DNA of 64,000 bases, from positions 1 through 64,000 of the forward strand of contig NZ_BSOS01000094.1 in NCBI RefSeq assembly GCF_030160635.1, read 5' to 3'. The first letter of the stretch is position 1. Each line of letters opens with the position of its first letter. Positions 1-64,000 of this stretch are shown piece after piece. Source of the stretch: Acidocella aquatica (GTDB taxonomy: Bacteria > Pseudomonadota > Alphaproteobacteria > Acetobacterales > Acetobacteraceae). The notes under the pieces were generated by a model. That model was not told the origin of the DNA and did not search any database. It was given only the letters and a program-made list of their open reading frames with translations. A program made the translations under genes and the position numbers.

Positions 1-211
1 GCTTATCCCGGCTTCGTGACATTGAAATTGGCGCAAAAATCGTAGAAGGATATGGGTAAAAGAAAGCAGCCCGCAACGGTTACAATACTTCACCGCACGA
101 TGCACGATAGCAAATTTGCCCGAATTGCCCTGAATTTACCCCCGGGCGCTTACCTATTGCTTACCCGCAATTTGGCGAGAGCTGGATTGTTCTCATAACC
201 TATTGATTTTA
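1..211. other. Flanking DNA left of the attachment site, no gene seen
   Basis: I see no convincing coding region, RNA gene or long repeat here. It lies outside the inferred left end of the element, so it is probably host chromosome downstream of the original tRNA-Arg gene, or the end of another island sharing this insertion site. Confidence 0.4.
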
Positions 212-255
212 TGGCGGACCCGACGCGATTCGAACGCGTGACCTTTGCCTTCGGA
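212..255 (-). repeat. tRNA-Arg(CCG) 3' fragment, probable att site
   Basis: Read on the minus strand this stretch gives the anticodon loop (CTCCGAAG, anticodon CCG), variable region, T arm (with GTTCGAATC) and acceptor 3' strand ending in CCA of a tRNA-Arg. The 5' half is missing: from 256 on, the sequence no longer continues as a tRNA. This is the usual signature of an att site left when a tyrosine integrase recombines at the 3' end of a tRNA gene. The integrase gene starts 180 bp away. The intact tRNA should lie at the far end of the element, beyond this window. Which side is chromosome and which is element is inferred from the integrase position. Confidence 0.8.
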
Positions 256-258
256 GCG

Positions 259-408
259 GTATCGGAACGAATTTCCGGGGGTATCCGATACTACGATATT
301 GCACTCTAAAGCACTGAATTAACATTAAAAATCTTGATTTCTTTCCGAAATTCCTATCCTCTCATACGCCATGATTTTCCCTCAACTGCTTCCGTGGTGC
401 TTCCGTGG
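259..408. promoter_or_regulatory. Element end with inverted and direct repeats before int
   Basis: Just inside the att core is an inverted repeat, GTATCGG (259-265) and CCGATAC (285-291). Nearer to the integrase an 11-bp unit, TGCTTCCGTGG, occurs twice in perfect tandem (387-397 and 398-408). Such short repeats between att core and int are candidates for arm-type integrase or excisionase sites and for the int promoter. The role is inferred from position only. Confidence 0.4.
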
Positions 409-437
409 AAAGCGTAACGATTTAGGGCTTTAGGCGG

Positions 438-1796
438 ATGAGCAGGCTATCTAATCGTACTATCGCAGCCGTTGAACCGCAATCAAAGGACTATTTTCTT
501 TGGGACGATGATTTGCCCGGTTTTGGCCTTCGCGTGTTCCCTACGGGCAAGCGCAGCTTTCTGGTTCAATATCGAGCGGGCGGACGCACGCGCCGCTATA
601 CAATAGGCCCTCATGGGGTCTGGACACCCGAAGCCGCGCGTAAGCAAGCGCAGATTCTGCTCGCTGAGATTGCTCACGGCGAAAACCCAGCCGAACAACG
701 CCTGCTCGATATCAAGGCGATTACTTTAAAGGAGCTTTGCGAGCGCTATCTACAGGATGCGGACAGCGGGCTCATCCAAGGCAAAGGGCGGAGACCTAAG
801 AAGGCGTCGACCATAGTATGCGACAAAAGCCGAATTAACCGGCACATTGTCCCGCTGCTTGGTACCAGGCGGGTGAGAGACGTGACGTCTTCCGAGGTCA
901 CGCAGTTCCTCCGTGATGTTGCCCGCGGCAAGACGAAACTGGACGTGAAAACGAAGCGTCGGGGGCGATCCATCGTGCGCGGTGGAATAGGTGCTGCAAC
1001 ACGCACTGTTAGCTTGCTTGGCGGGATTTTTACCTATGCTTTGCAACTCGGCATCATTGACCGCAATCCCGTCCACGGAGTTCGGAAATTCGCTGATCAG
1101 AAAAAAAGCCGCCGGCTTAGCGAGGGTGACTACCGGCTGCTCGGCGAGATCATCCGTAAAGCCGCTGAGAAGGAACAACACCAAACCGCCGTGGACATGA
1201 TTCGCGCCATTGCCTGCACGGGCTGCCGGTTAGGAGAAATTGTAACGTTAAAATGGGCGGATATCGATGTCGAGAATAGTTGCATAAGATTTGGGGATAG
1301 CAAGGAAGGTGCCTCCACTCGTCCAGTCGGGCTTCCTGTAATGGACTTCTTCGATCGCTTGCGTCCAGATCGACAGGGCATCTACGTGTTTCCCGGCACA
1401 CAATCGGGCAAACCGCTCATTGGCTTTCCGAAATACTGGATCGCAATTCTGAAGGACACGGAGCTGTCCAGCATTACGCCGCATGTGCTCCGGCACAGTT
1501 TCGCGAGCATCGCCAATGACCTGGGCCTTACAGAGGTTACCATTGCGGCTTTGCTGGGACACTCCCGCGGAACAATCACGAGCCGTTATATTCATAGCGT
1601 TGACTCGGCCTTGATCATGGCAGCCGATACGGTAGCGGGCTATATTCAAGGGCTCCTTGATGGCGTGGAGTTCAAACGTCATTCCTATGCCTTTGATCGC
1701 GCTTCGCGGCAGGCCGTGCTGGATCGGCTGTTTGACCAACCCAAGAAGGGACAGACGAACGAGGATAGACTGCCCGTTGAGCCAGGGGCAGCGTGA
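438..1796 (+). CDS. int: Tyrosine recombinase / integrase
   Basis: The 452-residue protein has the layout of element integrases. An N-terminal arm-binding domain of the DUF4102 type spans about residues 1-90 (DDLPGFGLRVFPTGKRSF), a core-binding SAM-like domain about 95-225, and the catalytic domain is C-terminal. Catalytic residues are visible: Arg in CTGCRLGEI (about 264), HVLRHS (about 349-354), the histidine of LLGHS (about 375) and the tyrosine nucleophile in RYIH (about 383). It is placed directly beside the tRNA-Arg fragment and would catalyse insertion and excision of the element there. The ATG at 438 follows GGCGG at a short distance. The C-terminal tail after residue about 400 extends beyond the catalytic core and looks intact. 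Confidence 0.95.
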   Translation: MSRLSNRTIAAVEPQSKDYFLWDDDLPGFGLRVFPTGKRSFLVQYRAGGRTRRYTIGPHGVWTPEAARKQAQILLAEIAHGENPAEQRLLDIKAITLKELCERYLQDADSGLIQGKGRRPKKASTIVCDKSRINRHIVPLLGTRRVRDVTSSEVTQFLRDVARGKTKLDVKTKRRGRSIVRGGIGAATRTVSLLGGIFTYALQLGIIDRNPVHGVRKFADQKKSRRLSEGDYRLLGEIIRKAAEKEQHQTAVDMIRAIACTGCRLGEIVTLKWADIDVENSCIRFGDSKEGASTRPVGLPVMDFFDRLRPDRQGIYVFPGTQSGKPLIGFPKYWIAILKDTELSSITPHVLRHSFASIANDLGLTEVTIAALLGHSRGTITSRYIHSVDSALIMAADTVAGYIQGLLDGVEFKRHSYAFDRASRQAVLDRLFDQPKKGQTNEDRLPVEPGAA

Positions 1797-1819
1797 AGGT
1801 GATAGACAGTCCTGCCTTT

Positions 1820-2995
1820 TCAGGTTGGCAGCGGATCTGTGCCGCGATCAAGCAGGGCTAGGTAATCCGAGTAGGCGTAGATTCGACCGCGCTGCCGTCC
1901 CGTAGTCTCACGCACGACATCGATCCTGGCGAGATTTTCCAATGCTGTGCTGGCCGTTGGAAAGGAGACGGCGAGCTTCTCGGAGACGGTCTGGATGGTG
2001 ACGATCGGGCTGGCTTGCATCAATTCGTGGACCCGGAGCGCCGACGGCGCCGCGCGGCCGAGGCCGGCGATCGTCTGGCGATGGGCGTCGAACATGGCGA
2101 TCAGATCGCGCGCGGTCGCGGCAGCCTGTTCGGCGGTCTCCGCGACGCCGGTCAGGAAGAACTCCATCCAGGTCTCCCACGTCCCGGCCTGCCGGACCTC
2201 CTGCAGGAGCCGGTAATAATCGTCGCGTCGGGATTTCAAGAACAGGCTGAGATAGAGGATCGGCTCGCGCAGTACCCCCGCCTCGCACAGGATCAGCGTG
2301 ATGAGCAGCCTGCCCAGGCGCCCGTTGCCGTCGAGGAAGGGGTGGATGGTCTCGAACTGGACATGGGCCAGGCCCGCCCGGATGAGCGGGGGCAGTGCCG
2401 CATCCTCGCTGTGCAGGAAGCGCTCGAGTGCATCGAGGCATTCGTCCAGCCGGTTCGGCGGCGGCGGCACGAACAGGGCGTTGCCGGGCCGGGTTCCGCC
2501 GATCCAGTTCTGCGAGCGGCGGAATTCGCCCGGTTGCTTCGCGGCGCCCCGTCCCGATTTGAGCAGGATGGCATGCATTTCGCGGATCAGCCGGAGCGAC
2601 AGGGGAAATCCGCCCCGCATCCGGGAGACGCCATGCTCGATCGCCGCGACGTAATTCGAGACCTCGGTCACGTCGTCGAGTTCGACCGACGGCGCCTCGT
2701 GATTTTCGAATAGCAGCAGGTCTGACAGCGACGATTGCGTCCCCTCGATCTGCGAGGACAGGAGGGCTTCCTTGCGGACGTACATGTAGAGGAACAAAGG
2801 CGTCGAGGGCAGGATCGTCGTCACGCCGTCGAGGCGCCCTACCGCGGCGATGGCGCGCTCATAGACCTGCATGAACCGCCCGAGTTCGAGCGGCGGATTC
2901 GGCGGCAGCGGGGCAGGTACGTAGGCGCGCACGCGCTCGCCTCCCGCGCTCGTTTCGACATAGGCGCCGAGCCTTTGGTTTTCTCCGTTCGTCAC
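1820..2995 (-). CDS. Fic family protein (probable AMPylase), class II
   Basis: Fic enzymes transfer AMP, or related groups, from a nucleotide to hydroxyl side chains of target proteins. The core motif HPFLDGNGRLGRLL is complete, with the catalytic His and the phosphate-binding DGNGR loop. An N-terminal SSQIEGTQSS matches the inhibitory (S/T)xxxE(G/N) helix, which places it in the class with an N-terminal autoinhibitory helix. A Fic_N region precedes the core and a winged-helix-like segment (TVSEKLAVSFPTASTALENL) follows, so it may bind DNA and regulate itself. The frame is open from a GTG at 3019, but a GTG at 2995 has AAAGGA six bases upstream and gives a 391-aa protein, so I chose it. A large imperfect palindrome lies just upstream. 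The end is tail-to-tail with the integrase. Confidence 0.9.
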   Translation of the reverse strand: MTNGENQRLGAYVETSAGGERVRAYVPAPLPPNPPLELGRFMQVYERAIAAVGRLDGVTTILPSTPLFLYMYVRKEALLSSQIEGTQSSLSDLLLFENHEAPSVELDDVTEVSNYVAAIEHGVSRMRGGFPLSLRLIREMHAILLKSGRGAAKQPGEFRRSQNWIGGTRPGNALFVPPPPNRLDECLDALERFLHSEDAALPPLIRAGLAHVQFETIHPFLDGNGRLGRLLITLILCEAGVLREPILYLSLFLKSRRDDYYRLLQEVRQAGTWETWMEFFLTGVAETAEQAAATARDLIAMFDAHRQTIAGLGRAAPSALRVHELMQASPIVTIQTVSEKLAVSFPTASTALENLARIDVVRETTGRQRGRIYAYSDYLALLDRGTDPLPT

Positions 2996-3007
2996 GTGCG
3001 ATCCTTT

Positions 3008-3069
3008 AATTAGCGCCACACGTTATTAAAGCATAGCGCCATATATCTTAATAGCGTGCGCCGCTAATT
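3008..3069. promoter_or_regulatory. Imperfect palindromic operator upstream of fic
   Basis: A roughly 62-bp imperfect inverted repeat has outer arms AATTAGCG (3008-3015) and CGCTAATT (3062-3069) and inner matches CACG/CGTG and TATTAA/TTAATA. It starts about 13 bp upstream of the preferred fic start, so it is well placed as an operator. The winged helix of the Fic protein is the simplest candidate ligand (inference). Confidence 0.5.
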
Positions 3070-3266
3070 CAAGGCTCCGCAGCGGTCACTTCGCGGTCTA
3101 GGATCGCATAGAACGTCTCTGTGACCTCGGGTACCCGGCAATGCTCGACAAGGGCGCCCGACTCAAGCTCGTCGCGGACAACAATTGGAGGCACTACGCG
3201 ACGCGGGCAAAATGAGAGATCAACTATGGACTATTAAATTAAAATATTGATCTAAATAGGTCATAT

Positions 3267-3590
3267 TTGCCCCATTTTGAAAACACTGAGGAACTGCGGC
3301 TGGAGCTTGGTCAAGCCATTCGTGCACGGCGGATCGGACGCGGCTGGTCCCAGGAGAAAGCGGCCTTGTGCGCCGGCATGGGGCTTAGCACCTGGAAGCG
3401 GATGGAGGCGCGCGGGCCGAGTCTCGCGGAGAATCTGATCAACGCCGCCCTCGCCCTGCGGTGCGAGGAAGGGCTTGCCCAGCTCTTTCCGGCACCGGCC
3501 GCCGCCAACCTCGATGAGCTTTTGCAGCGCCAGGCGGCTACTGCGGGTAAGCCCCGCCAGCGGGCGCCGCGGCGTAAGGCGACGCCGTGA
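3267..3590 (+). CDS. hipB: HipB-like XRE regulator, duplicate copy
   Basis: A 107-aa helix-turn-helix protein of the XRE/HipB type; the HTH is the region LGQAIRARRIGRGWSQEKA. It is a close paralogue of the regulator at 7527-7844, with most of the HTH and the tail (LDELLQRQAA, KPRQRAPRRK) identical. The start is a TTG, because alignment with the paralogue leaves no ATG near the N-terminus. It overlaps the first codon of a hipA fragment by 4 bp, as in the intact copy. Its toxin partner is truncated, so it may now act alone or cross-regulate the intact copy (inference). Confidence 0.8.
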   Translation: MPHFENTEELRLELGQAIRARRIGRGWSQEKAALCAGMGLSTWKRMEARGPSLAENLINAALALRCEEGLAQLFPAPAAANLDELLQRQAATAGKPRQRAPRRKATP

Positions 3591-3688
3591 AGCTGGCGCC
3601 CGGCAAGCCCCTTTCAGTCGCGCTCGCTTTTGAGCCAAGCGGGGAAACGCTCAGAGCCGCCCGGCTGGCAATGGATGGATGGTATTAA
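3587..3688 (+). pseudogene. hipA: Truncated hipA remnant
   Basis: From a GTG overlapping the hipB stop, 33 codons read as VKLAPGKPLSVALAFEPS and on to LAMDGWY before a TAA. The first 29 or so match the N-terminus of the intact HipA at 7841 (MKLAPGTPLSIALAFEPA, LAMDGG). The rest of the kinase is absent, replaced by the end of the convergent HipA-fusion gene. This is a decayed copy of the hipBA operon present 4 kb downstream. Confidence 0.75.
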
Positions 3689-5529
3689 CGCCTGAAGGCT
3701 GTGGCCCGCTCGGTCACGATCGTGATCACCTTATTTCGCATAGACTTGGCCGAATCAGAACGCCCAACAAAATCCGGCAGAAGCAGCGAGGCCGCGCACT
3801 CCAATAATCGAGCTGCAACTTCCGTCAGCGCCGCCTCAGCTTTGCCAGCAGGCAGGCCGATCGAGCGTGCCAGGGCCAGGAAGTCCTGCGGGCTTAACCG
3901 GTCGTCCTTGCCATTGAGCTTCAGCGCCATATGGTCGCCGCCAACTCCGGGGAAAACGCGCGTGGTGACGGCATCATAAAGTGGCGCGAACCGAACCGAC
4001 GTAAATTCCTTGGCTCCTGCGGCCACCGCCTTGAGCATGGCGAGGTTCTTCAGGTGCATGTCGCCGTCGGCGATGAGCCAGGCAAAGAGGGCGCGACGGA
4101 ACAGGATATCGAGATCCGCCTCAGGCTCGGTGGAGAGCGGCCGCAAGCCCTTGGCCATGCGTTCGATGGTGCCATCATATTTCGCTGTTGCCGGCAGGTC
4201 GAGGATTGAGCAGAAATCCTCCAGAGCAAGTCGGCGTTGGTCGTCCGCACCACGCCGGATATCGAAGCGTTCGACAACCAGTGCGGGTGGCATGCCGTTG
4301 GGCATTTCAATGAGCGCCGCCGCCGGAACGTCGAAACCCACGGCGCGTCCAAACTCAAGGCAGAGCCATTCCACGATCGGTAGCGCCTCGAACCCTGCGG
4401 TACCAGTTGGCTTGAGGATGTGTGTGAATGGCTGGTCGATGGCCGCAACGAGAGTGCCGTCAGCGCCGAGGCTCATTGGCGCCTTGATCTGAACACCCGA
4501 GAGGCGAGGCGTCTCCGCATGCGTAAACATACGCGCAAGGTTCTGCTCGAGGGTCTCTTCAATGTCCCCGCGCGCCGGTCCGGCATAGCGTCCTGTAAAG
4601 CGGCCTGCATCGGTGAATGCCGCCAGTGGCGTGATGAGGATATCGACCGGCAAGGCCGCCAATTCCTCGAGGCTTTCGACGATGGCGATGTTCGACATAT
4701 AACGCCGGCCCCGGCGCAACGCATCGCGCTCGTCGCGTTCGTGCAGCACCTTCGCGAGCCAGCCTTCCGGCAGGAGTGATTCGATGAAGGCTGGAAGCTT
4801 TCCCGGCGTGGTCTCTCGTACCAGCACCGGCGCGGAGCGCCTTTGCGGCTCCCAACGCCATTCGAAGCCGTCATGCCGCAGCCGGCCAAGTACATCGCCA
4901 TGCCAGGCAACAAGAAGGCTGAACGCCGCCTTGTTGACCTGAGGTCTGGATAATCCTGGCTGGGCCAGGAGGAAACGCTCCGCCGCCTCGCCTTCGCGGT
5001 ACCATTCATTTTCGCGTGCGAGCGTCCAGACCGCGTCTGCCACAGCCTGCGGAGAGCCATGCTCTTCAACCAGGCGCACCATCATCTGTGTTCGCATTTC
5101 TGTGGTGACAGCGCTGGCATGCTCGCTCCTTAGCCTGAACGCCTCCAGGAAACGTTGACGTGGCGATGAGACATCGACGCGCAACTCACCTAAATCGTCG
5201 CCGATAACTGCGCTGGCCGTCGCCGGATGCGGTGGCGCCTGGTTCTGGACGATCTCCAGACTGCGTAGCCGGGTACGTTGATTGCGTTTGCCGCTGATAA
5301 AGAGACGTCCATCCGGCGTAGGGGCCAGGAGGACTGCACTGGCGGATGAAAGGTAGGCTGTCGGATAAAGATAATGGGCAATACGGACTGCATGACCAAG
5401 GATCGCGGCCTCAGCATTCGCATCGTGATTTACATAGACCCCGCGGACAAGCTGTACCAACTCGCCCGTTTGGGCCAGAAGATGCGCCCGCTTTGCATCG
5501 ATAGTCTCGCCTACAAGGTGGATGGCCAT
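3685..5529 (-). CDS. HipA-family kinase with N-terminal AbiEi-like domain
   Basis: HipA toxins are Ser/Thr kinases, the best known of which phosphorylates GltX. The C-terminal ~400 residues carry the family marks: SGVQIKAPMS, the ATP-site lysine in FTHILKPTGT, VERFDI, catalytic loop GDMHLKNL (about residue 490) and the metal-binding Asp in PLYDAVTT (about 515). The N-terminal ~160 residues are not HipA. ELVQLVRGVYV and YPTAYLSSASAVLLAP followed by RLFISGKRN resemble the winged-helix and linker of AbiEi-type antitoxins. Toxin and DNA-binding antitoxin-like parts thus appear fused in one chain, with no separate hipB. The frame opens at 5544, but ATG 5529 gives MAIHLVGETI and leaves the operator outside the gene. 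Two matching palindromes lie immediately upstream. The AbiEi assignment is by eye only. Confidence 0.85.
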   Translation of the reverse strand: MAIHLVGETIDAKRAHLLAQTGELVQLVRGVYVNHDANAEAAILGHAVRIAHYLYPTAYLSSASAVLLAPTPDGRLFISGKRNQRTRLRSLEIVQNQAPPHPATASAVIGDDLGELRVDVSSPRQRFLEAFRLRSEHASAVTTEMRTQMMVRLVEEHGSPQAVADAVWTLARENEWYREGEAAERFLLAQPGLSRPQVNKAAFSLLVAWHGDVLGRLRHDGFEWRWEPQRRSAPVLVRETTPGKLPAFIESLLPEGWLAKVLHERDERDALRRGRRYMSNIAIVESLEELAALPVDILITPLAAFTDAGRFTGRYAGPARGDIEETLEQNLARMFTHAETPRLSGVQIKAPMSLGADGTLVAAIDQPFTHILKPTGTAGFEALPIVEWLCLEFGRAVGFDVPAAALIEMPNGMPPALVVERFDIRRGADDQRRLALEDFCSILDLPATAKYDGTIERMAKGLRPLSTEPEADLDILFRRALFAWLIADGDMHLKNLAMLKAVAAGAKEFTSVRFAPLYDAVTTRVFPGVGGDHMALKLNGKDDRLSPQDFLALARSIGLPAGKAEAALTEVAARLLECAASLLLPDFVGRSDSAKSMRNKVITIVTERATAFRR

Positions 5530-5530
5530 G

Positions 5531-5618
5531 GGATTATCTCGCATTTTAGATGCGTGTTAATCCTACCTAAGGCGAGAACAGTCAAGAATTATCGCGCACC
5601 TGAAATGCGTGATAATTC
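5531..5618. promoter_or_regulatory. Twin 33-bp palindromic operators of the HipA-fusion gene
   Basis: Two inverted repeats, 5531-5563 and 5586-5618, align to each other base by base over 33 bp. Both have outer arms close to GRATTATC and GATAATYC and an inner right half containing ATGCGTG. Their centres are 55 bp apart, close to five helical turns, so two dimers would sit on the same face. The first abuts the start codon. Autoregulation by the gene's own N-terminal winged-helix domain is the obvious inference. Confidence 0.65.
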
Positions 5619-5703
5619 TCGCGGCCGGGGGCTCGCGCTCCCAGTGTCGACTTCCCGCCGCATTTGGCACGCCAATCTGGGCGGCTATGGATTAAGGTCT
5701 TAT

Positions 5704-5726
5704 ATAAACGACCATAAGGCGTTTAT
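5704..5726. promoter_or_regulatory. Inverted repeat upstream of orphan XRE gene
   Basis: ATAAACG (5704-5710) and CGTTTAT (5720-5726) form a perfect 7-bp inverted repeat with a 9-bp spacer, 24 bp before the start codon at 5750. The location and size fit an XRE operator. Confidence 0.45.
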
Positions 5727-5749
5727 GATCGTCAACACGAGACTTTATC

Positions 5750-6082
5750 ATGCGATCAACCGTCACTGACACGCTGCCACCGAGGGTCAAACGTGCGCTC
5801 ACGAAACTGGGCGCGGACGTCGCGCTCGCCCGCAAGAAGCGCAGTTTGACGGCCGTGATGATGGCCGAACGGATTGGCGTCGTGAAGAGCACCTATCTCA
5901 AAGTCGAGAAGGGTGATCCCTCGGTAGCGTTGGGAACCTACGCCATGACCTTCTTCGTTCTGGGCCTTGGCGATGTCCTGGGCGAAATCCTCGACGCGCG
6001 GCGTGACGACCAGGGGCTTCTCCTCGACGTCGCGCGTATGCCGAAAAGAGTGCGCCCGCCCAAACCGCCGAGGGCATTATGA
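5750..6082 (+). CDS. XRE-family regulator (HipB-like)
   Basis: A 110-aa protein with an XRE helix-turn-helix at about residues 20-60 (LGADVALARKKRSLTAVMMAERIGVVKSTYLKVEKG). The length and fold class fit antitoxins of HipBA-like pairs. Its stop overlaps the ATG of a 19-codon frame by 4 bp (6079-6138), the arrangement expected for a toxin partner, but no toxin follows. It is probably an orphan whose partner was deleted. An inverted repeat upstream suggests autoregulation. Confidence 0.8.
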   Translation: MRSTVTDTLPPRVKRALTKLGADVALARKKRSLTAVMMAERIGVVKSTYLKVEKGDPSVALGTYAMTFFVLGLGDVLGEILDARRDDQGLLLDVARMPKRVRPPKPPRAL

Positions 6083-6138
6083 AGGACGATCTGCTTCCAT
6101 ATCGGGATGAGGCTCTCGGTCGATACACGGCGCGATGA
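6079..6138 (+). pseudogene. Possible 5' remnant of a lost toxin gene
   Basis: An ATG overlapping the XRE stop opens a 19-codon frame (MKDDLLPYRDEALGRYTAR). The 4-bp overlap is typical of coupled antitoxin-toxin genes, but the peptide is too short to place in a family. It could equally be chance. Confidence 0.25.
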
Positions 6139-6167
6139 TCAGCAAGCCGGCCTGCTATTTGCGGGAG

Positions 6168-6244
6168 TTGGGTACAAACACAATTTTTGTACCCAAAAAA
6201 TTCAGTTGACTTGAGTTGGCTACAAATCATAAGTTTGTACCCAA
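6168..6244. promoter_or_regulatory. Twin 29-bp operators before the nucleotidyltransferase gene
   Basis: Two inverted repeats with arms TTGGGTACAAA and TTTGTACCCAA around a 7-bp spacer lie at 6168-6196 and 6216-6244. The first is perfect over 11-bp arms; the second has one changed base (TTGGCTACAAA). Their centres are 48 bp apart. Between them TTGACT (6206-6211) is a good -35 candidate, so the second repeat would cover the -10 region and the start of transcription. Strong repression by a dimeric regulator is inferred. The regulator is not identified. Confidence 0.7.
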
Positions 6245-6256
6245 CGGAGCAAAGTC

Positions 6257-7369
6257 ATGGAGCTTCAGAAGCTTTCCACCACACATCAGGTTATGTTTTC
6301 GGACCTAATCTCAAAGTCGCTCGACGCCGATTTTGAGGAACGGCTCCCTCTGGGTGGCAGTTTTCAAAAGAAGACGGTCAAGGACCGCGACTATTGGTAT
6401 TATGTTTCGCCCATGACAAATGGACAGCGGACCAAGAAATACATTGGACCTGTGTCCGATGAGGAAATTTCGTCAAGGGTAAAAAAGTTCAATGAACTGA
6501 AAAGTGACTACGGTCAGCGCAGGGATATCGTTCGATCGCTGATAGCTGCCGGCCTTCCATCGCCATCCAGGATCGCGGGTGATTTAGTAGAGGTGCTGGC
6601 ACAGGCCGGCATTTTCAGGCTTCGAAGCGTATTGGTTGGAAGCGTGGCTTTTCAGACATATTCAGGCTACCTGGGGGTCAAAATCAAAGAGGCATTGTTG
6701 ACGACAATCGATGTCGACTTCGCCCAATTTCACGCAATCTCCGTAGAGATCGATGATAAGATGCCGCCCATCCTTGAGACCCTCAAGAATGTCGATGAGA
6801 CCTTTAAGGCCATCCCACATTTGAACGATGCCGGCACGACAAAATACAGAAATGGGGAAGGGATCGATGTCGAGTTCCTGACGCCGAATACCGGATCGGA
6901 CAAGCACCAGGGCAAGGCAACAGCTATGCCGGCGCTCGGTGGAGTCAGTGCAGAGCCGCTGCGGTTCCTTGACTTCTTGATCCACAAACCAATCCGTTCT
7001 GTTCTGCTGCATAGGGCAGGAATTGCCGTAACGGTGCCCGCGCCGGACCGGTACGCCGTACACAAACTCATAGTCTCGGTTTCGAGGCAAAATGATCATG
7101 CCGGCGCAGAGAAATCATACAAGGACACCCAACAGGCGTCCGCACTCATCCTCGCACTTGATATGGGGAGGCGATCGGACGAGCTGGGCGAGGCGTGGAT
7201 GGAAGCCTGGAAGCGTGGCCCAAATTGGCGTGATCGTTTGGAGAAAGGCGTATCGCGTCTTGATCAGGACACCAAAATCATCCTGAAAAAGGCAATTGAC
7301 AAAGCCTGTGCATTGGAAAGGGTCAACGCAGAGGATTATTATGGGCCAAATACCTTTTTGGCCGCGTGA
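6257..7369 (+). CDS. GSU2403-family nucleotidyltransferase-fold protein
   Basis: A 370-aa protein resembling the GSU2403 nucleotidyltransferase-fold family. Visible features are an N-terminal YYVSPMTNGQRTKKYIGP segment, the NTase glycine-serine element LVGSVAFQTYSGYLG (about residue 120) and the acidic pair in TTIDVDFAQ (about 157), which would bind metal. Proteins with this fold often serve as toxins or antitoxins that modify tRNA or proteins, but this family's substrate is not something I can state. No partner gene is adjacent in the same direction. It is preceded by GGAGC and the twin palindromic operators, so it is tightly regulated. Base composition is a little more AT-rich than the backbone. 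Confidence 0.75.
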   Translation: MELQKLSTTHQVMFSDLISKSLDADFEERLPLGGSFQKKTVKDRDYWYYVSPMTNGQRTKKYIGPVSDEEISSRVKKFNELKSDYGQRRDIVRSLIAAGLPSPSRIAGDLVEVLAQAGIFRLRSVLVGSVAFQTYSGYLGVKIKEALLTTIDVDFAQFHAISVEIDDKMPPILETLKNVDETFKAIPHLNDAGTTKYRNGEGIDVEFLTPNTGSDKHQGKATAMPALGGVSAEPLRFLDFLIHKPIRSVLLHRAGIAVTVPAPDRYAVHKLIVSVSRQNDHAGAEKSYKDTQQASALILALDMGRRSDELGEAWMEAWKRGPNWRDRLEKGVSRLDQDTKIILKKAIDKACALERVNAEDYYGPNTFLAA

Positions 7370-7526
7370 AGCAGCCGAGCGAATTCAAAGCCGATATACA
7401 CACAGGCTGTTCCACCCCAACAATTCTCCGCGGAAATCAAGGCCCCAGCCGCCATTTATCCTTTTGTAAATATCAATTATGAACTATTATCTTGAGTATT
7501 TTCACATAAAATGTCATAAATGAACC

Positions 7527-7844
7527 ATGTTAAAGACACCAGAGGAACTGCTGTTGGAGCTGGGCCAGGCCATCCGTGCTCGTCGGCTAGGGCGCGGCTG
7601 GTCACAAGAGGAAGCCGCGACGCGCGCCGGCATGGGGCTCAGCACCTGGAAGCGCATGGAGGCTCACGGGCCGAGCCTCGTCGAGAACATGATCAACGCC
7701 GCCTTTGCCCTGAGCTGTGAGGACGGCCTCAGTCAACTCTTTCCGGCCCCGGCTGCGTCCAATCTTGATGAACTCCTTCAGCGCCAAGCCGCCGCAGTGC
7801 GCAAACCCCGCCAACGGGCGCCCAGACGGAAGCCGACGCCATGA
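7527..7844 (+). CDS. hipB: HipB-type antitoxin / XRE regulator
   Basis: A 105-aa XRE protein with the HTH in LGQAIRARRLGRGWSQEEAATRAGMG. Its stop overlaps the hipA start by 4 bp (ATGA), the usual coupled antitoxin-toxin order. A near-identical regulator at 3267-3590 shows that the module was duplicated within the element. The AT-rich 157 bp upstream shares short blocks with the region before the other copy, so both probably respond to the same repressor. Confidence 0.9.
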   Translation: MLKTPEELLLELGQAIRARRLGRGWSQEEAATRAGMGLSTWKRMEAHGPSLVENMINAAFALSCEDGLSQLFPAPAASNLDELLQRQAAAVRKPRQRAPRRKPTP

Positions 7845-9097
7845 AGCTGGCGCCGGGCACGCCTCTTTCCATCGCTCTTGCCTTCGAGCCAGCGAGCAAC
7901 CCTTTGGCTGCGGGCCGCCTCGCGATGGATGGCGGCCTCGCTCAGCTCGAATGGTCCAGAGAGGTCATTGCCCGCACACTACCGGTATCACCACTCTACC
8001 ATCCACCCGAACCCGGCCTGATAGCGGCTCGGACCCGATCCTTTGATGGACTGCACGGATTTTTGGCTGATAGCCTTCCCGATGGCTGGGGCTATCTTTT
8101 GATGCGCAAACGCCTGGCGAAACTGGGCATTGATATTGCCGCCCTCACGCCCCTAGAGCGCCTGGCGCTCGTCGGAGATCACGGCCGTGGTGCTCTGGTG
8201 TTCAAGCCAGCCACGACGCCCGCCGATGATGTTGAAACCCTTGATCTTGACGCCCTGGCGCACGACGCTACCGCGTTGCTGATGGGCGAAGAGAGCCGGT
8301 TGGCCGATACCCTGGCAGGTTTGGCGGGTGGCTCCGGCGGTGCCAAGCCCAAGGTGCATGTGGGCTTCGACGGCCAGGGCCACATCTCGGTAGGTCAGGC
8401 GGCAATGCCCGCAGGCTACGCCGCCTGGCTGGTGAAATTTCGGGCGCCATCAGACCCCGTCGATATCGGTCCCATTGAGGAAGCGTACGCCTGCATGGCG
8501 GAGGCGGCCGGTTTGAGTGTCAGTGCCCACCGTTTGTTGCCGGCCAAATCCGGCCCGGGCTATTTCGCGACAAGGCGGTTCGATCGTCCGGATGGTGGCG
8601 CGCGGCTGCACATGGTGTCCTTGGCCGGCGCCATTGAGGCGCCGTCCGACGCGCCATCAAGTTACGACCTCTTTTTGCGCGCGACGCGCGCCATTACGCG
8701 GCGGGCGGATGACGTCGCCGCCGCATTCCGGCGGATGGTTTTCAACGTGCTCGCCTGCAATCGTGACGACCATACTCGCCAGCATGCCTACCTCATGGGA
8801 CTGGCGGGCGAGTGGCGCTTGGCGCCGGCATTCGACCTCACTTACGCGCCGGGCCCTGGCGGCGAGCACTACCTCGACATCGAGGGCGAAGGCCGCCGCC
8901 CGACGCGCGCTCAAGTCAAAAGCCTTGGCAAAAGGCATGCGCTCGACGCCAAGCGTGTGGCGGTGATCATCGAAGACGTCACTGCCGCCGTCTCAGATTG
9001 GCCAATCCAGGCGAGGAGTGCGGGCGTCTCCAAAGACTCGACGAAAATGGTGCAGGATGCCCTTGCTCGGGTATTGGCGGATTTCGATGCAGTCTAA
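7841..9097 (+). CDS. hipA: HipA-family Ser/Thr kinase toxin
   Basis: A 418-aa HipA-type kinase. The N-terminal couple_hipA region (FDGLHGFLADSLPDGWGYLLMRKRL) is followed by a glycine-rich segment GGSGGAKPKVHVG, the Lys in AAWLVKFRAP, TRRFDRPDGGARLHM, the catalytic loop NRDDHTRQHAYLM and the metal-binding Asp of LAPAFDLTYAP. All motifs needed for activity are present. Together with the overlapping hipB it forms the intact copy of the duplicated toxin-antitoxin pair. Cellular targets of this subfamily are not evident from sequence. Confidence 0.92.
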   Translation: MKLAPGTPLSIALAFEPASNPLAAGRLAMDGGLAQLEWSREVIARTLPVSPLYHPPEPGLIAARTRSFDGLHGFLADSLPDGWGYLLMRKRLAKLGIDIAALTPLERLALVGDHGRGALVFKPATTPADDVETLDLDALAHDATALLMGEESRLADTLAGLAGGSGGAKPKVHVGFDGQGHISVGQAAMPAGYAAWLVKFRAPSDPVDIGPIEEAYACMAEAAGLSVSAHRLLPAKSGPGYFATRRFDRPDGGARLHMVSLAGAIEAPSDAPSSYDLFLRATRAITRRADDVAAAFRRMVFNVLACNRDDHTRQHAYLMGLAGEWRLAPAFDLTYAPGPGGEHYLDIEGEGRRPTRAQVKSLGKRHALDAKRVAVIIEDVTAAVSDWPIQARSAGVSKDSTKMVQDALARVLADFDAV

Positions 9098-9130
9098 CTC
9101 CCATTGTAGAAAATCTCACAGGTCACGTCT

Positions 9131-10021
9131 ATGACGCTGCACAACAGCTTTGGCCGCGACCCATCCGGAGCGGGCCCGTTTCTACTCGCACGCAAGTTCG
9201 GCCACAAACTCAAATCCTTCTACCGGGCGATGCGTATAACGCGCCCTATGACCTGGATATTGGGGCCGCAATACCGTGCGGCGATGGATCTCATTGAAAT
9301 AGACCTGACCTATCTTTGCAATCTAAAATGCAACAACTGCAACCGCTCAAGTGCTCAGGCGCCTGAGGCGCGGCATCTGTCTCTTGATCAGTTGAAGGAG
9401 TTTGTTACGAAGTCTTTGCATCAGGGGCGGGGCTGGCGGCGAATCAGGCTTCTGGGCGGAGAGCCGACACTGCATCCGCACTTTCATGAGGCCATCGCCG
9501 TGCTTGAACCACTTCGAGCCCGCACACCGGGTCTGCTGATCGAGGTGGTGACCAATGGCTACGGTGACAAGGTCAAGCAAGCGCTGAGGAAACTTCCGCC
9601 CCATGTCGCTGTTGAAAATTCTCAAAAATCGGGCCCGATGCAACCGCATTTCGGGGCATTCAATAAGGCGCCGCAGGATAGCTGGTGGCACCGGCTTGTC
9701 GATTACAGGAACGGGTGTGAGATTGTACGATCCTGCGGAATGGGTCTGACACCGACCGGGTATTACCATTGCGCCGTGGCTGGAGGCATTGATCGGGTTA
9801 CCGGCGAGGGGCTCGGCCGCACATCGCTTCCCGCAGCCGATGACGAGATGCGGGACCTTATGGACCGCACTTGCCGCTTGTGTGGCCGCTTCCGCGACGG
9901 GCACTTCATCCCGTTCAATTTCCGAAAGCCTCTATTGGTGCAGCAGACTTCGCGAAGTTGGAAGCGCATATATGGCGCATGGCTAAACCGGCAGTCTGCA
10001 GCAGGCGGAGAACGGCTTTGA
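9131..10021 (+). CDS. Radical SAM protein with SPASM-like C-terminus
   Basis: A 296-aa radical SAM enzyme. The [4Fe-4S] motif is CNLKCNNC (CxxxCxxC, about residues 63-70), followed by the GGEPTLHP element. C-terminal cysteines (SCGMG, YYHCAVAGG, CRLCGRF) look like a SPASM-type auxiliary cluster site, as in peptide- or sugar-modifying radical SAM enzymes. It starts a same-strand run with two glycosyltransferase genes; its stop overlaps the next start (TTGA). The N-terminal ~50 residues before the core are basic and unusual. The substrate is unknown. Context suggests modification of a glycan or of a precursor attached to one (inference). Confidence 0.85.
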   Translation: MTLHNSFGRDPSGAGPFLLARKFGHKLKSFYRAMRITRPMTWILGPQYRAAMDLIEIDLTYLCNLKCNNCNRSSAQAPEARHLSLDQLKEFVTKSLHQGRGWRRIRLLGGEPTLHPHFHEAIAVLEPLRARTPGLLIEVVTNGYGDKVKQALRKLPPHVAVENSQKSGPMQPHFGAFNKAPQDSWWHRLVDYRNGCEIVRSCGMGLTPTGYYHCAVAGGIDRVTGEGLGRTSLPAADDEMRDLMDRTCRLCGRFRDGHFIPFNFRKPLLVQQTSRSWKRIYGAWLNRQSAAGGERL

Positions 10022-10815
10022 CGCCCTATGTTGCCGTGCTGATTGCGACACGACCCAGATGGCAATCACTCATTTCCGTGTCGTTGCCGTCACTTCTGAA
10101 GCAGGCATGGCAGCCGCAGGAGGTGGTGATCGTGGCCGATTCCAGGCCACTCTCGCCGATGGAATCTGCATGTATGAAAGAGCAACTCGCGGGGATGCAT
10201 GTCACATTCCTACGCAACAACCGGTTGGCCGGCGCAGCAGGAAGCTGGAATACCGGCCTTGCAGACATTCGGGCCAGGCGGCCCGATGCATTTGTTGCTA
10301 TCCTCGATGATGATGACGAATGGGATGAAGATCACCTGGAAAAATGCGTTGATGCCGTTAGGGCCACTGATGGGACTGTGGATGTCGTGATTTCAGGTCT
10401 GCGCATACTCAAGGATGGGGAGGAATTACCTCGTTCCGCGCCTCTCAGCCTGTGCGTCGAGGAGTTCTTGACAGGGAATCCTGGTTGGCAGGGTTCAAAT
10501 ACGTTCGTGCGAGCCGAAACGCTGCGCCATGCTGGGGATTTTACCGATGGGCTACAAAGCCTCAATGACCGGGACTTGGCAGTTCGGGTGCTTTCTCTTG
10601 ATGGCATCCAACTGGGCTTTACCGGGCGCATGACGTCAACGTGGCATCTGTGTCGCGAACCGGATACGCTCTCGAGGGCGGGCGCACCGGAGAAGCGGCG
10701 AGGCATAACACAATTTCTTGCGCTGCATGGCCACCGCATGTCACCTCAAGTGAAGGCGGCGTTTGCAGCCCGCTGCCGGCAACTGTTCGGCATAGACACT
10801 ATGGTAGAAATCTGA
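10018..10815 (+). CDS. GT2-family glycosyltransferase
   Basis: A GT-A glycosyltransferase of the GT2 type, 265 aa. YVAVLIATRPRWQSLISVSLPSLLKQ is the nucleotide-sugar binding start, NNRLAGAAGSWNTGL the substrate pocket and ILDDDDEWDEDHLEKC the DxD metal site. I chose the TTG at 10018, which overlaps the radical SAM stop and has GGAG seven bases upstream. An upstream ATG at 9979 is in frame but lacks a ribosome binding site. It is part of the 9.1-14.6 kb cluster with the radical SAM enzyme and the multidomain GT-kinase protein. No membrane segment is seen, so it is likely cytoplasmic. Confidence 0.85.
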   Translation: MTPYVAVLIATRPRWQSLISVSLPSLLKQAWQPQEVVIVADSRPLSPMESACMKEQLAGMHVTFLRNNRLAGAAGSWNTGLADIRARRPDAFVAILDDDDEWDEDHLEKCVDAVRATDGTVDVVISGLRILKDGEELPRSAPLSLCVEEFLTGNPGWQGSNTFVRAETLRHAGDFTDGLQSLNDRDLAVRVLSLDGIQLGFTGRMTSTWHLCREPDTLSRAGAPEKRRGITQFLALHGHRMSPQVKAAFAARCRQLFGIDTMVEI

Positions 10816-10832
10816 CCCGCAATGTCTCTCCC

Positions 10833-13817
10833 GTGATCACCACCCCGCGTGAACGCGCAGTCCGTCTCGCAGACCGGTGTCTTCACTTCGGCCGATTGCC
10901 GGAGGGTTTGGCCGAGACTGCTGGAACTGTCGTTGCCATTGCCCTGCACAACCAGGGAGCCGAGCTGCCCCAAGCGATTTTGTCGGTTTTAGAACAAGAT
11001 ATTGCCTCGGAAACGGTGGCGATCTTAGTGCTCGATGATGAATCAACCGACGATTGGCGCGAATGTGCCGCCGGGTTACTGGATCACCCGCATGTAGCGA
11101 TCGCGCACGGATGCTGCGGTTCGGCAGCGCACACCCGCAATGCCCTTCTCGATCTGGTAGATGAGACATTTCCTCAAGCGCGCTGGGTGGCGCGGCTAGA
11201 TGCTGATGACCGTTTGGCGACCAAAAGTTCACTGCGCAACATGGTGGAAGCCGGCGATCGCGGCGTCGTCGATTTCGTTCTTGGCAGCAATTATCTACGT
11301 CAAGGGAGCGAGATGATCGGCAGCCTGAATCGCGCCGACCCCGAGGTGTTGCTCGATCGCGAGCGCCTGACTTCGTTCGTCAGCGCATTCTGCGCGGGCG
11401 AGACAGAGCATGAATTGCCCTCTTGTAACCTCCTGCTCCGCGTCCGCTCCCGGATCCGCTATCCGCTGACGCGCAGCGCCGAGGATCATTGGCTGGTCGC
11501 CGGGTTGCTGATGTTCAACGCGGATCGTGGTTGTGTAGTCTCGGAACCTGCCTATGCAGTCTATTCGATTGGTGGCCAAGCAACTCGGCACAACCGAGCT
11601 GATAGCGCCTGGAGTCATACCCGCATGCGCCTCAGTAGTGCCGTGCGGCTTTGGCGCGACGTGCTCCAGAGCGGAAATCGTGTACTGGGTTGGGGAAATG
11701 AAGGCGTCGTCTGGAAAGAGGCGCAGGAGATTCATAAGCGTTTCTATCCAGGGGTCATGACGGAAGACCAACTCGTCACCATCAAGCAGCTAACAGAAAA
11801 AACGCACGGGTCCATCATCCCTTTCAGTATATGCCCAAGCTCTCCTGACGGACCGGTCATCAGCATGGCCAAAATCGCGCTGACAGAAATGTCGGGACTG
11901 TTGGCGCCAGAGACGTTACGCGCGTTTCTGGTAGCGGTTTACGATGCAGAGGTTGTTCCCAGTAATATCAAACGGGACAATATCAGACTCAATGAACGCG
12001 GAGCGCTTGTCTATATCGATATCGGCCAAGATATTCACCCGCTGTCCGTGTCGCGGTTTCTTGATTGCGCCGCCCGGCTTTACGCCATTACCATTTTGGG
12101 CTGGTCTGACTTTGAGCTGGCCCGACGGCGGACTTGGCGCACAGCGCTGGAGGGACTCTCGACACTCGATGGGTTTGCTGAATTCTACCGTAGCCTGATT
12201 GTCGGGCTCCATCCGGTCTGTTCTCCCTCCGAGCAGCCCCACACGATGCTGTTCCAACATGATGATGTGACGCTACTGATCAAGAGTTGCCCGCAAGACG
12301 AGGCAGTGTTGACTGCGCAGGTCAAACATATTGGTGGCGGGCTGTGCAGTAATGCGAAGTTTGCCCGCCGCATTCTGCTGATCGATCCTTATCCGGGGCC
12401 ATATCTGCGGCAATATGCTGCGGGCGATCTCAAGCGGTTACTGGAGACGGCTGATGAGCTAAAGAGTGAAGGCTGGCTCGACGATGTATGGGTTGCACCT
12501 ACGGCCTCGGAAGAAGTGGCCGAGCTATATCAGAGATGGTTCGGCATTACTGAAACTTGTCACAGCCACACGGTTGAGGGGGCACCCCTTTTCTCCCAGC
12601 TTTGGGCGTTTGAGCGGATCGATACACGGTTCGTTCTGCAAATGGATATCGATGTGCTCGTCGGCTTAGCTGATGCCAAACATGATGTTGTCTGCGACAT
12701 GAAAACCCCCTTCGGCACGCAAACAGTGTGGTGTGTTGGTTTCAACATTCCGAAGACGGCGTCTGAATTCCGCGCCTATAAGAGCACCGAGGGCGGATTC
12801 GCGCCAGAAATCCGGATGGGAATGCTCGATATGCCCCGTATTCTGACACGCCGGCCATTCGAGAACCCAGTCCAGCTAGAACGGCCTGTACGGATGTGGC
12901 ATCGTGTGCTCGAGCACGCCCAACAGCACAATGGCATGCAAAGCGTACGGGGCGGCGATCCACGGAGTTTTTACGTTCATCCGCGCAATGAGAATAAGGA
13001 TTGGTCCAAGCTTGCTATGGTGCGTGACCTCATCGGTCAGGGCATCTACCCGTCCGAGCAGACGGAAAAATGGGATCTCGATATCTCAGCTCAATGGAAA
13101 TATCAATCTCGTAGTGAGGATATCATCTTCCTGCTACTCGGGCGGAATACCCAGCCTGAGCAGCTTGCCCGCTGCATCCATTCCCTGGCGATGCAGACGT
13201 GGCAGGAGTTCGGGATCATCGTGATCGAGGATGCCGGTGACCGGGGAGCGGCCATGCCTGTGCACAATTGGTTAGGGGGATTACGCGCCCGAACGACAAT
13301 CATCCGTCGGCCAGAGCGGGTCGGGTATATCGCTAACTTTCAACTCGCAGTGCGTGACATCTGCACACGCTCCGACAGTCTAATCGTCGTACTCGACCAG
13401 GACGATGCACTGATGCGCGATGACGTGGCATGGCGACTCTGGCATGCTTGGCGTGAAGGTGCGGATCTGATCAACGCACCCATGTTCCGGCCCGACAAGC
13501 CGCTCGCACTCTATCCGGTGTGTCATTCGCAACCACGCCGGCGCGGTGGTGGCAATGTGTGGGCCCATCTGCGGGGTTTCCGCAAGGCACTATTTGAACG
13601 GATTCCTGAACAGGCACTGACCCCGCCCGGGGGAGTTGATTGCCTCAGCGACTATCTGACGATGGTGCCTATGGCGGAACTAGCAGAGAAGCCGGTGGCG
13701 TTGGAGGATGGTTATTATTATCTGCATGATCGCGGTGCCTACTCGCCCGACCGGAAACAGCGCGAAGCGGAGTTGAAGTTGTGGCTTTTCACCCAGATGG
13801 AATTGTCTGGCGCATGA
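10833..13817 (+). CDS. Multidomain GT2 / kinase-fold / GT-A / GT2 fusion protein
   Basis: About 994 aa and four recognisable parts. Residues about 25-240 form a GT2 domain (VVAIALHNQGAELPQAILSVL, VLDDEST, RLDADDR). About 290-480 read as a protein-kinase fold: a Gly-rich loop LGWGNEGVVWK, a catalytic-loop-like SNIKRDN and a DFG-like IDIG. The usual catalytic Asp of HxD aligns with Asn in SNIKRDN. About 510-760 look like another GT-A domain (RRILLIDPYPGPY, FVLQMDIDVLVG). About 770-994 form a final GT2 domain (LLLGRNTQPEQLARC, VLDQDDALM). The start is uncertain: the frame is open well upstream, but GTG 10833 is the first start after the preceding gene. No membrane helix. I know no characterised protein with this order. 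Confidence 0.8.
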   Translation: MITTPRERAVRLADRCLHFGRLPEGLAETAGTVVAIALHNQGAELPQAILSVLEQDIASETVAILVLDDESTDDWRECAAGLLDHPHVAIAHGCCGSAAHTRNALLDLVDETFPQARWVARLDADDRLATKSSLRNMVEAGDRGVVDFVLGSNYLRQGSEMIGSLNRADPEVLLDRERLTSFVSAFCAGETEHELPSCNLLLRVRSRIRYPLTRSAEDHWLVAGLLMFNADRGCVVSEPAYAVYSIGGQATRHNRADSAWSHTRMRLSSAVRLWRDVLQSGNRVLGWGNEGVVWKEAQEIHKRFYPGVMTEDQLVTIKQLTEKTHGSIIPFSICPSSPDGPVISMAKIALTEMSGLLAPETLRAFLVAVYDAEVVPSNIKRDNIRLNERGALVYIDIGQDIHPLSVSRFLDCAARLYAITILGWSDFELARRRTWRTALEGLSTLDGFAEFYRSLIVGLHPVCSPSEQPHTMLFQHDDVTLLIKSCPQDEAVLTAQVKHIGGGLCSNAKFARRILLIDPYPGPYLRQYAAGDLKRLLETADELKSEGWLDDVWVAPTASEEVAELYQRWFGITETCHSHTVEGAPLFSQLWAFERIDTRFVLQMDIDVLVGLADAKHDVVCDMKTPFGTQTVWCVGFNIPKTASEFRAYKSTEGGFAPEIRMGMLDMPRILTRRPFENPVQLERPVRMWHRVLEHAQQHNGMQSVRGGDPRSFYVHPRNENKDWSKLAMVRDLIGQGIYPSEQTEKWDLDISAQWKYQSRSEDIIFLLLGRNTQPEQLARCIHSLAMQTWQEFGIIVIEDAGDRGAAMPVHNWLGGLRARTTIIRRPERVGYIANFQLAVRDICTRSDSLIVVLDQDDALMRDDVAWRLWHAWREGADLINAPMFRPDKPLALYPVCHSQPRRRGGGNVWAHLRGFRKALFERIPEQALTPPGGVDCLSDYLTMVPMAELAEKPVALEDGYYYLHDRGAYSPDRKQREAELKLWLFTQMELSGA

Positions 13818-14622
13818 GCGCTGCGGCAAATAGGGCCGATTGACAGGCGCGGATGCGTTGGGAAAGTGTATCGATGGTGATGGCGCCACGCTGATCATAT
13901 AGCCACCAGTTTGGTGTCTCGCGTATGCCGCGCGCCAAATGGAAGCACTTCTCGAGCGCCTCAATATGTGAAGCTTTGGCAGAGATATATTCAGGATCGG
14001 CCCGTAGCGGGATGGTCAGAATTTCGGCAACATCGTCCAACCTTCTGGTCTGGCAAGCGGAGGCAAGCGCAGTCAGTAAATCCAGGGATGACAAAGCGTG
14101 GGATGAATCCTGAAGTGGCTTCATTGAGGGCTGCATCAGAGGCCAATCCCATGCAGCAGGCGGTGCCGTAAGCCAGCGCGCGAATGTGTGTCGCCGCTCG
14201 CCTAACCAATTATGGTACATGGCGGGTGGCGCGGCGCGCGTTTCTACATAACCATCCCGCCGCAGAGATGGGTCAAAATAGATACTGCGGACCTGGACGG
14301 CAATGTCGAGTTCCCATAGCGCATGCAGGATGGTGAAGCCGGTGGACGGCCAGCATCCGAGTGCGGCTTCATATATGCGTGCTGTGTGGTGACTCGCGCT
14401 GCGCAGCCTGTCCACAAAATCGTCAGGTCCCTCTCCGGTGACTTCGATTTTCGAACCCGCAGTACCGGCACTGCGACAGCTGACTATATCAAGATGCCAT
14501 TTAACGGCACTTGGCGGCTTGCGCCCGTTAAAGGTGATGCATATGTCGACAGGTTTCACCGAGAGGGAATGGGGAGTTCCATTCCCTGAGACAAGGCATA
14601 TCAAAGAGTTGACCGAAGCCAT
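13789..14622 (-). CDS. Possible GT29-like glycosyltransferase
   Basis: A 277-aa protein on the opposite strand whose end overlaps the end of the GT-kinase fusion by 29 bp. The region VDICITFNGRKPP, then the element WPSTGFTILHALWELDIAV, resembles the L- and S-type motifs of GT29 (sialyltransferase-like) proteins, where a PSTG-containing helix lines the donor pocket. The similarity is weak and read by eye, so the family is tentative. The C-terminal third is alpha-helical and not recognised. The location beside three glycosyltransferase domains supports a role in the same glycan pathway. Ribosome binding site upstream is weak. Confidence 0.5.
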   Translation of the reverse strand: MASVNSLICLVSGNGTPHSLSVKPVDICITFNGRKPPSAVKWHLDIVSCRSAGTAGSKIEVTGEGPDDFVDRLRSASHHTARIYEAALGCWPSTGFTILHALWELDIAVQVRSIYFDPSLRRDGYVETRAAPPAMYHNWLGERRHTFARWLTAPPAAWDWPLMQPSMKPLQDSSHALSSLDLLTALASACQTRRLDDVAEILTIPLRADPEYISAKASHIEALEKCFHLARGIRETPNWWLYDQRGAITIDTLSQRIRACQSALFAAALMRQTIPSG

Positions 14623-14660
14623 TTCGCATCAACCTAACAGTGTTCTTAAAAATGGAAGAA

Positions 14661-17174
14661 TTACCAGAGCCCCCCCAAACGAAGTTCTTCATGCCAGTGC
14701 TCGTATAGCTTTGCAAAACGCATCATGATTGCTGTGATGGTTGCAATTCGTTGATCGCTATAATTCTCTGTACAATTATTCGATAGATATCTATTGTCCT
14801 TTACTTCTCCGGCTTCATTTCTGACCGGAACGGCCTCTAGCCAGTGCGGCCACTCGTCAACGGAAATGAAAGACGCTCCAAGTATGCTCTTCGAATTAAT
14901 GCCATAATTACTTTCTTCAGCGATCTGCACGGAAAGTTTTTTTCGAGGTGCAACGTTACCATCGGCACGATTAGCCTCCAAGGGCCAAGCGCGCAGATTA
15001 CCGATAGAGTTACACCAATCTTTGACACTCTGTGGAATGCTCCACTTACCACTGAAGAAGCTCTGCGGTAGAATGTGGTCGAAGTCCCACGGACGATTCT
15101 TGTCATCCATCATTTCTGGTAGGGATGGATCATAGTCCTGGTACCAATTGTGTAACTCAGCTCTTTGGGCGTAAGTCAATACGGTTGACTTGCCTCCCCA
15201 CAAGGTATCGAGGAAATGTACTGCAGCCCGTTTGACCAGAGAATCGGTGTCCTCCAGATCTTCTTCGTTATTTGTTGTATTGGCGGTATTTCGCCATCCA
15301 TTATACATGTCACGGTTTGACTTCTCCAGCAGGGGAGAAAATTGGTCGTACCACCAATCCTTGTCGGTCCAGAAGCTTCCTTTGGGGAAATTGACCGTGG
15401 CCTTGTCTTGGGTCTGCTTCGTGCGTCCATCTTCACGAAGGAAACGATTGCACAAATCGAAGACAACATTGGGAGCTGGCAATGGTATCATGTTGATATC
15501 GGAACGCTCAGAAAGCTGACATGCTGCCTTAAAACGGGTTTGATTGAAGCGATCGAGAAGTTGCTTTTCATTAACATCTTCATCAAGGCTTTTCCAAATG
15601 GCTGCACATGCCTTGCTCTTATTGGGAGCGAACCAAGCTATCGCCGTAAGGAAGCCGAGCGTGCGCCGATGGACACTTTCGGAGATTTGTTCGACGCCAA
15701 TTTTTACAGCATTTAGCCGGTCCAACCAGCGCATCAGGAGCAAAAAGACGTCAGGTGAATGCTGAGCGATATCCACGGCCTGAGCGGGCAAAAGGCGGAA
15801 GGCCCTCTCGATTTTGCCGTTTGCCTCCTTAGGGGGCAGGGCCAGAAAATTCCATGCCTTGGTCAAGAGGTCCGCGGCGTTGGTATCAAGAAATTCTTTT
15901 AGCTGGCCTCCGAAATCCGTGTGGTTCGGATTGTTCCCCTTCAATAAGTTGCGGAATTCGCTGACGCCGGGCATGGATGGCATTGTGGCGTTGCCGTCTC
16001 CAGGCCGCCGGCCATGGCGGGCCAAGACTAGACGAACGCACATTGCAGCTATCCTGGAAGGAAGCGCCGGTAGGTTCGGCAAATTCTGCATCCATTTTGC
16101 CACGTCGGGCCATTGGGCTTTGATAAGTGAATAGACCAACTCCTCTCCAGCCAATGGCGTCCCCGCCGCGTTAAGGCGAATGAACAGTAGCTCAATGGCG
16201 TCCTTGGCATCTTCAGCAGACGTGGAGCGATGGGGACCATCATCGCCAACTTGCTCAATATCAACTGTAAGAGCAGGTACGCGGTATCGACGCTGACCAA
16301 ATGAAATTGTATTGAATGCGCCCATGATGCGACGTAATTGTTCATACGATGGTGATGTGGGGCAATCGAATGCCTCTTGCAGGACCTTTTGCTGGGCCTT
16401 AAAAGTATTTTGCGCATCCCTTACCAACTTGTTGTCTTCATCTGAAAATTTTTCTTCTTTAGAAAAAAGAGGAAGGGAACCAAGATTATTCCGCAGGGAA
16501 GTGCACGCGGCCTCGATAGCGTTGGGATGGGCAAGTACCGCCTGGATCATCGGGGCTACAGGTAAAGGTGCATCCGCATCCCACGGCCACGTCTTCCAGA
16601 GCGCGATATCACTCGGCTTGGAAAGCAAGCTATTATGCGCGGCCTGATAAGCGCAAAGTGCCGCTCTGATAGCACTGCTCGAAAGTGTCTCTTGGGGATT
16701 GTTTCGGCGGTATCCCCAGGGGTGGGCTCGGGTGAGGACGCGAAAAACGAATTCCAGCGGGCGATTTTTGGGTGGGGTGGAGAGATCAACCCATAACGCG
16801 CCTTTTGCCTGGTCATCGCAGCCCGACCAGATATCATAGAAGGCAAGGGCAATGGCAGTGGCTCGCTGCTGACCATCAAGAAGCAAGTGAGTGCCTATTT
16901 TTTGCCGCGCGCTCTTTTGTTGATACTTATAACTTTGACGCGACAGTCCGTCATTGGGAGGTGATATAGTGAAGGCACCTATGGGAAAGCCGCGTAGAAT
17001 AGAGTCCCATAATTCCTCTGTCTGATGAACCTTCCATACTGCTCCTCTTTGTAACGCGGGCAAGTCAGCGACTATTCTGCCCTTTCGAGCGGGCGCTTTG
17101 TCAATTTGCCAACCGGCAATTTCGGAAAGATCGAGAAAAAAGGCCGTCGAGGATAAGTAGTTTTGAGTGTCCAT
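14661..17174 (-). CDS. DUF262 / DUF1524-type HNH protein (GmrSD-like)
   Basis: An 837-aa protein with an N-terminal DUF262 domain (ALQRGAVWK, then the signature DGQQR at about residue 100) and a C-terminal HNH region of the DUF1524 type (WDFDHILPQSFF followed by CNSIGNLRAWPLE, about 695-740). In GmrSD-like type IV restriction enzymes these are the nucleotide-driven sensor and the nuclease that cuts modified phage DNA. ATG 17174 has AGGA ten bases upstream; a TTG two codons earlier is possible. It follows the AddA-like gene by 40 bp on the same strand, so it is probably the last gene of the 26.4-14.7 kb operon. Composition is slightly more AT-rich than the genes before it, so it may have joined later. 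Confidence 0.85.
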   Translation of the reverse strand: MDTQNYLSSTAFFLDLSEIAGWQIDKAPARKGRIVADLPALQRGAVWKVHQTEELWDSILRGFPIGAFTISPPNDGLSRQSYKYQQKSARQKIGTHLLLDGQQRATAIALAFYDIWSGCDDQAKGALWVDLSTPPKNRPLEFVFRVLTRAHPWGYRRNNPQETLSSSAIRAALCAYQAAHNSLLSKPSDIALWKTWPWDADAPLPVAPMIQAVLAHPNAIEAACTSLRNNLGSLPLFSKEEKFSDEDNKLVRDAQNTFKAQQKVLQEAFDCPTSPSYEQLRRIMGAFNTISFGQRRYRVPALTVDIEQVGDDGPHRSTSAEDAKDAIELLFIRLNAAGTPLAGEELVYSLIKAQWPDVAKWMQNLPNLPALPSRIAAMCVRLVLARHGRRPGDGNATMPSMPGVSEFRNLLKGNNPNHTDFGGQLKEFLDTNAADLLTKAWNFLALPPKEANGKIERAFRLLPAQAVDIAQHSPDVFLLLMRWLDRLNAVKIGVEQISESVHRRTLGFLTAIAWFAPNKSKACAAIWKSLDEDVNEKQLLDRFNQTRFKAACQLSERSDINMIPLPAPNVVFDLCNRFLREDGRTKQTQDKATVNFPKGSFWTDKDWWYDQFSPLLEKSNRDMYNGWRNTANTTNNEEDLEDTDSLVKRAAVHFLDTLWGGKSTVLTYAQRAELHNWYQDYDPSLPEMMDDKNRPWDFDHILPQSFFSGKWSIPQSVKDWCNSIGNLRAWPLEANRADGNVAPRKKLSVQIAEESNYGINSKSILGASFISVDEWPHWLEAVPVRNEAGEVKDNRYLSNNCTENYSDQRIATITAIMMRFAKLYEHWHEELRLGGLW

Positions 17175-17214
17175 GGTCAATTTTTCCTAAATGATCCCTT
17201 CAGAGGACCTCTGA

Positions 17215-20200
17215 TCACTTTGATTCTGATTGTCCGGAATGTTTCTTTATTAAAGCCACTTTCCCCAACACCGGAAAATGCACCACCATCGCGGTCACGG
17301 GCAGATTCCATGCTGCTTCCAGCACTTCCTTGTAGATTATCAGTTGCGGTAGATAGTGCAGCGCCCGGGCGGCGGGGTCGCGCCCCGGATAGCTCTTGTG
17401 GTCAATGAGGGCGAGAGCACCGGAATGCCGGATCAGGCAATCAGTACGGCCGTGCACTTCCTGGCCGCTCTCCAACCGGTATTGCACCGGCCATTCGGGG
17501 ATGACCTCGGCGTCGGCACCATAATGTTCGCGGATGAAGCGCCAGAAGCGATCAGCTGCCTCCAGGCAATCCTCTGGCGTCAGATCACCCTCCACCTCGG
17601 CCAGCATTTTTGCGGCAATGGTCCGGCGCTCGATTGTCTCCCGCGCAGGATCATCAGCGGCCAGGAAACGGTGCAGCGCATCGCCCACCTCGTCGCGCGC
17701 CGCGCCGCCGGCATGGCGCAGGCGGGGGCCAAGATCGATGACCTCGATCACTGCGCTCACATCCCCCTCGGCGGTGCTCGGTGTCAGGCGCAGCGGTGGA
17801 AAAATGGGGCGCGGTCCGGCAGGCCAGAGCAATGTCGTCACCTTCTTGAGGACGGGCAGCGGGGGCGCTTCCTCGGCCTCCGCAACATCGGCGGCAAACA
17901 CGGGCAGGCTGACTTCGTTGTAGGTCAGCTCTCCCTGGCCAGCCGGTAATTTCCGAAGCGCCGCCGCCAGACCGGGCGCGTAGCCTTCCAGCCAGCTTGG
18001 CATGCCGGGATCGAGTGCCAGCACCAGCACATCGCGCGCGCGGGTCATGCCGACATAGCCAAGCCGCACGTTCTCGCACCCGCTTTGTTTTGCCGCTGCC
18101 GCCAGTTCGGGCGAGGCCGCCTCGCGCATCTTCATGGGGATGTCCTTGCTGCGCCCGGCATAAGGCCAGGGCCAGTAGCGGACCCAGCGTCCGGCCAGCG
18201 GGGCGGCGGGGTCTAGTTCGCCACCCTCCGTATCAACGCTGACCTTGAACGCCGAAGCGGGATATTCCTTGTCCGTCTGCGCCATCACCACCAGCGGCCA
18301 TTCCAGCCCCTTGGCCTTGTGGTAGGTGAGCAAGGTGACGGCATCCCCGCCCTGGGAGGCGGGCTGCGAGGGCGCTTCCGGCAGTGCCCCCAACCAGGCG
18401 GCGAAGCCACCTACAGTCGCGGCGCGGTGCAGATTGTTGCAGGCATCCTCATAGGCTTTGGCCTCGCCGAACAATGCCTCGATATTCGCCAGGCGCTGCC
18501 GGGGCGCAGGCCAGCGCGCCAGCAGCGGCATGATTTCGGCTGCCGACAGCGCCACCTCCAGCGCCGCCGATGGCGGCAGGCCGGCCAAATCCGTTTGCAG
18601 GGCGTCAAGCGCAGCCACGCGGGCGTCGGTCAGCTTCTGCTTGGCCAGAAGCTTGTCCAGCCATTCCTCATCGCCGCCTGCCAGATGCGCGACTTGTGCT
18701 TCCGCCAGATTGTCGCGCGGGTCGGCCAAGCGGCGCAGACAGGCCAGAGCCAGGCTCACTTCCGGTGTCTCCAGCAACCCGCCTCGTGCTGCCGCTACCT
18801 CCACGCCGCGCTGCCCGAGCGCCGCCGCCAATATGGCGACCGATTTGTTATCCCGGCACAGCACCGCCACATCGCCAACGCGCAACAGGCGAGTCTCCCC
18901 AGTCTGCGGGTCCTGAATCATTGGCCGCTTGGGTGCTGCCAGCAAGCCGGCGATCTGCGCCGCCAACGCTTCTAGCCGTAATGGAATCGCGCCTTTGGGC
19001 AGGCGCCAGACATGCAGCGCAGGCCCAGTTCCCGGCGGATCGGTACGGTGCGGCGTCAGCGCCACAACCTCCGCCGTCATGCCTTGCTGCGCGAAAGTTG
19101 GGACAAAAATGCCGTTCACCAGATGCACCAGATCGGGCCGGGAGCGCCGCGAGGTGGAGAGTATGTTCGCCTTGTCCGGCTTGCCGCCCAGGCTGCGCAG
19201 TATCGCGTCCATCAGCGCCGGGTCGGTACCGCGGAAGCCATATATCGCCTGCTTCGGGTCTCCAACCCAGACCGCCCGCTTGGCTAGCGCACCCAAGCGC
19301 AAAAATAGGGCCAGTTGCAGCGGGCTGGTGTCCTGAAACTCATCCACGAACAGCGTATGCAGGCGCTGCCCCAGCTCGATGCTAATGTCCGCGTTGGTCT
19401 CCAGCAGATCGAGCAGCATCGTCTCCTGGTCGGTGAAGTCGATCAGCCCGGCTTTGCGCTTGTATTCGGCATACAGCGCGAGGGCGGACTCTGCCGTCTC
19501 GTAGCAGACGCTCAGCATGGTGGTGATGTCCACATGCAGCCGCGGGTGGCGGTCATGCGCCGCCGCAGCCTCGATGACCGCCGCGAAATCGGCTCCGCGC
19601 GCCACGGCCGGGCCGAGCGTGGCCAACGCGGCCCAGTCGGCCCAGGTGAGGAAGCGGCCTTCCTGCGGCGCGAAAAGCGGGCGCATGGTGCGGACGGTAT
19701 CGAGCGCGCCAAGCGTGTTCTTCTTCTCGGCGCCGAGATCCCATTTGGCGGCCACAGCGAGCAAGCGAGTCATGGCCTGCTCCAGCGCCGCATCCAACGC
19801 CGCTGCCCCGGCCGGATCGGGCGTTCCCAGCATTCCCAGCACACCGGCCAAAGCGCGGGTCTCGCTCAGGCGCAGCGCCGCTTCATCCAGCCGGTTGGCT
19901 CGCGCCGCGCTGACGATCTTGCGTACCGGCTCATGCCAGTCGCCGCCATTGGCCTCGCCGGAGAGACCCAGCCGGAATGCCACCGGGGCGATGCGATCCT
20001 CCGCTGTACCGGCGGCGTCGCCAAAGGCGATGGCGAAGGCTTCCGCCTCGCCGGTTTCGTCCAGCACCGTAAGGTCCGGGGAGATGCCGGCCTCGAAGGC
20101 GAATTCGGCGAGCAGCCGCCCGCACACGCTGTTCACCGTGCCAAGCAGCGCCTCCTGCATGGCCAGAGCGGTTTCGCCCTGGCGCGCCGCGATTAGCGCC

Positions 20201-20373
20201 GTCTGCACGCGCAGCTGTAGCTCCGACGCCGCCTTGCGGGTGAAAGTGGTGGCCAGCAGCCCGGCGGGCGGCACGTTGTTGTCCAGTACCTCGCGCTTGA
20301 TGTCTTGGGTGATTCGCCAGGTCTTGCCAGAGCCGGCCCCGGCGGTGACGATACTGAGAGCGGGTAGGCTCAT
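17215..20373 (-). CDS. AddA-like UvrD helicase with PD-(D/E)XK nuclease
   Basis: A 1052-aa superfamily 1A helicase. Motif I TAGAGSGKTW is at residues about 8-17, Walker B FVDEFQDT at about 343, then motifs around WVGDPKQAIYGFRGTD, TYHKAKGLEWPLVV and GYVGMTRARDVLVL. The C-terminus carries a PD-(D/E)XK nuclease (HGRTDCLIRHSG, ALIDHKSYPG, about 985-1005). This is the architecture of AddA of the AddAB double-strand break processing enzyme. ATG 20373 follows GGGAG by seven bases and overlaps the stop of the AddB-like gene (ATGA), so the two are translationally coupled and probably form one complex. Presence in an operon with AAA, WYL and DUF262 genes suggests DNA degradation in defence rather than housekeeping repair (inference). 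Confidence 0.9.
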   Translation of the reverse strand: MSLPALSIVTAGAGSGKTWRITQDIKREVLDNNVPPAGLLATTFTRKAASELQLRVQTALIAARQGETALAMQEALLGTVNSVCGRLLAEFAFEAGISPDLTVLDETGEAEAFAIAFGDAAGTAEDRIAPVAFRLGLSGEANGGDWHEPVRKIVSAARANRLDEAALRLSETRALAGVLGMLGTPDPAGAAALDAALEQAMTRLLAVAAKWDLGAEKKNTLGALDTVRTMRPLFAPQEGRFLTWADWAALATLGPAVARGADFAAVIEAAAAHDRHPRLHVDITTMLSVCYETAESALALYAEYKRKAGLIDFTDQETMLLDLLETNADISIELGQRLHTLFVDEFQDTSPLQLALFLRLGALAKRAVWVGDPKQAIYGFRGTDPALMDAILRSLGGKPDKANILSTSRRSRPDLVHLVNGIFVPTFAQQGMTAEVVALTPHRTDPPGTGPALHVWRLPKGAIPLRLEALAAQIAGLLAAPKRPMIQDPQTGETRLLRVGDVAVLCRDNKSVAILAAALGQRGVEVAAARGGLLETPEVSLALACLRRLADPRDNLAEAQVAHLAGGDEEWLDKLLAKQKLTDARVAALDALQTDLAGLPPSAALEVALSAAEIMPLLARWPAPRQRLANIEALFGEAKAYEDACNNLHRAATVGGFAAWLGALPEAPSQPASQGGDAVTLLTYHKAKGLEWPLVVMAQTDKEYPASAFKVSVDTEGGELDPAAPLAGRWVRYWPWPYAGRSKDIPMKMREAASPELAAAAKQSGCENVRLGYVGMTRARDVLVLALDPGMPSWLEGYAPGLAAALRKLPAGQGELTYNEVSLPVFAADVAEAEEAPPLPVLKKVTTLLWPAGPRPIFPPLRLTPSTAEGDVSAVIEVIDLGPRLRHAGGAARDEVGDALHRFLAADDPARETIERRTIAAKMLAEVEGDLTPEDCLEAADRFWRFIREHYGADAEVIPEWPVQYRLESGQEVHGRTDCLIRHSGALALIDHKSYPGRDPAARALHYLPQLIIYKEVLEAAWNLPVTAMVVHFPVLGKVALIKKHSGQSESK

Positions 20374-22940
20374 GCGCTGACTCCCACGCCACAAAGGGTT
20401 TGATAGTCGCAGAAGGTGCAGGGAGGCGGGATGTCCAGCTGTGGACCGTCATCCTCGTCATCATCGCCTGCCACACCGGCGGCGATGATGCGGCCGTCTC
20501 GCAATTCGGACAGTGCCTCGCGGTAATCAGCCAATGCGGCCTTCCAGCTTGCCGCGAGATCGGCGCCGGGCACCGTTGCGTCCGGGAATGGATAGGAATC
20601 CGCTGCCAGCAGCCGGAGCTTGCGCAGCAGATAATACGCCGCCGTGGCTGACTCGCCGCGCCCCGCCACCAGCCAGGCATAGGCTGCCAGCTGCACGGCC
20701 GTGTTCTGCTCCAGCTTCTTGCGATACCAGCCGGAGGCCGACCATTTGGCGTCCAGCACCACATGCAACCCATCCGCCGGGCGGTGCAGTAGCACATCGA
20801 TGCGGCCCTGGAGTCGCCCCAACTTGCCTGGCAGCGGTTTCTCGAAGGCTCGCTCCGTGGCGGCCACCTGTAACCCCGCCTGCTGAATCTGGCTGGTGAG
20901 GTCAGCCATGGCCTGGCCGATGCGCCCTTTGGCGCGGGATTGGGTGGCCTGCATCCCGGGCCGTAGCAATGGCGCGGCTTCCTCGGGCAACAGCCGCTCG
21001 AACAATGCCTGCGCCTTGGCGGCGGCATCCGTGGGGCTGGTATAGCCGTTGGTGAGAACCTGGCTCATCACCTCATGCAGGAAAGTGCCGGTGAGCTGCT
21101 TGGCTTCGGGCAGCGTGGCCGGGCCGCGCGCGTAAAGCTTGGCGGCGTATTGCAGCACCCATTTCAGCTTGCAGCCGAGTAGTGTCTCCATGCCCGAAGC
21201 CGATTCCAGGTCCCGTGGGCCGACAAGGCCGGCCGGCACCAGCCAATCCCGGCGCGGGGCAGGCGGTGCTGCTGCTGGCACAATGCGGGAGGGCAGCTTC
21301 AGCCCCGCGAATACCCCGCCGGATTGCAGAGACTCCGCCTCCACCCAGGCCCGCCCGAGGCTCTCGCCAAAGCAGCCCTGCAATTCCGCCAGCAGCGGAT
21401 GCGCGCCGCCTTCCTCCATTGCGCCGCGCGGCGCGGTGATGACCAGGCGGCCAGATGTGAGGGTGACGGCGCGGCGTAGCCCTACACGGGCCCGGGCGGG
21501 CGCCAGTGCCTCATCCGACGCCAGGCCGTGCGTCGTCATCCAGCCTTGCTCCGCCATGCGCCAGGGCGAAGCCGCCTGCCCCTCGCCGCCGCCGAGCCAC
21601 CAGATGGTGGTGTCCGTGGTATCCAGCCGCGCGCCGGGCCGGGCGAAGAAGCGCCAGGGCGCGGCCTCGGCGGAAAGCAGCGTTACCGCGCCGGATGAGG
21701 CTGTTTCCAGCATGCGGCCGAGCAGCATGGCGTCCAGCACCGCCACGCCGCTGAGGGTGACTGCCTGCGCCAGAGAAGCGGCTGCTGCGCCTGCCTCGGG
21801 CATGTTGCGTTTGATCGCCCAGCCCTGCACCAGCCCACACAAAGTGGTGACGGCGGCGGCGGGAATCCCCTCCTCAGCCGTGAAGCGTTTTGGTGGAATC
21901 CAGGCGTCGATGGCCGCCAGCCTTGCCCGCGCCGCCGCATGGCGGGTGGCGCGGTCCAGCCCCCGCGCACGGTCGGCGCGCAGTTTTGCCCGCAGGGTCC
22001 GATGCCGCCCGGCACGGTAGTTTACGCCGCCATAGCCTGGGCTTTGTACGATGGCATCCGTGAGAAACCGGCAGGCGCCGCCGAGCGGATGCTGCGGCAG
22101 GGCTAAAAATTCCAGGGCGGCGCCAGCGTCGAACGGGTCCGACAACAGCGCCAGCCCGAGGTAGAGCAGTTGTGCGCCGAGATCCGCTCCTTCCAGCGCG
22201 GACGGGCGCGGCTGGTGCCGTGCGCGCAGTAGTGTCGGCAGCAGGCTGTCCTCGCCACCCAGCAGGGCCGCGCCGGGCGGCAGGCAGGGGAGCCACGCGG
22301 AAAGCAGGTTGGCCGTGGAGGCGGTGTCGCCCGTAAGCAGCGCCACGCTGCCATCGCCCGCCCAGGTGGCCGCCGGGGCGCCTGCAAGAAAGCGCCGCAA
22401 TGCCGCAAGGTCGCCCTTGGCGGGCGTTTCCGGCGGGGCGTAGGCGGTTACGTTAAGCTGGGTAAGCAGCTTTTGCCAGAGAGGCGGCCAGAGAGTTGCG
22501 GGCTCGACTAGGTTAAAGCGCGGCAGAAAGGGCGGCTTGCGCTGGGGCAATACCGCAATGACCTCACGCAGCACATCCGCCACGCCGCACGGCAAGGCCG
22601 GCAGGCTGGCGAGGTCCGCAATACGTGGCGGGGTGGTTGCATCCGCCGTGCCGTCCCATCCGGCGAGCAGCAGGGCGTCGCGCAAGGCCAGTACACGGCG
22701 GTCGGTGGCCCAGGAATCCACGGTGAAGGATTTTGACCAGAACCGGCCTTCCTGTGTGGCGATGGCGGCATGACAGGCGGCGATGCGGTTGGCCTCGGGC
22801 GTGGCGCGCGTATCCAGCCCGAGCCATTGGCCGAGCAAATCGAGGCAGCCGAGCGGTCCCACGATGGCGGTGAAAGGCGGCAGGCCAACCGGCGCGGGGG
22901 CGCCATCCAAAGACCAGCCGAGGATGAGGGTGGGGGTCAT
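20370..22940 (-). CDS. AddB-like PD-(D/E)XK nuclease with Fe-S cysteines
   Basis: An 856-aa partner of the AddA-like protein. The C-terminal nuclease shows GRIDVLLHRPADG and VVLDAKWSASGW (about residues 715-740) followed by QLAAYAWLV. Four cysteines fit the Fe-S nuclease fold of AddB and Cas4: one before the nuclease (LLGCKLKWVLQY, about 587) and three at the end (CTFCDYQTLC). The N-terminal part is poorly conserved and lacks an obvious Walker A, as expected for an inactivated helicase domain. It starts 91 bp after the WYL gene. Confidence 0.85.
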   Translation of the reverse strand: MTPTLILGWSLDGAPAPVGLPPFTAIVGPLGCLDLLGQWLGLDTRATPEANRIAACHAAIATQEGRFWSKSFTVDSWATDRRVLALRDALLLAGWDGTADATTPPRIADLASLPALPCGVADVLREVIAVLPQRKPPFLPRFNLVEPATLWPPLWQKLLTQLNVTAYAPPETPAKGDLAALRRFLAGAPAATWAGDGSVALLTGDTASTANLLSAWLPCLPPGAALLGGEDSLLPTLLRARHQPRPSALEGADLGAQLLYLGLALLSDPFDAGAALEFLALPQHPLGGACRFLTDAIVQSPGYGGVNYRAGRHRTLRAKLRADRARGLDRATRHAAARARLAAIDAWIPPKRFTAEEGIPAAAVTTLCGLVQGWAIKRNMPEAGAAAASLAQAVTLSGVAVLDAMLLGRMLETASSGAVTLLSAEAAPWRFFARPGARLDTTDTTIWWLGGGEGQAASPWRMAEQGWMTTHGLASDEALAPARARVGLRRAVTLTSGRLVITAPRGAMEEGGAHPLLAELQGCFGESLGRAWVEAESLQSGGVFAGLKLPSRIVPAAAPPAPRRDWLVPAGLVGPRDLESASGMETLLGCKLKWVLQYAAKLYARGPATLPEAKQLTGTFLHEVMSQVLTNGYTSPTDAAAKAQALFERLLPEEAAPLLRPGMQATQSRAKGRIGQAMADLTSQIQQAGLQVAATERAFEKPLPGKLGRLQGRIDVLLHRPADGLHVVLDAKWSASGWYRKKLEQNTAVQLAAYAWLVAGRGESATAAYYLLRKLRLLAADSYPFPDATVPGADLAASWKAALADYREALSELRDGRIIAAGVAGDDDEDDGPQLDIPPPCTFCDYQTLCGVGVSA

Positions 22941-23031
22941 CTGAAGGGTTGCTCCCGGGGCAGGCGTTTGCTGTTGCGGTAATGCCGATTGGCGCGGAAG
23001 GGCGCGTGCGGCACGCCTCTTTCTGTGACTG

Positions 23032-24060
23032 TCATTCAGCCATTTCCGCTTCCATGCCGCGCCATTCTCTCATCAATTCGACCAATCCATCCGGCTCGCA
23101 AATCTTTACCTCCCGCCCCCAAGTGAACAGATGCCACGAAAGTTCCAGCATCCCACCGCACCTGAATTGCACGATCAGCGTACCATCCTCCTGCGGTTCC
23201 ATCGTCTGGTTTGGATGAAATACCCACTCTGCCGCATCATTCGCCGCGCCCGAGGAGAACCGCAGCACCACATCCTGCGGCGCCTCCTGGAATACCCCGA
23301 ACGACCGCGCCGCGTAGGACGCCAGATCGAATTCCTGCGCGGGAAAATTTTCCTCCAGCGCCGAGACGTCGCTGATGCGGTCCAGCCGCCAGAGGCGCAT
23401 TTCCTCGCCGGTCTCGGTATGCGCCACCAGATAGGCCCTCCGCCCATAAAGCACGCCGTAGGGACAGATCACGCGCCGCCCAGGTGCTCGCGGTTCCGCC
23501 GGCCGGTAGGTGAGTTCAAGCTTGCGGAAGCCCAGAATGGCGGCGCGGATTTCCGTCATCATGGCGCGGTCGAGTTTCAGCCGCGGGCCGGGATGCGCGG
23601 CTGAGCCCTCGGCCCGCATCAGCGCCTCGATATCCGGCTCCGCCTGGCGCAACCTCGCCGGGGGCAGCAGCGCGCGCAGGCTCGCGGCGGCGTCGCGCAG
23701 ATCCGCGGCACGGGCGCTGTCGCCCTGGGTCGACAGATCGCGCGCCAGCCCTTCCAACGTAGCCAGCGCGCTCGGGGTGGGCGGCACCGGTGGCAGTACC
23801 CCTTGCGGCAGACGCCAGCGGCGCACGCGGCTGTCGTCGTCGCTATAGGTCAGGCCGGGGAACAGAATCGTCAGCTGGTCGCGCAGCCGCTCTACCGTGC
23901 GCCGCCCCACCTCCAGCTGCGTGGCCATCTCGTCCAACGTCAGCCCCATGCGGGAGCCGGAGAGCAGCAGGACCAGGCGGAGCAGATTCGTACTGGGTTC
24001 ATAGCGCATTACCGCAGGGTTGCGCGAAACCGGCCGTTTCGCAACCGGCAGTTCAACCAT
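23032..24060 (-). CDS. WYL-domain transcriptional regulator
   Basis: An N-terminal winged helix (SRMGLTLDEMATQLEVGRRTVERLRDQL) is followed by a WYL domain (GVLYGRRAYLVAHTETGEEMRLWRLDRISDVSAL) and a C-terminal WCX-like region (DVVLRFSSGAANDAAEWVF). WYL regulators sense nucleic acids or nucleotides and commonly control phage-defence operons. The ATG at 24060 overlaps the stop of the AAA gene by 8 bp and gives about 342 aa. A later ATG at 24009 (MRYEPSTNLLRL) is the more usual N-terminus for the family, and the frame is open back to 24081. Sites it might bind are the repeats near 26579 and 27075 (inference). Confidence 0.9.
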   Translation of the reverse strand: MVELPVAKRPVSRNPAVMRYEPSTNLLRLVLLLSGSRMGLTLDEMATQLEVGRRTVERLRDQLTILFPGLTYSDDDSRVRRWRLPQGVLPPVPPTPSALATLEGLARDLSTQGDSARAADLRDAAASLRALLPPARLRQAEPDIEALMRAEGSAAHPGPRLKLDRAMMTEIRAAILGFRKLELTYRPAEPRAPGRRVICPYGVLYGRRAYLVAHTETGEEMRLWRLDRISDVSALEENFPAQEFDLASYAARSFGVFQEAPQDVVLRFSSGAANDAAEWVFHPNQTMEPQEDGTLIVQFRCGGMLELSWHLFTWGREVKICEPDGLVELMREWRGMEAEMAE

Positions 24061-26182
24061 GACGAGCAAACCCGATGCCACGCGGCTTGCCCTCGCGCGC
24101 CTCCATCTCGGTTTCCAGCAATGCCACCAGACGATGCTCAGAGGGCGTCTCCCCCAGCACCGCCAGCCGCCGCGAGAGCCGGGTGAAATCCGCCGGGGTC
24201 AGCCGGTCCAGCCGCGCCAGACGTTCCGGCGGCTCCATGCCGAACACGTTGCGGAACAGCCGCAGGCTCTGCGCCGGGGCGAGATGGTCGAAATTCACCC
24301 GGATGAGGAAGCGGCGCAGGCTGGCGGCGTCCAGCCCCTCGGGCAGATTGGTGGTGCAGGCAAAAGGTTGCGGATGGCTCTCCATCCAGGTGAGCATCTC
24401 GTTCACCTGGCTCACCTCCCAGTTGCGCACCGCGCGGCCGCGCCCGGCGAGCAGGGAATCCACTTCGTCAAAGATGAGAAATTTTTGTGACTCCCGCGCC
24501 TCGGCAAAGGCGGCGGCGATGTTGCGCTCCGTCTCACCAACAAAACTGCCGAAAATGTCGGAGCCGCGCTTGTGCAGCACGCCCAGCCCCATGGCCTCAG
24601 CCAGATGCCGGGCGAAGGCGCTCTTGCCGGTGCCGGGCGGGCCGCTCAGCAGCAGCGAGACAGCACGCGGCGCACCGGGGCGGGCGAGGCGCGCCACCAG
24701 AGCCGGCAGGTCCATATCCGCGCGGCTCAGGGCGGGGTCGTACAGCTCCTCGCCGGGCGCGGCCTCCGGTGTGGGCATCTGCCCGTGGCCGATCGCTTTG
24801 GCCATGCCGCGCGCCACCAGTCGGGCCGTCTCCGCACGGCCATCCGTCAGCCGGGCTGCCCGCAGGGCGGTGCGCGCCACCGAGGGCGCCGAGGGGATCA
24901 GCCGCGCCAGTTCGCCGGCCGTGGCGGCATCCAGCACCACGCCCTCATTGGCGGCCAGCTCCTGCCACAGCTCGGCCCGGCGCGGCGTCTCAGGCAGTTT
25001 CACCTCGATGCAGAGGCTCATCCGCCGCAGCACGGCTGGCGTAAACGCATGGATGTCGTTCGCGGCCCAGATCATCGGCACTTTCGCCGTCTCCAGCAGC
25101 CGGTGGATAAAAATCTTCGGGTCCGGCTCGCGGTCGCGATAGCTCCCACGGAACAGATCCTCCGCCTCGTCGAACAGATACAGCGCCTGTTCACCGCCAT
25201 TCACGCGCTGCGCCAACAGCAGATCCGAGAGCCGCTCTCCCCGTGAAGGTTCGCCCCCGTTGCCGTCTGCTTCGCCCACAACATGCAGTTTGAATCCAAG
25301 CGCCTCCGCCAGCGCCGCGGAGAACTCCGTTTTGCCGGTGCCGGGCGGGCCGTAGAGCAGGATGTGCACGCCGCGCTCCCCGTCCGCCAAGGCGCGGCCG
25401 AGCATGTCGCGCGCCAACTCGCTTTCCCGCCCCAGATGCCGGAACGCCTCCCAGGGCAGTTTGGTGGCAACCGGGGCACCAAGAAGCTGGCTGCGCATAT
25501 CTTCACCGGTCTCGCCGCAGTTGAAGATCAGGTTGCGCACGCGCCCGGACATATGGATGTCGCCATCCTCGTCGATCCGGATGGCACCGGAGGCACACAT
25601 CAGCGCGTCGGGCCGAAAGCGCCGCGCCACCTCTTGCTGCGGCATATTGGTCAGAATTGCGAAATTGTCAGTGAAACGGCGGAGAGAGTTGGGCCGTTTG
25701 CGGGCCTGGGAAATCAGGTCGAACAGCCGTTCCATGGTGTTGTCGTGCCCATAGCGGAAGATGATGCCAAACAGCGCCGCATCCAGCTCATCAAACCCCA
25801 GCGCCGCACTCACCGCCGCGAGACCGGATGCAACAACGCCCTCGGGTGTGGGCTGCTCCAGCTGCAGCATCACCGCGTCGCGTAACCCCTTCCAGCGGCG
25901 GCGGCCGACCGTACCGGTAGGGGCGTTGCGCCGGTGCGACATCTCCGGCTGCGAGAACAGCTCATCGTTCAGGTTGAAGCGAGCCCGGTTATGCGCCAGC
26001 CAGCGCGTGAAGCTTGCAGCCTCCTCCTGCGCCGAATCCACGCAGCTCATGAAATTGGCAGCGTAACGGAGCAGCGCGGTGGTCTCGCAGGCACAATGCG
26101 CGAAGCCGGCAAACTCGGGCTCCTCCAGCTCGTCAAAATCATCGCGGATGCTGTCGAGCATTTTGGCCAGGCTTTTCGTCAT
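24053..26182 (-). CDS. Tandem AAA+ ATPase
   Basis: A 709-aa protein with two AAA+ modules. Module 1: Walker A GPPGTGKTEFSAAL (about residue 277) and Walker B LYLFDEAEDLF (about 336). Module 2: Walker A GPPGTGKSAFARHL (about 517), Walker B FLIFDEVDSLLAG (about 571) and a sensor/arginine-finger region with RRFLIRVNFD. An N-terminal ~250-residue region of unknown fold precedes them and may bind substrate. Double-AAA proteins usually form hexameric unfoldases or remodelling machines. Its start overlaps the stop of the 89-aa gene and its end overlaps the WYL start, so it is fully embedded in the operon. The specific family is not one I can name. Confidence 0.85.
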   Translation of the reverse strand: MTKSLAKMLDSIRDDFDELEEPEFAGFAHCACETTALLRYAANFMSCVDSAQEEAASFTRWLAHNRARFNLNDELFSQPEMSHRRNAPTGTVGRRRWKGLRDAVMLQLEQPTPEGVVASGLAAVSAALGFDELDAALFGIIFRYGHDNTMERLFDLISQARKRPNSLRRFTDNFAILTNMPQQEVARRFRPDALMCASGAIRIDEDGDIHMSGRVRNLIFNCGETGEDMRSQLLGAPVATKLPWEAFRHLGRESELARDMLGRALADGERGVHILLYGPPGTGKTEFSAALAEALGFKLHVVGEADGNGGEPSRGERLSDLLLAQRVNGGEQALYLFDEAEDLFRGSYRDREPDPKIFIHRLLETAKVPMIWAANDIHAFTPAVLRRMSLCIEVKLPETPRRAELWQELAANEGVVLDAATAGELARLIPSAPSVARTALRAARLTDGRAETARLVARGMAKAIGHGQMPTPEAAPGEELYDPALSRADMDLPALVARLARPGAPRAVSLLLSGPPGTGKSAFARHLAEAMGLGVLHKRGSDIFGSFVGETERNIAAAFAEARESQKFLIFDEVDSLLAGRGRAVRNWEVSQVNEMLTWMESHPQPFACTTNLPEGLDAASLRRFLIRVNFDHLAPAQSLRLFRNVFGMEPPERLARLDRLTPADFTRLSRRLAVLGETPSEHRLVALLETEMEAREGKPRGIGFARHG

Positions 26183-26448
26183 AGGCAGCTCCTGTTGGGG
26201 CGAGGCATTGAGGTGGGCACAGCCGGGTTATGATCGAGGACGAAAATCACGACGCCATCCTCGCGCTCACGGGAGGTGATGGTAACGTGCTCGCCTTTGA
26301 TGAGGGCGGTGACGGGGGTCACGCCGCCGGCCGCATGGGTAACAGCAGCGCGGAACACTGCTTGGGTCGCCTGGAAGTCCAGGCGTGGAAGCCGGCGCTG
26401 CGCCTCTGGTGTGAGGTGCAGCAGGAACGAGGCATAGGCTCTGAACAT
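26179..26448 (-). CDS. 89-aa hypothetical, first gene of the defence-like operon
   Basis: The ATG at 26448 follows AGGAG by six bases, and the stop overlaps the AAA start by 4 bp (ATGA), which argues strongly for a real gene. The protein (MFRAYASFLLHLTPEAQRRL) has a helical N-terminus and a beta-rich centre (VTALIKGEHVTITSREREDGV). It has no membrane segment or cysteine and is not recognised. It could be an adaptor or substrate-recognition subunit for the ATPase it is coupled to (inference). Confidence 0.65.
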   Translation of the reverse strand: MFRAYASFLLHLTPEAQRRLPRLDFQATQAVFRAAVTHAAGGVTPVTALIKGEHVTITSREREDGVVIFVLDHNPAVPTSMPRPNRSCL

Positions 26449-26547
26449 CGCAAACTCCTGATATGTCCCGGCCCGGCAGACAGAGTTGTCCTGTCGAGGC
26501 TAAGGCCAGAAACCAGAGGGACGCGATGGAATTGAGGAAGAGTGGGT

Positions 26548-26595
26548 TATGTCATGGGCATATAGATGACATACCTGTACGTCAGATGCGGACGT
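26548..26595. promoter_or_regulatory. Palindrome and repeat upstream of the AAA/WYL/AddAB operon
   Basis: TATGTCAT (26548-26555) and ATGACATA (26566-26573) form an 8-bp inverted repeat with a 10-bp spacer. It is followed at 26579-26595 by ACGTCAGATGCGGACGT, itself near-palindromic at its ends and repeated with one change at 27075-27091. Both lie 100-150 bp upstream of the first gene of the operon. They are candidates for WYL-regulator binding. Confidence 0.45.
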
Positions 26596-26888
26596 GGTGC
26601 GGACGAAAAAGTCTGAGGTTTGGGCTTTGCCTCATGGCTTGTTCAATTAATTTCCTGCCGAGCACATCGAGTAAGATATTTTGAAGTGAAATCTAAAAAT
26701 GAGGGATTGCCACCCTGCCGCCCCCACATTTCGGGCACTTAGGAAGTTCCCCGGTTTTCAGGAAAATCTTCTTCCAGAAGGGAAGAGAAAACAGGTGGTG
26801 ACAGTCAAGGCAGACGTACCATGGCCCCCTTGGCCTCTGAACAACCATGGTCATCTTTTCTCCCATTCTCTAGATCGCTCTGCCGGCC

Positions 26889-26993
26889 CTACTGATCGGC
26901 CTCTTTCGTTTCCACTACATGCTTCTTTATGAACTGCGCCATGCCGTAAAGTGCGAAGCCGCTGACCACGATGGATCCGACGAAATGAAACAT
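26889..26993 (-). CDS. Small single-span membrane protein (34 aa)
   Basis: An ATG at 26993 with AAGGA eight bases upstream opens 34 codons: MFHFVGSIVVSGFALYGMAQ, then a basic FIKKHVV and an acidic tail. It reads as one transmembrane helix with a charged C-terminus. It lies alone in the 650-bp gap between the defence-like operon and the exonuclease gene, on the same strand as both. Function unknown. The rest of the gap (26449-26888, 26994-27101) shows only the regulatory repeats listed separately. Confidence 0.5.
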   Translation of the reverse strand: MFHFVGSIVVSGFALYGMAQFIKKHVVETKEADQ

Positions 26994-27074
26994 TGGAGAT
27001 TTCCTTCAGCAAGGTGCGGTGCCCGCCGCTGCCGTCGTGCGGGTTACGTCATGCGCAAGAGATGACACGCCAGC

Positions 27075-27091
27075 ACGTCAGATACGGACGT
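27075..27091. repeat. Second copy of the 17-bp repeat
   Basis: ACGTCAGATACGGACGT matches 26579-26595 with one substitution, keeping the outer ACGTC and GACGT halves. It sits just past the end of the exonuclease gene and about 80 bp upstream of the 34-aa gene start, so it could control that small gene. Confidence 0.4.
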
Positions 27092-27101
27092 ACTCCAGAC
27101 G

Positions 27102-27644
27102 CTACGTTTCGGGGCTCGCGCCTTGTTTCATTGCCAGCCATAGCGCCGCCAGGTGGCGCGCATCCGCGGCAGCCCGATGCGTTCTGGGAACGTCGCACGA
27201 GATTTTCTCCATTATGGCGAGGCAGTCTACCGCCTCCCACGCCTGTTCGCGCGCCACAATGCCGATGAGGGTATGCGCTTCCACCCGACTGACGGAAAAG
27301 CTGGGCTTTACATCAGCGGCCTCAACGATCATCCGCAACCAGTCGCCATCCCAGGCTGGGGCATCCGAGTAAAGGTCGCGGCCGCCAAGCGCCTCATTCA
27401 TGCGCCGCACAATGTCAGCCGGGGCGCTTCCCTCGGTATAGAGCTGACCGCAATTGATCCCATGAAGGCTCTCGGCTGCCTTGTCCCAGCAGGTTGCAAT
27501 ATGCCATTCCGGAGCCGGCCGAATGAGGTGGGATTCAACCTGAATTTCGCCAGTTTCGGGATCAGCGAAAGCCCAGCCGATCTCGATCGGCACGCCGTCA
27601 AGGCCAGAGGCTTCAATATCGTAGAAGACGGGAAGGAGAGACAG
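27102..27644 (-). CDS. DEDDh 3'-5' exonuclease-like protein, CTG start
   Basis: A DnaQ-fold exonuclease, 180 aa. The acidic ExoI motif is FYDIEASGLDG, a later DGDW is the likely ExoII aspartate, and HRAAADARHLAAL gives the DEDDh His and final Asp (HxxxxD). The first ATG/GTG start would lie after ExoI and remove the catalytic DxE. In frame, the only upstream start-like codon is CTG at 27644, with a perfect AAGGAG eight bases upstream and an in-frame stop just before. A CTG initiation codon is therefore the best reading. It may trim nucleic acids; no partner domain is fused. It lies between the defence-like operon and a HEPN gene. Confidence 0.75.
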   Translation of the reverse strand: MSLLPVFYDIEASGLDGVPIEIGWAFADPETGEIQVESHLIRPAPEWHIATCWDKAAESLHGINCGQLYTEGSAPADIVRRMNEALGGRDLYSDAPAWDGDWLRMIVEAADVKPSFSVSRVEAHTLIGIVAREQAWEAVDCLAIMEKISCDVPRTHRAAADARHLAALWLAMKQGASPET

Positions 27645-27785
27645 AGCGGCGGCTCCTTATTTTATGCTGCGCCAGTATAGCCGCTTCATTGCGATCTCCA
27701 AAACGCCGTTCCGCGAGCTCCTGTTGCCCCAGCGTACGACAGCTTGTTATGCTCCAGGGACCGTCCCCACCGGAGCGCGCCTTTC

Positions 27786-28448
27786 ATGAGCACCCTGCCC
27801 GACTTCGCCGCGCTGAAAACCAAGCAACGCGCCTTGCGTGAGGGGTTCCACGAGAACCTCAGCCTGCGGGTACACCGTGCCCTCAGCTGGCTCGACCGCG
27901 CCGAAAAATGTGCAAATGATGACGACGCCCGCTTCATCTTTCTCTGGATCGCCTTCAACGCCGTCTATTCCGAGGAATGCGGCGAGACCATGCCAAACGC
28001 CGCGCGCGGCTTGTTCGAGAGCTATTTCGGCAAGGTCGTCCGCCTGGATACGGAGCGGCGGATCTACGATGCCATCTGGGCGCGCTTCCCCGGCCCCATC
28101 CGGATGCTGCTGGAGAACAAATACGTCTACCAGCCGTTCTGGAGCCATCACAACCAGCTCCCGGGCTTTGGCGATTGGGAGGAGCGCTTTGCCGCCGCCA
28201 AGCGAAAGCTGTCCCAGGCGCTGGTACGTCAGGATACCAGCGTCGTGCTCAGCACGCTGTTCGACCGGCTGTACGTGCTGCGCAACCAGCTGGTGCATGG
28301 CGGTGCCACTTGGAACAGCGGCATAAACCGCGCCCAGGTGCGCGACGGCGCCGCGATTCTGGCATTCCTCATTCCACTGTTTGTGGATTTGATGATGGAC
28401 AATCCCGGCACGACATGGGGTAAGGCGCATTATCCTGTGGTTGACTGA
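27786..28448 (+). CDS. HEPN-domain protein
   Basis: A 220-aa helical protein. FIFLWIAFNAVYS and the C-terminal motif RNQLVHGGATW (R-x4-H, about residues 165-170) fit the HEPN superfamily, many members of which are RNases in defence or toxin-antitoxin pairs. The motif is complete, so it could be active. ATG 27786 (MSTLPDFAAL) is preferred to an upstream ATG at 27744, with GGAG about ten bases before it. It is divergent from the exonuclease gene. No obvious antitoxin partner is adjacent. Confidence 0.75.
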   Translation: MSTLPDFAALKTKQRALREGFHENLSLRVHRALSWLDRAEKCANDDDARFIFLWIAFNAVYSEECGETMPNAARGLFESYFGKVVRLDTERRIYDAIWARFPGPIRMLLENKYVYQPFWSHHNQLPGFGDWEERFAAAKRKLSQALVRQDTSVVLSTLFDRLYVLRNQLVHGGATWNSGINRAQVRDGAAILAFLIPLFVDLMMDNPGTTWGKAHYPVVD

Positions 28449-28484
28449 CCACACCTTTGCGTGGCCGGAGAATCCACATTCAGC

Positions 28485-29549
28485 TCAAGGTGAAATGTGC
28501 ACATATGACAACTTAAATCCTGTTGATTTTTTAAAACCTTTTGTCCAAAAGGCGCATTTTGCACCCTTCTTAACTTCACATCCAAAGATATTCGACCACC
28601 AAAAATCGGTATTTTCATTGTTATTTGTTTGAAGAAATCCTGTTCCATTAACTTGAAACAGAACTGCTGCTCCCTCCATGCGCACGCTGCCATACGCTAA
28701 AGATCCTGCGGAGATGAATCCGCGTTCGTTTATTTTACAAAATAAATCGATGGATATTTTGCCTTCTTCGGACTCAAAAATGACGTACCCAAGCTTACCG
28801 GAACCGCTGTTATCTAGCGTTATAATGGTATCATCAACAAAACGTCTTTTCGTAACTTTACGAACCTTCCTAATTTCGGACAGTATGTGATGTTCTTGTC
28901 CCAGGAGCATTGTTTCTGTATAACCATGCTCTATGTGGTTACTCGCATTCATGACGAAAACAGGTTCACCTCGATTCATACGAATATTAAGCCGCTGAGC
29001 AGAGTAAAAAACAAGCGGAAGTAACTTTTTAGTTTCCTTCGATTTCTCTTTTAAATCACTGTCTTCGCGACATTCTTTTGTCGTATATATATCAAAATCA
29101 TCGTGTTCTTCGGCAAAATGACTCAGCTTAAAGTGTTTTATTTTACTTAAATTATATTCTGAATTCATTTCGAAAAAATATGGGATAAAAAACTCGGGAA
29201 TTTTTTTATCCAGGAGTTCCGCGCGCTCGATATTTGTTCTTTCAAGGAGGAGGTCTCTTAGATCATTGTTATAAAATTCAAAATAAACTTTATTGACGCG
29301 AGAATATTCATCTTCAGAGGATGAAAGAGTTCCGATTGTAAGATCGATGTAAGCCAAATGCGCTCGTCTATCGGGGTATTTGGGCGTCCGCTCGTCTGTC
29401 AAACGATCTACGTTGTAGACAAGATGGTCAAGCGCATCCAAATCCCAAAATGCTTTCAAGCATAAGGAATCGTCAATTTCGATCTCACCTCGATCGTCCT
29501 CGAATTCAAAGCGAAAATACTTTCTTATGTAGGCTACACCAGCAATCAT
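28485..29549 (-). CDS. Unknown 354-aa protein, AT-rich
   Basis: ATG 29549 follows AAGGA by six bases. The protein is acidic at the N-terminus (YFRFEFEDDRGEIEIDD) and has no motif I recognise. The C-terminal third is beta-rich with many Gly and aromatic residues (WWSNIFGCEVKKGAKCAFW) and two cysteines. It has no signal peptide or membrane helix. The coding sequence is much more AT-rich than its neighbours, pointing to separate acquisition. It lies 52 bp after the 71-aa gene on the same strand, so the two are likely an operon. Confidence 0.6.
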   Translation of the reverse strand: MIAGVAYIRKYFRFEFEDDRGEIEIDDSLCLKAFWDLDALDHLVYNVDRLTDERTPKYPDRRAHLAYIDLTIGTLSSSEDEYSRVNKVYFEFYNNDLRDLLLERTNIERAELLDKKIPEFFIPYFFEMNSEYNLSKIKHFKLSHFAEEHDDFDIYTTKECREDSDLKEKSKETKKLLPLVFYSAQRLNIRMNRGEPVFVMNASNHIEHGYTETMLLGQEHHILSEIRKVRKVTKRRFVDDTIITLDNSGSGKLGYVIFESEEGKISIDLFCKINERGFISAGSLAYGSVRMEGAAVLFQVNGTGFLQTNNNENTDFWWSNIFGCEVKKGAKCAFWTKGFKKSTGFKLSYVHISP

Positions 29550-29601
29550 CTGTGATCCTTAGAGTGCTTGAGAAAAAACGAGTTGGATTTGTGGACTTGT
29601 G

Positions 29602-29817
29602 TCAGGTAACAGACCGCAATCTTGGCCGAGGGTCCTGAAGCACATTTGGGCGTTGCTCTCCTTCATCCGGTTCAAATTCGCCTCCCTCGTCGTTGATTTC
29701 GACCGTTTCGATGATTCCGGAATTTTCCTCGGCGATCAATGGTATTTGAAACTCGACGATTTCGGAGGTGGATGAAAATTGTCGTTCCAGATATCCAATC
29801 AAATCCGGCAGCTTCAT
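29602..29817 (-). CDS. 71-aa hypothetical, upstream of the 354-aa gene
   Basis: ATG 29817 has AGGAG seven bases upstream. The peptide (MKLPDLIGYLERQFSSTSEI) is acidic with a Pro/Arg-rich tail, and not recognised. As the first gene of a two-gene AT-rich unit it may be an antitoxin-like partner or a small regulator of the 354-aa protein (inference). The 280 bp between it and the insertion sequence hold nothing else I can support. Confidence 0.5.
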   Translation of the reverse strand: MKLPDLIGYLERQFSSTSEIVEFQIPLIAEENSGIIETVEINDEGGEFEPDEGEQRPNVLQDPRPRLRSVT

Positions 29818-30126
29818 CTCTCGACTCCTGTTGATACGAAAATGGCGCTTTGGCCCACACAGCTAATGATGATCAGTGACGAAACCGAGTTTTGGATATG
29901 AGGCGAAGCAACACCTTTCTGACCTCAATAAGGGTGTTTTATCAGCAAGACGCATCGGATGCACCCTCGATTAGTATTTTTTGCCTAAACTTAATAATAT
30001 ATTGATATGCTTGTATTTTTTCTATAAAATTGATCGTCTCTCCCACAATTCTCGTCCGTCAGGCGAGGGAAATATTGAGGAACGGCCGATGCCAAGAGGA
30101 TCGTGCCCCTTGGCGTGGTGTAGGAA

Positions 30127-30192
30127 CTGAGGGTAAGTAGCCCGCCGGAGCGACCGCCACGAGTCTGGCGTAGGCGGGCTACTTATCCTCAG
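30127..30192 (+). other. 20-bp hairpin in the IS leader
   Basis: Arms 30127-30146 and 30173-30192 are complementary over 20 bp with one mismatch, separated by 26 bp. The structure lies between the left end of the insertion sequence and the transposase start. It could limit expression of the transposase from outside promoters, as leader hairpins do in some insertion sequences (inference). Confidence 0.6.
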
Positions 30193-30265
30193 CGGTGGTC
30201 ATCGCCGTTCTTCGGTTAAGGTTGGGATGCAACCCACCAACCAAGGACCAAAGGAGATGACAACG

Positions 30266-31465
30266 ATGACCGACCCCACTATGGCGCTTCGCGCGCTGCT
30301 GGAAAAGAGTTCCGATACCGAGCTTTTGCGCGAGATGGTTGGCTTTACGGCGCAGCGGCTGATGGAGCTGGAAGCCGAAAGCCTGACCGGCGCACCCTAT
30401 GGCAAGCGCAGCGACGAGCGGGTGAACCAGCGCAACGGGTTTCGTGACCGCATTTGGGAAACCCGCGCCGGCACCATCGAATTGCGCGTGCCCAAACTAC
30501 GTCATGGCAGCTATTTCCCGGCTTTCCTGGAGCCCCGCCGGACGGCTGAGAAGGCGCTGACCGCCGTGATCCAGGAAGCATATATCCAAGGTATTTCAAC
30601 GCGCTCCGTCGATGATCTGGTTAAAGCCATGGGGATGGAAGGCATCAGCAAAAGCCAGGTATCCCGCCTGTGCTGCGAGATCGACGATAAAATCAACAAC
30701 TTTCTGAACCGCCCGCTGGAGGGCGACTGGCCGTATGTTTGGCTGGACGCCACCTATCTGAAGGTGCGCGAGGCCGGCCGCATTGTCTCGGTTGCCGTCA
30801 CCATCGCCATCGGCGTGAATGCTGATGGCAGGCGCGAGGTGCTGGGCCTGGCGATCGGCGCTTCGGAGGCCGAGACGTTTTGGACGGAATTCCTGCGCGG
30901 CCTGGCGCATCGCGGCTTGCGCGGCGTCAAACTCGTGATCTCCGACGCCCATACCGGCTTGAAAGCCGCGATCGCCAAGGTGCTGCACGCCACCTGGCAG
31001 CGGTGCCGGGTGCATATGATGCGCAACCTACTGGCCCATGCCGGCCGCCAGGGCCGCGGCGTCGTCGCCGCCTTCGTTGGCACCGCCTTCGCCCAGGACG
31101 ATGCCGCCAGCGCAAAGGCACAATGGCGCCAGGTGGCCGACCAATTGCGCCCCAAAGCCGCCAAGCTCGCCGCCATGATGGATGAAATGGAGGAAGATGT
31201 GTTGGCCTACATGGGATTCCCCAAGGAGCACCGTACCAAAATCCACAGCACAAACCCCATCGAGCGGCTCAATGGCGAAATCAAACGCCGCACGGATGTT
31301 GTCGGCATCTTCCCGAACGAAGCCGCAATACGCCGCCTCGTCGGGGCAATCCTGCTCGAACAGAATGATGAATGGGCGGTGCAGCGCGGACGCTACATGA
31401 CGCTGGAAACAATCGCCGGTTTGTGCGATGAACCCATCATCAAGCTGCCCGCCGTGGCAGCCTGA
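30266..31465 (+). CDS. tnp: IS256-family transposase
   Basis: A DDE transposase of the mutator type, about 399 aa. Visible are the conserved N-terminal [24 protein letters not shown], the first catalytic Asp in [10 protein letters not shown], the second in [13 protein letters not shown], and the final Glu in [23 protein letters not shown]. The frame opens at 30227, but AAGGAG (30251-30256) is best spaced for ATG 30266. The gene appears complete, so the element should be active. Confidence 0.93.
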
Positions 31466-31596
31466 TAAGCCCGGCCAACCCAGCCGGAGAACGCGATGAT
31501 GTAGCCAATTCTACACCACGCCATGGGGCACGATCGCCAAGAGTAATTTCGGTTCTGATGCAGTGGGTAGCCTGACCCGCGCGCTAGGCTTCCTGA

Positions 31597-31677
31597 GAGT
31601 TAGAGGGTAGCGCCGGTTTTCATGACGGATCGTGATCGCGAGAGAGGCTCGCGGTGCCCGTCGTGGAGATTTTTTCA
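31597..31677 (+). promoter_or_regulatory. Structured leader of the DUF932 gene
   Basis: This leader aligns closely with the one before the ParB gene (32970-33051). Shared blocks are GAGAGAG and GCCCGTCG followed by GGAG and a T run just before the start. CATGACGG (31621-31628) can pair with CCGTCGTG (31658-31665), which ends at the ribosome binding site. In the parB copy one A-U pair is replaced by G-C. A regulatory RNA acting on translation is inferred. Confidence 0.6.
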
Positions 31678-32895
31678 ATGAACACTATTTCTTCACGTAT
31701 CCCGATTACTGCCGGGTCCGCGTCTCCTGCGCCGCGCCCGGCGGGTTTCAAGGTCGATATATCCCGCGGCGAGCGGATCGGCCGAGTCTCTTCCGAGTGG
31801 TTCTCGCGCCCAGACGACGAGCGGTATTTGTCCCTGTCGGACCTATACGAGTCCGTATGCGCTCGCACGAAGCGGGCGACGGCACGGACCGTGGAGAGCA
31901 GGACCGTTCGCGTCGAGGCGAGGCGGGACGATGCCGAGCAACTGGCACTGATCGTACCCGGGCGGGACGGCCCGGTTGCCCCGACTCATTGGAGCTTTGG
32001 CCAATTGTGTAGTCTGGTCGGCGCGCCAGCAGGATATTTGCGGGATTTGCCGGCGCCGTTGGCAGCGATCAACCTGCAGCACGGTCTGCTGTCGCACCGG
32101 GGCGAGTTGGTGAAAACGCTGGAGGCCGAGGACGGGCGGGTCGAGTTGCGCGCCGTTACTGGCCCGGACTATGGCCGCATCTGGGACCACGAGTTGGTCG
32201 GGGCAGTGATGAAAATTGCCGGTGATGGAACAGGCGACACGCGCTGGAAGGTCCCAGGCGTGCTCGACTGGGCGACGATGACGCATAACCCACTCGTGGA
32301 CGTGAGCAAGGACACGACCACCCTCTATGCCAGCGACCGCGATGTGTTCTTGTTCCTGGTCGACGACACCCACCCCATCGAAGCTGGCCGGTTGCCTAAT
32401 GGTGATCCCGATCTCTATTTCCGGGGCTTCTATTGCTGGAACAGTGAGGTTGGTTCGAAGACACTGGGTATCGCGTCTTTCTATCTCCGCGCCGTCTGCA
32501 TGAATCGAAACCTCTGGGGTGTGGAGGATTTTCAGGAGATCAGCATCCGGCATAGCAAATTTGCCGCGCAGCGCTTTGCACACGAAGCCTCGCCAGCGCT
32601 TACAAGTTTCGCCAACTCTTCCCCCGCACCGTTCATTGCTGGTGTGAAGGCGGCGCGCGAACAAATCGTCGCCCGCAAGGACGAAGATCGCGAGGCCTTT
32701 TTGCGCAAACGCGGGTTCAGCAAATCCGAGACCACAAAAGTTATCAACGCGGTTCTGAGTGAGGAAGGCCATCCACCAGAAAGCGTGTTCGACTTCGTGC
32801 AAGGCATCACGGCCCTTGCGCGAACCAAGCCACATCAGGATGCCCGGTTGGAACTGGAAAGTAAGGCGAAGGTTCTACTGGAGCGCGTGGGCTGA
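31678..32895 (+). CDS. DUF932-domain protein
   Basis: A 405-aa member of the DUF932 family, common on plasmids, ICEs and phages, where its function is not established. Typical segments are LRAVTGPDYGRIWDHELV, TTLYASDRDVFLFLVDD, LYFRGFYCWNSEVGSKTLGI and ICMNRNLWG-type AVCMNRNLWGV. The ATG at 31678 fits the GGAG of the conserved leader; an upstream GTG is in frame but inside the leader. A terminator-like hairpin follows. It opens the conjugative backbone and is likely expressed coordinately with the ParB gene, which has the same leader. Confidence 0.9.
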   Translation: MNTISSRIPITAGSASPAPRPAGFKVDISRGERIGRVSSEWFSRPDDERYLSLSDLYESVCARTKRATARTVESRTVRVEARRDDAEQLALIVPGRDGPVAPTHWSFGQLCSLVGAPAGYLRDLPAPLAAINLQHGLLSHRGELVKTLEAEDGRVELRAVTGPDYGRIWDHELVGAVMKIAGDGTGDTRWKVPGVLDWATMTHNPLVDVSKDTTTLYASDRDVFLFLVDDTHPIEAGRLPNGDPDLYFRGFYCWNSEVGSKTLGIASFYLRAVCMNRNLWGVEDFQEISIRHSKFAAQRFAHEASPALTSFANSSPAPFIAGVKAAREQIVARKDEDREAFLRKRGFSKSETTKVINAVLSEEGHPPESVFDFVQGITALARTKPHQDARLELESKAKVLLERVG

Positions 32896-32915
32896 TCAAT
32901 TCTCTGGGAATGTTC

Positions 32916-32957
32916 AAAGCCGTGGAGCCGCTTTTGCGGTTTCACGGCTTTCTTTTT
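32916..32957 (+). terminator. Rho-independent terminator after DUF932 gene
   Basis: AAAGCCGTG (32916-32924) pairs with CACGGCTTT (32943-32951), with an inner CCGC/GCGG extension, and is followed by CTTTTT. This is a standard intrinsic terminator, 20 bp after the stop codon. Confidence 0.75.
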
Positions 32958-32969
32958 GAGGGGGCGCCA

Positions 32970-33051
32970 AGAGTCAGAGGGCGGTCCGAAAATTCGTGAC
33001 GGGATGGAGGTCGAGAGAGTGTCTCCGGCCGCCCGTCGCGGAGTTTTTCCC
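32970..33051 (+). promoter_or_regulatory. Structured leader of the ParB-like gene
   Basis: Second copy of the leader described before DUF932. CGTGACGG (32995-33002) pairs with CCGTCGCG (33033-33040), ending at GGAG of the ribosome binding site. Compared with the DUF932 copy the pairing is kept while bases change (A-U to G-C), which argues for selection on RNA structure. Confidence 0.6.
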
Positions 33052-35151
33052 ATGGCTAAATCTGTTCAGAAAATCATCCTCAGCGCCTCTCGTGACATTC
33101 CGTTCGATAGGCTTGTACTCAGTCAAGCCAATGTTCGGCGTGTGAAGGCTGGCGTCTCGATCGAGGAGCTCGCTGCCGATATTGCGCGGCGCACGCTGCT
33201 GCAAAGCCTGACCGTCCGCCCGGTCCTCGACGAAAACGGCACCGAGACCGGCATGTTCGAGATTCCCGCCGGTGGGCGGCGTTACCGGGCGCTGGAATTA
33301 CTAGTGCGGCAAAAGCGCCTGGCCAAGACCGCGTCGATCCCCTGCGTCGTCCGCACCGAAGGCATCGCCGAGGAGGACAGCCTGGCGGAAAATGTGCAGC
33401 GCGCGCCGCTGCATCCGCTGGATCAGTTCCGGGCGTTTAAGGCGCTGCGCGAGAAGGGCCAGAGCGAAGAGGAGATCGCGGCGGTGTTCTTTGTCGCGGT
33501 CTCGGTGGTGAAGCAGCGGCTACGGCTGGCTGCGGTCTCGCCTCGGCTGCTGGAGGTATATGCCGAAGACGAGATGACGCTGGAGCAGCTCATGGCCTTC
33601 TCGGTCAGCTCGGACCATCAGCGCCAGGAGCAAGTGTGGGAGGCCGTGCAGCGCTCATACAACAAGGAGCCGTATCAAATCCGCCGCTTGCTGACCGAAG
33701 GCGCGGTGCGTGCTTCGGACAAGCGGGCGCAATATGCCGGTGAGGAGTATGTCGCGGCGGGTGGGGCGATCATGCGTGATCTATTCCAGCAGGACGATGG
33801 CGGCTGGCTGCAGGATGCCGGACTGTTGGCGCGCGTGGTGGCGGAGAGACTGGAGCGTGACGGCGAGGCTCTCCGCGCCGAGGGCTGGAAATGGGTCCAG
33901 GTGGCTACCGAGTTCCCGTATGGGCACAATTATGGGCTGCGGCGGATTCCTGGCGCGCGTCGGCCGCTGACCGAGGAGGAGATCGCCCAGGTTGAGGCAT
34001 TGCGCACCGAGGCCGAGCGGCTCGAGGAAGACGCGGCCCAGGCGGACGAGGTGCCGGAGGATGTTGATCAACGGCTCACCGAGATTGAGACGGAGATCAA
34101 CGCTTTGACTCAGCGCCCGCCGGTCTATGACCCGCCGGAAATCGCCCAGGCGGGGGTGTTCGTCAGCATCGATGGCAGTGGCAAGCTGCGGGTCGAGCGT
34201 GGCTATGTCCGCCCCGAGGATGAACCGCCCGTAGTTGAGGAAGCCGACGAGGCCGCCATGGCCGCTGTAGATGGCGCCCGGGCGCAAGGTGGCGAAGGGG
34301 GCGACCCTGCCGAGAGCGATGACGCAGAAACCGGAACCACGGACAGCCGCCTCATCGTCGCGCACGTCGGCGATGCGGCTGAGTCGGAGGAGGAGGAGGG
34401 CATCAAGCCCTTGTCCGACCGGCTGATGACGGAACTGACCGCTTATCGAACCCTGGCCTTGCGCGAGGCGCTGGGGAATGAGCCCGGCATCGCCTATCTC
34501 GCCGTGCTGCACGCACTGAGCCTGAAACTGTTCTACCGGTACGGCCTGGAGTCCTGCCTGGAGGTCGAGCCCAAGAGCGTGATGTTCGGCGCCCAAGCGC
34601 CGGGCCTTGCCGACACGCCGCTGGCCGCGCGGATCGATGCGCGGCATCGGCATTGGGCCGAGCAACTGCCGGAGGATTCCGGTGAACTTTGGGATGTTCT
34701 CGGCGGCTTTGACACGGATAGCCGCGACGCCCTGTTCGCCCATTGCGTCTCACTCACGATCAACGCGGTGGTGGAACCCTATAACCGGCGCCCGAAGGCG
34801 ATTGCTCATGCGGATCGTCTGGCCCAAGCCGTCTCGCTCGACTTGGCCGCGGCCGGGTGGACGGCAACGGTCGACAGTTACCTTGGCCGCATTTCAAAGG
34901 CGCGCATTCTTGAAGCGGTTCGGGAGGCGAACGGGCAGACTGCCGCCGAACGCATCGCCCAACTCAAAAAGGGGGAGATGGCGGCCGAAGCCGAGGCCTT
35001 GCTCGGCGGCACCGGCTGGTTGCCGGAACCGCTCCGTATGCCCGGCGTGCAAACGGCGCCCGCAGCGGATGAAACGGCTATCGGCGATCTCCCGGTTGAG
35101 CCCGATACTGATCATTCGGCCAGCGAGGCCGAGGCGATCGCAGCCGAATAA
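33052..35151 (+). CDS. ParB-like nuclease/partition-domain protein
   Basis: A 699-aa protein with a ParB N-terminal domain: IPFDRLVLSQANVRR, PAGGRRYRALELL and SLAENVQRAPLHPLDQFRAFKAL (about residues 107-130), followed by an HTH (GQSEEEIAAVFFVAVSVVKQRLRLAAVSPRLL). A long acidic middle and C-terminal region (about 300-699) is typical of the large ParB-like proteins of ICEs and is not found in small partition ParBs. The conserved GERR-like phosphohydrolase motif reads GGRRY. The ATG at 33052 fits the leader's GGAG. It is probably involved in element maintenance or DNA processing; it is far from parA, so it is not an obvious parA partner. Confidence 0.88.
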   Translation: MAKSVQKIILSASRDIPFDRLVLSQANVRRVKAGVSIEELAADIARRTLLQSLTVRPVLDENGTETGMFEIPAGGRRYRALELLVRQKRLAKTASIPCVVRTEGIAEEDSLAENVQRAPLHPLDQFRAFKALREKGQSEEEIAAVFFVAVSVVKQRLRLAAVSPRLLEVYAEDEMTLEQLMAFSVSSDHQRQEQVWEAVQRSYNKEPYQIRRLLTEGAVRASDKRAQYAGEEYVAAGGAIMRDLFQQDDGGWLQDAGLLARVVAERLERDGEALRAEGWKWVQVATEFPYGHNYGLRRIPGARRPLTEEEIAQVEALRTEAERLEEDAAQADEVPEDVDQRLTEIETEINALTQRPPVYDPPEIAQAGVFVSIDGSGKLRVERGYVRPEDEPPVVEEADEAAMAAVDGARAQGGEGGDPAESDDAETGTTDSRLIVAHVGDAAESEEEEGIKPLSDRLMTELTAYRTLALREALGNEPGIAYLAVLHALSLKLFYRYGLESCLEVEPKSVMFGAQAPGLADTPLAARIDARHRHWAEQLPEDSGELWDVLGGFDTDSRDALFAHCVSLTINAVVEPYNRRPKAIAHADRLAQAVSLDLAAAGWTATVDSYLGRISKARILEAVREANGQTAAERIAQLKKGEMAAEAEALLGGTGWLPEPLRMPGVQTAPAADETAIGDLPVEPDTDHSASEAEAIAAE

Positions 35152-35172
35152 TTTTGCTCCGACGGCGGCATG

Positions 35173-35202
35173 GAGGGGCTCGCGGGCGATCGCGGGCCCC
35201 TC
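35173..35202 (+). terminator. Weak hairpin between the ParB and Toprim genes
   Basis: GAGGGGC (35173-35179) pairs with GCCCCTC (35196-35202), with inner CGCG pairing. The following tract is TTGCTG, so termination would be partial at best. It may modulate read-through into the Toprim gene. Confidence 0.3.
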
Positions 35203-35221
35203 TTGCTGTGAAAGGCTGACC

Positions 35222-36283
35222 ATGGGCAACAGCGTGGATGACCTGGCGCGGCAGCTGGCGCGCAATGCCGAAGCGGTGTGCCGGTGTTATCTATCCAATG
35301 GCCGCCGTTCTGGCCGATACTGGGTGGTCGGCGACGTCATGAACACCCCAGGCCGCTCGATGTATGTCCGCTTGACTGGCCCGGAAGCTGGCAAGGGTGC
35401 CGCCGGAAAATGGACTGACGCATCAACCGGCGAGCATGGAGATTTGCTCGACATCATCGGCAGGCATCACGGCCTCAGCCATTTCCCCGATATTGCTGCC
35501 GAGGCTTGGCGGTTTCTCGGGACGCCGAGAGAGTGCACACAACTGGAGCCTCGTGCCCATTCCGCGTTGGCTCAGACCTCGGCAGGATCTCCAGAATCGG
35601 CACGCCGCCTGTTCGCAATGTCAAAGCCGATTGCCGGCACAATTGCAGAGACGTATCTGCACGGACGCGGCATTACGGCTTTGCACGAAATCGGCAGCCT
35701 CCGCTTCCATCCATGCTGCTATTATCGTCCGCACCCAGAATCGTCCCCCGAAGCCTGGCCAGCAATGATCGCCGCCATCACCGATCTCGACGGCACGATG
35801 ACCGGAGTTCATCGTACTTGGCTCGACCCATCGGGGCACGACAAAGCATCCGTCGACACGCCACGCCGGGCGATGGGTCATCTCCTCGGCAACGGCGTCC
35901 GCTTCGGCACTTCCTCCGATGTCATGGCGGCAGGCGAAGGGATCGAAACCATGCTGTCGCTGCGTTGCGTGCTGCCAAGCCTGCCCGTGGTCGCCGCACT
36001 CTCCGCCAATCACCTTGCTGCCCTCCTGTTCCCGGCAACGCTGCGCCGCCTCTATGTCGCGCGAGACAATGACGCGGCTGGCGACGCAGCATTCACGGCT
36101 CTGGCCGAGCGGGCGCAGGCAGTTGGGATCGAGACGCTGTCCCTGTCTCCGGCTCTGCAGGATTTCAACGACGATCTCCGGCACCTCGGCCTTACCGAAC
36201 TTCGGGCAGCACTTCGGGTGCAGCTCACCCCTGACGATGTACCGCGATTCATAGCTGCGGTGGAGAATACCGATCCGGGATAA
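35222..36283 (+). CDS. Toprim / DUF7146-type primase-like protein
   Basis: A 353-aa protein. The N-terminal part contains the primase-associated region (RYWVVGDVMNTPGRSMYVRLTG, GKWTDASTGEHGDLLDII). The C-terminal Toprim fold shows the catalytic Glu in AAGEGIETMLSL and the acidic motif YVARDNDAAGDAAF. Such proteins are common in ICE backbones and are thought to be mobile-element primases or helicase-primase remnants. No zinc ribbon is visible at the N-terminus. The start ATG at 35222 lies after a GAAAGG-like sequence. The much longer open frame upstream overlaps the ParB gene and is not used. Confidence 0.85.
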   Translation: MGNSVDDLARQLARNAEAVCRCYLSNGRRSGRYWVVGDVMNTPGRSMYVRLTGPEAGKGAAGKWTDASTGEHGDLLDIIGRHHGLSHFPDIAAEAWRFLGTPRECTQLEPRAHSALAQTSAGSPESARRLFAMSKPIAGTIAETYLHGRGITALHEIGSLRFHPCCYYRPHPESSPEAWPAMIAAITDLDGTMTGVHRTWLDPSGHDKASVDTPRRAMGHLLGNGVRFGTSSDVMAAGEGIETMLSLRCVLPSLPVVAALSANHLAALLFPATLRRLYVARDNDAAGDAAFTALAERAQAVGIETLSLSPALQDFNDDLRHLGLTELRAALRVQLTPDDVPRFIAAVENTDPG

Positions 36284-36599
36284 TGGCGACAGGTCTCATC
36301 GGCATGAGCCGCTGGGTCGGGATGGTGCCCGCGTGTCGGAGAGGGCCGGGCCCACGGCCTTCTAGAGGGCGATCGGACGGCAAGCGGCCCGGCCCCGCAA
36401 CGGCTCCAGGCGGCTATTTTCCGCCGCGCCCCAAGAGGGGGCGCTTTGCATCGCGAGACAAAATAGCCGCCTTGCGCCGTCCTCCGCTGCGCTTCGGCCG
36501 CCGTCGCTACGCTCGGCGGTGCAGGCCCGGCCCGCCCGCCGTCAGGTGATCGCCACGAAGGCCGCGATGGGCGCGGCCAATCCGAGACGAGGCATCACC
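36284..36599 (+). promoter_or_regulatory. Structured leader of the DUF2493 gene
   Basis: No gene is seen in these 316 bp. A 13-bp perfect stem pairs 36408-36420 with 36460-36472 and encloses a GC hairpin (GCGCCCC 36426-36432 with GGGGCGC 36438-36444) and TCGCGAG. It is followed by CGCCGTCCTCCGCTGCGCT. The leader of the DUF736 gene (41054-41141) has the same order: closing stem, inner GC hairpin, TCGCGAG, and the same 19-base block, but the closing stem has a different sequence. This looks like a conserved RNA. Confidence 0.6.
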
Positions 36600-37535
36600 A
36601 TGGCAACCCACCGCGACAATCCCGATTTCGAGCCCCCACACGCATCATCCGCCACCGACCACCTCCTCACCGAACTCCAGCTCTATGGCCATCGCCCCTT
36701 CCAGGACGAGCCCGACCCCAGGCCGCTCCCCGAACCCGAAATCATCGGCGGCGCCGTCGCTGACATCTTTGACGCCCTGGTCGCCACGCTGGGCGACACG
36801 CGCCTGGAGCCCGACCTCGAAGACCTGCTCTGGTCCACGGTCAACCTCTTCCACCGCGCCGCCGACCGCGTGCAACGCGTCCTGGACGACAACGAGGATG
36901 CCCAGAAGCGCAGCCAGAAGGAACAGGATGGCTCGGAAATCCGCTCGGTGGAGTTGGAGCGTCTGGTGGCCGAGGGCATCACGCTCATCGAACGCCGTAA
37001 CAGCATGGAATTCTTTCGTGACCAGGCCGCCGACCAGTTCGAACGCCAGACGGGCTCAGCCTGGCGTCCGCGCGCCGGGTCGATGGTCAACCACCGCACG
37101 CTGACCTCGGCGATGATCGACAGCCGCGATTTTATCGCGGCCAAACGCCGGGCCGAAACCGAGGTGCTGTTGCCTCCCGGCGCAAAAATCGCCTTCACCG
37201 GCGGGGCCGACTTCAACGATCATCATGCCATCTGGAACCGGCTCGACAAGGTGCATGCCAAGCACCCGGACATGGTGCTGCTGCATGGTGGCAGCCCAAA
37301 AGGTGCCGAACGCATCGCCGCCTGCTGGGCCGACAGCCGCAAGGTGTCGCAAATCGCCTTCAAGCCCGACTGGACCCGCCACACCAAAGCCGCACCGTTC
37401 AAGCGCAACGACCAGATGCTGAATGTCCTGCCAATCGGCGTCATCGTCTTCCCCGGCTCCGGCATCTCCGCCAACCTGGCCGATAAGGCTAAAAAGCTCG
37501 GGATCCCGGTCTGGATTTTTAGGGAGGGGGGGTGA
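36600..37535 (+). CDS. DUF2493 (SLOG/YspA-like) protein
   Basis: A 311-aa ICE backbone protein. The C-terminal ~120 residues form a SLOG-type Rossmann fold: AKIAFTGGADFNDHHAIWNRLD, VLLHGGSPKGAERIAACWA and GVIVFPGSGISANLADKAKKLGIPVW. SLOG proteins bind nucleotides or related ligands. The N-terminal part is helical (LEDLLWSTVNLFHRAADRVQRVLDD). ATG 36600 follows the structured leader. In this class of elements it is commonly grouped with DUF736 and the Toprim gene; its exact job is not known. Confidence 0.88.
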   Translation: MATHRDNPDFEPPHASSATDHLLTELQLYGHRPFQDEPDPRPLPEPEIIGGAVADIFDALVATLGDTRLEPDLEDLLWSTVNLFHRAADRVQRVLDDNEDAQKRSQKEQDGSEIRSVELERLVAEGITLIERRNSMEFFRDQAADQFERQTGSAWRPRAGSMVNHRTLTSAMIDSRDFIAAKRRAETEVLLPPGAKIAFTGGADFNDHHAIWNRLDKVHAKHPDMVLLHGGSPKGAERIAACWADSRKVSQIAFKPDWTRHTKAAPFKRNDQMLNVLPIGVIVFPGSGISANLADKAKKLGIPVWIFREGG

Positions 37536-37564
37536 TTAGCACCCCTCATATCCGCCCGATCTGA

Positions 37565-38101
37565 TCAGGGCTTCTTAGCCGTCTTCTTGCCGGTACCGGT
37601 CGCCGGAGGAGCCGTAGCGGCTCCCCCGAACAGGCGCTTGTCCCACCAAATAGGCTGATGAAGACCATGCGTGATTCTATGGGCCTCGGGGTGGCTATCA
37701 TTGATCAGAATATTCATCTCCATGCGCGCCACAAGGCTTGGCACAATCATGATCAGTGACCTCTGTGACGTTTGCCACGCGGTGCCGTAGGCTTTGGAGA
37801 CAAGGCAATCCTCGGCATCCCAGCCCGGATGATGGGCAGGAGAAAACACTTCATAAGTCACGCCGGGTGGAATCTGAATTTCGATGAAATGTTGGTTGAC
37901 CGGCATATGCCCATTTCCATGGACCAGCTTTTCGAGCATCGCCGTGCTGTAATGCTCGCTGCTGTAGATCAGCGGCGTGATCGCACTGTTCCACCGTCCC
38001 GGCCATAATTTCGAACCAGTCGAATCGTAGATGGGATAAACCCCAGCCGGGTCCCCGATGCGATATGACGTCAAAATCCGATCAAGAATCTGCGCAGTCA
38101 C
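37565..38101 (-). CDS. RES-domain toxin
   Basis: A 178-aa RES-family protein. RES toxins degrade NAD+ through an ADP-ribosyltransferase-like fold. The conserved elements are SYRIGDP, SKLWPGRWNS (GRWN), PLIYSSEHYSTAMLEKLVH and the C-terminal RMEMNILINDSHPEA. Its start overlaps the antitoxin stop by 4 bp. A lysine-rich tail (TGTGKKTAKKP) is an extra. It is convergent with the DUF2493 gene. Confidence 0.9.
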   Translation of the reverse strand: MTAQILDRILTSYRIGDPAGVYPIYDSTGSKLWPGRWNSAITPLIYSSEHYSTAMLEKLVHGNGHMPVNQHFIEIQIPPGVTYEVFSPAHHPGWDAEDCLVSKAYGTAWQTSQRSLIMIVPSLVARMEMNILINDSHPEAHRITHGLHQPIWWDKRLFGGAATAPPATGTGKKTAKKP

Positions 38102-38589
38102 ACAGCCGATCCGTATTGCAGGCGGCCTAAAATGCCCTCGACGACGGGCCGCCCCAGCTCGTTTTCAAGCACGACATCCACCGGGCGCCGGCCTTGAAGA
38201 AGGGGATGCGCCTCGAACATGAACCGCCGTGCCGCTGCCTCGTCTCCCCAAACGCTCACGGCCATGGTCCAAACGCTGGCCAGCCTGGCGAGGCGCGTGC
38301 CTTCCTCGGCGGAAAGCCGGCTTGCCGTATCTTGCTTGGCAGCCGCCCAGGTCTTTCGGCGCCGGGCAAGGGTCGAGCGCGTTACAATCCGGAAGGCGAA
38401 TTTGTTGTCCGCAGGAGCAACCGCATGAACAACCCGGTCCAACGCGGCGAGTGGCAGCCCGTGCTCTACAGCTGCCATCAAACTCAAAGGATCAGAGGCC
38501 TTGATACCAAGGACCGACGAAATCGGATCAGCTACCGCCAACATTTCAATACTCCCGGTCGTCTCATGTGAGGCATAATTTATGCTCAT
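38098..38589 (-). CDS. Xre/MbcA/ParS-type antitoxin of the RES pair
   Basis: A 163-aa antitoxin with a central HTH-like region (VTRSTLARRRKTWAA) and a C-terminal DUF2384/MbcA toxin-binding domain (ASVWTMAVSVWGDEAAARRFMFEAHPLLQGRRPVDVVLENELGRPVVEGILGRL). The pair with the overlapping RES gene is the standard toxin-antitoxin order. The annotated ATG at 38589 overlaps a palindrome, so the true start may be a later one such as ATG 38544. Either way, autoregulation at the start is likely. Confidence 0.9.
   Translation of the reverse strand: MSINYASHETTGSIEMLAVADPISSVLGIKASDPLSLMAAVEHGLPLAALDRVVHAVAPADNKFAFRIVTRSTLARRRKTWAAAKQDTASRLSAEEGTRLARLASVWTMAVSVWGDEAAARRFMFEAHPLLQGRRPVDVVLENELGRPVVEGILGRLQYGSAV
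38569..38588. promoter_or_regulatory. Palindromic operator of the RES/Xre operon
   Basis: GCATAATTTATGC (38573-38585) is a perfect palindrome around a central T, extended by TGA and TCA. It covers the annotated antitoxin start and lies in the divergent promoter region shared with the SEC-C gene. Binding by the Xre antitoxin is inferred. Confidence 0.5.
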
Positions 38590-38698
38590 ATGGGACGGAC
38601 GTCAAGGACGACGTGGTCCGATCGCATGGCCGCTCTGGCTCTGGACGGATAAGCGGCATATGGTCGGCAAGCACTACTCCCGCCCACCGGAGCCCGAA

Positions 38699-40084
38699 AT
38701 GGCAAACAAAATTGGCCGCAATGACCCTTGCACCTGCGGCAGTGGCAAGAAATCCAAGCATTGTTGCGGCAGCGCGATGGGAAACGTCAAAGCCGCCGAA
38801 CCGGCAGGCCATGAGCGCGCGATTGAGCGGGCAATCGACTGGTTGATGAACAAGCATCGCAAGGCTGCTTTTGCGGCCCTGGATGACCTTCTTTTCGGGG
38901 GGCTCAGTGACGAAGAGGCGGATAGGTTGCGCCATCTCGACCCGGAGACTTTGCAGAACATTCAGATCAACGTGATGGAATGGCTGCTCGCCGAGGGTGA
39001 TATCCTGGCGCATGGCACCCGCAAGCGTGTTGCAGATTGCCTGCTGGGCCCCGGTGGCGCCTTGTTCACCGTTGGAGAGCGGACCTTCATCGAGCAATTG
39101 GCGGCGCGACCGCTGCACCTCTACATCGTGACCGACACCATCCCAGGCCGCCAGATCACGCTGTGCGATGCGCTGGACGCCAGAAAGCGGCCCATCACCG
39201 TGCAGGAAAAATCAGGTAGCCAAACGCTCACGGCCGGCACGTATCTTGGATGCCGTGTGTTGGCGTTCGACAACCGCCTTGAATTATCAGGCGCCGTGTA
39301 CCCATTTTCCCAACTCATGGGCCCAGAGGCCGTGAAATACATCAAGAACCGCTTGAAAGATTTCAAAAATCATCCTGAAGAAGCGAGCGCATTCATTGGC
39401 CTCGCGCTGCAACGCAAATGGCTGGAGCAGTACGTAGTGCCGATGACGATGCCGACCATGATGGATGCCTATTCCGGCGAGCCCATCTTGTTGATCACTG
39501 ACCATTACCGTGTTGAAGACTGGGAAAAGCTGGCCAAAATTCTGGACCTGCAAACGGATGTCGAGGGAGATCAGAAATCCGGCTGGACGCGGTTTATCGA
39601 CTGCGAGGATGGTGAACGCCGGAACCTGGCCGCAATCAACATCGAGCCCACACCGAATAGAATTTCCATATTCTACAAGACGCGGAATTACGCCGATAAA
39701 GGCCGGCCCTGGTTTGATGCTCTCACCGATGGCGCCGTCAAATTCCTGATGCAGGAAATCTCGGATTTGACGGGGGCGATGGTGGGCAGATCACCAGCCA
39801 GACGGGAACCTCAAGAGATCGGCCAAGAAGATCTACCGCCCGAGCTGATTACGGAAGCCATCGCCAAGGCGCTGCATCGCGCTTATGCGCACTGGGCCGA
39901 TGAGCCGATTCCAGCGTTGAGTGGCAAAACACCGAGACAAGCCATGAAAACGCCCGCTGGATCTGAACGCGTGAAGGGCCTTATCCGCAGCTATGAGGCG
40001 GATGAAAAAGAACAAGCTGCCCAGCAAAACCGTGCCCCGGCCTCGTTTGATTTCTTGTGGCAGGAAATTGGCGTTTCCCCATAA
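38699..40084 (+). CDS. SEC-C zinc-motif protein, large
   Basis: A 461-aa protein that begins with a SEC-C metal-binding motif, IGRNDPCTCGSGKKSKHCCG (C-x-C ... CC), close to residue 5-24. SEC-C is normally at the C-terminus of SecA or in small proteins; here it heads a long unknown protein. The rest has no motif I can name. The tail (PIPALSGKTPRQAMKTPAGSERVKGLI) resembles a segment seen in other large SEC-C proteins. ATG 38699 follows GGAG by six bases; the frame is open upstream to 38582 but without support. Divergent from the RES/Xre pair. Confidence 0.75.
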   Translation: MANKIGRNDPCTCGSGKKSKHCCGSAMGNVKAAEPAGHERAIERAIDWLMNKHRKAAFAALDDLLFGGLSDEEADRLRHLDPETLQNIQINVMEWLLAEGDILAHGTRKRVADCLLGPGGALFTVGERTFIEQLAARPLHLYIVTDTIPGRQITLCDALDARKRPITVQEKSGSQTLTAGTYLGCRVLAFDNRLELSGAVYPFSQLMGPEAVKYIKNRLKDFKNHPEEASAFIGLALQRKWLEQYVVPMTMPTMMDAYSGEPILLITDHYRVEDWEKLAKILDLQTDVEGDQKSGWTRFIDCEDGERRNLAAINIEPTPNRISIFYKTRNYADKGRPWFDALTDGAVKFLMQEISDLTGAMVGRSPARREPQEIGQEDLPPELITEAIAKALHRAYAHWADEPIPALSGKTPRQAMKTPAGSERVKGLIRSYEADEKEQAAQQNRAPASFDFLWQEIGVSP

Positions 40085-40225
40085 TAGTCGAGCCGCATAC
40101 AGGCTTTAGCGAGAGAATTTCGAAAGTTTTGATTCTTTGCCGTGAAAAATCGTGATAGGTTGGCGGCTGTGCCGTGGAGGTGGTGGAGGAACGCCCGTCC
40201 GATCCTTTGTCCGGAGGCTTTCACC

Positions 40226-40702
40226 ATGCTCGCACTTGGAGTCATTTTCAGCTTTTTCGGTCTCGGCATCTTCTGCTGGCTGCTGTTCACCCTCGCGATA
40301 TACGCGCTCCCCTTCTTCGCGGGCCTCACCGTCGCCTTTGCGGCCTTCCATAGCGGCGCAGGCGTGATTGGCGCGTTCCTCGTCGGCTGCTTCGCCGGTG
40401 GGGCGACGCTGGCGCTCGGCCAGATCGCGTTCGCGACGATCCGCTCCCCTCTCATACGGTGTGCAATCGCCTTATTTTACGCCCTACCGGCCACCATCGC
40501 GGGCTACCATGCCACACTTGGGCTCGCTCAGATCGGGGTGCCGTCAGCAGCTTGGCAGGAGGCCTTCGCCATCGTCGGCGCAGTGAGCATCGGATGCACG
40601 GCCTGGGTCCGCCTGGCCATGTTTACCCCGCCGAATATTGGTCAAGGCTTCGCCGTTGGCGCGGCCCCATTGTCCTTGGCCGACGCCACCAGAAGCCGCT
40701 GA
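40226..40702 (+). CDS. Small multi-span membrane protein
   Basis: A 158-aa inner-membrane protein with about four hydrophobic helices (LALGVIFSFFGLGIFCWLLF, ALPFFAGLTVAFAAF, GVIGAFLVGCFAGG, ALFYALPATIAGYHATLG). It follows GGAGG with good spacing. Similar uncharacterised membrane proteins sit near DUF736 in alphaproteobacterial ICEs. Function unknown; entry exclusion or interaction with the mating apparatus is only a guess. Confidence 0.75.
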   Translation: MLALGVIFSFFGLGIFCWLLFTLAIYALPFFAGLTVAFAAFHSGAGVIGAFLVGCFAGGATLALGQIAFATIRSPLIRCAIALFYALPATIAGYHATLGLAQIGVPSAAWQEAFAIVGAVSIGCTAWVRLAMFTPPNIGQGFAVGAAPLSLADATRSR

Positions 40703-41053
40703 TCCCGGCCTTACCCTCCGACAGGCTGGTGACGGGGGCTAGGCGCTGGCCGTAGCATACCGAGAATGCGGCGGTCGTCGCTGAGCTCTCGTGGGCAGCA
40801 GGATCAAGCTGACCGAGACATATCCCTCTCGCAGGGGCATCGTTGTTTGCCCGTCACCGGCTCAATGCACCAACCCTTTTACACGCAGTCGTTTCCATTT
40901 CTTCGCCTGGAATGCCGGACCTCTTGTGCAAAGCATCCAACCTCCGCCACGTCTTCTCCCAGCGCATAATTTTCAACGCGCGGACCACACGGCCTCTCCA
41001 TGGCTTGATCTGGCCGAAGGCCGGCTTCGCCTCGATCGCCTAGCCGCAACGGC
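40703..41053. other. Long non-coding stretch before the DUF736 leader
   Basis: These bases contain open frames but none with a ribosome binding site or recognisable protein. I see no repeat or RNA gene. It probably contains the promoter and the 5' part of the DUF736 leader. Confidence 0.35.
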
Positions 41054-41234
41054 GGCGCCAAACTTTCTTCCCCTGGGCGTGCCGCCCATTCCTCGCGAGG
41101 CAAGAAAGTTTTGCGCCCGCCGTCCTCCGCTGCGCTGCGGCTCGCAAGCGAGTGCGTCGTCGATCGCCTCCGGCACAACGATCGCCATCGAGGCCGCGGT
41201 GGTCGCGGGCTCGAAATCAGCAAGGAGAAGTGAC
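41054..41234 (+). promoter_or_regulatory. Structured leader of the DUF736 gene
   Basis: A 16-bp stem with one mismatch pairs 41054-41069 with 41102-41117. Inside are a perfect hairpin (TGGGCG 41074-41079 and CGCCCA 41083-41088) and CCTCGCGAGG. It is followed by CGCCGTCCTCCGCTGCGCT, identical to the block after the stem in the DUF2493 leader. Same layout, different stem sequence: evidence for a structured RNA family. Confidence 0.6.
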
Positions 41235-41558
41235 ATGGCTAACATTGGTTCTTTCAAGAAATCCGGCACCGAATACCAGGGCGAGATCGTCACCCTGAGC
41301 GTCCAGACCAAGGGGGTCCGCATTGTCCCCGAGGCCACCCGCTCCACCGACAACGCCCCCAGCCATCGGATCTACGTTGGTCGGGCTGAGATCGGGGCCG
41401 CCTGGTCGAAGCGCTCCAGCGAGGGCCGCGACTATCTCTCGGTCAAGCTGGATGACCCGAGCTTCAACGCCCCCATCTTCGCCAACCTGTTCGAGGACGA
41501 AGGCGGCGAGGGCTACACGCTCATCTGGTCCCGCGCCCGCAAGGCCAACGGAGAGTAA
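41235..41558 (+). CDS. DUF736 protein
   Basis: A 107-aa member of the DUF736 family (MANIGSFKKSGTEYQGEIVT, APSHRIYVGRAEIGAAWSKRS, YLSVKLDDPSFNAPIFANLFEDEGG). It is a small beta-rich protein nearly universal in this class of ICE, of unknown function. ATG 41235 has AGGAG nine bases upstream. A strong terminator follows, so it is likely transcribed alone from its long structured leader. Confidence 0.93.
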   Translation: MANIGSFKKSGTEYQGEIVTLSVQTKGVRIVPEATRSTDNAPSHRIYVGRAEIGAAWSKRSSEGRDYLSVKLDDPSFNAPIFANLFEDEGGEGYTLIWSRARKANGE

Positions 41559-41571
41559 GCCGGCCAACGAC

Positions 41572-41606
41572 AAAGCCCCGCCCGATCATCCGGGCGGGGC
41601 TTTTTT
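41572..41606 (+). terminator. Intrinsic terminator after DUF736
   Basis: AAAGCCCCGCCCG (41572-41584) pairs with CGGGCGGGGCTTT, closing a five-base loop and followed by a T run ending at 41606. This is a textbook strong terminator, 14 bp after the stop codon. Confidence 0.9.
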
Positions 41607-41642
41607 GTGCCCGCGGCGGCCAGAGGTCGGACAAAAAGAGGT

Positions 41643-41730
41643 GTCTGCCTGACCGCAGAGGCGCAAACCCGTAAATCCGCAAAGCCTCGTTTCCGGCCCC
41701 ACGGCGTTGCGCCTCTGCGGTCAGGCAGAC
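41643..41730. repeat. 24-bp perfect inverted repeat
   Basis: Arms at 41643-41666 and 41707-41730 are perfect reverse complements over 24 bp, around a 40-bp loop. The arms include GACCGCAGAGGCGC. No gene overlaps it. It lies between the DUF736 terminator and the XRE operator. It could be a tiny mobile repeat, or a second bidirectional structure insulating the XRE gene. Confidence 0.7.
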
Positions 41731-41790
41731 GGGGCTCCGCGCCAAAGACGCTGCGCGATTGCTACCTACTTTTCACTTCCCGCACGAATA

Positions 41791-41819
41791 CCTAATATAT
41801 TAGGTGGTACTATATTAGG
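41791..41819. promoter_or_regulatory. AT-rich palindromic operator of the XRE gene
   Basis: CCTAATATATTAGG (41791-41804) is a perfect 14-bp palindrome. A second, partial copy, CTATATTAGG, ends at 41819. Both lie within 50 bp of the XRE start, where a self-regulating repressor would bind. Confidence 0.55.
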
Positions 41820-41839
41820 GAAGACGGCGACGTCCCCGC

Positions 41840-42088
41840 ATGAGTTTGCGAGGGATCGTTGCCGGGAACCTACGAAGATTGCGCCATGTCAAAGGCATGT
41901 CGCAAGAGGAGTTGGCCGACCGTGCAGACATCGACCGCAACTACGTTGGAAAGCTGGAGCGCGAGGAGAACGCCGCCACCGTCGACATGCTGGAAAAACT
42001 TGCCGTCGTTCTTGAGATTGACCCAGCCGAATTTTTGCAGCGAAAGGGAACTCCTGCAGACGCGACAGAGCCGAGCGCGGATAAATGA
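41840..42088 (+). CDS. XRE-family transcriptional regulator
   Basis: An 82-aa protein that is almost entirely an XRE helix-turn-helix (VAGNLRRLRHVKGMSQEELADRADIDRNYVGKLEREENAATVDMLEKLAVVLEID). This type is a regular backbone regulator of alphaproteobacterial ICEs, often upstream of DUF2285 genes. The tandem palindromic sites in front of it suggest that it represses itself. Confidence 0.9.
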   Translation: MSLRGIVAGNLRRLRHVKGMSQEELADRADIDRNYVGKLEREENAATVDMLEKLAVVLEIDPAEFLQRKGTPADATEPSADK

Positions 42089-42229
42089 CTACCGCATAGA
42101 AGAGCGCTCCGGCCAGCGCAGACAAGAGGCAGGTTACAACCCTCGGTATATATCCCGAGTTCATTTTTCTGCTTATCGAAAATCAGTAATTCGTGAGTTC
42201 CATTTGAAAACCTCAAACAATCACGTATC

Positions 42230-42526
42230 ATGATGAAAATTTATGGAACGCCCTACATGACCGTGCCCCCGTTCGAGGATCGTCCTCCTGAGGCGCCAAA
42301 GCTGACAGCATATGACGAACGTCATCTTGTCACCTATCTTCGGCTACTGGATGCAGCCGAGGAAGGCGCAGACTGGCAGGAAGTCGTGGCCATTGTTTTT
42401 GGGTTGAACCCCGTGAAGGAGCCTGCGCGCGCCAAAATCGTCCACGACAGCCATCTGGCCCGGGCACGCTGGATGACCGAATTCGGCTACCGTGATCTGC
42501 TGCGACCGCCATCCACCGAGCCGTAG
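42230..42526 (+). CDS. DUF2285 protein
   Basis: A 98-aa DUF2285 protein: LTAYDERHLVTYLRLLDAAEEGADWQEVVAIVFGL and SHLARARWMTEFGYRDLL. The family is a small helical domain in ICE regulators. The annotated ATG at 42230 lacks a ribosome binding site; ATG 42257 (MTVPPFEDRPP) has GGA nine bases upstream and is an alternative start. It precedes the longer, frameshifted DUF2285 gene. Confidence 0.85.
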   Translation: MMKIYGTPYMTVPPFEDRPPEAPKLTAYDERHLVTYLRLLDAAEEGADWQEVVAIVFGLNPVKEPARAKIVHDSHLARARWMTEFGYRDLLRPPSTEP

Positions 42527-42671
42527 AGGCGTAAATCCGTCTTTCAGCGGATACGGATTCTTGTGGTTTGGTTAAGGCAACTTGAATAAATTGAAACTTT
42601 TCTGGTGACGGTTTTCAACCTAAAGCGTTATTCCTTGCCCTCGACTTAGGGCGCTGCAGCGGGGAATTCGT

Positions 42672-43446
42672 GTGGCACGGAAACCTGACTGGCGGTCATC
42701 AATTGATGCCGCTGAATTGAGCCAGTTAGACCGGTCGGGCTTTGCCTGGGAATTCCTTCGGCGCAACCAAGCCTTCCGCGATGATTACGCTCGAATCACC
42801 GATCATATTGCCACCGAGACTGACGACGACATAAATGCCGCGGCGAAAATCGCGCGGCATTGGGGGTTGGTTTGTCGCACCGGACCCGACATTGCCGGCA
42901 AGCAGGGTAACGGTCTTCTGGCACCCAGAAATTGTCCCGACGGCTGTCGTTCTGGGCCATATGCCAAAGTCTTTTGTAGGGGCCCGCCTCCTCAGCACGG
43001 AACTCCTGGCGGGGGCCGTCGCCCATCATCAGAGTCATGACGGCCTGCATATTCTTCTGCCGGGCGGCCATCACATCTGGCTTCTTGAGCACAGCGCTGG
43101 CCAGCCCATGGCCGCGGTTATTCCGCTTGATGACGATTTCCTGCTCCGTGTCGCTGGCGCTCTTCGCCTTCGTCACCACCTCAATGGCGAGCCGGTGGGG
43201 CCAATGCCCCGACCGTTGCAACTGACGCCGCGCCATCGCAAGCGTTTGATCCAGATGTTACACGCCCTGGACGGCCGCTTGTCAGAGGCAAGTTATAGGG
43301 AAATCGCGTCCGTCATCTTTGGGCCAGACGCCGTCCGTGAAATAGGATGGAAAACCCTGCCGGTCCGTGCTCAGACGATTCGCTTGGTCAAAGACGCTGT
43401 TGGCATGATGAACCGGGGCTATCTTCAGTTTCTACGTGGCCGGTGA
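42672..43446 (+). pseudogene. DUF6499/DUF2285 regulator broken by a frameshift
   Basis: Two frames together make one typical protein. The first, 42672 on (MARKPDWRSSIDAAELSQLDRSGFAWEFLRRNQAFRDDY), is the DUF6499 N-terminus. The second continues from 42867 (WFVAPDPTLPASRVTVFWHPEIVPTAVVL) through a DUF2285 C-terminus (LTPRHRKRLIQMLHALDGRLS) to 43446. Removing one G from the GGGGG run at 42862-42866 joins them as HWGWFVAPDP. This protein is the usual activator-like regulator of transfer genes in such elements, so its loss could reduce transfer. A sequencing error in the G run is possible. Confidence 0.8.
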
Positions 43447-43698
43447 CATGCTTGGGCTCGCACGGGTGGAAATCTGTCGGTCTGGTTCAGAAACGGGGGA
43501 AGCGAATACCAGACATTCTGCTTGTGGCGCGCAGGGGCCGATACCGCTTCACCACTCAATGCGGCCTGAACGAGTAAAGCGAACATATGAACCGGATATT
43601 TATACCGGCCAACATATCAATACTGCCTACTTTTATAAATCCTGCAAAATTCTGATTTTTGTACCACGCGGCACGATAGGACCCATCCCGTAAGCGAT
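43447..43698. other. Intergenic stretch, nothing recognised
   Basis: Between the broken DUF2285 gene and the HEPN-like gene I see no gene, RNA or repeat. Confidence 0.3.
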
Positions 43699-44442
43699 TC
43701 AGTTTAGATCACGAACAATGCACTCCACAGCGGCCAGCGCAGTCAAGGCCGTTGCCCGATCGCAAATTTCGCGAAGACGCTGAGCGCGGCCTGGATGGAT
43801 GAGGTTACGAAAATTCATAGCTAAATTGGCTAGTTGCTCGGTATTATTTTTGATCAGATCGAGAGATTTGGCGACCGTTATATATTCTCGAAGATACCAA
43901 TCTTCTGGTGCCCCCTTGGGCTTCTGTACTAAATTTGACAAGCCAGGTGCGTTTGTAATCGCCCACAAAAGCAAAGCCTCCGCAGCAGCTCCTGCTAGGA
44001 CGGTTGCTGCTTTCCATTCTCCGTTGTGCAACGCACTTGTTGCGGTGCTAATATCCAATCGAATGTTATCACGGAAGACGTCATCCGTAATGAAACCCAA
44101 CTCGACCGTTGCATGCGATGGACTTTGATCAGGGCACTTTGTCAGGACATGTCGAAGTATCTGCAGAACGTTTTTCCCGTCGATGTCGGCGATTCCAATG
44201 TCACGAGATGCGTTCTGCTGCCAGAAGGCAACTGAGTTTCTGATAGTCTCGACCCCACGAACAAGGTCATTGTAGTCGTTCCCGCTGATCGTCAACAGTT
44301 CCGTTGGAAGCTCGTCGATCAAGCGTACGATGCCAGTTAGACCCGCTACGGAGGTATGGCTCACACTTAGACGTCCCGCTTGGAGCTTTTTCAGATTTTG
44401 GTCTACAAATGCAACAATCTGAGACGGGACTACTCGAGCCAT
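43699..44442 (-). CDS. HEPN-like helical protein
   Basis: A 247-aa protein with an all-helical C-terminal half. WKAATVLAGAAAEALLLWAI followed by NFRNLIHPGRA near the end gives an R-x3-H motif typical of HEPN and related nucleotidyltransferase-partner domains. The N-terminal part (SGNDYNDLVRGVETIRNSVAFW) is not recognised. ATG 44442 follows AAGGA by seven bases; an upstream ATG at 44472 has none. Codon use is more AT-rich than the backbone. It may be a small defence or toxin gene; no clear partner is adjacent except the 79-aa gene upstream on the same strand. Confidence 0.6.
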   Translation of the reverse strand: MARVVPSQIVAFVDQNLKKLQAGRLSVSHTSVAGLTGIVRLIDELPTELLTISGNDYNDLVRGVETIRNSVAFWQQNASRDIGIADIDGKNVLQILRHVLTKCPDQSPSHATVELGFITDDVFRDNIRLDISTATSALHNGEWKAATVLAGAAAEALLLWAITNAPGLSNLVQKPKGAPEDWYLREYITVAKSLDLIKNNTEQLANLAMNFRNLIHPGRAQRLREICDRATALTALAAVECIVRDLN

Positions 44443-44472
44443 AAAGTGTTCCTTTCGTTGTCCAGAAAGCAA

Positions 44473-44774
44473 GGATGGGCGGAGCGTAGCGCAACCCCTC
44501 GCGTCGTGCCACGTCTTCGTCGGTTGATGGCTTCAGCTGAGTTCCACCCATCAATTATGCAGGCGGGTGGCGGCTTTCGGGATTGATCACGCAGCGGCCT
44601 ACGCCCGACTTGGCTCGAAACCCACGATTTACGCTGCGGCAGCAAGCACTGGATGGGTGAGCGCAGTAACCCATCGATCTATTGCAGCTTCGCAAAAAGG
44701 GATGGATGGCGCTGCGCTCACCCATCCCTGTTTCGACCTATCAAATTAAACAGCTTCGGCAAAATCGGGGCGGT
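44473..44774. repeat. REP-like inverted repeats
   Basis: GGATGGGTGAGCGCAG (44651-44666) and CTGCGCTCACCCATCC (44712-44727) are a perfect 16-bp inverted repeat. A related, diverged copy begins at 44474 (GATGGGCGGAGCGTAGCG). These resemble widespread REP-type intergenic palindromes. No gene is seen in the 332-bp gap. Confidence 0.5.
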
Positions 44775-45014
44775 TCAATCATATGGTGTCAATGCCGCTG
44801 GCGTTACATCTATAACGCCAGCTATGTCGGTTTTCGTTAGACCTGCGGTTCGAAGGATGTGAATGAGGTTTTTCCCGTCGTCGGAAATTCTTCCGCCAGA
44901 GGTTTTAGCCACTTCGACTATCCTGTCTAGGATTGCTGCTTTTTCTTCCAACTCTTTGATTTGATGCTGAATTGGACTGGTTTTTTTATTCCTTTTTGCC
45001 GGTTTGACTGCCAC
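44775..45014 (-). CDS. 79-aa hypothetical protein, GTG start
   Basis: A GTG at 45014 has AAGGA seven bases upstream. The protein is basic at the N-terminus (KPAKRNKKTSP), then a probable coiled coil (IQHQIKELEEKAAILDRIVEVA), then an HTH-like tail (LRTAGLTKTDIAGVIDVTPAAL). It could be a small DNA-binding protein. AT-rich and probably part of the same cargo patch as the HEPN-like gene. Confidence 0.55.
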   Translation of the reverse strand: MAVKPAKRNKKTSPIQHQIKELEEKAAILDRIVEVAKTSGGRISDDGKNLIHILRTAGLTKTDIAGVIDVTPAALTPYD

Positions 45015-45605
45015 GACACTTTCCTTTTACAATTGCCCGTTACAGCGTTTAGATTAACTAAATCAAAAAGTCAAATTATTTTAAAGATTATCGCTTTTGT
45101 AGGGTCAGATAACAATTCGATGTGCAGGTCATCTGACAATTGTTCTAAAAGCTCTTGTTGGTTATTCCTTCGACTTACTGAACCGACCTCGGGTTTGTCC
45201 GAGGTTCTATGGCTTGATGCTGCTTGTTTAGTATATTTTAGACTTTATGTAACGGTCGCGGCGTCTGCTTCCCGCCAATCCAGTCGATTACTGCTCACCG
45301 ATGAATGGCTGCTATGGAGAAATGGGCCCGCTTGGCCGAACAGCCATAATGAGGCGCGTTGTCGCTGGCACAGGTCAACGTTAAACGTCCGCTCCTGAGA
45401 TCAACTCCCGGGCCAGCCTATGCCTGACTTGCCTCGATTGCGGTAGTACGAACCGCCTCAGAATCGCCCACCTGTGGCAGTGCTGGGGGTACGGTCTCGT
45501 GGCCCTCCCACTTCGTCATCCCCACCACCCATCCTACCCCGCCAATTTGACCTTCCCCGCTCGGCAACCGCCAGCGGCGACACGGAAGATCACGGAGGTT
45601 CGACC
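45015..45605. other. 590-bp stretch without a supported gene
   Basis: A plus-strand frame overlaps here (44961-45398), but its protein is low in recognisable structure and lacks a ribosome binding site. A hairpin (ACCTCGG 45186-45192, CCGAGGT 45199-45205) and interleaved complementary words GTCAGAT/ATCTGAC and AACAATT/AATTGTT around 45104-45145 are present. The last ~200 bp are GC-rich backbone sequence and must contain the promoter for the replication genes. Confidence 0.35.
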
Positions 45606-45896
45606 ATGCCCGATCCGATGGCCGGTATGCCGCCACGCTACCTGCGCACACCCGAAGCCGCGCGTTTCCTCGGCCTCTCCGGCCGCACACTGGAGAAGCA
45701 CCGCACCTACGGCACCGGCCCCCGATACCGGAAGATCGGCGGGCGCGTCGTCTACGCGCTTGATGATTTGCAAAGCTGGGTCTCGACCGGCGCCAAGCAG
45801 TCGACCTCCGACCCCGGCATTGGCACCGTCTTCCCCGCCAAGCGCATCGTGTCGGCAGCGCCCGCGCACGGCACCGCCGGCCAGCGCCGGAGCTGA
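45606..45896 (+). CDS. AlpA-like helix-turn-helix protein
   Basis: A 96-aa MerR/AlpA-type DNA-binding protein: YLRTPEAARFLGLSGRTLEKHRTYGTGPRYRKIGGRVVYALDDLQSWV. This is the small regulator normally encoded directly upstream of repA in such elements. ATG 45606 follows GAGG within the preceding ten bases. It may control the replication genes or assist excision, but a dedicated role is not shown. Confidence 0.88.
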   Translation: MPDPMAGMPPRYLRTPEAARFLGLSGRTLEKHRTYGTGPRYRKIGGRVVYALDDLQSWVSTGAKQSTSDPGIGTVFPAKRIVSAAPAHGTAGQRRS

Positions 45897-45899
45897 TCC

Positions 45900-46808
45900 T
45901 TGGCAAAGGACCCGCACACCGCGCCGCCGCCGGCCCGGCGGCTCACGCCCGAGCGCGAGCAGCTCGAACTGTTCCAGGCCCTGCCGGGCGATCTGGCTCC
46001 CCGCGATGTGCAAGACCTCATGGCCTATCCCTTCTTCAGCCTGGGAAAATCCAAGCGCCTGGCGCCGATTGATTTCCGGGCGGGCGCCATCACCATCCGC
46101 GTGGAAGCCGTGCCGGAATACGGCATGGCCACCATCTGGGACGCCGACATCCTGATCTGGGCCGCATCCCAGATCGTCGAGGCGCGCGACGCCGGGCTGA
46201 AAACCTCCCGGCTGATGGCGGCCACACCATACGAAATACTAACCTTCACCGGCCGTGGTACCAGCGCTCGGGATTATGACCGCCTGAAGGCCGCCCTCGA
46301 CCGGCTGCAGAGCACAACGGTCGCCACATCCATCCGCCAGACGACCGAGCGCCGCCGGCACCGCTTCTCCTGGATCAACGAGTGGAAAGAAACCACCGAT
46401 AATCACGGCCGCCCCCTCGGCGTCCAGCTCATCCTGCCCGACTGGTTCTACGCCGCCGTGCTCGACAACGCGCTCGTGCTCACCATCGATCCCGCCTATT
46501 TCTCCCTGAGCGGCGGGCTGGAGCGCTGGCTCTACCGCATTGTACGCAAGCATGGCGGACGGCAGTCCGAGGGCTGGCAATTCGACACCGCCCATCTGCA
46601 CGCCAAATCCGGCAGTCTCTCGCCGCTGAAACATTTTGCCTATGACCTGCGCGACATCGTGCGCCGCCAGCCACTGCCCGGCTACCGGCTTGTCATTGAG
46701 CGCCTTCGCCACGGCGGGGAACGATTCAGCTTCACCCCAACCCCCGTCAGCTTCCGCAGCAATACGGCTCGGCCTCCGCTGCTGGTTCGATCTGGGGATA
46801 AGCTGTGA
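45900..46808 (+). CDS. repA: Replication initiator RepA (RPA family)
   Basis: A 302-aa initiator of the plasmid RepA family (PF10134-like): DLMAYPFFSLGKSKRLAPIDF, VEAVPEYGMATIWDADILIWAASQI, TPYEILTFTGRGTSARDYDRLKAALDRLQSTTV, LERWLYRIVRKHGGRQ. The start is TTG 45900, with GGAG eight bases upstream. Iterons and a DnaA box follow directly, and parA is next. Having its own initiator suggests that the excised element can replicate as a plasmid, which helps its maintenance during transfer. Confidence 0.93.
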   Translation: MAKDPHTAPPPARRLTPEREQLELFQALPGDLAPRDVQDLMAYPFFSLGKSKRLAPIDFRAGAITIRVEAVPEYGMATIWDADILIWAASQIVEARDAGLKTSRLMAATPYEILTFTGRGTSARDYDRLKAALDRLQSTTVATSIRQTTERRRHRFSWINEWKETTDNHGRPLGVQLILPDWFYAAVLDNALVLTIDPAYFSLSGGLERWLYRIVRKHGGRQSEGWQFDTAHLHAKSGSLSPLKHFAYDLRDIVRRQPLPGYRLVIERLRHGGERFSFTPTPVSFRSNTARPPLLVRSGDKL

Positions 46809-46814
46809 ATCCGC

Positions 46815-46981
46815 TCGTGCTATCGGGGACCGAACCTATCGTGCCATCAGGGACCGGATCCTCGTGCTATCAGGGACCAAAATCCTCAAAAACTCAAGCA
46901 ATTCTGCGGCTCTTCGAGCGCCTTAACTTATCTAACTCAGATTCCTTCGGAATCTGTCTAACGGACCCGGCGTTATCCACA
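46815..46981. other. Probable replication origin: iterons and DnaA box
   Basis: Three 17-bp direct repeats, consensus TCGTGCYATCRGGGACC, lie at 46815-46831, 46839-46855 and 46862-46878, spaced 23-24 bp apart. A hairpin CAGATTCC/GGAATCTG follows at 46938-46956, and TTATCCACA at 46973-46981 is a perfect DnaA box. Iterons directly after repA with a DnaA site are the standard layout of an iteron-controlled origin. Confidence 0.85.
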
Positions 46982-47031
46982 TTGGGGGATAACTGCATGA
47001 ACGAGCCACCAGTGAAGGGGGAGGTGCGGTC

Positions 47032-47670
47032 ATGATCGTGGCCTTCCTCAACCAAAAGGGTGGCGTCGGCAAAACCACCCTGGCGCTCCACCTGGCTGGC
47101 GCCTGGGCCCGGCAACGCAAGCGCGTCACCGTCATTGACGCCGATCCGCAGGGTTCAGCCCTGGACTGGTCCGAGCAAAGAGCAAGGGAGAAAGGCCCGA
47201 GGCTCTTCGGCGTCATCGGCCTCGCCCGTGATACGCTGCACCGTGAAGCGCCAGAAATTGCGCGCAACGTCGACCACGTCGTCATCGACGGCCCGCCGCG
47301 TATCGCGGGCTTGATGCGCTCGGCCTTGCTTGCCGCCGACCTCGTCCTCGTCCCGGCCCAACCATCTCCCTTCGACGGCTGGGCCTCTGGCGAGGTGCTG
47401 CATCTCATCCGCGAAGCGCGTATCTTCCGCCCTGAACTCCGCGCCCGTTTCGTGCTGAACCGCTGCGCCGCGCGCACGATCATCGCCCGCGAAACAGCGG
47501 AGGCGCTGGCCGAGCACGATCCTCCCGTGCTCGGCGCACGCATCGGCCAGCGCGTGGCGTTTGCCGATGCCGCGCGTACCGGCCAGCTTGTCTTTGAGGT
47601 AGATTCCGGCGGCGCGGCGGCGTGCGAAATCATGGCCCTCGTTGCCGAAATTGAAAGCCTCGTGCGATGA
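47032..47670 (+). CDS. parA: ParA partition ATPase
   Basis: A 212-aa Walker-type ParA/MinD ATPase: deviant Walker A FLNQKGGVGKTTLALHL at the N-terminus, VIDADPQGSALDW, and VVIDGPPRIAGLMRSALLAADLVLVPAQPSPFD. It segregates or positions the element. Its ATG follows GGGGGAGG. A 12-codon frame (46997-47035, MNEPPVKGEVRS) ends on the parA start (ATGA overlap) and may be a coupled leader peptide. It overlaps the next gene by 4 bp. Confidence 0.93.
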   Translation: MIVAFLNQKGGVGKTTLALHLAGAWARQRKRVTVIDADPQGSALDWSEQRAREKGPRLFGVIGLARDTLHREAPEIARNVDHVVIDGPPRIAGLMRSALLAADLVLVPAQPSPFDGWASGEVLHLIREARIFRPELRARFVLNRCAARTIIARETAEALAEHDPPVLGARIGQRVAFADAARTGQLVFEVDSGGAAACEIMALVAEIESLVR

Positions 47671-47918
47671 CGCGCCGAAATCCGAAGCGCGGCTTTGTCA
47701 CGCGGCCAACCGACCCGGATGCCTGGATACGCGCGCCAGAACCGCAAGCGGAGCGTAATGGCGATCCCGGCTTTACCGCGCGGCTGACCATCGATGTCAC
47801 GGCAGCACTTCGGGGGCGCATCAAAATCATCGCTTTCCAGCGCGGCATCACGGTTGCCGACATGCTGCGCGATCTGCTTGCCCGCGAGTTTCCCGAAGAT
47901 GGCGGAGTTGCGCCATGA
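47667..47918 (+). CDS. Small ParA-partner, ribbon-helix-helix-like
   Basis: An 83-aa protein. FTARLTIDVTAALRGRIKIIAFQRGITVADMLRDLLAREF is a ribbon-helix-helix-like segment of the kind found in ParG-type centromere binding proteins. It overlaps parA and the DUF2840 gene by 4 bp each, so the three are co-translated. It probably binds the partition site and stimulates ParA (inference). Confidence 0.8.
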   Translation: MTRRNPKRGFVTRPTDPDAWIRAPEPQAERNGDPGFTARLTIDVTAALRGRIKIIAFQRGITVADMLRDLLAREFPEDGGVAP

Positions 47919-48379
47919 ACGATCTCACCATGGTCGAGCTGACCTGGATCGAACAACGCGTCGAACGCTGGATCCGCTTTGGCCGAACTGTGGAGGACCG
48001 CATCAGTGACCGCCGCCGCCGGATGGTTGGTTTCGCGCCGGGCAACATCTTCGCCTTCGTCCGCTGGGCGTCGAACGATTACGGCACCATCGTCTCACGC
48101 ATCGACATTCTGCGTGCCGTGGCGCCGGGAGAATCCTGCTCGACTGTGCCCTATGTGCAGCCCGGCGGTGAGATTTTGCTCCGCCTCTCTGGCTGGCCAA
48201 AAGTCGAAGCCGCGCTGCGCGCCATCGACGATGCTGAACGCCTCGGCATCGCCCCCCAAGACGCCTCACCCGAGCATTGGCAGCACGTCCATAACCGGCT
48301 CACGGCGGGCGAGGCGTCACGCCCTTACACAATGAAGCAGCATCGCGCCTGGCTGCTGCGCAGGCGCGTGCAAGCATGA
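47915..48379 (+). CDS. DUF2840 protein
   Basis: A 154-aa DUF2840 protein (TWIEQRVERWIRFGRTVEDRISDRRRRMVGFAPGNIFAFVRWASNDYGTIVSRIDILRA, SGWPKVEAALRAIDDAERLG). It is a constant member of the parA-traF block of alphaproteobacterial ICEs, of unknown function. Four-base overlaps on both sides place it in one operon with parA and traF. Confidence 0.9.
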   Translation: MNDLTMVELTWIEQRVERWIRFGRTVEDRISDRRRRMVGFAPGNIFAFVRWASNDYGTIVSRIDILRAVAPGESCSTVPYVQPGGEILLRLSGWPKVEAALRAIDDAERLGIAPQDASPEHWQHVHNRLTAGEASRPYTMKQHRAWLLRRRVQA

Positions 48380-48894
48380 AAGCCCGCAGAAACATCGTGT
48401 CGGCGATGCTGCTCGGCACGTCGATGCTGGCGTTCTCCTGGTGCGCCCGCCCAACGCCGTGGCTGCTCTGGAACGCCAGCGCCAGCGTACCCGTCGGGCT
48501 CTACTCCGTGCATCCGGTTGGGCCGTTGCGTGTGGGTCAGTTACTCATCGTCAGGCCACCAGCACCGCTCGCACGTTTTCTGGCGGCGCGCCGATATCTG
48601 CCGATGGGCGTGCCGCTCATCAAGCATATCGCCGCATTGCCGGGACAGGTGGTGTGCAGGCGCGGACGCGTGATTACCGTGGACGGCACGGTTGAGGCCG
48701 AGGCGCTGGACCGTGACACCCGCGGCAGACCGCTACCGGTTTGGCAAGGCTGCCAGAAGATCGCGCCGCACGAGATTTTTCTGCTGAACATCGGCGTGCC
48801 CGACAGCCTAGATGGCCGTTATTTCGGGCCGCTTCCTGACATGACGATCATCGGCCGCGCGACTCCACTCTGGATTCCGAGGAGGCCACAATGA
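48376..48894 (+). CDS. traF: TraF-type S26 signal peptidase
   Basis: A 172-aa conjugative S26 peptidase. After an N-terminal membrane segment (SAMLLGTSMLAFSWC) the catalytic Ser lies in NASASVPVGLYSV and the Lys in PLIKHIAALPG. LDGRYFGPLP is the conserved C-terminal box. In RP4, TraF cyclises the TrbC pilin, and a trbC gene is present 9 kb downstream. It acts at the periplasmic face of the inner membrane. Confidence 0.92.
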   Translation: MKARRNIVSAMLLGTSMLAFSWCARPTPWLLWNASASVPVGLYSVHPVGPLRVGQLLIVRPPAPLARFLAARRYLPMGVPLIKHIAALPGQVVCRRGRVITVDGTVEAEALDRDTRGRPLPVWQGCQKIAPHEIFLLNIGVPDSLDGRYFGPLPDMTIIGRATPLWIPRRPQ

Positions 48895-49709
48895 TGCGGG
48901 TCTTGGGTATGAAGCGCGCCAATTCTCAGGCCGGCGAGAAGCGTGAACGGTGGCGAAACATTAGGCCGGTTCCGGTCTTGATGCTGGCCATTGGCGCGCT
49001 TTTGGTGTCAGCCCCCGTCTCGTCGGTTGCGCAAACGCCACCGCCAGTGAGTGGTGCCGAAGCGAATTCAGCCCCTGATCCCTTCGCGGCATTTATCGGA
49101 GAAGCCTCGCAGCGTTTCAACGTCCCCACGCTCTGGCTGCGCGCCGTCATGCAGGTGGAGAGTGCTGGCTATGCACAAGCGAAGTCACCAAGGGGCGCCA
49201 TGGGCCTCATGCAGATCATGCCCGACACATACGCCCAACTGCGCCAGGAATACGGCCTGGGCGCTGATCCATTTGACCCGCACGACAACATCATGGCGGG
49301 TGCCGCGTATCTGCGTGAGATGTATGACCTCTACGGCGCACCGGGATTTTTGGCGGCATATAATGCCGGGCCGGGTCGCTATGACGATCATCTCGTGACG
49401 GGCCAGCCGTTGCCTGAAGAAACGCAATTTTATCTCTCCCGGCTTGAGCCGCTAATCGGCGGTGTGCAAGTCGGGCGCATCATTGGTACGCCTGATCCGC
49501 TCACCTGGATGAACGCGCCACTATTCATCGGCGGCAACACGAATGCCGAAATCTACGTCAATCCGCGCAGTAATAAGGTTGCTTTCTATGTCGCCGCTCA
49601 TGTTCCGGTACCTTCATTCACCGGCGCCACAAATGCGAATGTCGCCGCATTGTTCTCGCAGTCAGAGGGCTTGTTCGTATCCGTGACTCATGGCGGCCTG
49701 CCGCAATGA
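48891..49709 (+). CDS. Lytic transglycosylase (VirB1/TraE-like)
   Basis: A 272-aa protein with an N-terminal export signal (VLMLAIGALLVSAPVSSVAQ) and an SLT domain. The catalytic Glu is in AVMQVESAGYAQAKSPRGAMGLMQIMPDTY (about residue 88) and the fold continues to AAYLREMYDLYGAPGFLAAYNAGPGRYDDHL. It opens the peptidoglycan for assembly of the mating channel. It overlaps traF by 4 bp. Confidence 0.92.
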   Translation: MMRVLGMKRANSQAGEKRERWRNIRPVPVLMLAIGALLVSAPVSSVAQTPPPVSGAEANSAPDPFAAFIGEASQRFNVPTLWLRAVMQVESAGYAQAKSPRGAMGLMQIMPDTYAQLRQEYGLGADPFDPHDNIMAGAAYLREMYDLYGAPGFLAAYNAGPGRYDDHLVTGQPLPEETQFYLSRLEPLIGGVQVGRIIGTPDPLTWMNAPLFIGGNTNAEIYVNPRSNKVAFYVAAHVPVPSFTGATNANVAALFSQSEGLFVSVTHGGLPQ

Positions 49710-49963
49710 GGCAGATCGCGGTCGCTCGTGGCATGGCGGGAAATATCGCGTGTTCAGGGCGTGGACTTCGGGCGTCCCGGAAACCAGCCAGCCGATTGCA
49801 AGATAAAAGCACCGCCGTCGGGCGGGGTGCATGTGGTTGGTTTTATTGCGTTTTCAGCGCCGTCGGTCATGCAGCCAAGGTGGCGCTACAGGCAAAAACA
49901 CCAGGAACATCCTCATTAAATGCGCCGTCGCTCGGTTTTTACCCCCATCGGAAAGCACAATGA
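49706..49963 (+). CDS. Uncertain 85-aa frame between transglycosylase and relaxase
   Basis: An ATG overlapping the transglycosylase stop opens an 85-codon frame that ends exactly on the relaxase ATG (4-bp overlaps at both ends), like the other joints in this operon. The protein is basic, Ser/Gly-rich and unlike anything I know. The same 250 bp is also where oriT is often found in these elements, next to the relaxase gene. The sequence may therefore be non-coding transfer DNA. Confidence 0.35.
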   Translation: MRQIAVARGMAGNIACSGRGLRASRKPASRLQDKSTAVGRGACGWFYCVFSAVGHAAKVALQAKTPGTSSLNAPSLGFYPHRKAQ

Positions 49964-51711
49964 TGAGCAACCACGACGACAATCTGCATGTCCGGCCAGG
50001 ACGCATCGGCCATGGCCGCAGCGGTCAGCCAAAGAGCTTCGTCGGCGAGGTCATGCAGGCTGCCAGAAAAGCCGGTCATACAGGGCGCGGCTTCGGACAA
50101 CGGCGGTCCACTGGCAGCGGCTCACGTTTTGGCCGAGGCCGGGCGGCGTCCCTCGCTCAATCCCTGCGTTCACCTGTGCGGCGCGTGGCGATCAAGGCTC
50201 GTGTCGTCCGCCACATCGGCACAAAATTCCGCTCGGCACCGCTGGCCCAACACGTCGGCTACCTTGAACGCGAAGGCGTCACCCGCGATGGCGTGCGAGG
50301 GCGCATGTTTCATGCGAGCGCGGAGAACGCCGACGTGAAGGCGTTTGCGGAACGGTGCGAGGACGACCGCCACCATTTTAGGTTCATGGTCTCGCCTGAG
50401 GACGCCGGTGAGATGGAAGATCTACGAACCTTCACCCGAGAGCTGATGGCCGATGCCGAACGCGACCTCGGAACCCGCCTCGACTGGGTCGCGGTCGACC
50501 ACTGGAACACCGACAACCCGCACATCCATGTCCTGGTGCGTGGGCGGGCCGATGACGGCCAGGATCTAGTCATCAGCCGCGACTACATCGGCCGGAGCTT
50601 TCGTGGCCGCGCCGAGGAACGCGTCAGTCTGGAACTGGGGCCACGCACTGAACGCGAAATCAGCGCGGCGCTCCAGAAGGAGGTCGAGGCAGAACGCTGG
50701 ACCGGCCTCGACCGCGCGCTGCGCGATCTTGCCGACGATAGTGGCAGCGTCGCCGACCTCCGCCCGGCCGCGACCGGCCCTGACCCAGAGCTACGCCGGC
50801 TACTTGTTGGCAGGGCGATGAAATTGGAACGCCTGGGTCTGGCCGAGTCGGTTGGCCCCGGCTGCTGGGCGCTCAAGCCGGGCATTGAGCAAACGCTGCG
50901 TGACCTGTCGATCCGGGGCGACGTCATCAAGACCATGCATCGGGCCATGGCCACGGGTGACCGCGCCCCGGACGTGACGGGCTTCGCCATCCATGGTGAG
51001 GACGCCGCCGACCCGGTGCTGGGCAAGCTCGTGGAGCGTGGGCTGCATGACGAACTGCAGGGCAGCGCCTATGCCATCATCGAGGGCACCGATGGTCGCA
51101 CCCATCATCTGCGCTTTGCCAACATCGACATGACAGGCGACGCGCATCCGGGCGCCATCGTCGAACTGCGTGCGTGGGAGGATGCCAAGGGCAAGCGGCG
51201 CCTATCCTTGGCCACGCGGTTGGATATCACCCTGGAAGCGCAGGTGACGGCGACGGGCGCCACTTGGCTCGACCGGCAGCTTGTCGCCAGCGATCCCGTG
51301 CCAACGGCTGGTGGTTTCGGCGCCGAAATCCGCGACGCCATGGCGCGCCGCGCGGATCATCTGGTGGGGGAAGGACTTGCTCGTCGCCAGGGTGAGCGCA
51401 TTTTATTCCCGCGCGGTCTGATCGAGACGCTGCGCCAGCGCGAGTTGGCCGCCACGGTTGAGCGGCTGGGCGCAGAGACCGGGCTTACGCACGCCCCATC
51501 CGGGGTGGGCGACTATGTCACCGGCATCTATCGCCAGCGCGTGACGCTGGCCTCCGGCCGCTTTGCCATGATCGACGACGGCCTCGGCTTCCAGCTCGTG
51601 CCCTGGCGCCCGGCGCTGGAGCAAAAACTCGGTCAGCATGTGTCCGGCACCGTTCTGCCAGGCGGCGGCGTAGATTGGAGTTTTGGTCGGCAAAGGGGAC
51701 TAGGAATTTAA
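49960..51711 (+). CDS. Relaxase (DUF3363/VirD2-like)
   Basis: A 583-aa DUF3363 relaxase. The N-terminal half holds the HUH-type nicking domain: RKAGHTGRGFGQRR, HVGYLEREGVTRDGVRG with a likely catalytic Tyr, and the metal-binding DHWNTDNPHIHVLVRG (about residues 178-194). The C-terminal half (TWLDRQLVASDPVP, DHLVGEGLARRQGERILFPRGLIETLR) is the family's beta-rich module. It nicks oriT and pilots the transferred strand through TraG and the Trb channel. ATGs at 49960 and 49963 are both possible. The upstream part of the open frame is not used. Confidence 0.9.
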   Translation: MMSNHDDNLHVRPGRIGHGRSGQPKSFVGEVMQAARKAGHTGRGFGQRRSTGSGSRFGRGRAASLAQSLRSPVRRVAIKARVVRHIGTKFRSAPLAQHVGYLEREGVTRDGVRGRMFHASAENADVKAFAERCEDDRHHFRFMVSPEDAGEMEDLRTFTRELMADAERDLGTRLDWVAVDHWNTDNPHIHVLVRGRADDGQDLVISRDYIGRSFRGRAEERVSLELGPRTEREISAALQKEVEAERWTGLDRALRDLADDSGSVADLRPAATGPDPELRRLLVGRAMKLERLGLAESVGPGCWALKPGIEQTLRDLSIRGDVIKTMHRAMATGDRAPDVTGFAIHGEDAADPVLGKLVERGLHDELQGSAYAIIEGTDGRTHHLRFANIDMTGDAHPGAIVELRAWEDAKGKRRLSLATRLDITLEAQVTATGATWLDRQLVASDPVPTAGGFGAEIRDAMARRADHLVGEGLARRQGERILFPRGLIETLRQRELAATVERLGAETGLTHAPSGVGDYVTGIYRQRVTLASGRFAMIDDGLGFQLVPWRPALEQKLGQHVSGTVLPGGGVDWSFGRQRGLGI

Positions 51712-51712
51712 T

Positions 51713-51901
51713 TCAACGAGTGCGCGATTTGGTTGCCGCACCAGCGATCACCTTGTCCGTTGCCGCCTTCAGATAGTTGCTGAGTTTGACGAACGACTCG
51801 AATTCCCGGCATGCCCGTTGTTCGATCGCCTCTATTCCGACAGCGGTCGCGTGACGCAGGGCTACCAGCTTGGCCGCTTCGCGAGCATCAACGGCTTTCA
51901 C
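51713..51901 (-). CDS. 62-aa hypothetical, third gene of the mqsRA operon
   Basis: Its ATG overlaps the MqsA stop by 4 bp, so it is probably translated with the toxin-antitoxin pair. The protein (MKAVDAREAAKLVALRHATA) is helical and basic at the end, with no recognised motif. It ends two bases from the relaxase stop, on the opposite strand. A third gene is not standard for mqsRA. Confidence 0.5.
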   Translation of the reverse strand: MKAVDAREAAKLVALRHATAVGIEAIEQRACREFESFVKLSNYLKAATDKVIAGAATKSRTR

Positions 51902-52329
51902 TTCAGGTCACCTTGCAGATCCGCGATCAACTCAGGATGCCGGTCCAACAGCGTGATCAGCTGGATCGTCGGCCCACTAGGTTCAATCAACCCGCGCTCA
52001 TATTTGTCGAATGCGCTCGGCCCGACCCGGAATACGGCACCAGCCGCGCGCTGCGACAATTTCAGCTTTGCCCGCACACGCTTGATGGTCGTTGGCGACG
52101 GGACGCCGTCCACGCGCTCTTTCATGGTGCGAAGCGCCGCATCCGCTGCCGCCATGTCATTTCCGACATGCACGCCGTCTCCCTCGCCGTCAGGATAATA
52201 GCCCGGCAAGTCTACGGTCAGGGCAAGTCCCTTATATGCCACCGCAAACGGCCGTACGCCGCGCGTCAGCAATTCCCCGGTTTCCGGAGACGTCATCGAG
52301 GACGGTAACTCTCGTGTCTGGGCCGACAT
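51898..52329 (-). CDS. mqsA: MqsA-type antitoxin
   Basis: A 143-aa antitoxin. The C-terminal XRE helix-turn-helix (PTTIKRVRAKLKLSQRAAGAVFRVGPSAFDKYERG) and the segment LITLLDRHPEL match the MqsA family. The N-terminal zinc-binding CxxC of E. coli MqsA is absent; the N-terminus is instead GELLTRGVRPFAVAYKGLALTVDLPGYY. It lies one base after mqsR, which is the usual toxin-first order. Confidence 0.88.
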   Translation of the reverse strand: MSAQTRELPSSMTSPETGELLTRGVRPFAVAYKGLALTVDLPGYYPDGEGDGVHVGNDMAAADAALRTMKERVDGVPSPTTIKRVRAKLKLSQRAAGAVFRVGPSAFDKYERGLIEPSGPTIQLITLLDRHPELIADLQGDLK

Positions 52330-52330
52330 C

Positions 52331-52636
52331 CTATTTCTCCTTGAACGACATCACAGTGAATTCGGTGACGACGTCAGCCTGAAACTTTACGTACAAAACC
52401 AAACCGCGGGCCGGGACATGATAAACATCCTGCCACACGCGATGATCCCTGATCGTGGTCATGGACTTAAAAAACATCTTCCGATTCATGCCCTGGATCA
52501 CCTCAGCAATACCGGCGCGGTCGAAGCCCAAACCAATTGCGTCACGAAACGCCGATGTCGTGATCGCCAGCGTTTCCACCGCGCCAAGGACAGTCCTCAC
52601 GGCGGCCAAATCATAGGTCGGGCGGCGCTTTTCCAC
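52331..52636 (-). CDS. mqsR: MqsR mRNA interferase toxin
   Basis: A 101-aa RelE-fold toxin. VEKRRPTYDLAAV starts in the family way, and MNRKMFFKSMTTIRDHRVWQDVY then VLYVKFQADVVTEFTVMSFKEK is the MqsR signature. MqsR cuts mRNA, at GCU in E. coli. The frame is open to 52729, but GTG 52636 gives the family's normal length. A palindrome lies directly upstream. Confidence 0.9.
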   Translation of the reverse strand: MEKRRPTYDLAAVRTVLGAVETLAITTSAFRDAIGLGFDRAGIAEVIQGMNRKMFFKSMTTIRDHRVWQDVYHVPARGLVLYVKFQADVVTEFTVMSFKEK

Positions 52637-52647
52637 GGCTCTGTATA

Positions 52648-52662
52648 CCACCTTAATGGTGG
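52648..52662. promoter_or_regulatory. Operator palindrome of mqsRA
   Basis: CCACCTTAATGGTGG is a perfect inverted repeat (CCACC, 5-bp spacer, GGTGG), 12 bp before the mqsR start. MqsA binds its own promoter at palindromes like this in E. coli; binding here is inferred. Confidence 0.55.
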
Positions 52663-52809
52663 CAAGGCAAGACTGAAGATAAATGCACCGGCAAACAGCC
52701 GCCGCCGAATGCTGCGATTTTCCAGCCATTTCTGCGACCCATGGCCGTTCAGTCTTGTCATCGAAGAGGAGGCCTGCCGAACTGCCCCGTTCCCTTTGAT
52801 GGAAAGGCG

Positions 52810-54834
52810 ATGTCAGGCACCAAAATCCTTTGGCTTCAGGTCATCATCGTGTTCGGCATCGTCATCCTGGCGATCTGGGCCGCGACCGAATGGACCGCCT
52901 GGCAGCTCGGCTTTCAGCCGGAACTGGGCGTCGCGTGGTGGCACCTCGCGGGCACGCCAATTTACCTGCCCCCGGCATTTTTCTGGTGGTGGTTCGCCTA
53001 TGACGCCTATGCCCCGGACGTCTTCCTTCACGGCGCGTACATCGCGGCCTCCGGGACCGTCATCGCCATTATCGCCGCCATCGCCATGTCAGTCTGGCGG
53101 GCGCGGGAGGCAAAGCGGGTCATCACCTACGGCTCGGCCCGCTGGGCAACTCGGGAGGAAGCCCGAGCAGCTGGGCTGCTCAAGCCAGACGGCGTGCTGC
53201 TCGGCAAGCTGGGGCGCGACTATCTGCGCCATGACGGCCCCGAGCACGTGCTGTGCTTCGCGCCGACCCGCTCGGGTAAGGGCGTGGGCCTGGTGGTGCC
53301 GTCGCTACTGGCCTGGCCGGAGAGCGCCATCGTGCACGACATCAAGGGCGAAAACTGGACGCTGACGGCTGGGTTCCGCGCCCGCTTCGGCCGCGTGCTG
53401 CTGTTTGACCCAACCAACGCCGACTCAGCGGCCTATAATCCGCTGCTAGAGGTCCGCCGCGGCGAATGGGAAGTCCGCGACGTGCAAAACGTCGCTGACG
53501 TGCTGGTCGACCCCGAAGGCTCCCTGGACAAGCGAAACCATTGGGAAAAGACCAGCCACAGCCTGCTCGTCGGTTCGATCCTGCACGTCCTCTACGCCGA
53601 GCCGGACAAAACCCTCGCAGGCGTGGCCAAATTCCTCTCCGACCCCAGGCGCTCAATCGAATCCACTTTGCACGCGATGATGCAAACGCGGCATCTTGGC
53701 GAGGCCGGCACGCACCCCGTCGTTGCCAGCGCCGCGCGGGAGCTGCTGAATAAATCCGACAACGAGCGCTCCGGCGTGCTCTCCACCGCGATGTCCTTCC
53801 TCGGCCTCTACCGCGACCCAGTCATCGCCAAGGTGACGCGCTGCTGCGACTGGCGCATCGCCAATCTGGTCGAGGATACACGCCCAACGACGCTATACCT
53901 CGTCGTGCCCCCATCCGATATCAGCCGCACCAAGCCGCTCATCCGCCTGATCCTCAACCAGATCGGCCGGCGCTTGACCGAGGAACTGACACCGAAGAAC
54001 CGGCGCCACCGCGTGCTGCTCATGCTCGACGAATTTCCCGCCCTGGGACGGCTGGATTTCTTCGAGTCGGCACTGGCCTTCATGGCCGGCTACGGGCTGA
54101 AGGCGTTCCTGATCGCGCAAAGCCTCAACCAGATCGAAAAGGCCTATGGCCTGAACAATTCCATCCTCGACAATTGCCATGTCCGCATCAGCTTTGCGAC
54201 CAACGACGAGCGCACCGCCAAGCGGGTGTCCGACGCGCTGGGCACCGCCACCGAAATGCGCGCGATGCGCAACTATGCCGGCAACCGCCTCTCGCCCTGG
54301 CTCGGCCATCTCATGGTATCGCGCCAGGAGACGGCGCGACCGCTCCTGACGCCTGGCGAAATTATGCAACTCCCACCCTGCGACGAGATCGTCATGATGT
54401 CCGGCACCTATCCAATCCGCGCGAAGAAGGCGCGCTACTTCGAGGACCGGCGGTTTGCCGAGCGGGTTCTCCCGCCGCCAGTGCTTGGGCTGGGGAATAC
54501 CAAGGCGCGGCCTGACGACTGGAGCAATCTCCCTCCACCGCCCAAGGTGATGGTCAACCCCACAGCCGCGGAAACGGGAGCCGAAGCCGATGCCAGAAGG
54601 CCGCCACGCAAGGCTGACGGCGATCCTGCTAATGCGGGCATCCGCCGACAGCCCGAGCTTCCCGAGCATGAGGACATCGAACCGGCGAGGCCGGCCCCCG
54701 CATTGGAATTCACCTTTGGAGAAGATCTGGACCAGGAGGATGAGGAAGCCGGTCGCCTGTCCGAGTTGCGCCGCCAGATGGGCGACCTCGCCCGGCGGGC
54801 ATCGCTCGATCCAGGCGATGATCTTGGGCTGTGA
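52810..54834 (+). CDS. traG: VirD4/TraG coupling protein
   Basis: A 674-aa type IV coupling ATPase. N-terminal membrane helices (LQVIIVFGIVILAIWAATEW and a second pair to about residue 95) precede the Walker A APTRSGKGVGLVVPSLL (about residue 150). VLLMLDEFPALGRLDFFESALAFMAGYGLKAFLIAQSLNQI is Walker B and the downstream core. It delivers the relaxase-DNA complex to the Trb channel. ATG 52810 follows GGAAAGG. It is the first gene after the divergent mqsRA insertion. Confidence 0.94.
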   Translation: MSGTKILWLQVIIVFGIVILAIWAATEWTAWQLGFQPELGVAWWHLAGTPIYLPPAFFWWWFAYDAYAPDVFLHGAYIAASGTVIAIIAAIAMSVWRAREAKRVITYGSARWATREEARAAGLLKPDGVLLGKLGRDYLRHDGPEHVLCFAPTRSGKGVGLVVPSLLAWPESAIVHDIKGENWTLTAGFRARFGRVLLFDPTNADSAAYNPLLEVRRGEWEVRDVQNVADVLVDPEGSLDKRNHWEKTSHSLLVGSILHVLYAEPDKTLAGVAKFLSDPRRSIESTLHAMMQTRHLGEAGTHPVVASAARELLNKSDNERSGVLSTAMSFLGLYRDPVIAKVTRCCDWRIANLVEDTRPTTLYLVVPPSDISRTKPLIRLILNQIGRRLTEELTPKNRRHRVLLMLDEFPALGRLDFFESALAFMAGYGLKAFLIAQSLNQIEKAYGLNNSILDNCHVRISFATNDERTAKRVSDALGTATEMRAMRNYAGNRLSPWLGHLMVSRQETARPLLTPGEIMQLPPCDEIVMMSGTYPIRAKKARYFEDRRFAERVLPPPVLGLGNTKARPDDWSNLPPPPKVMVNPTAAETGAEADARRPPRKADGDPANAGIRRQPELPEHEDIEPARPAPALEFTFGEDLDQEDEEAGRLSELRRQMGDLARRASLDPGDDLGL

Positions 54835-54843
54835 GATAACAAG

Positions 54844-55272
54844 ATGCGCATCAAACACACCTTCCGCCTGCCGCCAGCCCTCTCCGCCCAGCTCGCTGAC
54901 TATGCCGGACGCAAGCGCATGTCTCAGGCACTAATCGTTGAAGCCGCCCTGGCATCGTTTCTCTCGCCCGATGGGTCAGAGCGCCTGGAAGCCGCCATCA
55001 GCCGAAGGCTCGATCGGCACACCAGGCAACTGGAGAGGCTGGAGCATCACGTCAACATTTCCAATGAGGCTCTGGCGCTGTTCGTTCGCTTTTGGCTGAC
55101 AGCGACACCGCCACTGCCGGACGCAAACCTCACCGCCGCCCAAGCCAGCGGGCACGCACGGTATCGAGGTTTTGTCGAAGCTCTGGGACGGAGAATAGAA
55201 AAGGGACAAAGTTTGGCGGCGGAGATTTATGAAGAACCCAACCAAATTCTTAAAACGACTGATAAATTTTAG
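54844..55272 (+). CDS. CopG-type ribbon-helix-helix protein
   Basis: A 142-aa protein with an N-terminal ribbon-helix-helix (MRIKHTFRLPPALSAQLADYAGRKRMSQALIVEAALASFL) and a helical C-terminus. CopG-type regulators are regularly encoded between traG and trbB in these elements and probably control the trb operon or help nick-site binding. It starts nine bases after traG. Confidence 0.88.
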   Translation: MRIKHTFRLPPALSAQLADYAGRKRMSQALIVEAALASFLSPDGSERLEAAISRRLDRHTRQLERLEHHVNISNEALALFVRFWLTATPPLPDANLTAAQASGHARYRGFVEALGRRIEKGQSLAAEIYEEPNQILKTTDKF

Positions 55273-55402
55273 TTAGAAAACTTTAAACGGTCCTTGCGGC
55301 CAGGTGCAACATCGGGATCTCCACTTTCGTGATTGGATCAATCTAATTTTCCGCACTATCATCATATGGTGCTGCTGCACACACTTCTAAATTCTCTTTT
55401 TT

Positions 55403-56281
55403 CTAGCCGAACTTCCTTGCGATGTACTTCGATGCTGTCTCGAGTTCCGGAAACATAGATTGATCATTAAAGCCAAACACATCAAGCTCCTTCGCTAATG
55501 AGGGCTTGTCAACCGCCTTAATCACTAATTTTTGAATAGAATAGTTACTGTGTTTTTCGAGCGGTTTATGGCTTAGGCCAAACAAAACAAAAGCACCGTT
55601 TTGCGCAATTATTCGCTTGTTGTTCTGCTTCGGTCGAACTAATAACCTCCGTTTCAAATCTTTCGGATTTATAATTGGCAAAAAATATGGTTTCTCCGCC
55701 TTTATGAAGTGCAGTAGCCGTTTAGATTCTTCCAGATCGTTGAAGTCGCCGATCGACAATGACGCTTTGTCTCTCAAAACATTACGTTCTCTTGGGCTCA
55801 TATAAACGAGGTTGGAAATACAGCTTATAGTGTCACTATCGAAAAATTTATTATCTGATGCCTTAAAGCCTATCGTCAAGACGTGCCCATCACTTTTCTC
55901 GTGCGAATTGACACAGAAATAGAGAGCTACAAGAGGATTCCAAGTGACATCCAGAAGGCGTGTGGGCAGCGAAAAATGCTGCATTCGAACAAGCCGATCA
56001 AGCATTGTGGTGTCGCTTTGAAAACTCTCTGGTTGTGACGCCAAAAGTGTCCGAAAGATGGCATTCTCAGAGCTGTACAGCTTTTTATTGCGAAATAGCG
56101 ATGTCTCTGTTTTCCATGTGACATCGGCATGACCACGATAAACGACGCTGCCGACCTTATGTGGCGCCAGTTCCTGAATGATCTGGGTAAAATCGGAAAG
56201 TCGCCTTATCCGAGGCTGTTCATTGTCTTTAAAAAAGAAAAAGAAGACACTTTCCTCCCTAAAACCTCGATCAATTTCCAC
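55403..56281 (-). CDS. FRG-domain protein, inserted in the transfer operon
   Basis: A 292-aa FRG-domain protein: VVYRGHADVTWKTETSLFR, then RMQHFSLPTRLLDVTWNPLVALYFCV, the two family signatures. FRG proteins are named for an FxRG motif, are often part of defence islands, and their function is not settled. It is on the opposite strand and AT-rich, between copG and trbB, which are normally neighbours, so it is a cargo insertion. The frame starts at GTG 56281 without a ribosome binding site. AGGGAGG lies further in, at 56254-56260, and precedes a GTG in another frame (56250) and the slippery sequence TTTTTTA (56230-56236). Confidence 0.85.
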   Translation of the reverse strand: MEIDRGFREESVFFFFFKDNEQPRIRRLSDFTQIIQELAPHKVGSVVYRGHADVTWKTETSLFRNKKLYSSENAIFRTLLASQPESFQSDTTMLDRLVRMQHFSLPTRLLDVTWNPLVALYFCVNSHEKSDGHVLTIGFKASDNKFFDSDTISCISNLVYMSPRERNVLRDKASLSIGDFNDLEESKRLLHFIKAEKPYFLPIINPKDLKRRLLVRPKQNNKRIIAQNGAFVLFGLSHKPLEKHSNYSIQKLVIKAVDKPSLAKELDVFGFNDQSMFPELETASKYIARKFG

Positions 56282-56568
56282 ATCTTCTGGACGCGGCTAT
56301 ATCGACGACGCTCTAAACGAACCACGCTTCTGTAAGATATGACAGCCTGTGTTGTTTTTGGCAATTACACAACGACATCGAATGATGGCTCAAAGCTGAA
56401 GGTCAGCATTGTTGCGATCTTGGCCCGGATCAATTCCGCCGTTTCCCTGTCTTCCTACGCCAGCCCCCTATACCCCTCACAACGTTATTGCCCCACCCAG
56501 TTTCTTGTCTTTTCTTAACATCCGCTGTCCTGGGTCGCTAGACGCGGTCCCGGTGAACGGGGATAGAG
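56282..56568. other. Upstream region of the trb operon, no gene seen
   Basis: No gene is apparent. It must hold divergent promoters for the FRG gene and the trb operon, but I cannot identify them with confidence. Confidence 0.35.
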
Positions 56569-57567
56569 ATGATGCTTCACGGCTTACGGTCAGAGGGGAT
56601 TTCACGCGGCGCGCGCATGCTGCGCACCGCGCTCGGTCCGGCAATTGCCGTCTTCCTCGAAGACCCCACCATCGTGGAAGTGATGCTCAACCCCGACGGC
56701 CGGCTGTGGATCGACCGGCTGTCCGGCGGGCTGGAAAACACCGGCCAACAAATGTCTGCCGCCGATGGCGAGCGTATCGTCCGCCTTGTCGCCCACCATG
56801 TCGGCGCTGAAGTTCATCCCGGCGCCCCGCGTGTCTCCTCCGAACTCCCGGAAACAGGTGAGCGGTTCGAGGGCCTGCTCCCGCCCGTGGTCGCGGCGCC
56901 CGCCTTTGCCATCCGCAAACCTGCCGTCGCCGTTTTCACGCTGGAAGATTACGTCATCGCCGGCATCATGACCGCAGACCAAGCGTCGATGATGCGCATC
57001 GCAGTTGCCGACCGGCACAATATCCTGGTCGCCGGCGGCACCTCCACGGGCAAGACCACGCTGGCCAACGCACTACTCGCCGAAGTGGCCAAAACCGCCG
57101 ATCGCGTCGTGCTAATCGAGGACACGCGTGAACTGCAATGCGCGGCTCCCAACCTGGTCGCCCTGCGCACCAAAGACGGCGTCGCCTCGTTATCCGACCT
57201 TGTCCGCTCCTCACTCCGCCTACGGCCGGACCGCATCCCTATAGGCGAGGTGCGCGGTGCCGAGGCCCTCGACCTCCTGAAAGCCTGGGGCACCGGCCAT
57301 CCCGGCGGCATCGGCACCATCCACGCTGGTTCGGCGCTCGGTGCGCTGCGCCGTCTCGAACAACTCATCCAGGAAGCCGTCATCACCGTCCCGCGCGCGA
57401 TGATTGCTGAGACGATCAACGTCATTGCGGTGCTGGCCGGACGCGGTACGCAACGCCGCCTCGCCGACCTCGCTTTGGTCCACGGCCTCTCGAGCGCCGG
57501 TGATTACGTCCTGACCTCCGCCGTTTCCGCCCCCGACAACCTCAAGCCCATAGGAGTCCGCCCGTGA
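56569..57567 (+). CDS. trbB: TrbB (VirB11-like) ATPase
   Basis: A 332-aa VirB11-family secretion ATPase: Walker [18 protein letters not shown], Asp box [10 protein letters not shown], Walker B and His box [27 protein letters not shown]. It is a cytoplasmic hexamer that powers pilus assembly and DNA transfer. It starts the trb operon and overlaps trbC by 4 bp. Confidence 0.95.
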
Positions 57568-57896
57568 TAAACCTGCTTTCCAATCGGCTGCGCCGTCCGT
57601 TCGGCGTCATGTCCGGCCTGCTCATCAGCCTCCTCCTCGTAGCCCCCGCATACGCCGCGGGCTCGAACATGCCCTGGGAAACCCCGCTCAACTCCATTCT
57701 CGAATCGGTCCAGGGCCCGGTCGCCAAAATCGTCTCGGTCATCATCATCACCGTCACCGGCCTGTCGCTGGCTTTCGGCGACACCTCCGGCGGCTTCCGC
57801 AAGCTGGTCCAGATCGTCTTCGGCCTGTCGATCGCCTTCGCCGCCTCCAGCTTCTTCCTGTCCTTCTTCTCCTTCGGCGGTGGGGCGCTGATCTGA
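57564..57896 (+). CDS. trbC: TrbC pilin precursor (VirB2-like)
   Basis: A 110-aa pilin with a long signal sequence (PFGVMSGLLISLLLVAPAYAAG) and two hydrophobic segments (ILESVQGPVAKIVSVIIITVTGLSLAFGD, LVQIVFGLSIAFAASSFFLSFFSFGGGALI). It would be processed by signal peptidase and cyclised by TraF. It overlaps trbD by one base. Confidence 0.93.
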   Translation: MINLLSNRLRRPFGVMSGLLISLLLVAPAYAAGSNMPWETPLNSILESVQGPVAKIVSVIIITVTGLSLAFGDTSGGFRKLVQIVFGLSIAFAASSFFLSFFSFGGGALI

Positions 57897-58165
57897 TGGA
57901 TGACGCTGCGCCAATCCCCGGCTTCGAGGCGCAAGTTCACCGCGCCCTGATCGAGCAAATCCTGCTCGGCGGCGCGCCACGCTCCGTGGCAATCCTGAAC
58001 GGCACACTCGCCGCCGCCCTTGGCCTCGGCCTGCACCTCTGGATCGCCGGCATCGCCTTTTGGCTCACCGGCCACGGCGCCGCAGTCTGGGCGGCGAAGC
58101 GGGACGCGCAATTTGTCGACGTCGTGCGCCGGCACCTTCGTTACCCAAGCCATTTCAGGGCGTGA
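57896..58165 (+). CDS. trbD: TrbD (VirB3-like)
   Basis: An 89-aa inner-membrane component: IPGFEAQVHRALIEQILLGGAPR is the family start, followed by two hydrophobic stretches (LAAALGLGLHLWIAGIAFWL and GHGAAVWAAK). VirB3-type proteins link the TrbE ATPase to the channel. It is in the standard position between trbC and trbE. Confidence 0.92.
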   Translation: MDDAAPIPGFEAQVHRALIEQILLGGAPRSVAILNGTLAAALGLGLHLWIAGIAFWLTGHGAAVWAAKRDAQFVDVVRRHLRYPSHFRA

Positions 58166-58174
58166 GGTGCGGCC

Positions 58175-60607
58175 ATGCTGAACCTCACCGAATACCGCAA
58201 CAAGAACACGAGCCTGGCGGATTTTTTGCCATGGGCGGCGCTCGTCGCGCCCGGCGTGGTGCTGAATAAAGACGGTTCCTTCCAGCGCACCGCAAAATTC
58301 CGCGGCCCGGATCTGGACAGCGCCACCCCCGCCGAACTCATCGGCACAACGGCGCGGCTGAACAACGCCTTGCGCCGCTTGGGTTCGGGCTGGGCCATCT
58401 TCGTCGAGGCGCAGCGCACCCAGGCCAATCATTACCCCGACAGCCACTTCCCCGATCCGGTCTCCGCCTTGGTGGATGCCGAGCGCAAGGCACAATTCGA
58501 GGAGGAAGGCGCACATTTCGAGAGCGGCTACTTCCTGACGTTTCTGTTCCTGCCGCCCGCCGAAGACGCCGCGCGGGCCGAAAGCTGGCTCTATGAAGGC
58601 AGCGAAAAGGGTGGCGTCGACCCGCACGAGGTGCTCCGCGGCTTCATCGACCGCACAAATCGCGTGCTGCAACTCGTCGAAGGTTTCGTCCCCGAGGTCG
58701 AATGGCTCGATGACGCTGAAACGCTGACCTATCTGCATTCCACGATCTCAACAAAGCACCAGCGCGTCCGCGTGCCGGAAATCCCCATCTACCTGGACGC
58801 GATCCTTATCGACGAACCGTTGACCGGCGGCCTGGAACCAAAACTCGGCGCCAACCACCTGCGCACCCTGACGGTGATGGGTTTCCCATCCACCACGCAG
58901 CCCGGCATTCTCGACGAACTGAACCGGCTCGCCTTTCCCTATCGCTGGTCAACCCGCGCCCTCTGCCTCGACAAGACCGATGCCACCCGGCTGCTCATCA
59001 AAATCCGCCGACAATGGTTCGCCAAGCGTAAATCCATCATGGCCATCCTGAAGGAGGTGATGACCAACGAGGCCTCGGTGCTGCTGGACACCGACGCCAC
59101 CAACAAGGCCGCCGATGCCGATCTGGCGCTCCAGGAATTGGGCGCCGACGCCATCGGCGAGGCCTATGTCACCGCGACTGTCACCGTCTGGGATGAAGAC
59201 GCCCGCATCGCCGACGAAAAGCTCCGTCTGGTCGAGAAAATCATCCAAGGCCGCGACTTCACCTGCATGGTGGAAGGGGTGAACGCGCTGGAAGCCTGGT
59301 TCGGCTCGTTGCCCGGCCACGCCTACGCCAACGTGCGCCAGCCTCCGATCTCGACCCTGAATCTGGCGCACATGATCCCGCTCTCCGCCGTCTGGGCTGG
59401 CCCAGAGCGCGATGAACATTTCAACGCGCCGCCGCTGTTCTTCGCTAAGACCGAAGGCTCCACCCCGTTCCGTTTCTCGCTGCATGTCGGTGACGTCGGC
59501 CACACGCTCATCGTTGGCCCCACCGGCGCAGGTAAATCCGTGTTGCTCGCGTTGATGGCACTGCAATTCCGCCGCTACAACCACGCGCAGATTTTTGCGT
59601 TCGATTTCGGTGGCTCGATCCGCGCGGCGGCCATGGCAATGGGTGGTGACTGGCACGATCTCGGCGGCGCGCTGGCCGAAGACACTGCCCCCGTCGCCTT
59701 GCAGCCCCTCGCACGGCTCGACGATGCCGCCGAGCGCGGCTGGGCCGCCGAATGGATCGCCAACATCCTGGAGCGCGAGAAAGTCGCCATCACGCCAGAA
59801 GCCAAGGAGCATATCTGGACAGCGCTCTCCTCCCTAGCCTCGGCACCGGTGGCAGAGCGGACCCTGACCGGCCTGTCCGTCCTGCTCCAATCCAACGCGC
59901 TGAAGCAGGCGCTCCGCCCCTATTGCGTCGGCGGCCCATTCGGCCGGTTGCTCGACGCCGAATCCGAACGACTGGGCGATGCCGATGTCCAGGCCTTCGA
60001 GACAGAGGGGCTGATCGGCACCGGCGCCGCACCCGCCGTGCTCGCCTATCTCTTCCACCGCATCGAGGCCCGCCTCAACGGGCGGCCAACCTTGCTCATC
60101 ATCGACGAAGGCTGGCTGGCGCTGGATGATCCCGGCTTCGCCGCCCAGCTCCGCGAGTGGCTGAAAACCCTGCGCAAGAAAAACGCCTCCGTCATCTTCG
60201 CCACCCAATCGCTCGCCGACATCGAAACCAGCGCCATCGCCCCGGCCATCGTCGAGAGCTGCCCGACGCGCATCTTTCTGCCGAACGAGCGCGCCATCGA
60301 ACCGCAAATCACCGCCATCTATCGCCGCTTCGGCCTCAACGACCGTCAGATCGAAATTCTCGCCCGCGCCACACCGCGCCGCGATTATTACTGCCAGTCC
60401 CGGCGCGGCAACCGGCTCTTCGAACTCGGCCTCGGTGACGCCGCACTCGCCTTCACCGCCGCATCCTCCAAGACCGACCAGAACACGATCACGGAAATCC
60501 TGGCAACGCATGGCCAACCCGGCTTCGCCGCCGCCTGGCTTCGCCACAGAGGCGCGGACTGGGCGGCAGACCTTCTTGGCAACCTCAGTTTGGAGGCATC
60601 ACAATGA
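58175..60607 (+). CDS. trbE: TrbE (VirB4-like) ATPase
   Basis: An 810-aa VirB4-family ATPase. The N-terminal half (LNLTEYRNKNTSLADFLPWAALVAPGVVLNKDGSFQ) is the conserved TrbE start, and the C-terminal half carries Walker A VGPTGAGKSVLLALMAL (about residue 447) and Walker B LLIIDEGWLALDD. It energises channel assembly at the inner membrane. Full length for the family. It overlaps trbJ by 4 bp. Confidence 0.95.
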   Translation: MLNLTEYRNKNTSLADFLPWAALVAPGVVLNKDGSFQRTAKFRGPDLDSATPAELIGTTARLNNALRRLGSGWAIFVEAQRTQANHYPDSHFPDPVSALVDAERKAQFEEEGAHFESGYFLTFLFLPPAEDAARAESWLYEGSEKGGVDPHEVLRGFIDRTNRVLQLVEGFVPEVEWLDDAETLTYLHSTISTKHQRVRVPEIPIYLDAILIDEPLTGGLEPKLGANHLRTLTVMGFPSTTQPGILDELNRLAFPYRWSTRALCLDKTDATRLLIKIRRQWFAKRKSIMAILKEVMTNEASVLLDTDATNKAADADLALQELGADAIGEAYVTATVTVWDEDARIADEKLRLVEKIIQGRDFTCMVEGVNALEAWFGSLPGHAYANVRQPPISTLNLAHMIPLSAVWAGPERDEHFNAPPLFFAKTEGSTPFRFSLHVGDVGHTLIVGPTGAGKSVLLALMALQFRRYNHAQIFAFDFGGSIRAAAMAMGGDWHDLGGALAEDTAPVALQPLARLDDAAERGWAAEWIANILEREKVAITPEAKEHIWTALSSLASAPVAERTLTGLSVLLQSNALKQALRPYCVGGPFGRLLDAESERLGDADVQAFETEGLIGTGAAPAVLAYLFHRIEARLNGRPTLLIIDEGWLALDDPGFAAQLREWLKTLRKKNASVIFATQSLADIETSAIAPAIVESCPTRIFLPNERAIEPQITAIYRRFGLNDRQIEILARATPRRDYYCQSRRGNRLFELGLGDAALAFTAASSKTDQNTITEILATHGQPGFAAAWLRHRGADWAADLLGNLSLEASQ

Positions 60608-61353
60608 TTACGCCCCGTTATCGCGCCCCGCTCATCGCGGGCGCCGCCACCATCTCGTTGCTTATGGCCAGTCCGCCCGCCCAAGCGCAAATCGCCGTCT
60701 TTGACGCCACCAACTTCTCACAAAATGTGCTGACGGCGGCGCGTGAGCTGCAACAGGTCAACAACGAAATCCAGAGCCTGGAAAACGAAGCCACCATGCT
60801 CGTCAACGAGGCCAAGAACCTCGCCAGCCTGCCATACTCCTCGCTGGCGCAGCTCGACCAATCCATCAGCCAGACCCAGCACCTTCTCAGCCAAGCCCAG
60901 AACATCGCCTACGATGTCACCACGATCAACCAGGCCTTCACCCAGGTCTACCCGCAGTCCTACGCCAGCACGACCTCATCATCGCAACTGGAAAGAGACG
61001 CCCAGACCCGCTGGCAAAATGCCCGCGCGAGCTATCAGGATGCGATGAACGTGCAGGCCGGCGTCGTCCAGAACCTCGCCACCACGCACGCGCAGATCGA
61101 CGCCCTCATCTCTTCCAGCCAATCCGCCGTAGGCGCGCTGCAAGCCAGTCAGGCGGGCAACCAGATGCTGGCCATCCAGAGCAGCCAGCTTGCCGACCTC
61201 ACGGCGCTGATCGCCGCCCAGGGCCGCGCCCAGGCTTTAGCCGGTGCGAGTGACGCCGAAGCCCAAGCCCAGGCGCAGGCACAGCTCAACCAATTCCTGA
61301 CGACGGGTTCTGGCTACCAGGCGGGGTCCGTTCAGATGTTCCACCAGCAATGA
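60604..61353 (+). CDS. trbJ: TrbJ (VirB5-like)
   Basis: A 249-aa periplasmic protein with a signal sequence (APLIAGAATISLLMASPPAQA) and long helices rich in Gln and Asn (NNEIQSLENEATMLVNEAKNLASLPYSSLAQLDQSISQTQHLLSQAQ). VirB5-type proteins sit at the pilus tip. No trbK lies between it and trbL, which is common in alphaproteobacterial trb operons. Confidence 0.92.
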   Translation: MITPRYRAPLIAGAATISLLMASPPAQAQIAVFDATNFSQNVLTAARELQQVNNEIQSLENEATMLVNEAKNLASLPYSSLAQLDQSISQTQHLLSQAQNIAYDVTTINQAFTQVYPQSYASTTSSSQLERDAQTRWQNARASYQDAMNVQAGVVQNLATTHAQIDALISSSQSAVGALQASQAGNQMLAIQSSQLADLTALIAAQGRAQALAGASDAEAQAQAQAQLNQFLTTGSGYQAGSVQMFHQQ

Positions 61354-61363
61354 GCCGCGTCCC

Positions 61364-62683
61364 ATGAACCCCGGCGTCATCGACAACTTCCTCAACGTCT
61401 TCACCACCTACATCGATAGCGGGTTTGGCCTGCTGCACGGCGACGTCGCCTATCTCTCTTCCACCCTGATCGCCATCGACATCACACTCGCCGGGCTGTT
61501 CTGGGCCTGGGGTGCCGACGAAGACATCATGGCGCGCCTTGTGAAAAAGACGCTCTACATCGGTTTCTTCGCCTACATCATAGGCAACTTTAACGCCCTC
61601 GCCGAGATCGTCTTCAACTCCTTCGCGGGCCTCGGCCTGGAAGCCGCGGGCTCAAACCTCTCCGCGACCCAACTTCTGCAACCCGGCCAGTTCGCCCAGA
61701 TCGGCATCAATGCCGGCATACCCATTCTGCAAGCCGCCGGAAAACTCATGGGCTACACCTCGTTCTTCAATAATTTCGTGCAGATTTTCGTGCTGATGGT
61801 GGCGTGGCTTCTCGTGGTCATCGCCTTCTTCGTGCTGGCCATCCAGCTCTTTGTCACGCTGATCGAATTCAAGCTGACCACACTCGCCGGCTTCGTACTC
61901 GTGCCCTTCGGCCTGTTCGGCAAAACCGCCTTCCTTGCCGAGAAAGTGCTCGGCAATGTCGTGGCCTCGGGCGTGAAGGTACTGGTCCTCGCCGTCATCG
62001 TTGGCATCGGCACCACCCTGTTCAGCCAGTTCACCCAGGGTTTTGGCAACACCCAGCCAACCATCGAGGACGCGCTCTCCCTGGTCCTGGCCTCCCTGTC
62101 GCTGCTCGGCCTGGGCATTTTTGGCCCCGGCATCGCCACGGGCTTGCTCTCTGGCGCGCCACAGCTTGGCGCAGGGGCTGCCATTGGCACCGCACTCGCT
62201 GCCGGTGGCATTGGCGCCGCGGGTTTGATCGGTTCGGCTGGTGCCCTTCGCGCTGGTGCTGGTGCGCTTGTCGCAGGCACACGGGGTGGCGCGGCTCTCG
62301 CAGGCGGCACATCGACCGCCTATCGCCTGGGCGCCGCAGCCTCCGGCGAAGGCGGCATAAAAGGCGCTGCCGCGGGCATGGCCGGTGTCGCCAAGGCAGG
62401 TGCCGCCGTGCCACGCGCCATGGCGGCCCGCGTCGCCGACAACTTGAAGCAAAGCTTTGCCGCCGGTGGCCGTGCCGCATTCCAGGCAACCGGCGGTGCA
62501 CAGCCAAATGCATCGGCCGAGGCCACACCCACCGGTGCCGCCGCAGGCGGTCCACCCGGCTGGGCCCGGCAGATGCGCCGCCGCCAGGCCGTCAGCCACG
62601 GCGTCTCCACCGCCACCCATGTCATGCGCTCTGGCGACCATGGCGGCGGCTCCACCAATGTTGATCTTTCGGGAGAGAAATAA
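61364..62683 (+). CDS. trbL: TrbL (VirB6-like) membrane protein
   Basis: A 439-aa polytopic membrane protein: about five to six helices in residues 20-300 (LIAIDITLAGLFWAWG, FVQIFVLMVAWLLVVIAFFVLAI, LTTLAGFVLVPFGLFG), then an Ala/Gly-rich tail (ALAAGGIGAAGLIGSAGALRAGAGALVAG) and a basic end. It forms part of the inner-membrane channel. It overlaps trbF by one base. Confidence 0.94.
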   Translation: MNPGVIDNFLNVFTTYIDSGFGLLHGDVAYLSSTLIAIDITLAGLFWAWGADEDIMARLVKKTLYIGFFAYIIGNFNALAEIVFNSFAGLGLEAAGSNLSATQLLQPGQFAQIGINAGIPILQAAGKLMGYTSFFNNFVQIFVLMVAWLLVVIAFFVLAIQLFVTLIEFKLTTLAGFVLVPFGLFGKTAFLAEKVLGNVVASGVKVLVLAVIVGIGTTLFSQFTQGFGNTQPTIEDALSLVLASLSLLGLGIFGPGIATGLLSGAPQLGAGAAIGTALAAGGIGAAGLIGSAGALRAGAGALVAGTRGGAALAGGTSTAYRLGAAASGEGGIKGAAAGMAGVAKAGAAVPRAMAARVADNLKQSFAAGGRAAFQATGGAQPNASAEATPTGAAAGGPPGWARQMRRRQAVSHGVSTATHVMRSGDHGGGSTNVDLSGEK

Positions 62684-63366
62684 TGCAGTTCCGCCGCGCC
62701 GGCACGCGCTATGGCCGCACCCCCGAGCCCGAAACCCCCTACCAGAAAGCCGCCCAGGTGTGGGACGAGCGCATCGGCTCCGCCCGCGTCCAGGCCCGCA
62801 ACTGGCGCCTTATCGCCTTTGGAAATTTGCTCCTTGCCATGGGCTTGGCCGGTGGCCTCGTCTGGCAATCCGCGCGCGGCAGCGTCGTCCCTTGGGTGGT
62901 GCAAATCGACAGTCTCGGCCAGGCCCAAGCCATCGCCCCCGCCATCGCCGATTACCGCCCGACCGACCCGCAAATTGCCTGGCAACTCGCCCAGTTTATC
63001 GAGGACGTGCGCTCGATCCCCGACGATCCCGTCATCGTGCGCCAAAATTGGCTCCGCGCCTACGACTTCACCACCAGCCAGGGCGCGATGGCACTGAACG
63101 ACTATGCCCGCAACAATGATCCCTTCGCCGACATCGGCAAGGCGCAAGTCGCCGTCGACGTCTCCAGCGTCATCCGCGCCTCTGACAACAGTTTCCAGGT
63201 CTCCTGGGTCGAACGCCACTACCAGGACGACAGCCTGGTCTCGACGGAACACTGGACCGCCATCCTCACCATCGTCCTGTCCCCACCCACCGACGCCGAT
63301 CGCCTGCAGAAAAACCCCCTCGGCGTCTACGTCGACGCCATCAACTGGTCGAAGGAGCTCGACTGA
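62683..63366 (+). CDS. trbF: TrbF (VirB8-like)
   Basis: A 227-aa bitopic protein: a short cytoplasmic part (AGTRYGRTPEPETPYQKAAQVWDERIGSARVQARNWR), one membrane helix (LIAFGNLLLAMGLAGGLVW) and a VirB8-fold periplasmic domain (QIAWQLAQFIEDVRSIP, SFQVSWVERHYQDDSLVSTEHWTAILTIVL). It is an assembly factor of the channel core. Confidence 0.94.
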   Translation: MQFRRAGTRYGRTPEPETPYQKAAQVWDERIGSARVQARNWRLIAFGNLLLAMGLAGGLVWQSARGSVVPWVVQIDSLGQAQAIAPAIADYRPTDPQIAWQLAQFIEDVRSIPDDPVIVRQNWLRAYDFTTSQGAMALNDYARNNDPFADIGKAQVAVDVSSVIRASDNSFQVSWVERHYQDDSLVSTEHWTAILTIVLSPPTDADRLQKNPLGVYVDAINWSKELD

Positions 63367-64000
63367 TGAAAATTTCCGTCTCCCCGCTGGCCCTATCCGC
63401 CGCGCTCGTGCTCGCGGGTTGCGCGACCTACAAACCGCCCAGAATCAGCTACGACACCGCCCCCCAACCGGCAGTGTTGCTCCCGGCACCACCCGCGCCG
63501 GTCGACATCGTGCAAATCCCGACACCGCTCCCGCTCCCTGACCAGCTAAAGCCGCTCCCGGCAGGCCCAACCGCACCGGCAGCGTCGTCTAACCCCACGG
63601 CGCAAGTGGCCGCGGCGAACGCCGCCGCCCGCATCCAGCCAACCAGCGATGGTTATATCAACGCCATCCAGGTCTACCCCTTCACAGATGGCGCGCTCTA
63701 CGAGGTCTACGCCGCCCCCGAGGAAATTACCGACATCGCCCTGCAACCCGGCGAGCAACTCGTCGGCTCCGGCCCCGTCGCCGCCGGCGACACTGTCCGC
63801 TGGATCATTGGCGACACGACAAGCGGCACAGGCCCAACAACGCAGGTCCACATCCTGGTCAAACCGACACGCCCCGATCTGGTGACCAACCTCATCATCA
63901 ACACCGACCGCCGCACCTACCACCTGGAACTGCGCTCCACGACAGTGACCTATATGGCCTCGATCTCGTGGAACTATCCAGAAGACGAGCTGATCGCCCT
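63366..64000 (+). CDS. trbG: TrbG (VirB9-like), cut by the window end
   Basis: The first 211 codons are present, with no stop before the window end. An N-terminal lipoprotein-type signal (LALSAALVLAGCATY) with a lipobox LAGC is followed by a Pro-rich linker and the VirB9-fold start (YINAIQVYPFTDGALYEVYAAPEEITDIALQPGEQL, GDTVRWIIGDT). VirB9-type proteins form the outer-membrane complex. The lipobox is a feature more often seen in VirB7 or TrbH proteins. It overlaps trbF by one base. Confidence 0.93.
   Translation, partial: MKISVSPLALSAALVLAGCATYKPPRISYDTAPQPAVLLPAPPAPVDIVQIPTPLPLPDQLKPLPAGPTAPAASSNPTAQVAAANAAARIQPTSDGYINAIQVYPFTDGALYEVYAAPEEITDIALQPGEQLVGSGPVAAGDTVRWIIGDTTSGTGPTTQVHILVKPTRPDLVTNLIINTDRRTYHLELRSTTVTYMASISWNYPEDELIA

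Follow-up and report, generated by a model that had tools for sequence, protein, structure and literature searches.

UvrD-Cas4 fusion proteins, in which an SF1 helicase is joined to a Cas4-like nuclease, are described from loci that also carry type III restriction-modification (R-M) genes and WYL regulators (PMC5704561). As described there, UvrD-Cas4 is one fusion protein, whereas the block found at positions 14661-26448 of the window (the whole 64-kb stretch of DNA analysed) has two large nuclease-domain genes and an AAA partner: its AddA-like protein alone unites a helicase and a PDDEXK_1 nuclease, and a second large nuclease gene lies alongside. Housekeeping AddAB resembles the block in its AddB-AddA gene order, in the UvrD-type helicase and PD-(D/E)XK nuclease of AddA, and in the AddB nuclease, which in the block carries cysteines of the Fe-S kind, but the block differs in being sporadically distributed. 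The window AddA-like protein reached only 163.4 bits against the family cut-off of 860.75 and its AddB-like partner had no TIGR02786 match, while a true housekeeping pair lies elsewhere in the same genome (AddA 1066 bits, AddB 795 bits, both over the TIGR02784/TIGR02786 cut-offs), so that the block is not a housekeeping recombination locus, an outcome that would have refuted a sequence-only reading of this DNA as a candidate defence system.

Other described systems match in part. The UvrD-type helicase of the window resembles GajB of Gabija, but only the helicase parts match, and neither GajA nor OLD/TOPRIM was among the matches listed for the block proteins. Both AAA stretches of the window ATPase resemble IetA of IetAS, the second one best, yet the block protein has two AAA domains, scores 87.2 bits against the IetA cut-off of 510, and has no protease domain partner among the matches listed. 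Azaca genes occur in related loci, with DUF6361/ZacA following AddA in L050 and L097 and ZacB-like and SNF2 genes in L114 and, by profile search, in L206; none of the six window proteins had a Zac match among the matches listed. For BREX type 1, from which the WYL regulator BrxR is reportedly known, an AddAB-like pair lies 3' of brxL in a Haematobacter plasmid and adjoins BrxL in G532; no PglX, PglZ or BrxC core gene was among the matches listed for the block. Finally, the DUF262 protein of the window has both domains of type IV GmrSD above cut-off (GmrSD_N 73.5 bits, cut-off 33.2; GmrSD_C 25.2 bits, cut-off 23), but differs from that system since it is one accessory gene of the block and not its core. 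Gabija, IetAS, Azaca and BREX were accordingly rejected as names for the block. Neither PADLOC nor NCBIfam contains a model for it, in keeping with the earlier remark that its gene order could not be matched to a named system, and literature searches in one open library yielded no description of an AAA-WYL-AddB-AddA block.

Six tightly spaced genes and their predicted products

The block consists of six open reading frames (ORFs), all on the minus strand in the ORF listing. These encode an 89-aa protein of no assigned family (26179-26448), a tandem AAA+ ATPase of 709 aa (24053-26182), a regulator of 349 aa with WYL and WCX domains and a GTG start (23032-24081), an AddB-like PD-(D/E)XK nuclease of 856 aa with four presumed Fe-S cysteines (20370-22940), an AddA-like UvrD helicase with a PD-(D/E)XK nuclease, 1059 aa long from a TTG start or beginning alternatively at an ATG at 20373 (17215-20394), and a DUF262 (GmrSD_N plus GmrSD_C) protein of 839 aa with a TTG start (14661-17180). 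The ATPase, the regulator and the AddB-like and AddA-like proteins form the core, and the DUF262 protein is a variable accessory. From the 89-aa gene to the DUF262 gene, the junctions are a 4-bp overlap, a 29-bp overlap, a 91-bp gap, a 25-bp overlap and a 34-bp gap, and the tight spacing noticed beforehand, with gaps of at most 91 bp, is thus borne out by the ORF coordinates.

The ATPase and nuclease motifs seen in the block likewise held up in domain matches and residue conservation. Pfam AAA matched the ATPase in two stretches (PF00004, 116 bits), and profile comparison gave VCP/Cdc48 as its best solved relatives; ORFs f5 and f11 were excluded as probable shadows of AAA. The AddA-like protein carries a UvrD helicase domain (145 bits) and a PDDEXK_1 nuclease domain, and its ATPase residues (K24, T25, D351 and E352) and nuclease residues (H908, D985, D998 and K1000) were identical in all 34 sequences compared, window included. 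The AddB-like protein has a PDDEXK_1 domain (87 bits), and its cysteines C590, C841, C844 and C850, presumed to be of the Fe-S type, were invariant in six of six aligned sequences, window included. Among AddB ORFs of at least 500 aa, some of them pieces, a C-terminal C..C.....C pattern was present in 19/21 of the window type vs 0/21 of a diverged type. As regards the helicase-like body of AddB, comparison with the housekeeping AddB of the same genome by hhalign yielded probabilities of 41 for the window type and 39 for the diverged type, AddB had two weak matches to solved structures, and the predicted model of a diverged AddB had a pLDDT of 50.7, with 466 of 848 residues below 50.

The six genes had been proposed to act together, and this is partly supported: AAA, WYL, AddB and AddA recur as a block, but the DUF262 and 89-aa genes do not recur with it. 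The two genus relatives (L016 and L017) have no DUF262 gene next to the block, and the 89-aa protein, which had no family match in domain and profile searches, has a 92% identical copy in one close relative only (G276, locus L016), with none in the other loci compared, on plasmids or in L249; six genes as one unit were rejected on these grounds. A system in which both proteins are obligatory would account for the tight spacing, and GmrSD_N proteins also adjoin AddAB in L194, L196 and L207, but with neither gene conserved alongside the block we regard such a system as highly improbable. For a Variovorax relative of the DUF262 protein, no AddAB was annotated in the stretch read.

Recurrence of the four-gene unit

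What recurs is a set of four of the six genes, AAA-WYL-AddB-AddA. This order was found in all three genomes of the genus that match the window AddB, and also in a genome of another genus (G1054) with a distant AddAB pair, where identity to the window is 32% for AddB, 36% for AddA, 47% for AAA and 49% for WYL. The four core genes are almost contiguous in the window and in G150. Eight loci with a diverged AddB (L015, L021, L050, L056, L073, L097, L100 and L107) show the same-strand arrangement AAA-WYL-(insert)-AddB-AddA, seven of them with additional genes following WYL. In G276, the WYL frame and the AddB frame are each broken. AddB adjoins AddA in L010-L013, L016-L018, L175-L178, L194-L199, L201, L202 and L249. 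Outside the family, window-type AddB was beside AAA in none of the nine phylum loci annotated and none of four class loci, and the same was true of the four plasmid loci read, out of 26 records. Two queries found no AddB relatives in viral contigs, a search of phages gave one weak match, and a diverged AddB profile, in a search run without a positive control, matched 0 of 385 in the class.

The window AddB was found in 5/299 order genomes (E 1e-20) and the AAA ATPase is far commoner, being present in 35 of 249 family genomes when the window's own genome is counted (E 1e-50). The block recurs within the genus and in G1054, but the AAA gene in the family occurs mostly without AddAB, with AddB beside it in one of 20 places read outside the window's own genome and G150. 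In 13 of these 20 places, a WYL gene is no more than 300 bp away from AAA. The 80 genome-contig loci were the best of 245 found with AAA; 33 of them likewise have WYL at this distance, and another 33 are without WYL within 8 kb, some of them on short contigs. Loci without an AAA ORF of at least 540 aa were dropped from the AAA tree, which holds 16 of the 18 AddAB-labelled loci; among the 108 annotated loci, L010-L013, L018-L020, L021, L064, L091 and L097 have no row in it, and L054 was scored as lacking AddAB though its contig ends just past WYL. The link to AAA-WYL requires seven changes on the AddA tree, at least four of them forced by starred branches; gain and loss are not distinguished, so the changes may include losses, and L249 sits on a long branch. 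A first AddA tree left out L038, L080 and L084 (AddA 152-191 bits) along with ORFs shorter than 900 aa (L086), and a second left out L178 and L179 as well.

This distribution bears on whether the two halves of the unit cooperate. AAA-WYL and AddAB-like pairs are each found without the other, AddAB pairs occur near BREX and E1/ubiquitin-like genes, and other modules also follow AAA-WYL: Res-like, GmrSD_N and methylase genes in L034, methylase and endonuclease genes in L098, Nmad2-like and Nmad3 genes in L045, and in L050 ZacA, 3' of an AddAB pair that itself lies downstream of AAA-WYL. These could be independent defence units placed in one operon for co-expression, with no joint action, a possibility to be taken seriously but against which stand the retention of the four-gene order with AddAB pairs far apart on the AddA tree and the near contiguity of the core genes in the window and G150. 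A broader reading, which we offer tentatively and consider rather unlikely, makes the Cdc48-like AAA and WYL the constant part of a modular immune platform, namely a protein-remodelling sensor and its regulator, such that one sensor drives many effectors; the exchanged cassettes would then comprise AddAB-like, Azaca-like, type III R-M-like, Nmad, HEPN and ADP-ribosylglycohydrolase genes.

Defence neighbourhood and proposed mode of action

AddAB-like pairs lie near type I methylase, SIR2, TIR, E1/ubiquitin-like, LeoA and GmrSD_N genes, and when AAA-WYL and AddAB pairs occur apart, they are found near BREX, Azaca-like, R-M and E1/ubiquitin-like genes. The suggestion that the parts of the block occur in defence surroundings is supported by these BREX, R-M, SIR2, TIR and GmrSD-type neighbours, and it is by association that a defence role of the block itself is inferred. 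Alternatively, the conjugative element could carry a recombination or repair system of its own, in which the AddAB-like enzyme processes the ends of the element's DNA. Enzymes of the AddAB type serve in repair, and the relaxase and TrbE/VirB4-like (conjugation) genes in the same window fit such a role. The defence genes near the relatives argue against it, as do WYL control and the presence of a separate housekeeping AddAB in the genome, and we judge it improbable.

Our preferred reading, to which we assign a probability of about one half, is that AAA-WYL-AddB-AddA forms the centre of a mobile defence module with exchangeable accessories, directed against viruses or plasmids. Judging from its catalytic residues, the AddB/AddA pair would be an end-dependent helicase, equipped with two nuclease domains, and would degrade invading DNA. 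The DUF262 protein could serve as an optional type-IV-like endonuclease making the ends that AddAB needs. In what is the weakest step of this scheme, the Cdc48-like double AAA+ protein might remodel proteins on target DNA or license the nuclease. If the module operates in this way, an AddAB-type DNA-degrading machine serves dedicated WYL-controlled immunity with a gene order kept in distant relatives, such a machine has also been added to BREX operons, and bacterial defence includes a DNA nuclease with a Cdc48-like protein remodeller acting upstream of it. The block would then also offer a concrete four-gene unit for cloning and testing, plus a likely fifth gene and a putative operator.

A divergent HEPN-like gene and a ~52-bp repeat

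The probable fifth gene is a divergent plus-strand gene at 27744-28448, its start perhaps at 27786, which encodes a HEPN-like protein (234 aa as listed) with the motif RNQLVH. HEPN RNases carry an R-x4-6-H motif, and the corresponding R166 and H171 were invariant in four of four aligned sequences. The protein had no Pfam match, and its predicted model is all-helical (pLDDT 69.9), with no PDB match under E 0.001 in a fold search; NCBI annotates its relatives as HEPN. By tblastn, relatives occur in L016 (93%), L017 (71%), and L021, L028, L039, L085, L103 and L015 (45-63%). The HEPN-like gene probably belongs to the module, since 9 of 11 plasmids read have a relative of it in the vicinity of AAA, WYL or AddAB, and the placement of a ~52-bp repeat also points this way.

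This repeat precedes the AAA operon in the window and, in a close relative, the HEPN gene, and its copies are conserved in two genomes. Copy A (26544-26595, no strand assigned) lies upstream of the 89-aa/AAA operon and is a candidate operator for it, and copy B (27041-27092, likewise) has a counterpart in L016 just upstream of the HEPN gene. Four half-sites occur in 1295 bp, a number reached in 0 of 2000 mononucleotide shuffles, although the half-site was picked after the repeat was seen and this test is optimistic; exact half-sites were absent near AAA in L017. The repeat may co-regulate the AAA operon and the HEPN gene. On the model of CapW and BrxR, the WYL protein would hold the operon, and probably also the divergent HEPN gene, at a low level via the ~52-bp elements, with repression being released upon infection, and the HEPN-like protein could act as an optional RNase halting the cell if degradation fails. 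Both the HEPN-like gene and the repeat lie outside the interval 14661-26448 covered by the sequence-only reading, which likewise missed the exchangeability of modules.

Conservation and integrity of the block

The sequence-only reading had described six tightly packed minus-strand genes at positions 14661-26448, and all six open reading frames were recovered at those positions, with the overlaps and gaps as claimed. Domain searches likewise confirmed the tandem AAA+ protein, the WYL protein (WYL and WCX domains), the AddB-like PD-(D/E)XK protein, the AddA-like UvrD/PD-(D/E)XK protein, and the DUF262 protein with GmrSD_N and GmrSD_C. Catalytic residues of the nucleases and helicase are intact. 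The 89-aa protein matched nothing in domain, PADLOC, or NCBIfam searches, and among the NCBIfam models listed the cut-off was reached by none of the block proteins. The suggested PADLOC comparison yielded generic matches, with the WYL protein aligning over nearly its full length to a CRISPR-associated WYL model and partial matches of the helicase to GajB, the AAA protein to IetA, AddB to Cas4, and the DUF262 protein to HEC-05. A housekeeping AddAB identity for the block was rejected, since a true pair lies elsewhere in the same genome (G000:C5; AddA at 1066 bits, above the TIGR02784 cut-off, and an adjoining AddB at 795 bits, above the TIGR02786 cut-off), while the window AddA scores only 163 bits against TIGR02784.

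Of the six genes proposed to act as a unit, four recur together. The window AddB matches 5/299 genomes of the order, own genome included, three of which belong to the window's genus, and AAA-WYL-AddB-AddA occurs in all three genus genomes; DUF262 has no match at the locus of either relative (G276, locus L016, and G150, locus L017), and of these two only G276 carries the 89-aa gene (92% identity). G276 is close to the window (AAA 95%, AddA 86%), with the frames of WYL and AddB each broken and three small ORFs, the first weakly UDG-like, separating the two genes. In G150, every gene is a single open frame at 56-65% identity. Window positions 8000-14700 match neither L016 nor L017. The remaining two of the five order genomes differ: in G173, a WYL gene adjoins an AddB piece cut by the contig end, and in G183 AddB-AddA occurs in a stretch where tblastn matched neither AAA nor WYL.

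Across the family, AAA was present in 35/249 genomes (E 1e-50 or better). In the 20 of these 35 places read with flanks (own genome and G150 excluded), WYL lies within 300 bp of AAA in 13 and 468 bp upstream in two more, and AddB adjoins AAA in one, G1054 (L249), a member of a different genus with the identical AAA-WYL-AddB-AddA order and an AddB just 32% identical. The AddB profile matched 5/385 class and 14/398 phylum genomes, own included; AAA stood beside AddB in 0/4 other class loci and in none of the nine annotated phylum loci, two of which have WYL within 4 kb (three loci on contigs of ~5 kb or less, plus one match, fall outside this count). Nine of the 13 other phylum-sample genomes with window-type AddB belong to one family (f188) with small genomes of 1.6-2.3 Mb, and all five annotated loci from this family (L195-L199) encode AddB-AddA without AAA.

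A second AddB type and the likely repeated joining of AAA-WYL and AddAB

A second, diverged AddB type was identified in 10/80 genome-contig loci (best 80 of 245 found with AAA). By hhalign it aligns with the window type along the greater part of its length (751 columns, probability 99.3), and the C-terminal cysteine motif is found in 19/21 window-type vs. 0/21 diverged-type ORFs, pieces counted. With plasmids included, eight loci encode AAA-WYL-AddB-AddA with diverged AddB on one strand (L015, L021, L050, L056, L073, L097, L100, and L107), with split frames in AAA (L021, L097) or AddB (L107). WYL is followed by an ADP-ribosylglycohydrolase gene in six of them, by a different ORF in L107, and by no inserted ORF in L100. 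L114 also has an ADP-ribosylglycohydrolase gene immediately after WYL, and in L050 and L114, the two with a Pfam run, the gene encodes a fusion of this enzyme with a dual-specificity phosphatase domain. Other arrangements include WYL-AddB-AddA divergent from AAA (L023, L069, L085, L086) and AddB-AddA convergent with AAA-WYL (L028, L068). Searched for without AAA, diverged AddB was found on 11 plasmids; the ten read comprise four with AAA-WYL, two with WYL without AAA, one with BREX-1 (pglX-pglZ-brxL-AddB-AddA), one with AddB-AddA-HEPN-DUF262, and two with none of these.

On the AddA tree (40 rows, quickly built; several branches are long, that of L249 included), the AAA-WYL label requires seven changes, at least four of them forced by starred branches, and on the AAA tree (97 rows) the AddAB label requires six. 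Each change may be a gain or a loss, so the two pairs joined or parted repeatedly, and repeated joining of AAA-WYL with AddAB is likely. In Acidiphilium L034, whose AAA is the named relative nearest to that of the window (58%), the genes after AAA-WYL encode not AddAB but PDDEXK_4, a ResIII protein, GmrSD_N, and a DNA methylase. Genes after AAA-WYL also include those for SNF2 or PLD proteins, Res-like and methylase genes, and Nmad2/3; L045 has Nmad3 and, below cut-off, Nmad2-like proteins there, both nucleotide-modification associated domains.

A nearby HEPN-like gene, candidate operator, and possible mechanism

Outside the six-gene interval, an ORF of a family named HEPN by NCBI lies at 27744-28448 (+). 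Relatives were found by tblastn in eight loci, adjoining the AAA operon in L016 (93%) and L017 (71%), with the other six at 45-63% (L021, L028, L039, L085, L103, L015). Because all eight had entered the set through AAA or AddB, a plasmid search with HEPN as the query followed and yielded 25 records. Within 3 kb of HEPN, the 11 read (a non-random set, five previously fetched as AAA or AddB loci) have WYL in six, AAA or AddA in three more, and neither in two; for the six fetched via HEPN alone, these numbers are three, one, and two. HEPN-like genes occur in 7/249 family genomes, own included, three of which also have AAA, in one case on other contigs. The motif R and H are invariant in 4/4 aligned sequences, and a fold search with the protein model did not confirm a HEPN fold. 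L210, L211, L213, and L214 combine a HEPN-like gene with a TM0106 RecB-like nuclease, WYL adjoining in three of the four, making up a second neighbourhood of several genes in which parts are shared.

A ~52-bp repeat occurs as copy A (26544-26595), 96-147 bp before the start codon of the 89-aa gene, and copy B (27041-27092). Both are kept in G276, spaced 495 bp, the second sitting 59-109 bp upstream of the HEPN ORF. In the window, copy B and HEPN are ~617 bp apart, largely through one 163-aa ORF (27102-27593, -) with no match in L016 and a very weak PRK07740 match; this stretch is absent from G276. A default-seed search reported the pair in L016 only, not in the window. Four TGACRTA/TAYGTCA half-sites occur in 1295 bp, reached by 0/2000 mononucleotide shuffles for a pattern picked after seeing the repeat. 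Near AAA, the scanned stretches of L017, L035, L028, and L021 hold no exact half-sites, and those of L034 and L039 hold isolated ones. By analogy with CapW, which binds palindromes over the -10 site (PMC9122588), and with BrxR, reportedly a WYL regulator of BREX, we infer that the WYL protein binds the ~52-bp repeats.

Infection would then derepress the WYL-controlled genes, AddAB would degrade invader DNA from its ends, and the AAA protein may remodel proteins; among solved structures, VCP/Cdc48 are its best relatives in profile searches. HEPN could serve as a fall-back RNase, and DUF262 as an optional maker of ends on modified DNA. The closest described idea is the fusion of UvrD to Cas4 in proteins encoded close to type III R-M and WYL regulators (PMC5704561); that paper also mentions operons in which UvrD and a Cas4-like protein have separate genes, mostly from Clostridiales, in a context not called defence. 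A BREX survey describes auxiliary PD-(D/E)XK and HEPN effectors, with both "UvrD" and "AddA" missing from its main text (PMC12839542), and ARMADA includes a GajB-like UvrD helicase (PMC12458937). No description of AAA-WYL-AddB-AddA was found in the literature searched (one open library), which is weak evidence of absence.

Defence neighbours and mobility

Window-type AddAB-like genes follow brxL in a BREX locus with an Eco57I-type methylase nearby (L175, G532:C10), as does a diverged pair in BREX-1 of Haematobacter massiliensis plasmid pOT1-2 (L206). Downstream of AddAB in L206, in the same direction, are three genes of the f8-f18-SNF2 kind; the last two genes of this kind in L114 are ZacB- and ZacC-like. 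AddAB pairs also lie beside or near GmrSD_N (L196), HsdM (L198), SIR2 (L011), TIR (L204, L205), and LeoA (L202), and no such defence gene was detected in the subset of neighbours tested in, e.g., L176, L177, and L178. ThiF/E1-like genes precede AddAB with JAB in L010 and with multiubiquitin in L012, and in L194 the pair is downstream of an E1-E2-like protein gene, with GmrSD_N/C also near; a link between ubiquitin-like conjugation and AddAB-type nucleases is thus possible.

The window also encodes a Mutator transposase, a ParB_N protein, a relaxase with DUF3363, a TrbE/VirB4-like protein, and a HipA_C protein, and the contig (197,969 bases) probably represents either a plasmid or a conjugative element in integrated form. 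The HipA_C protein (3688-5544, -) is 619 aa long; HipA annotated in the plasmid stretches read is ~400 aa.
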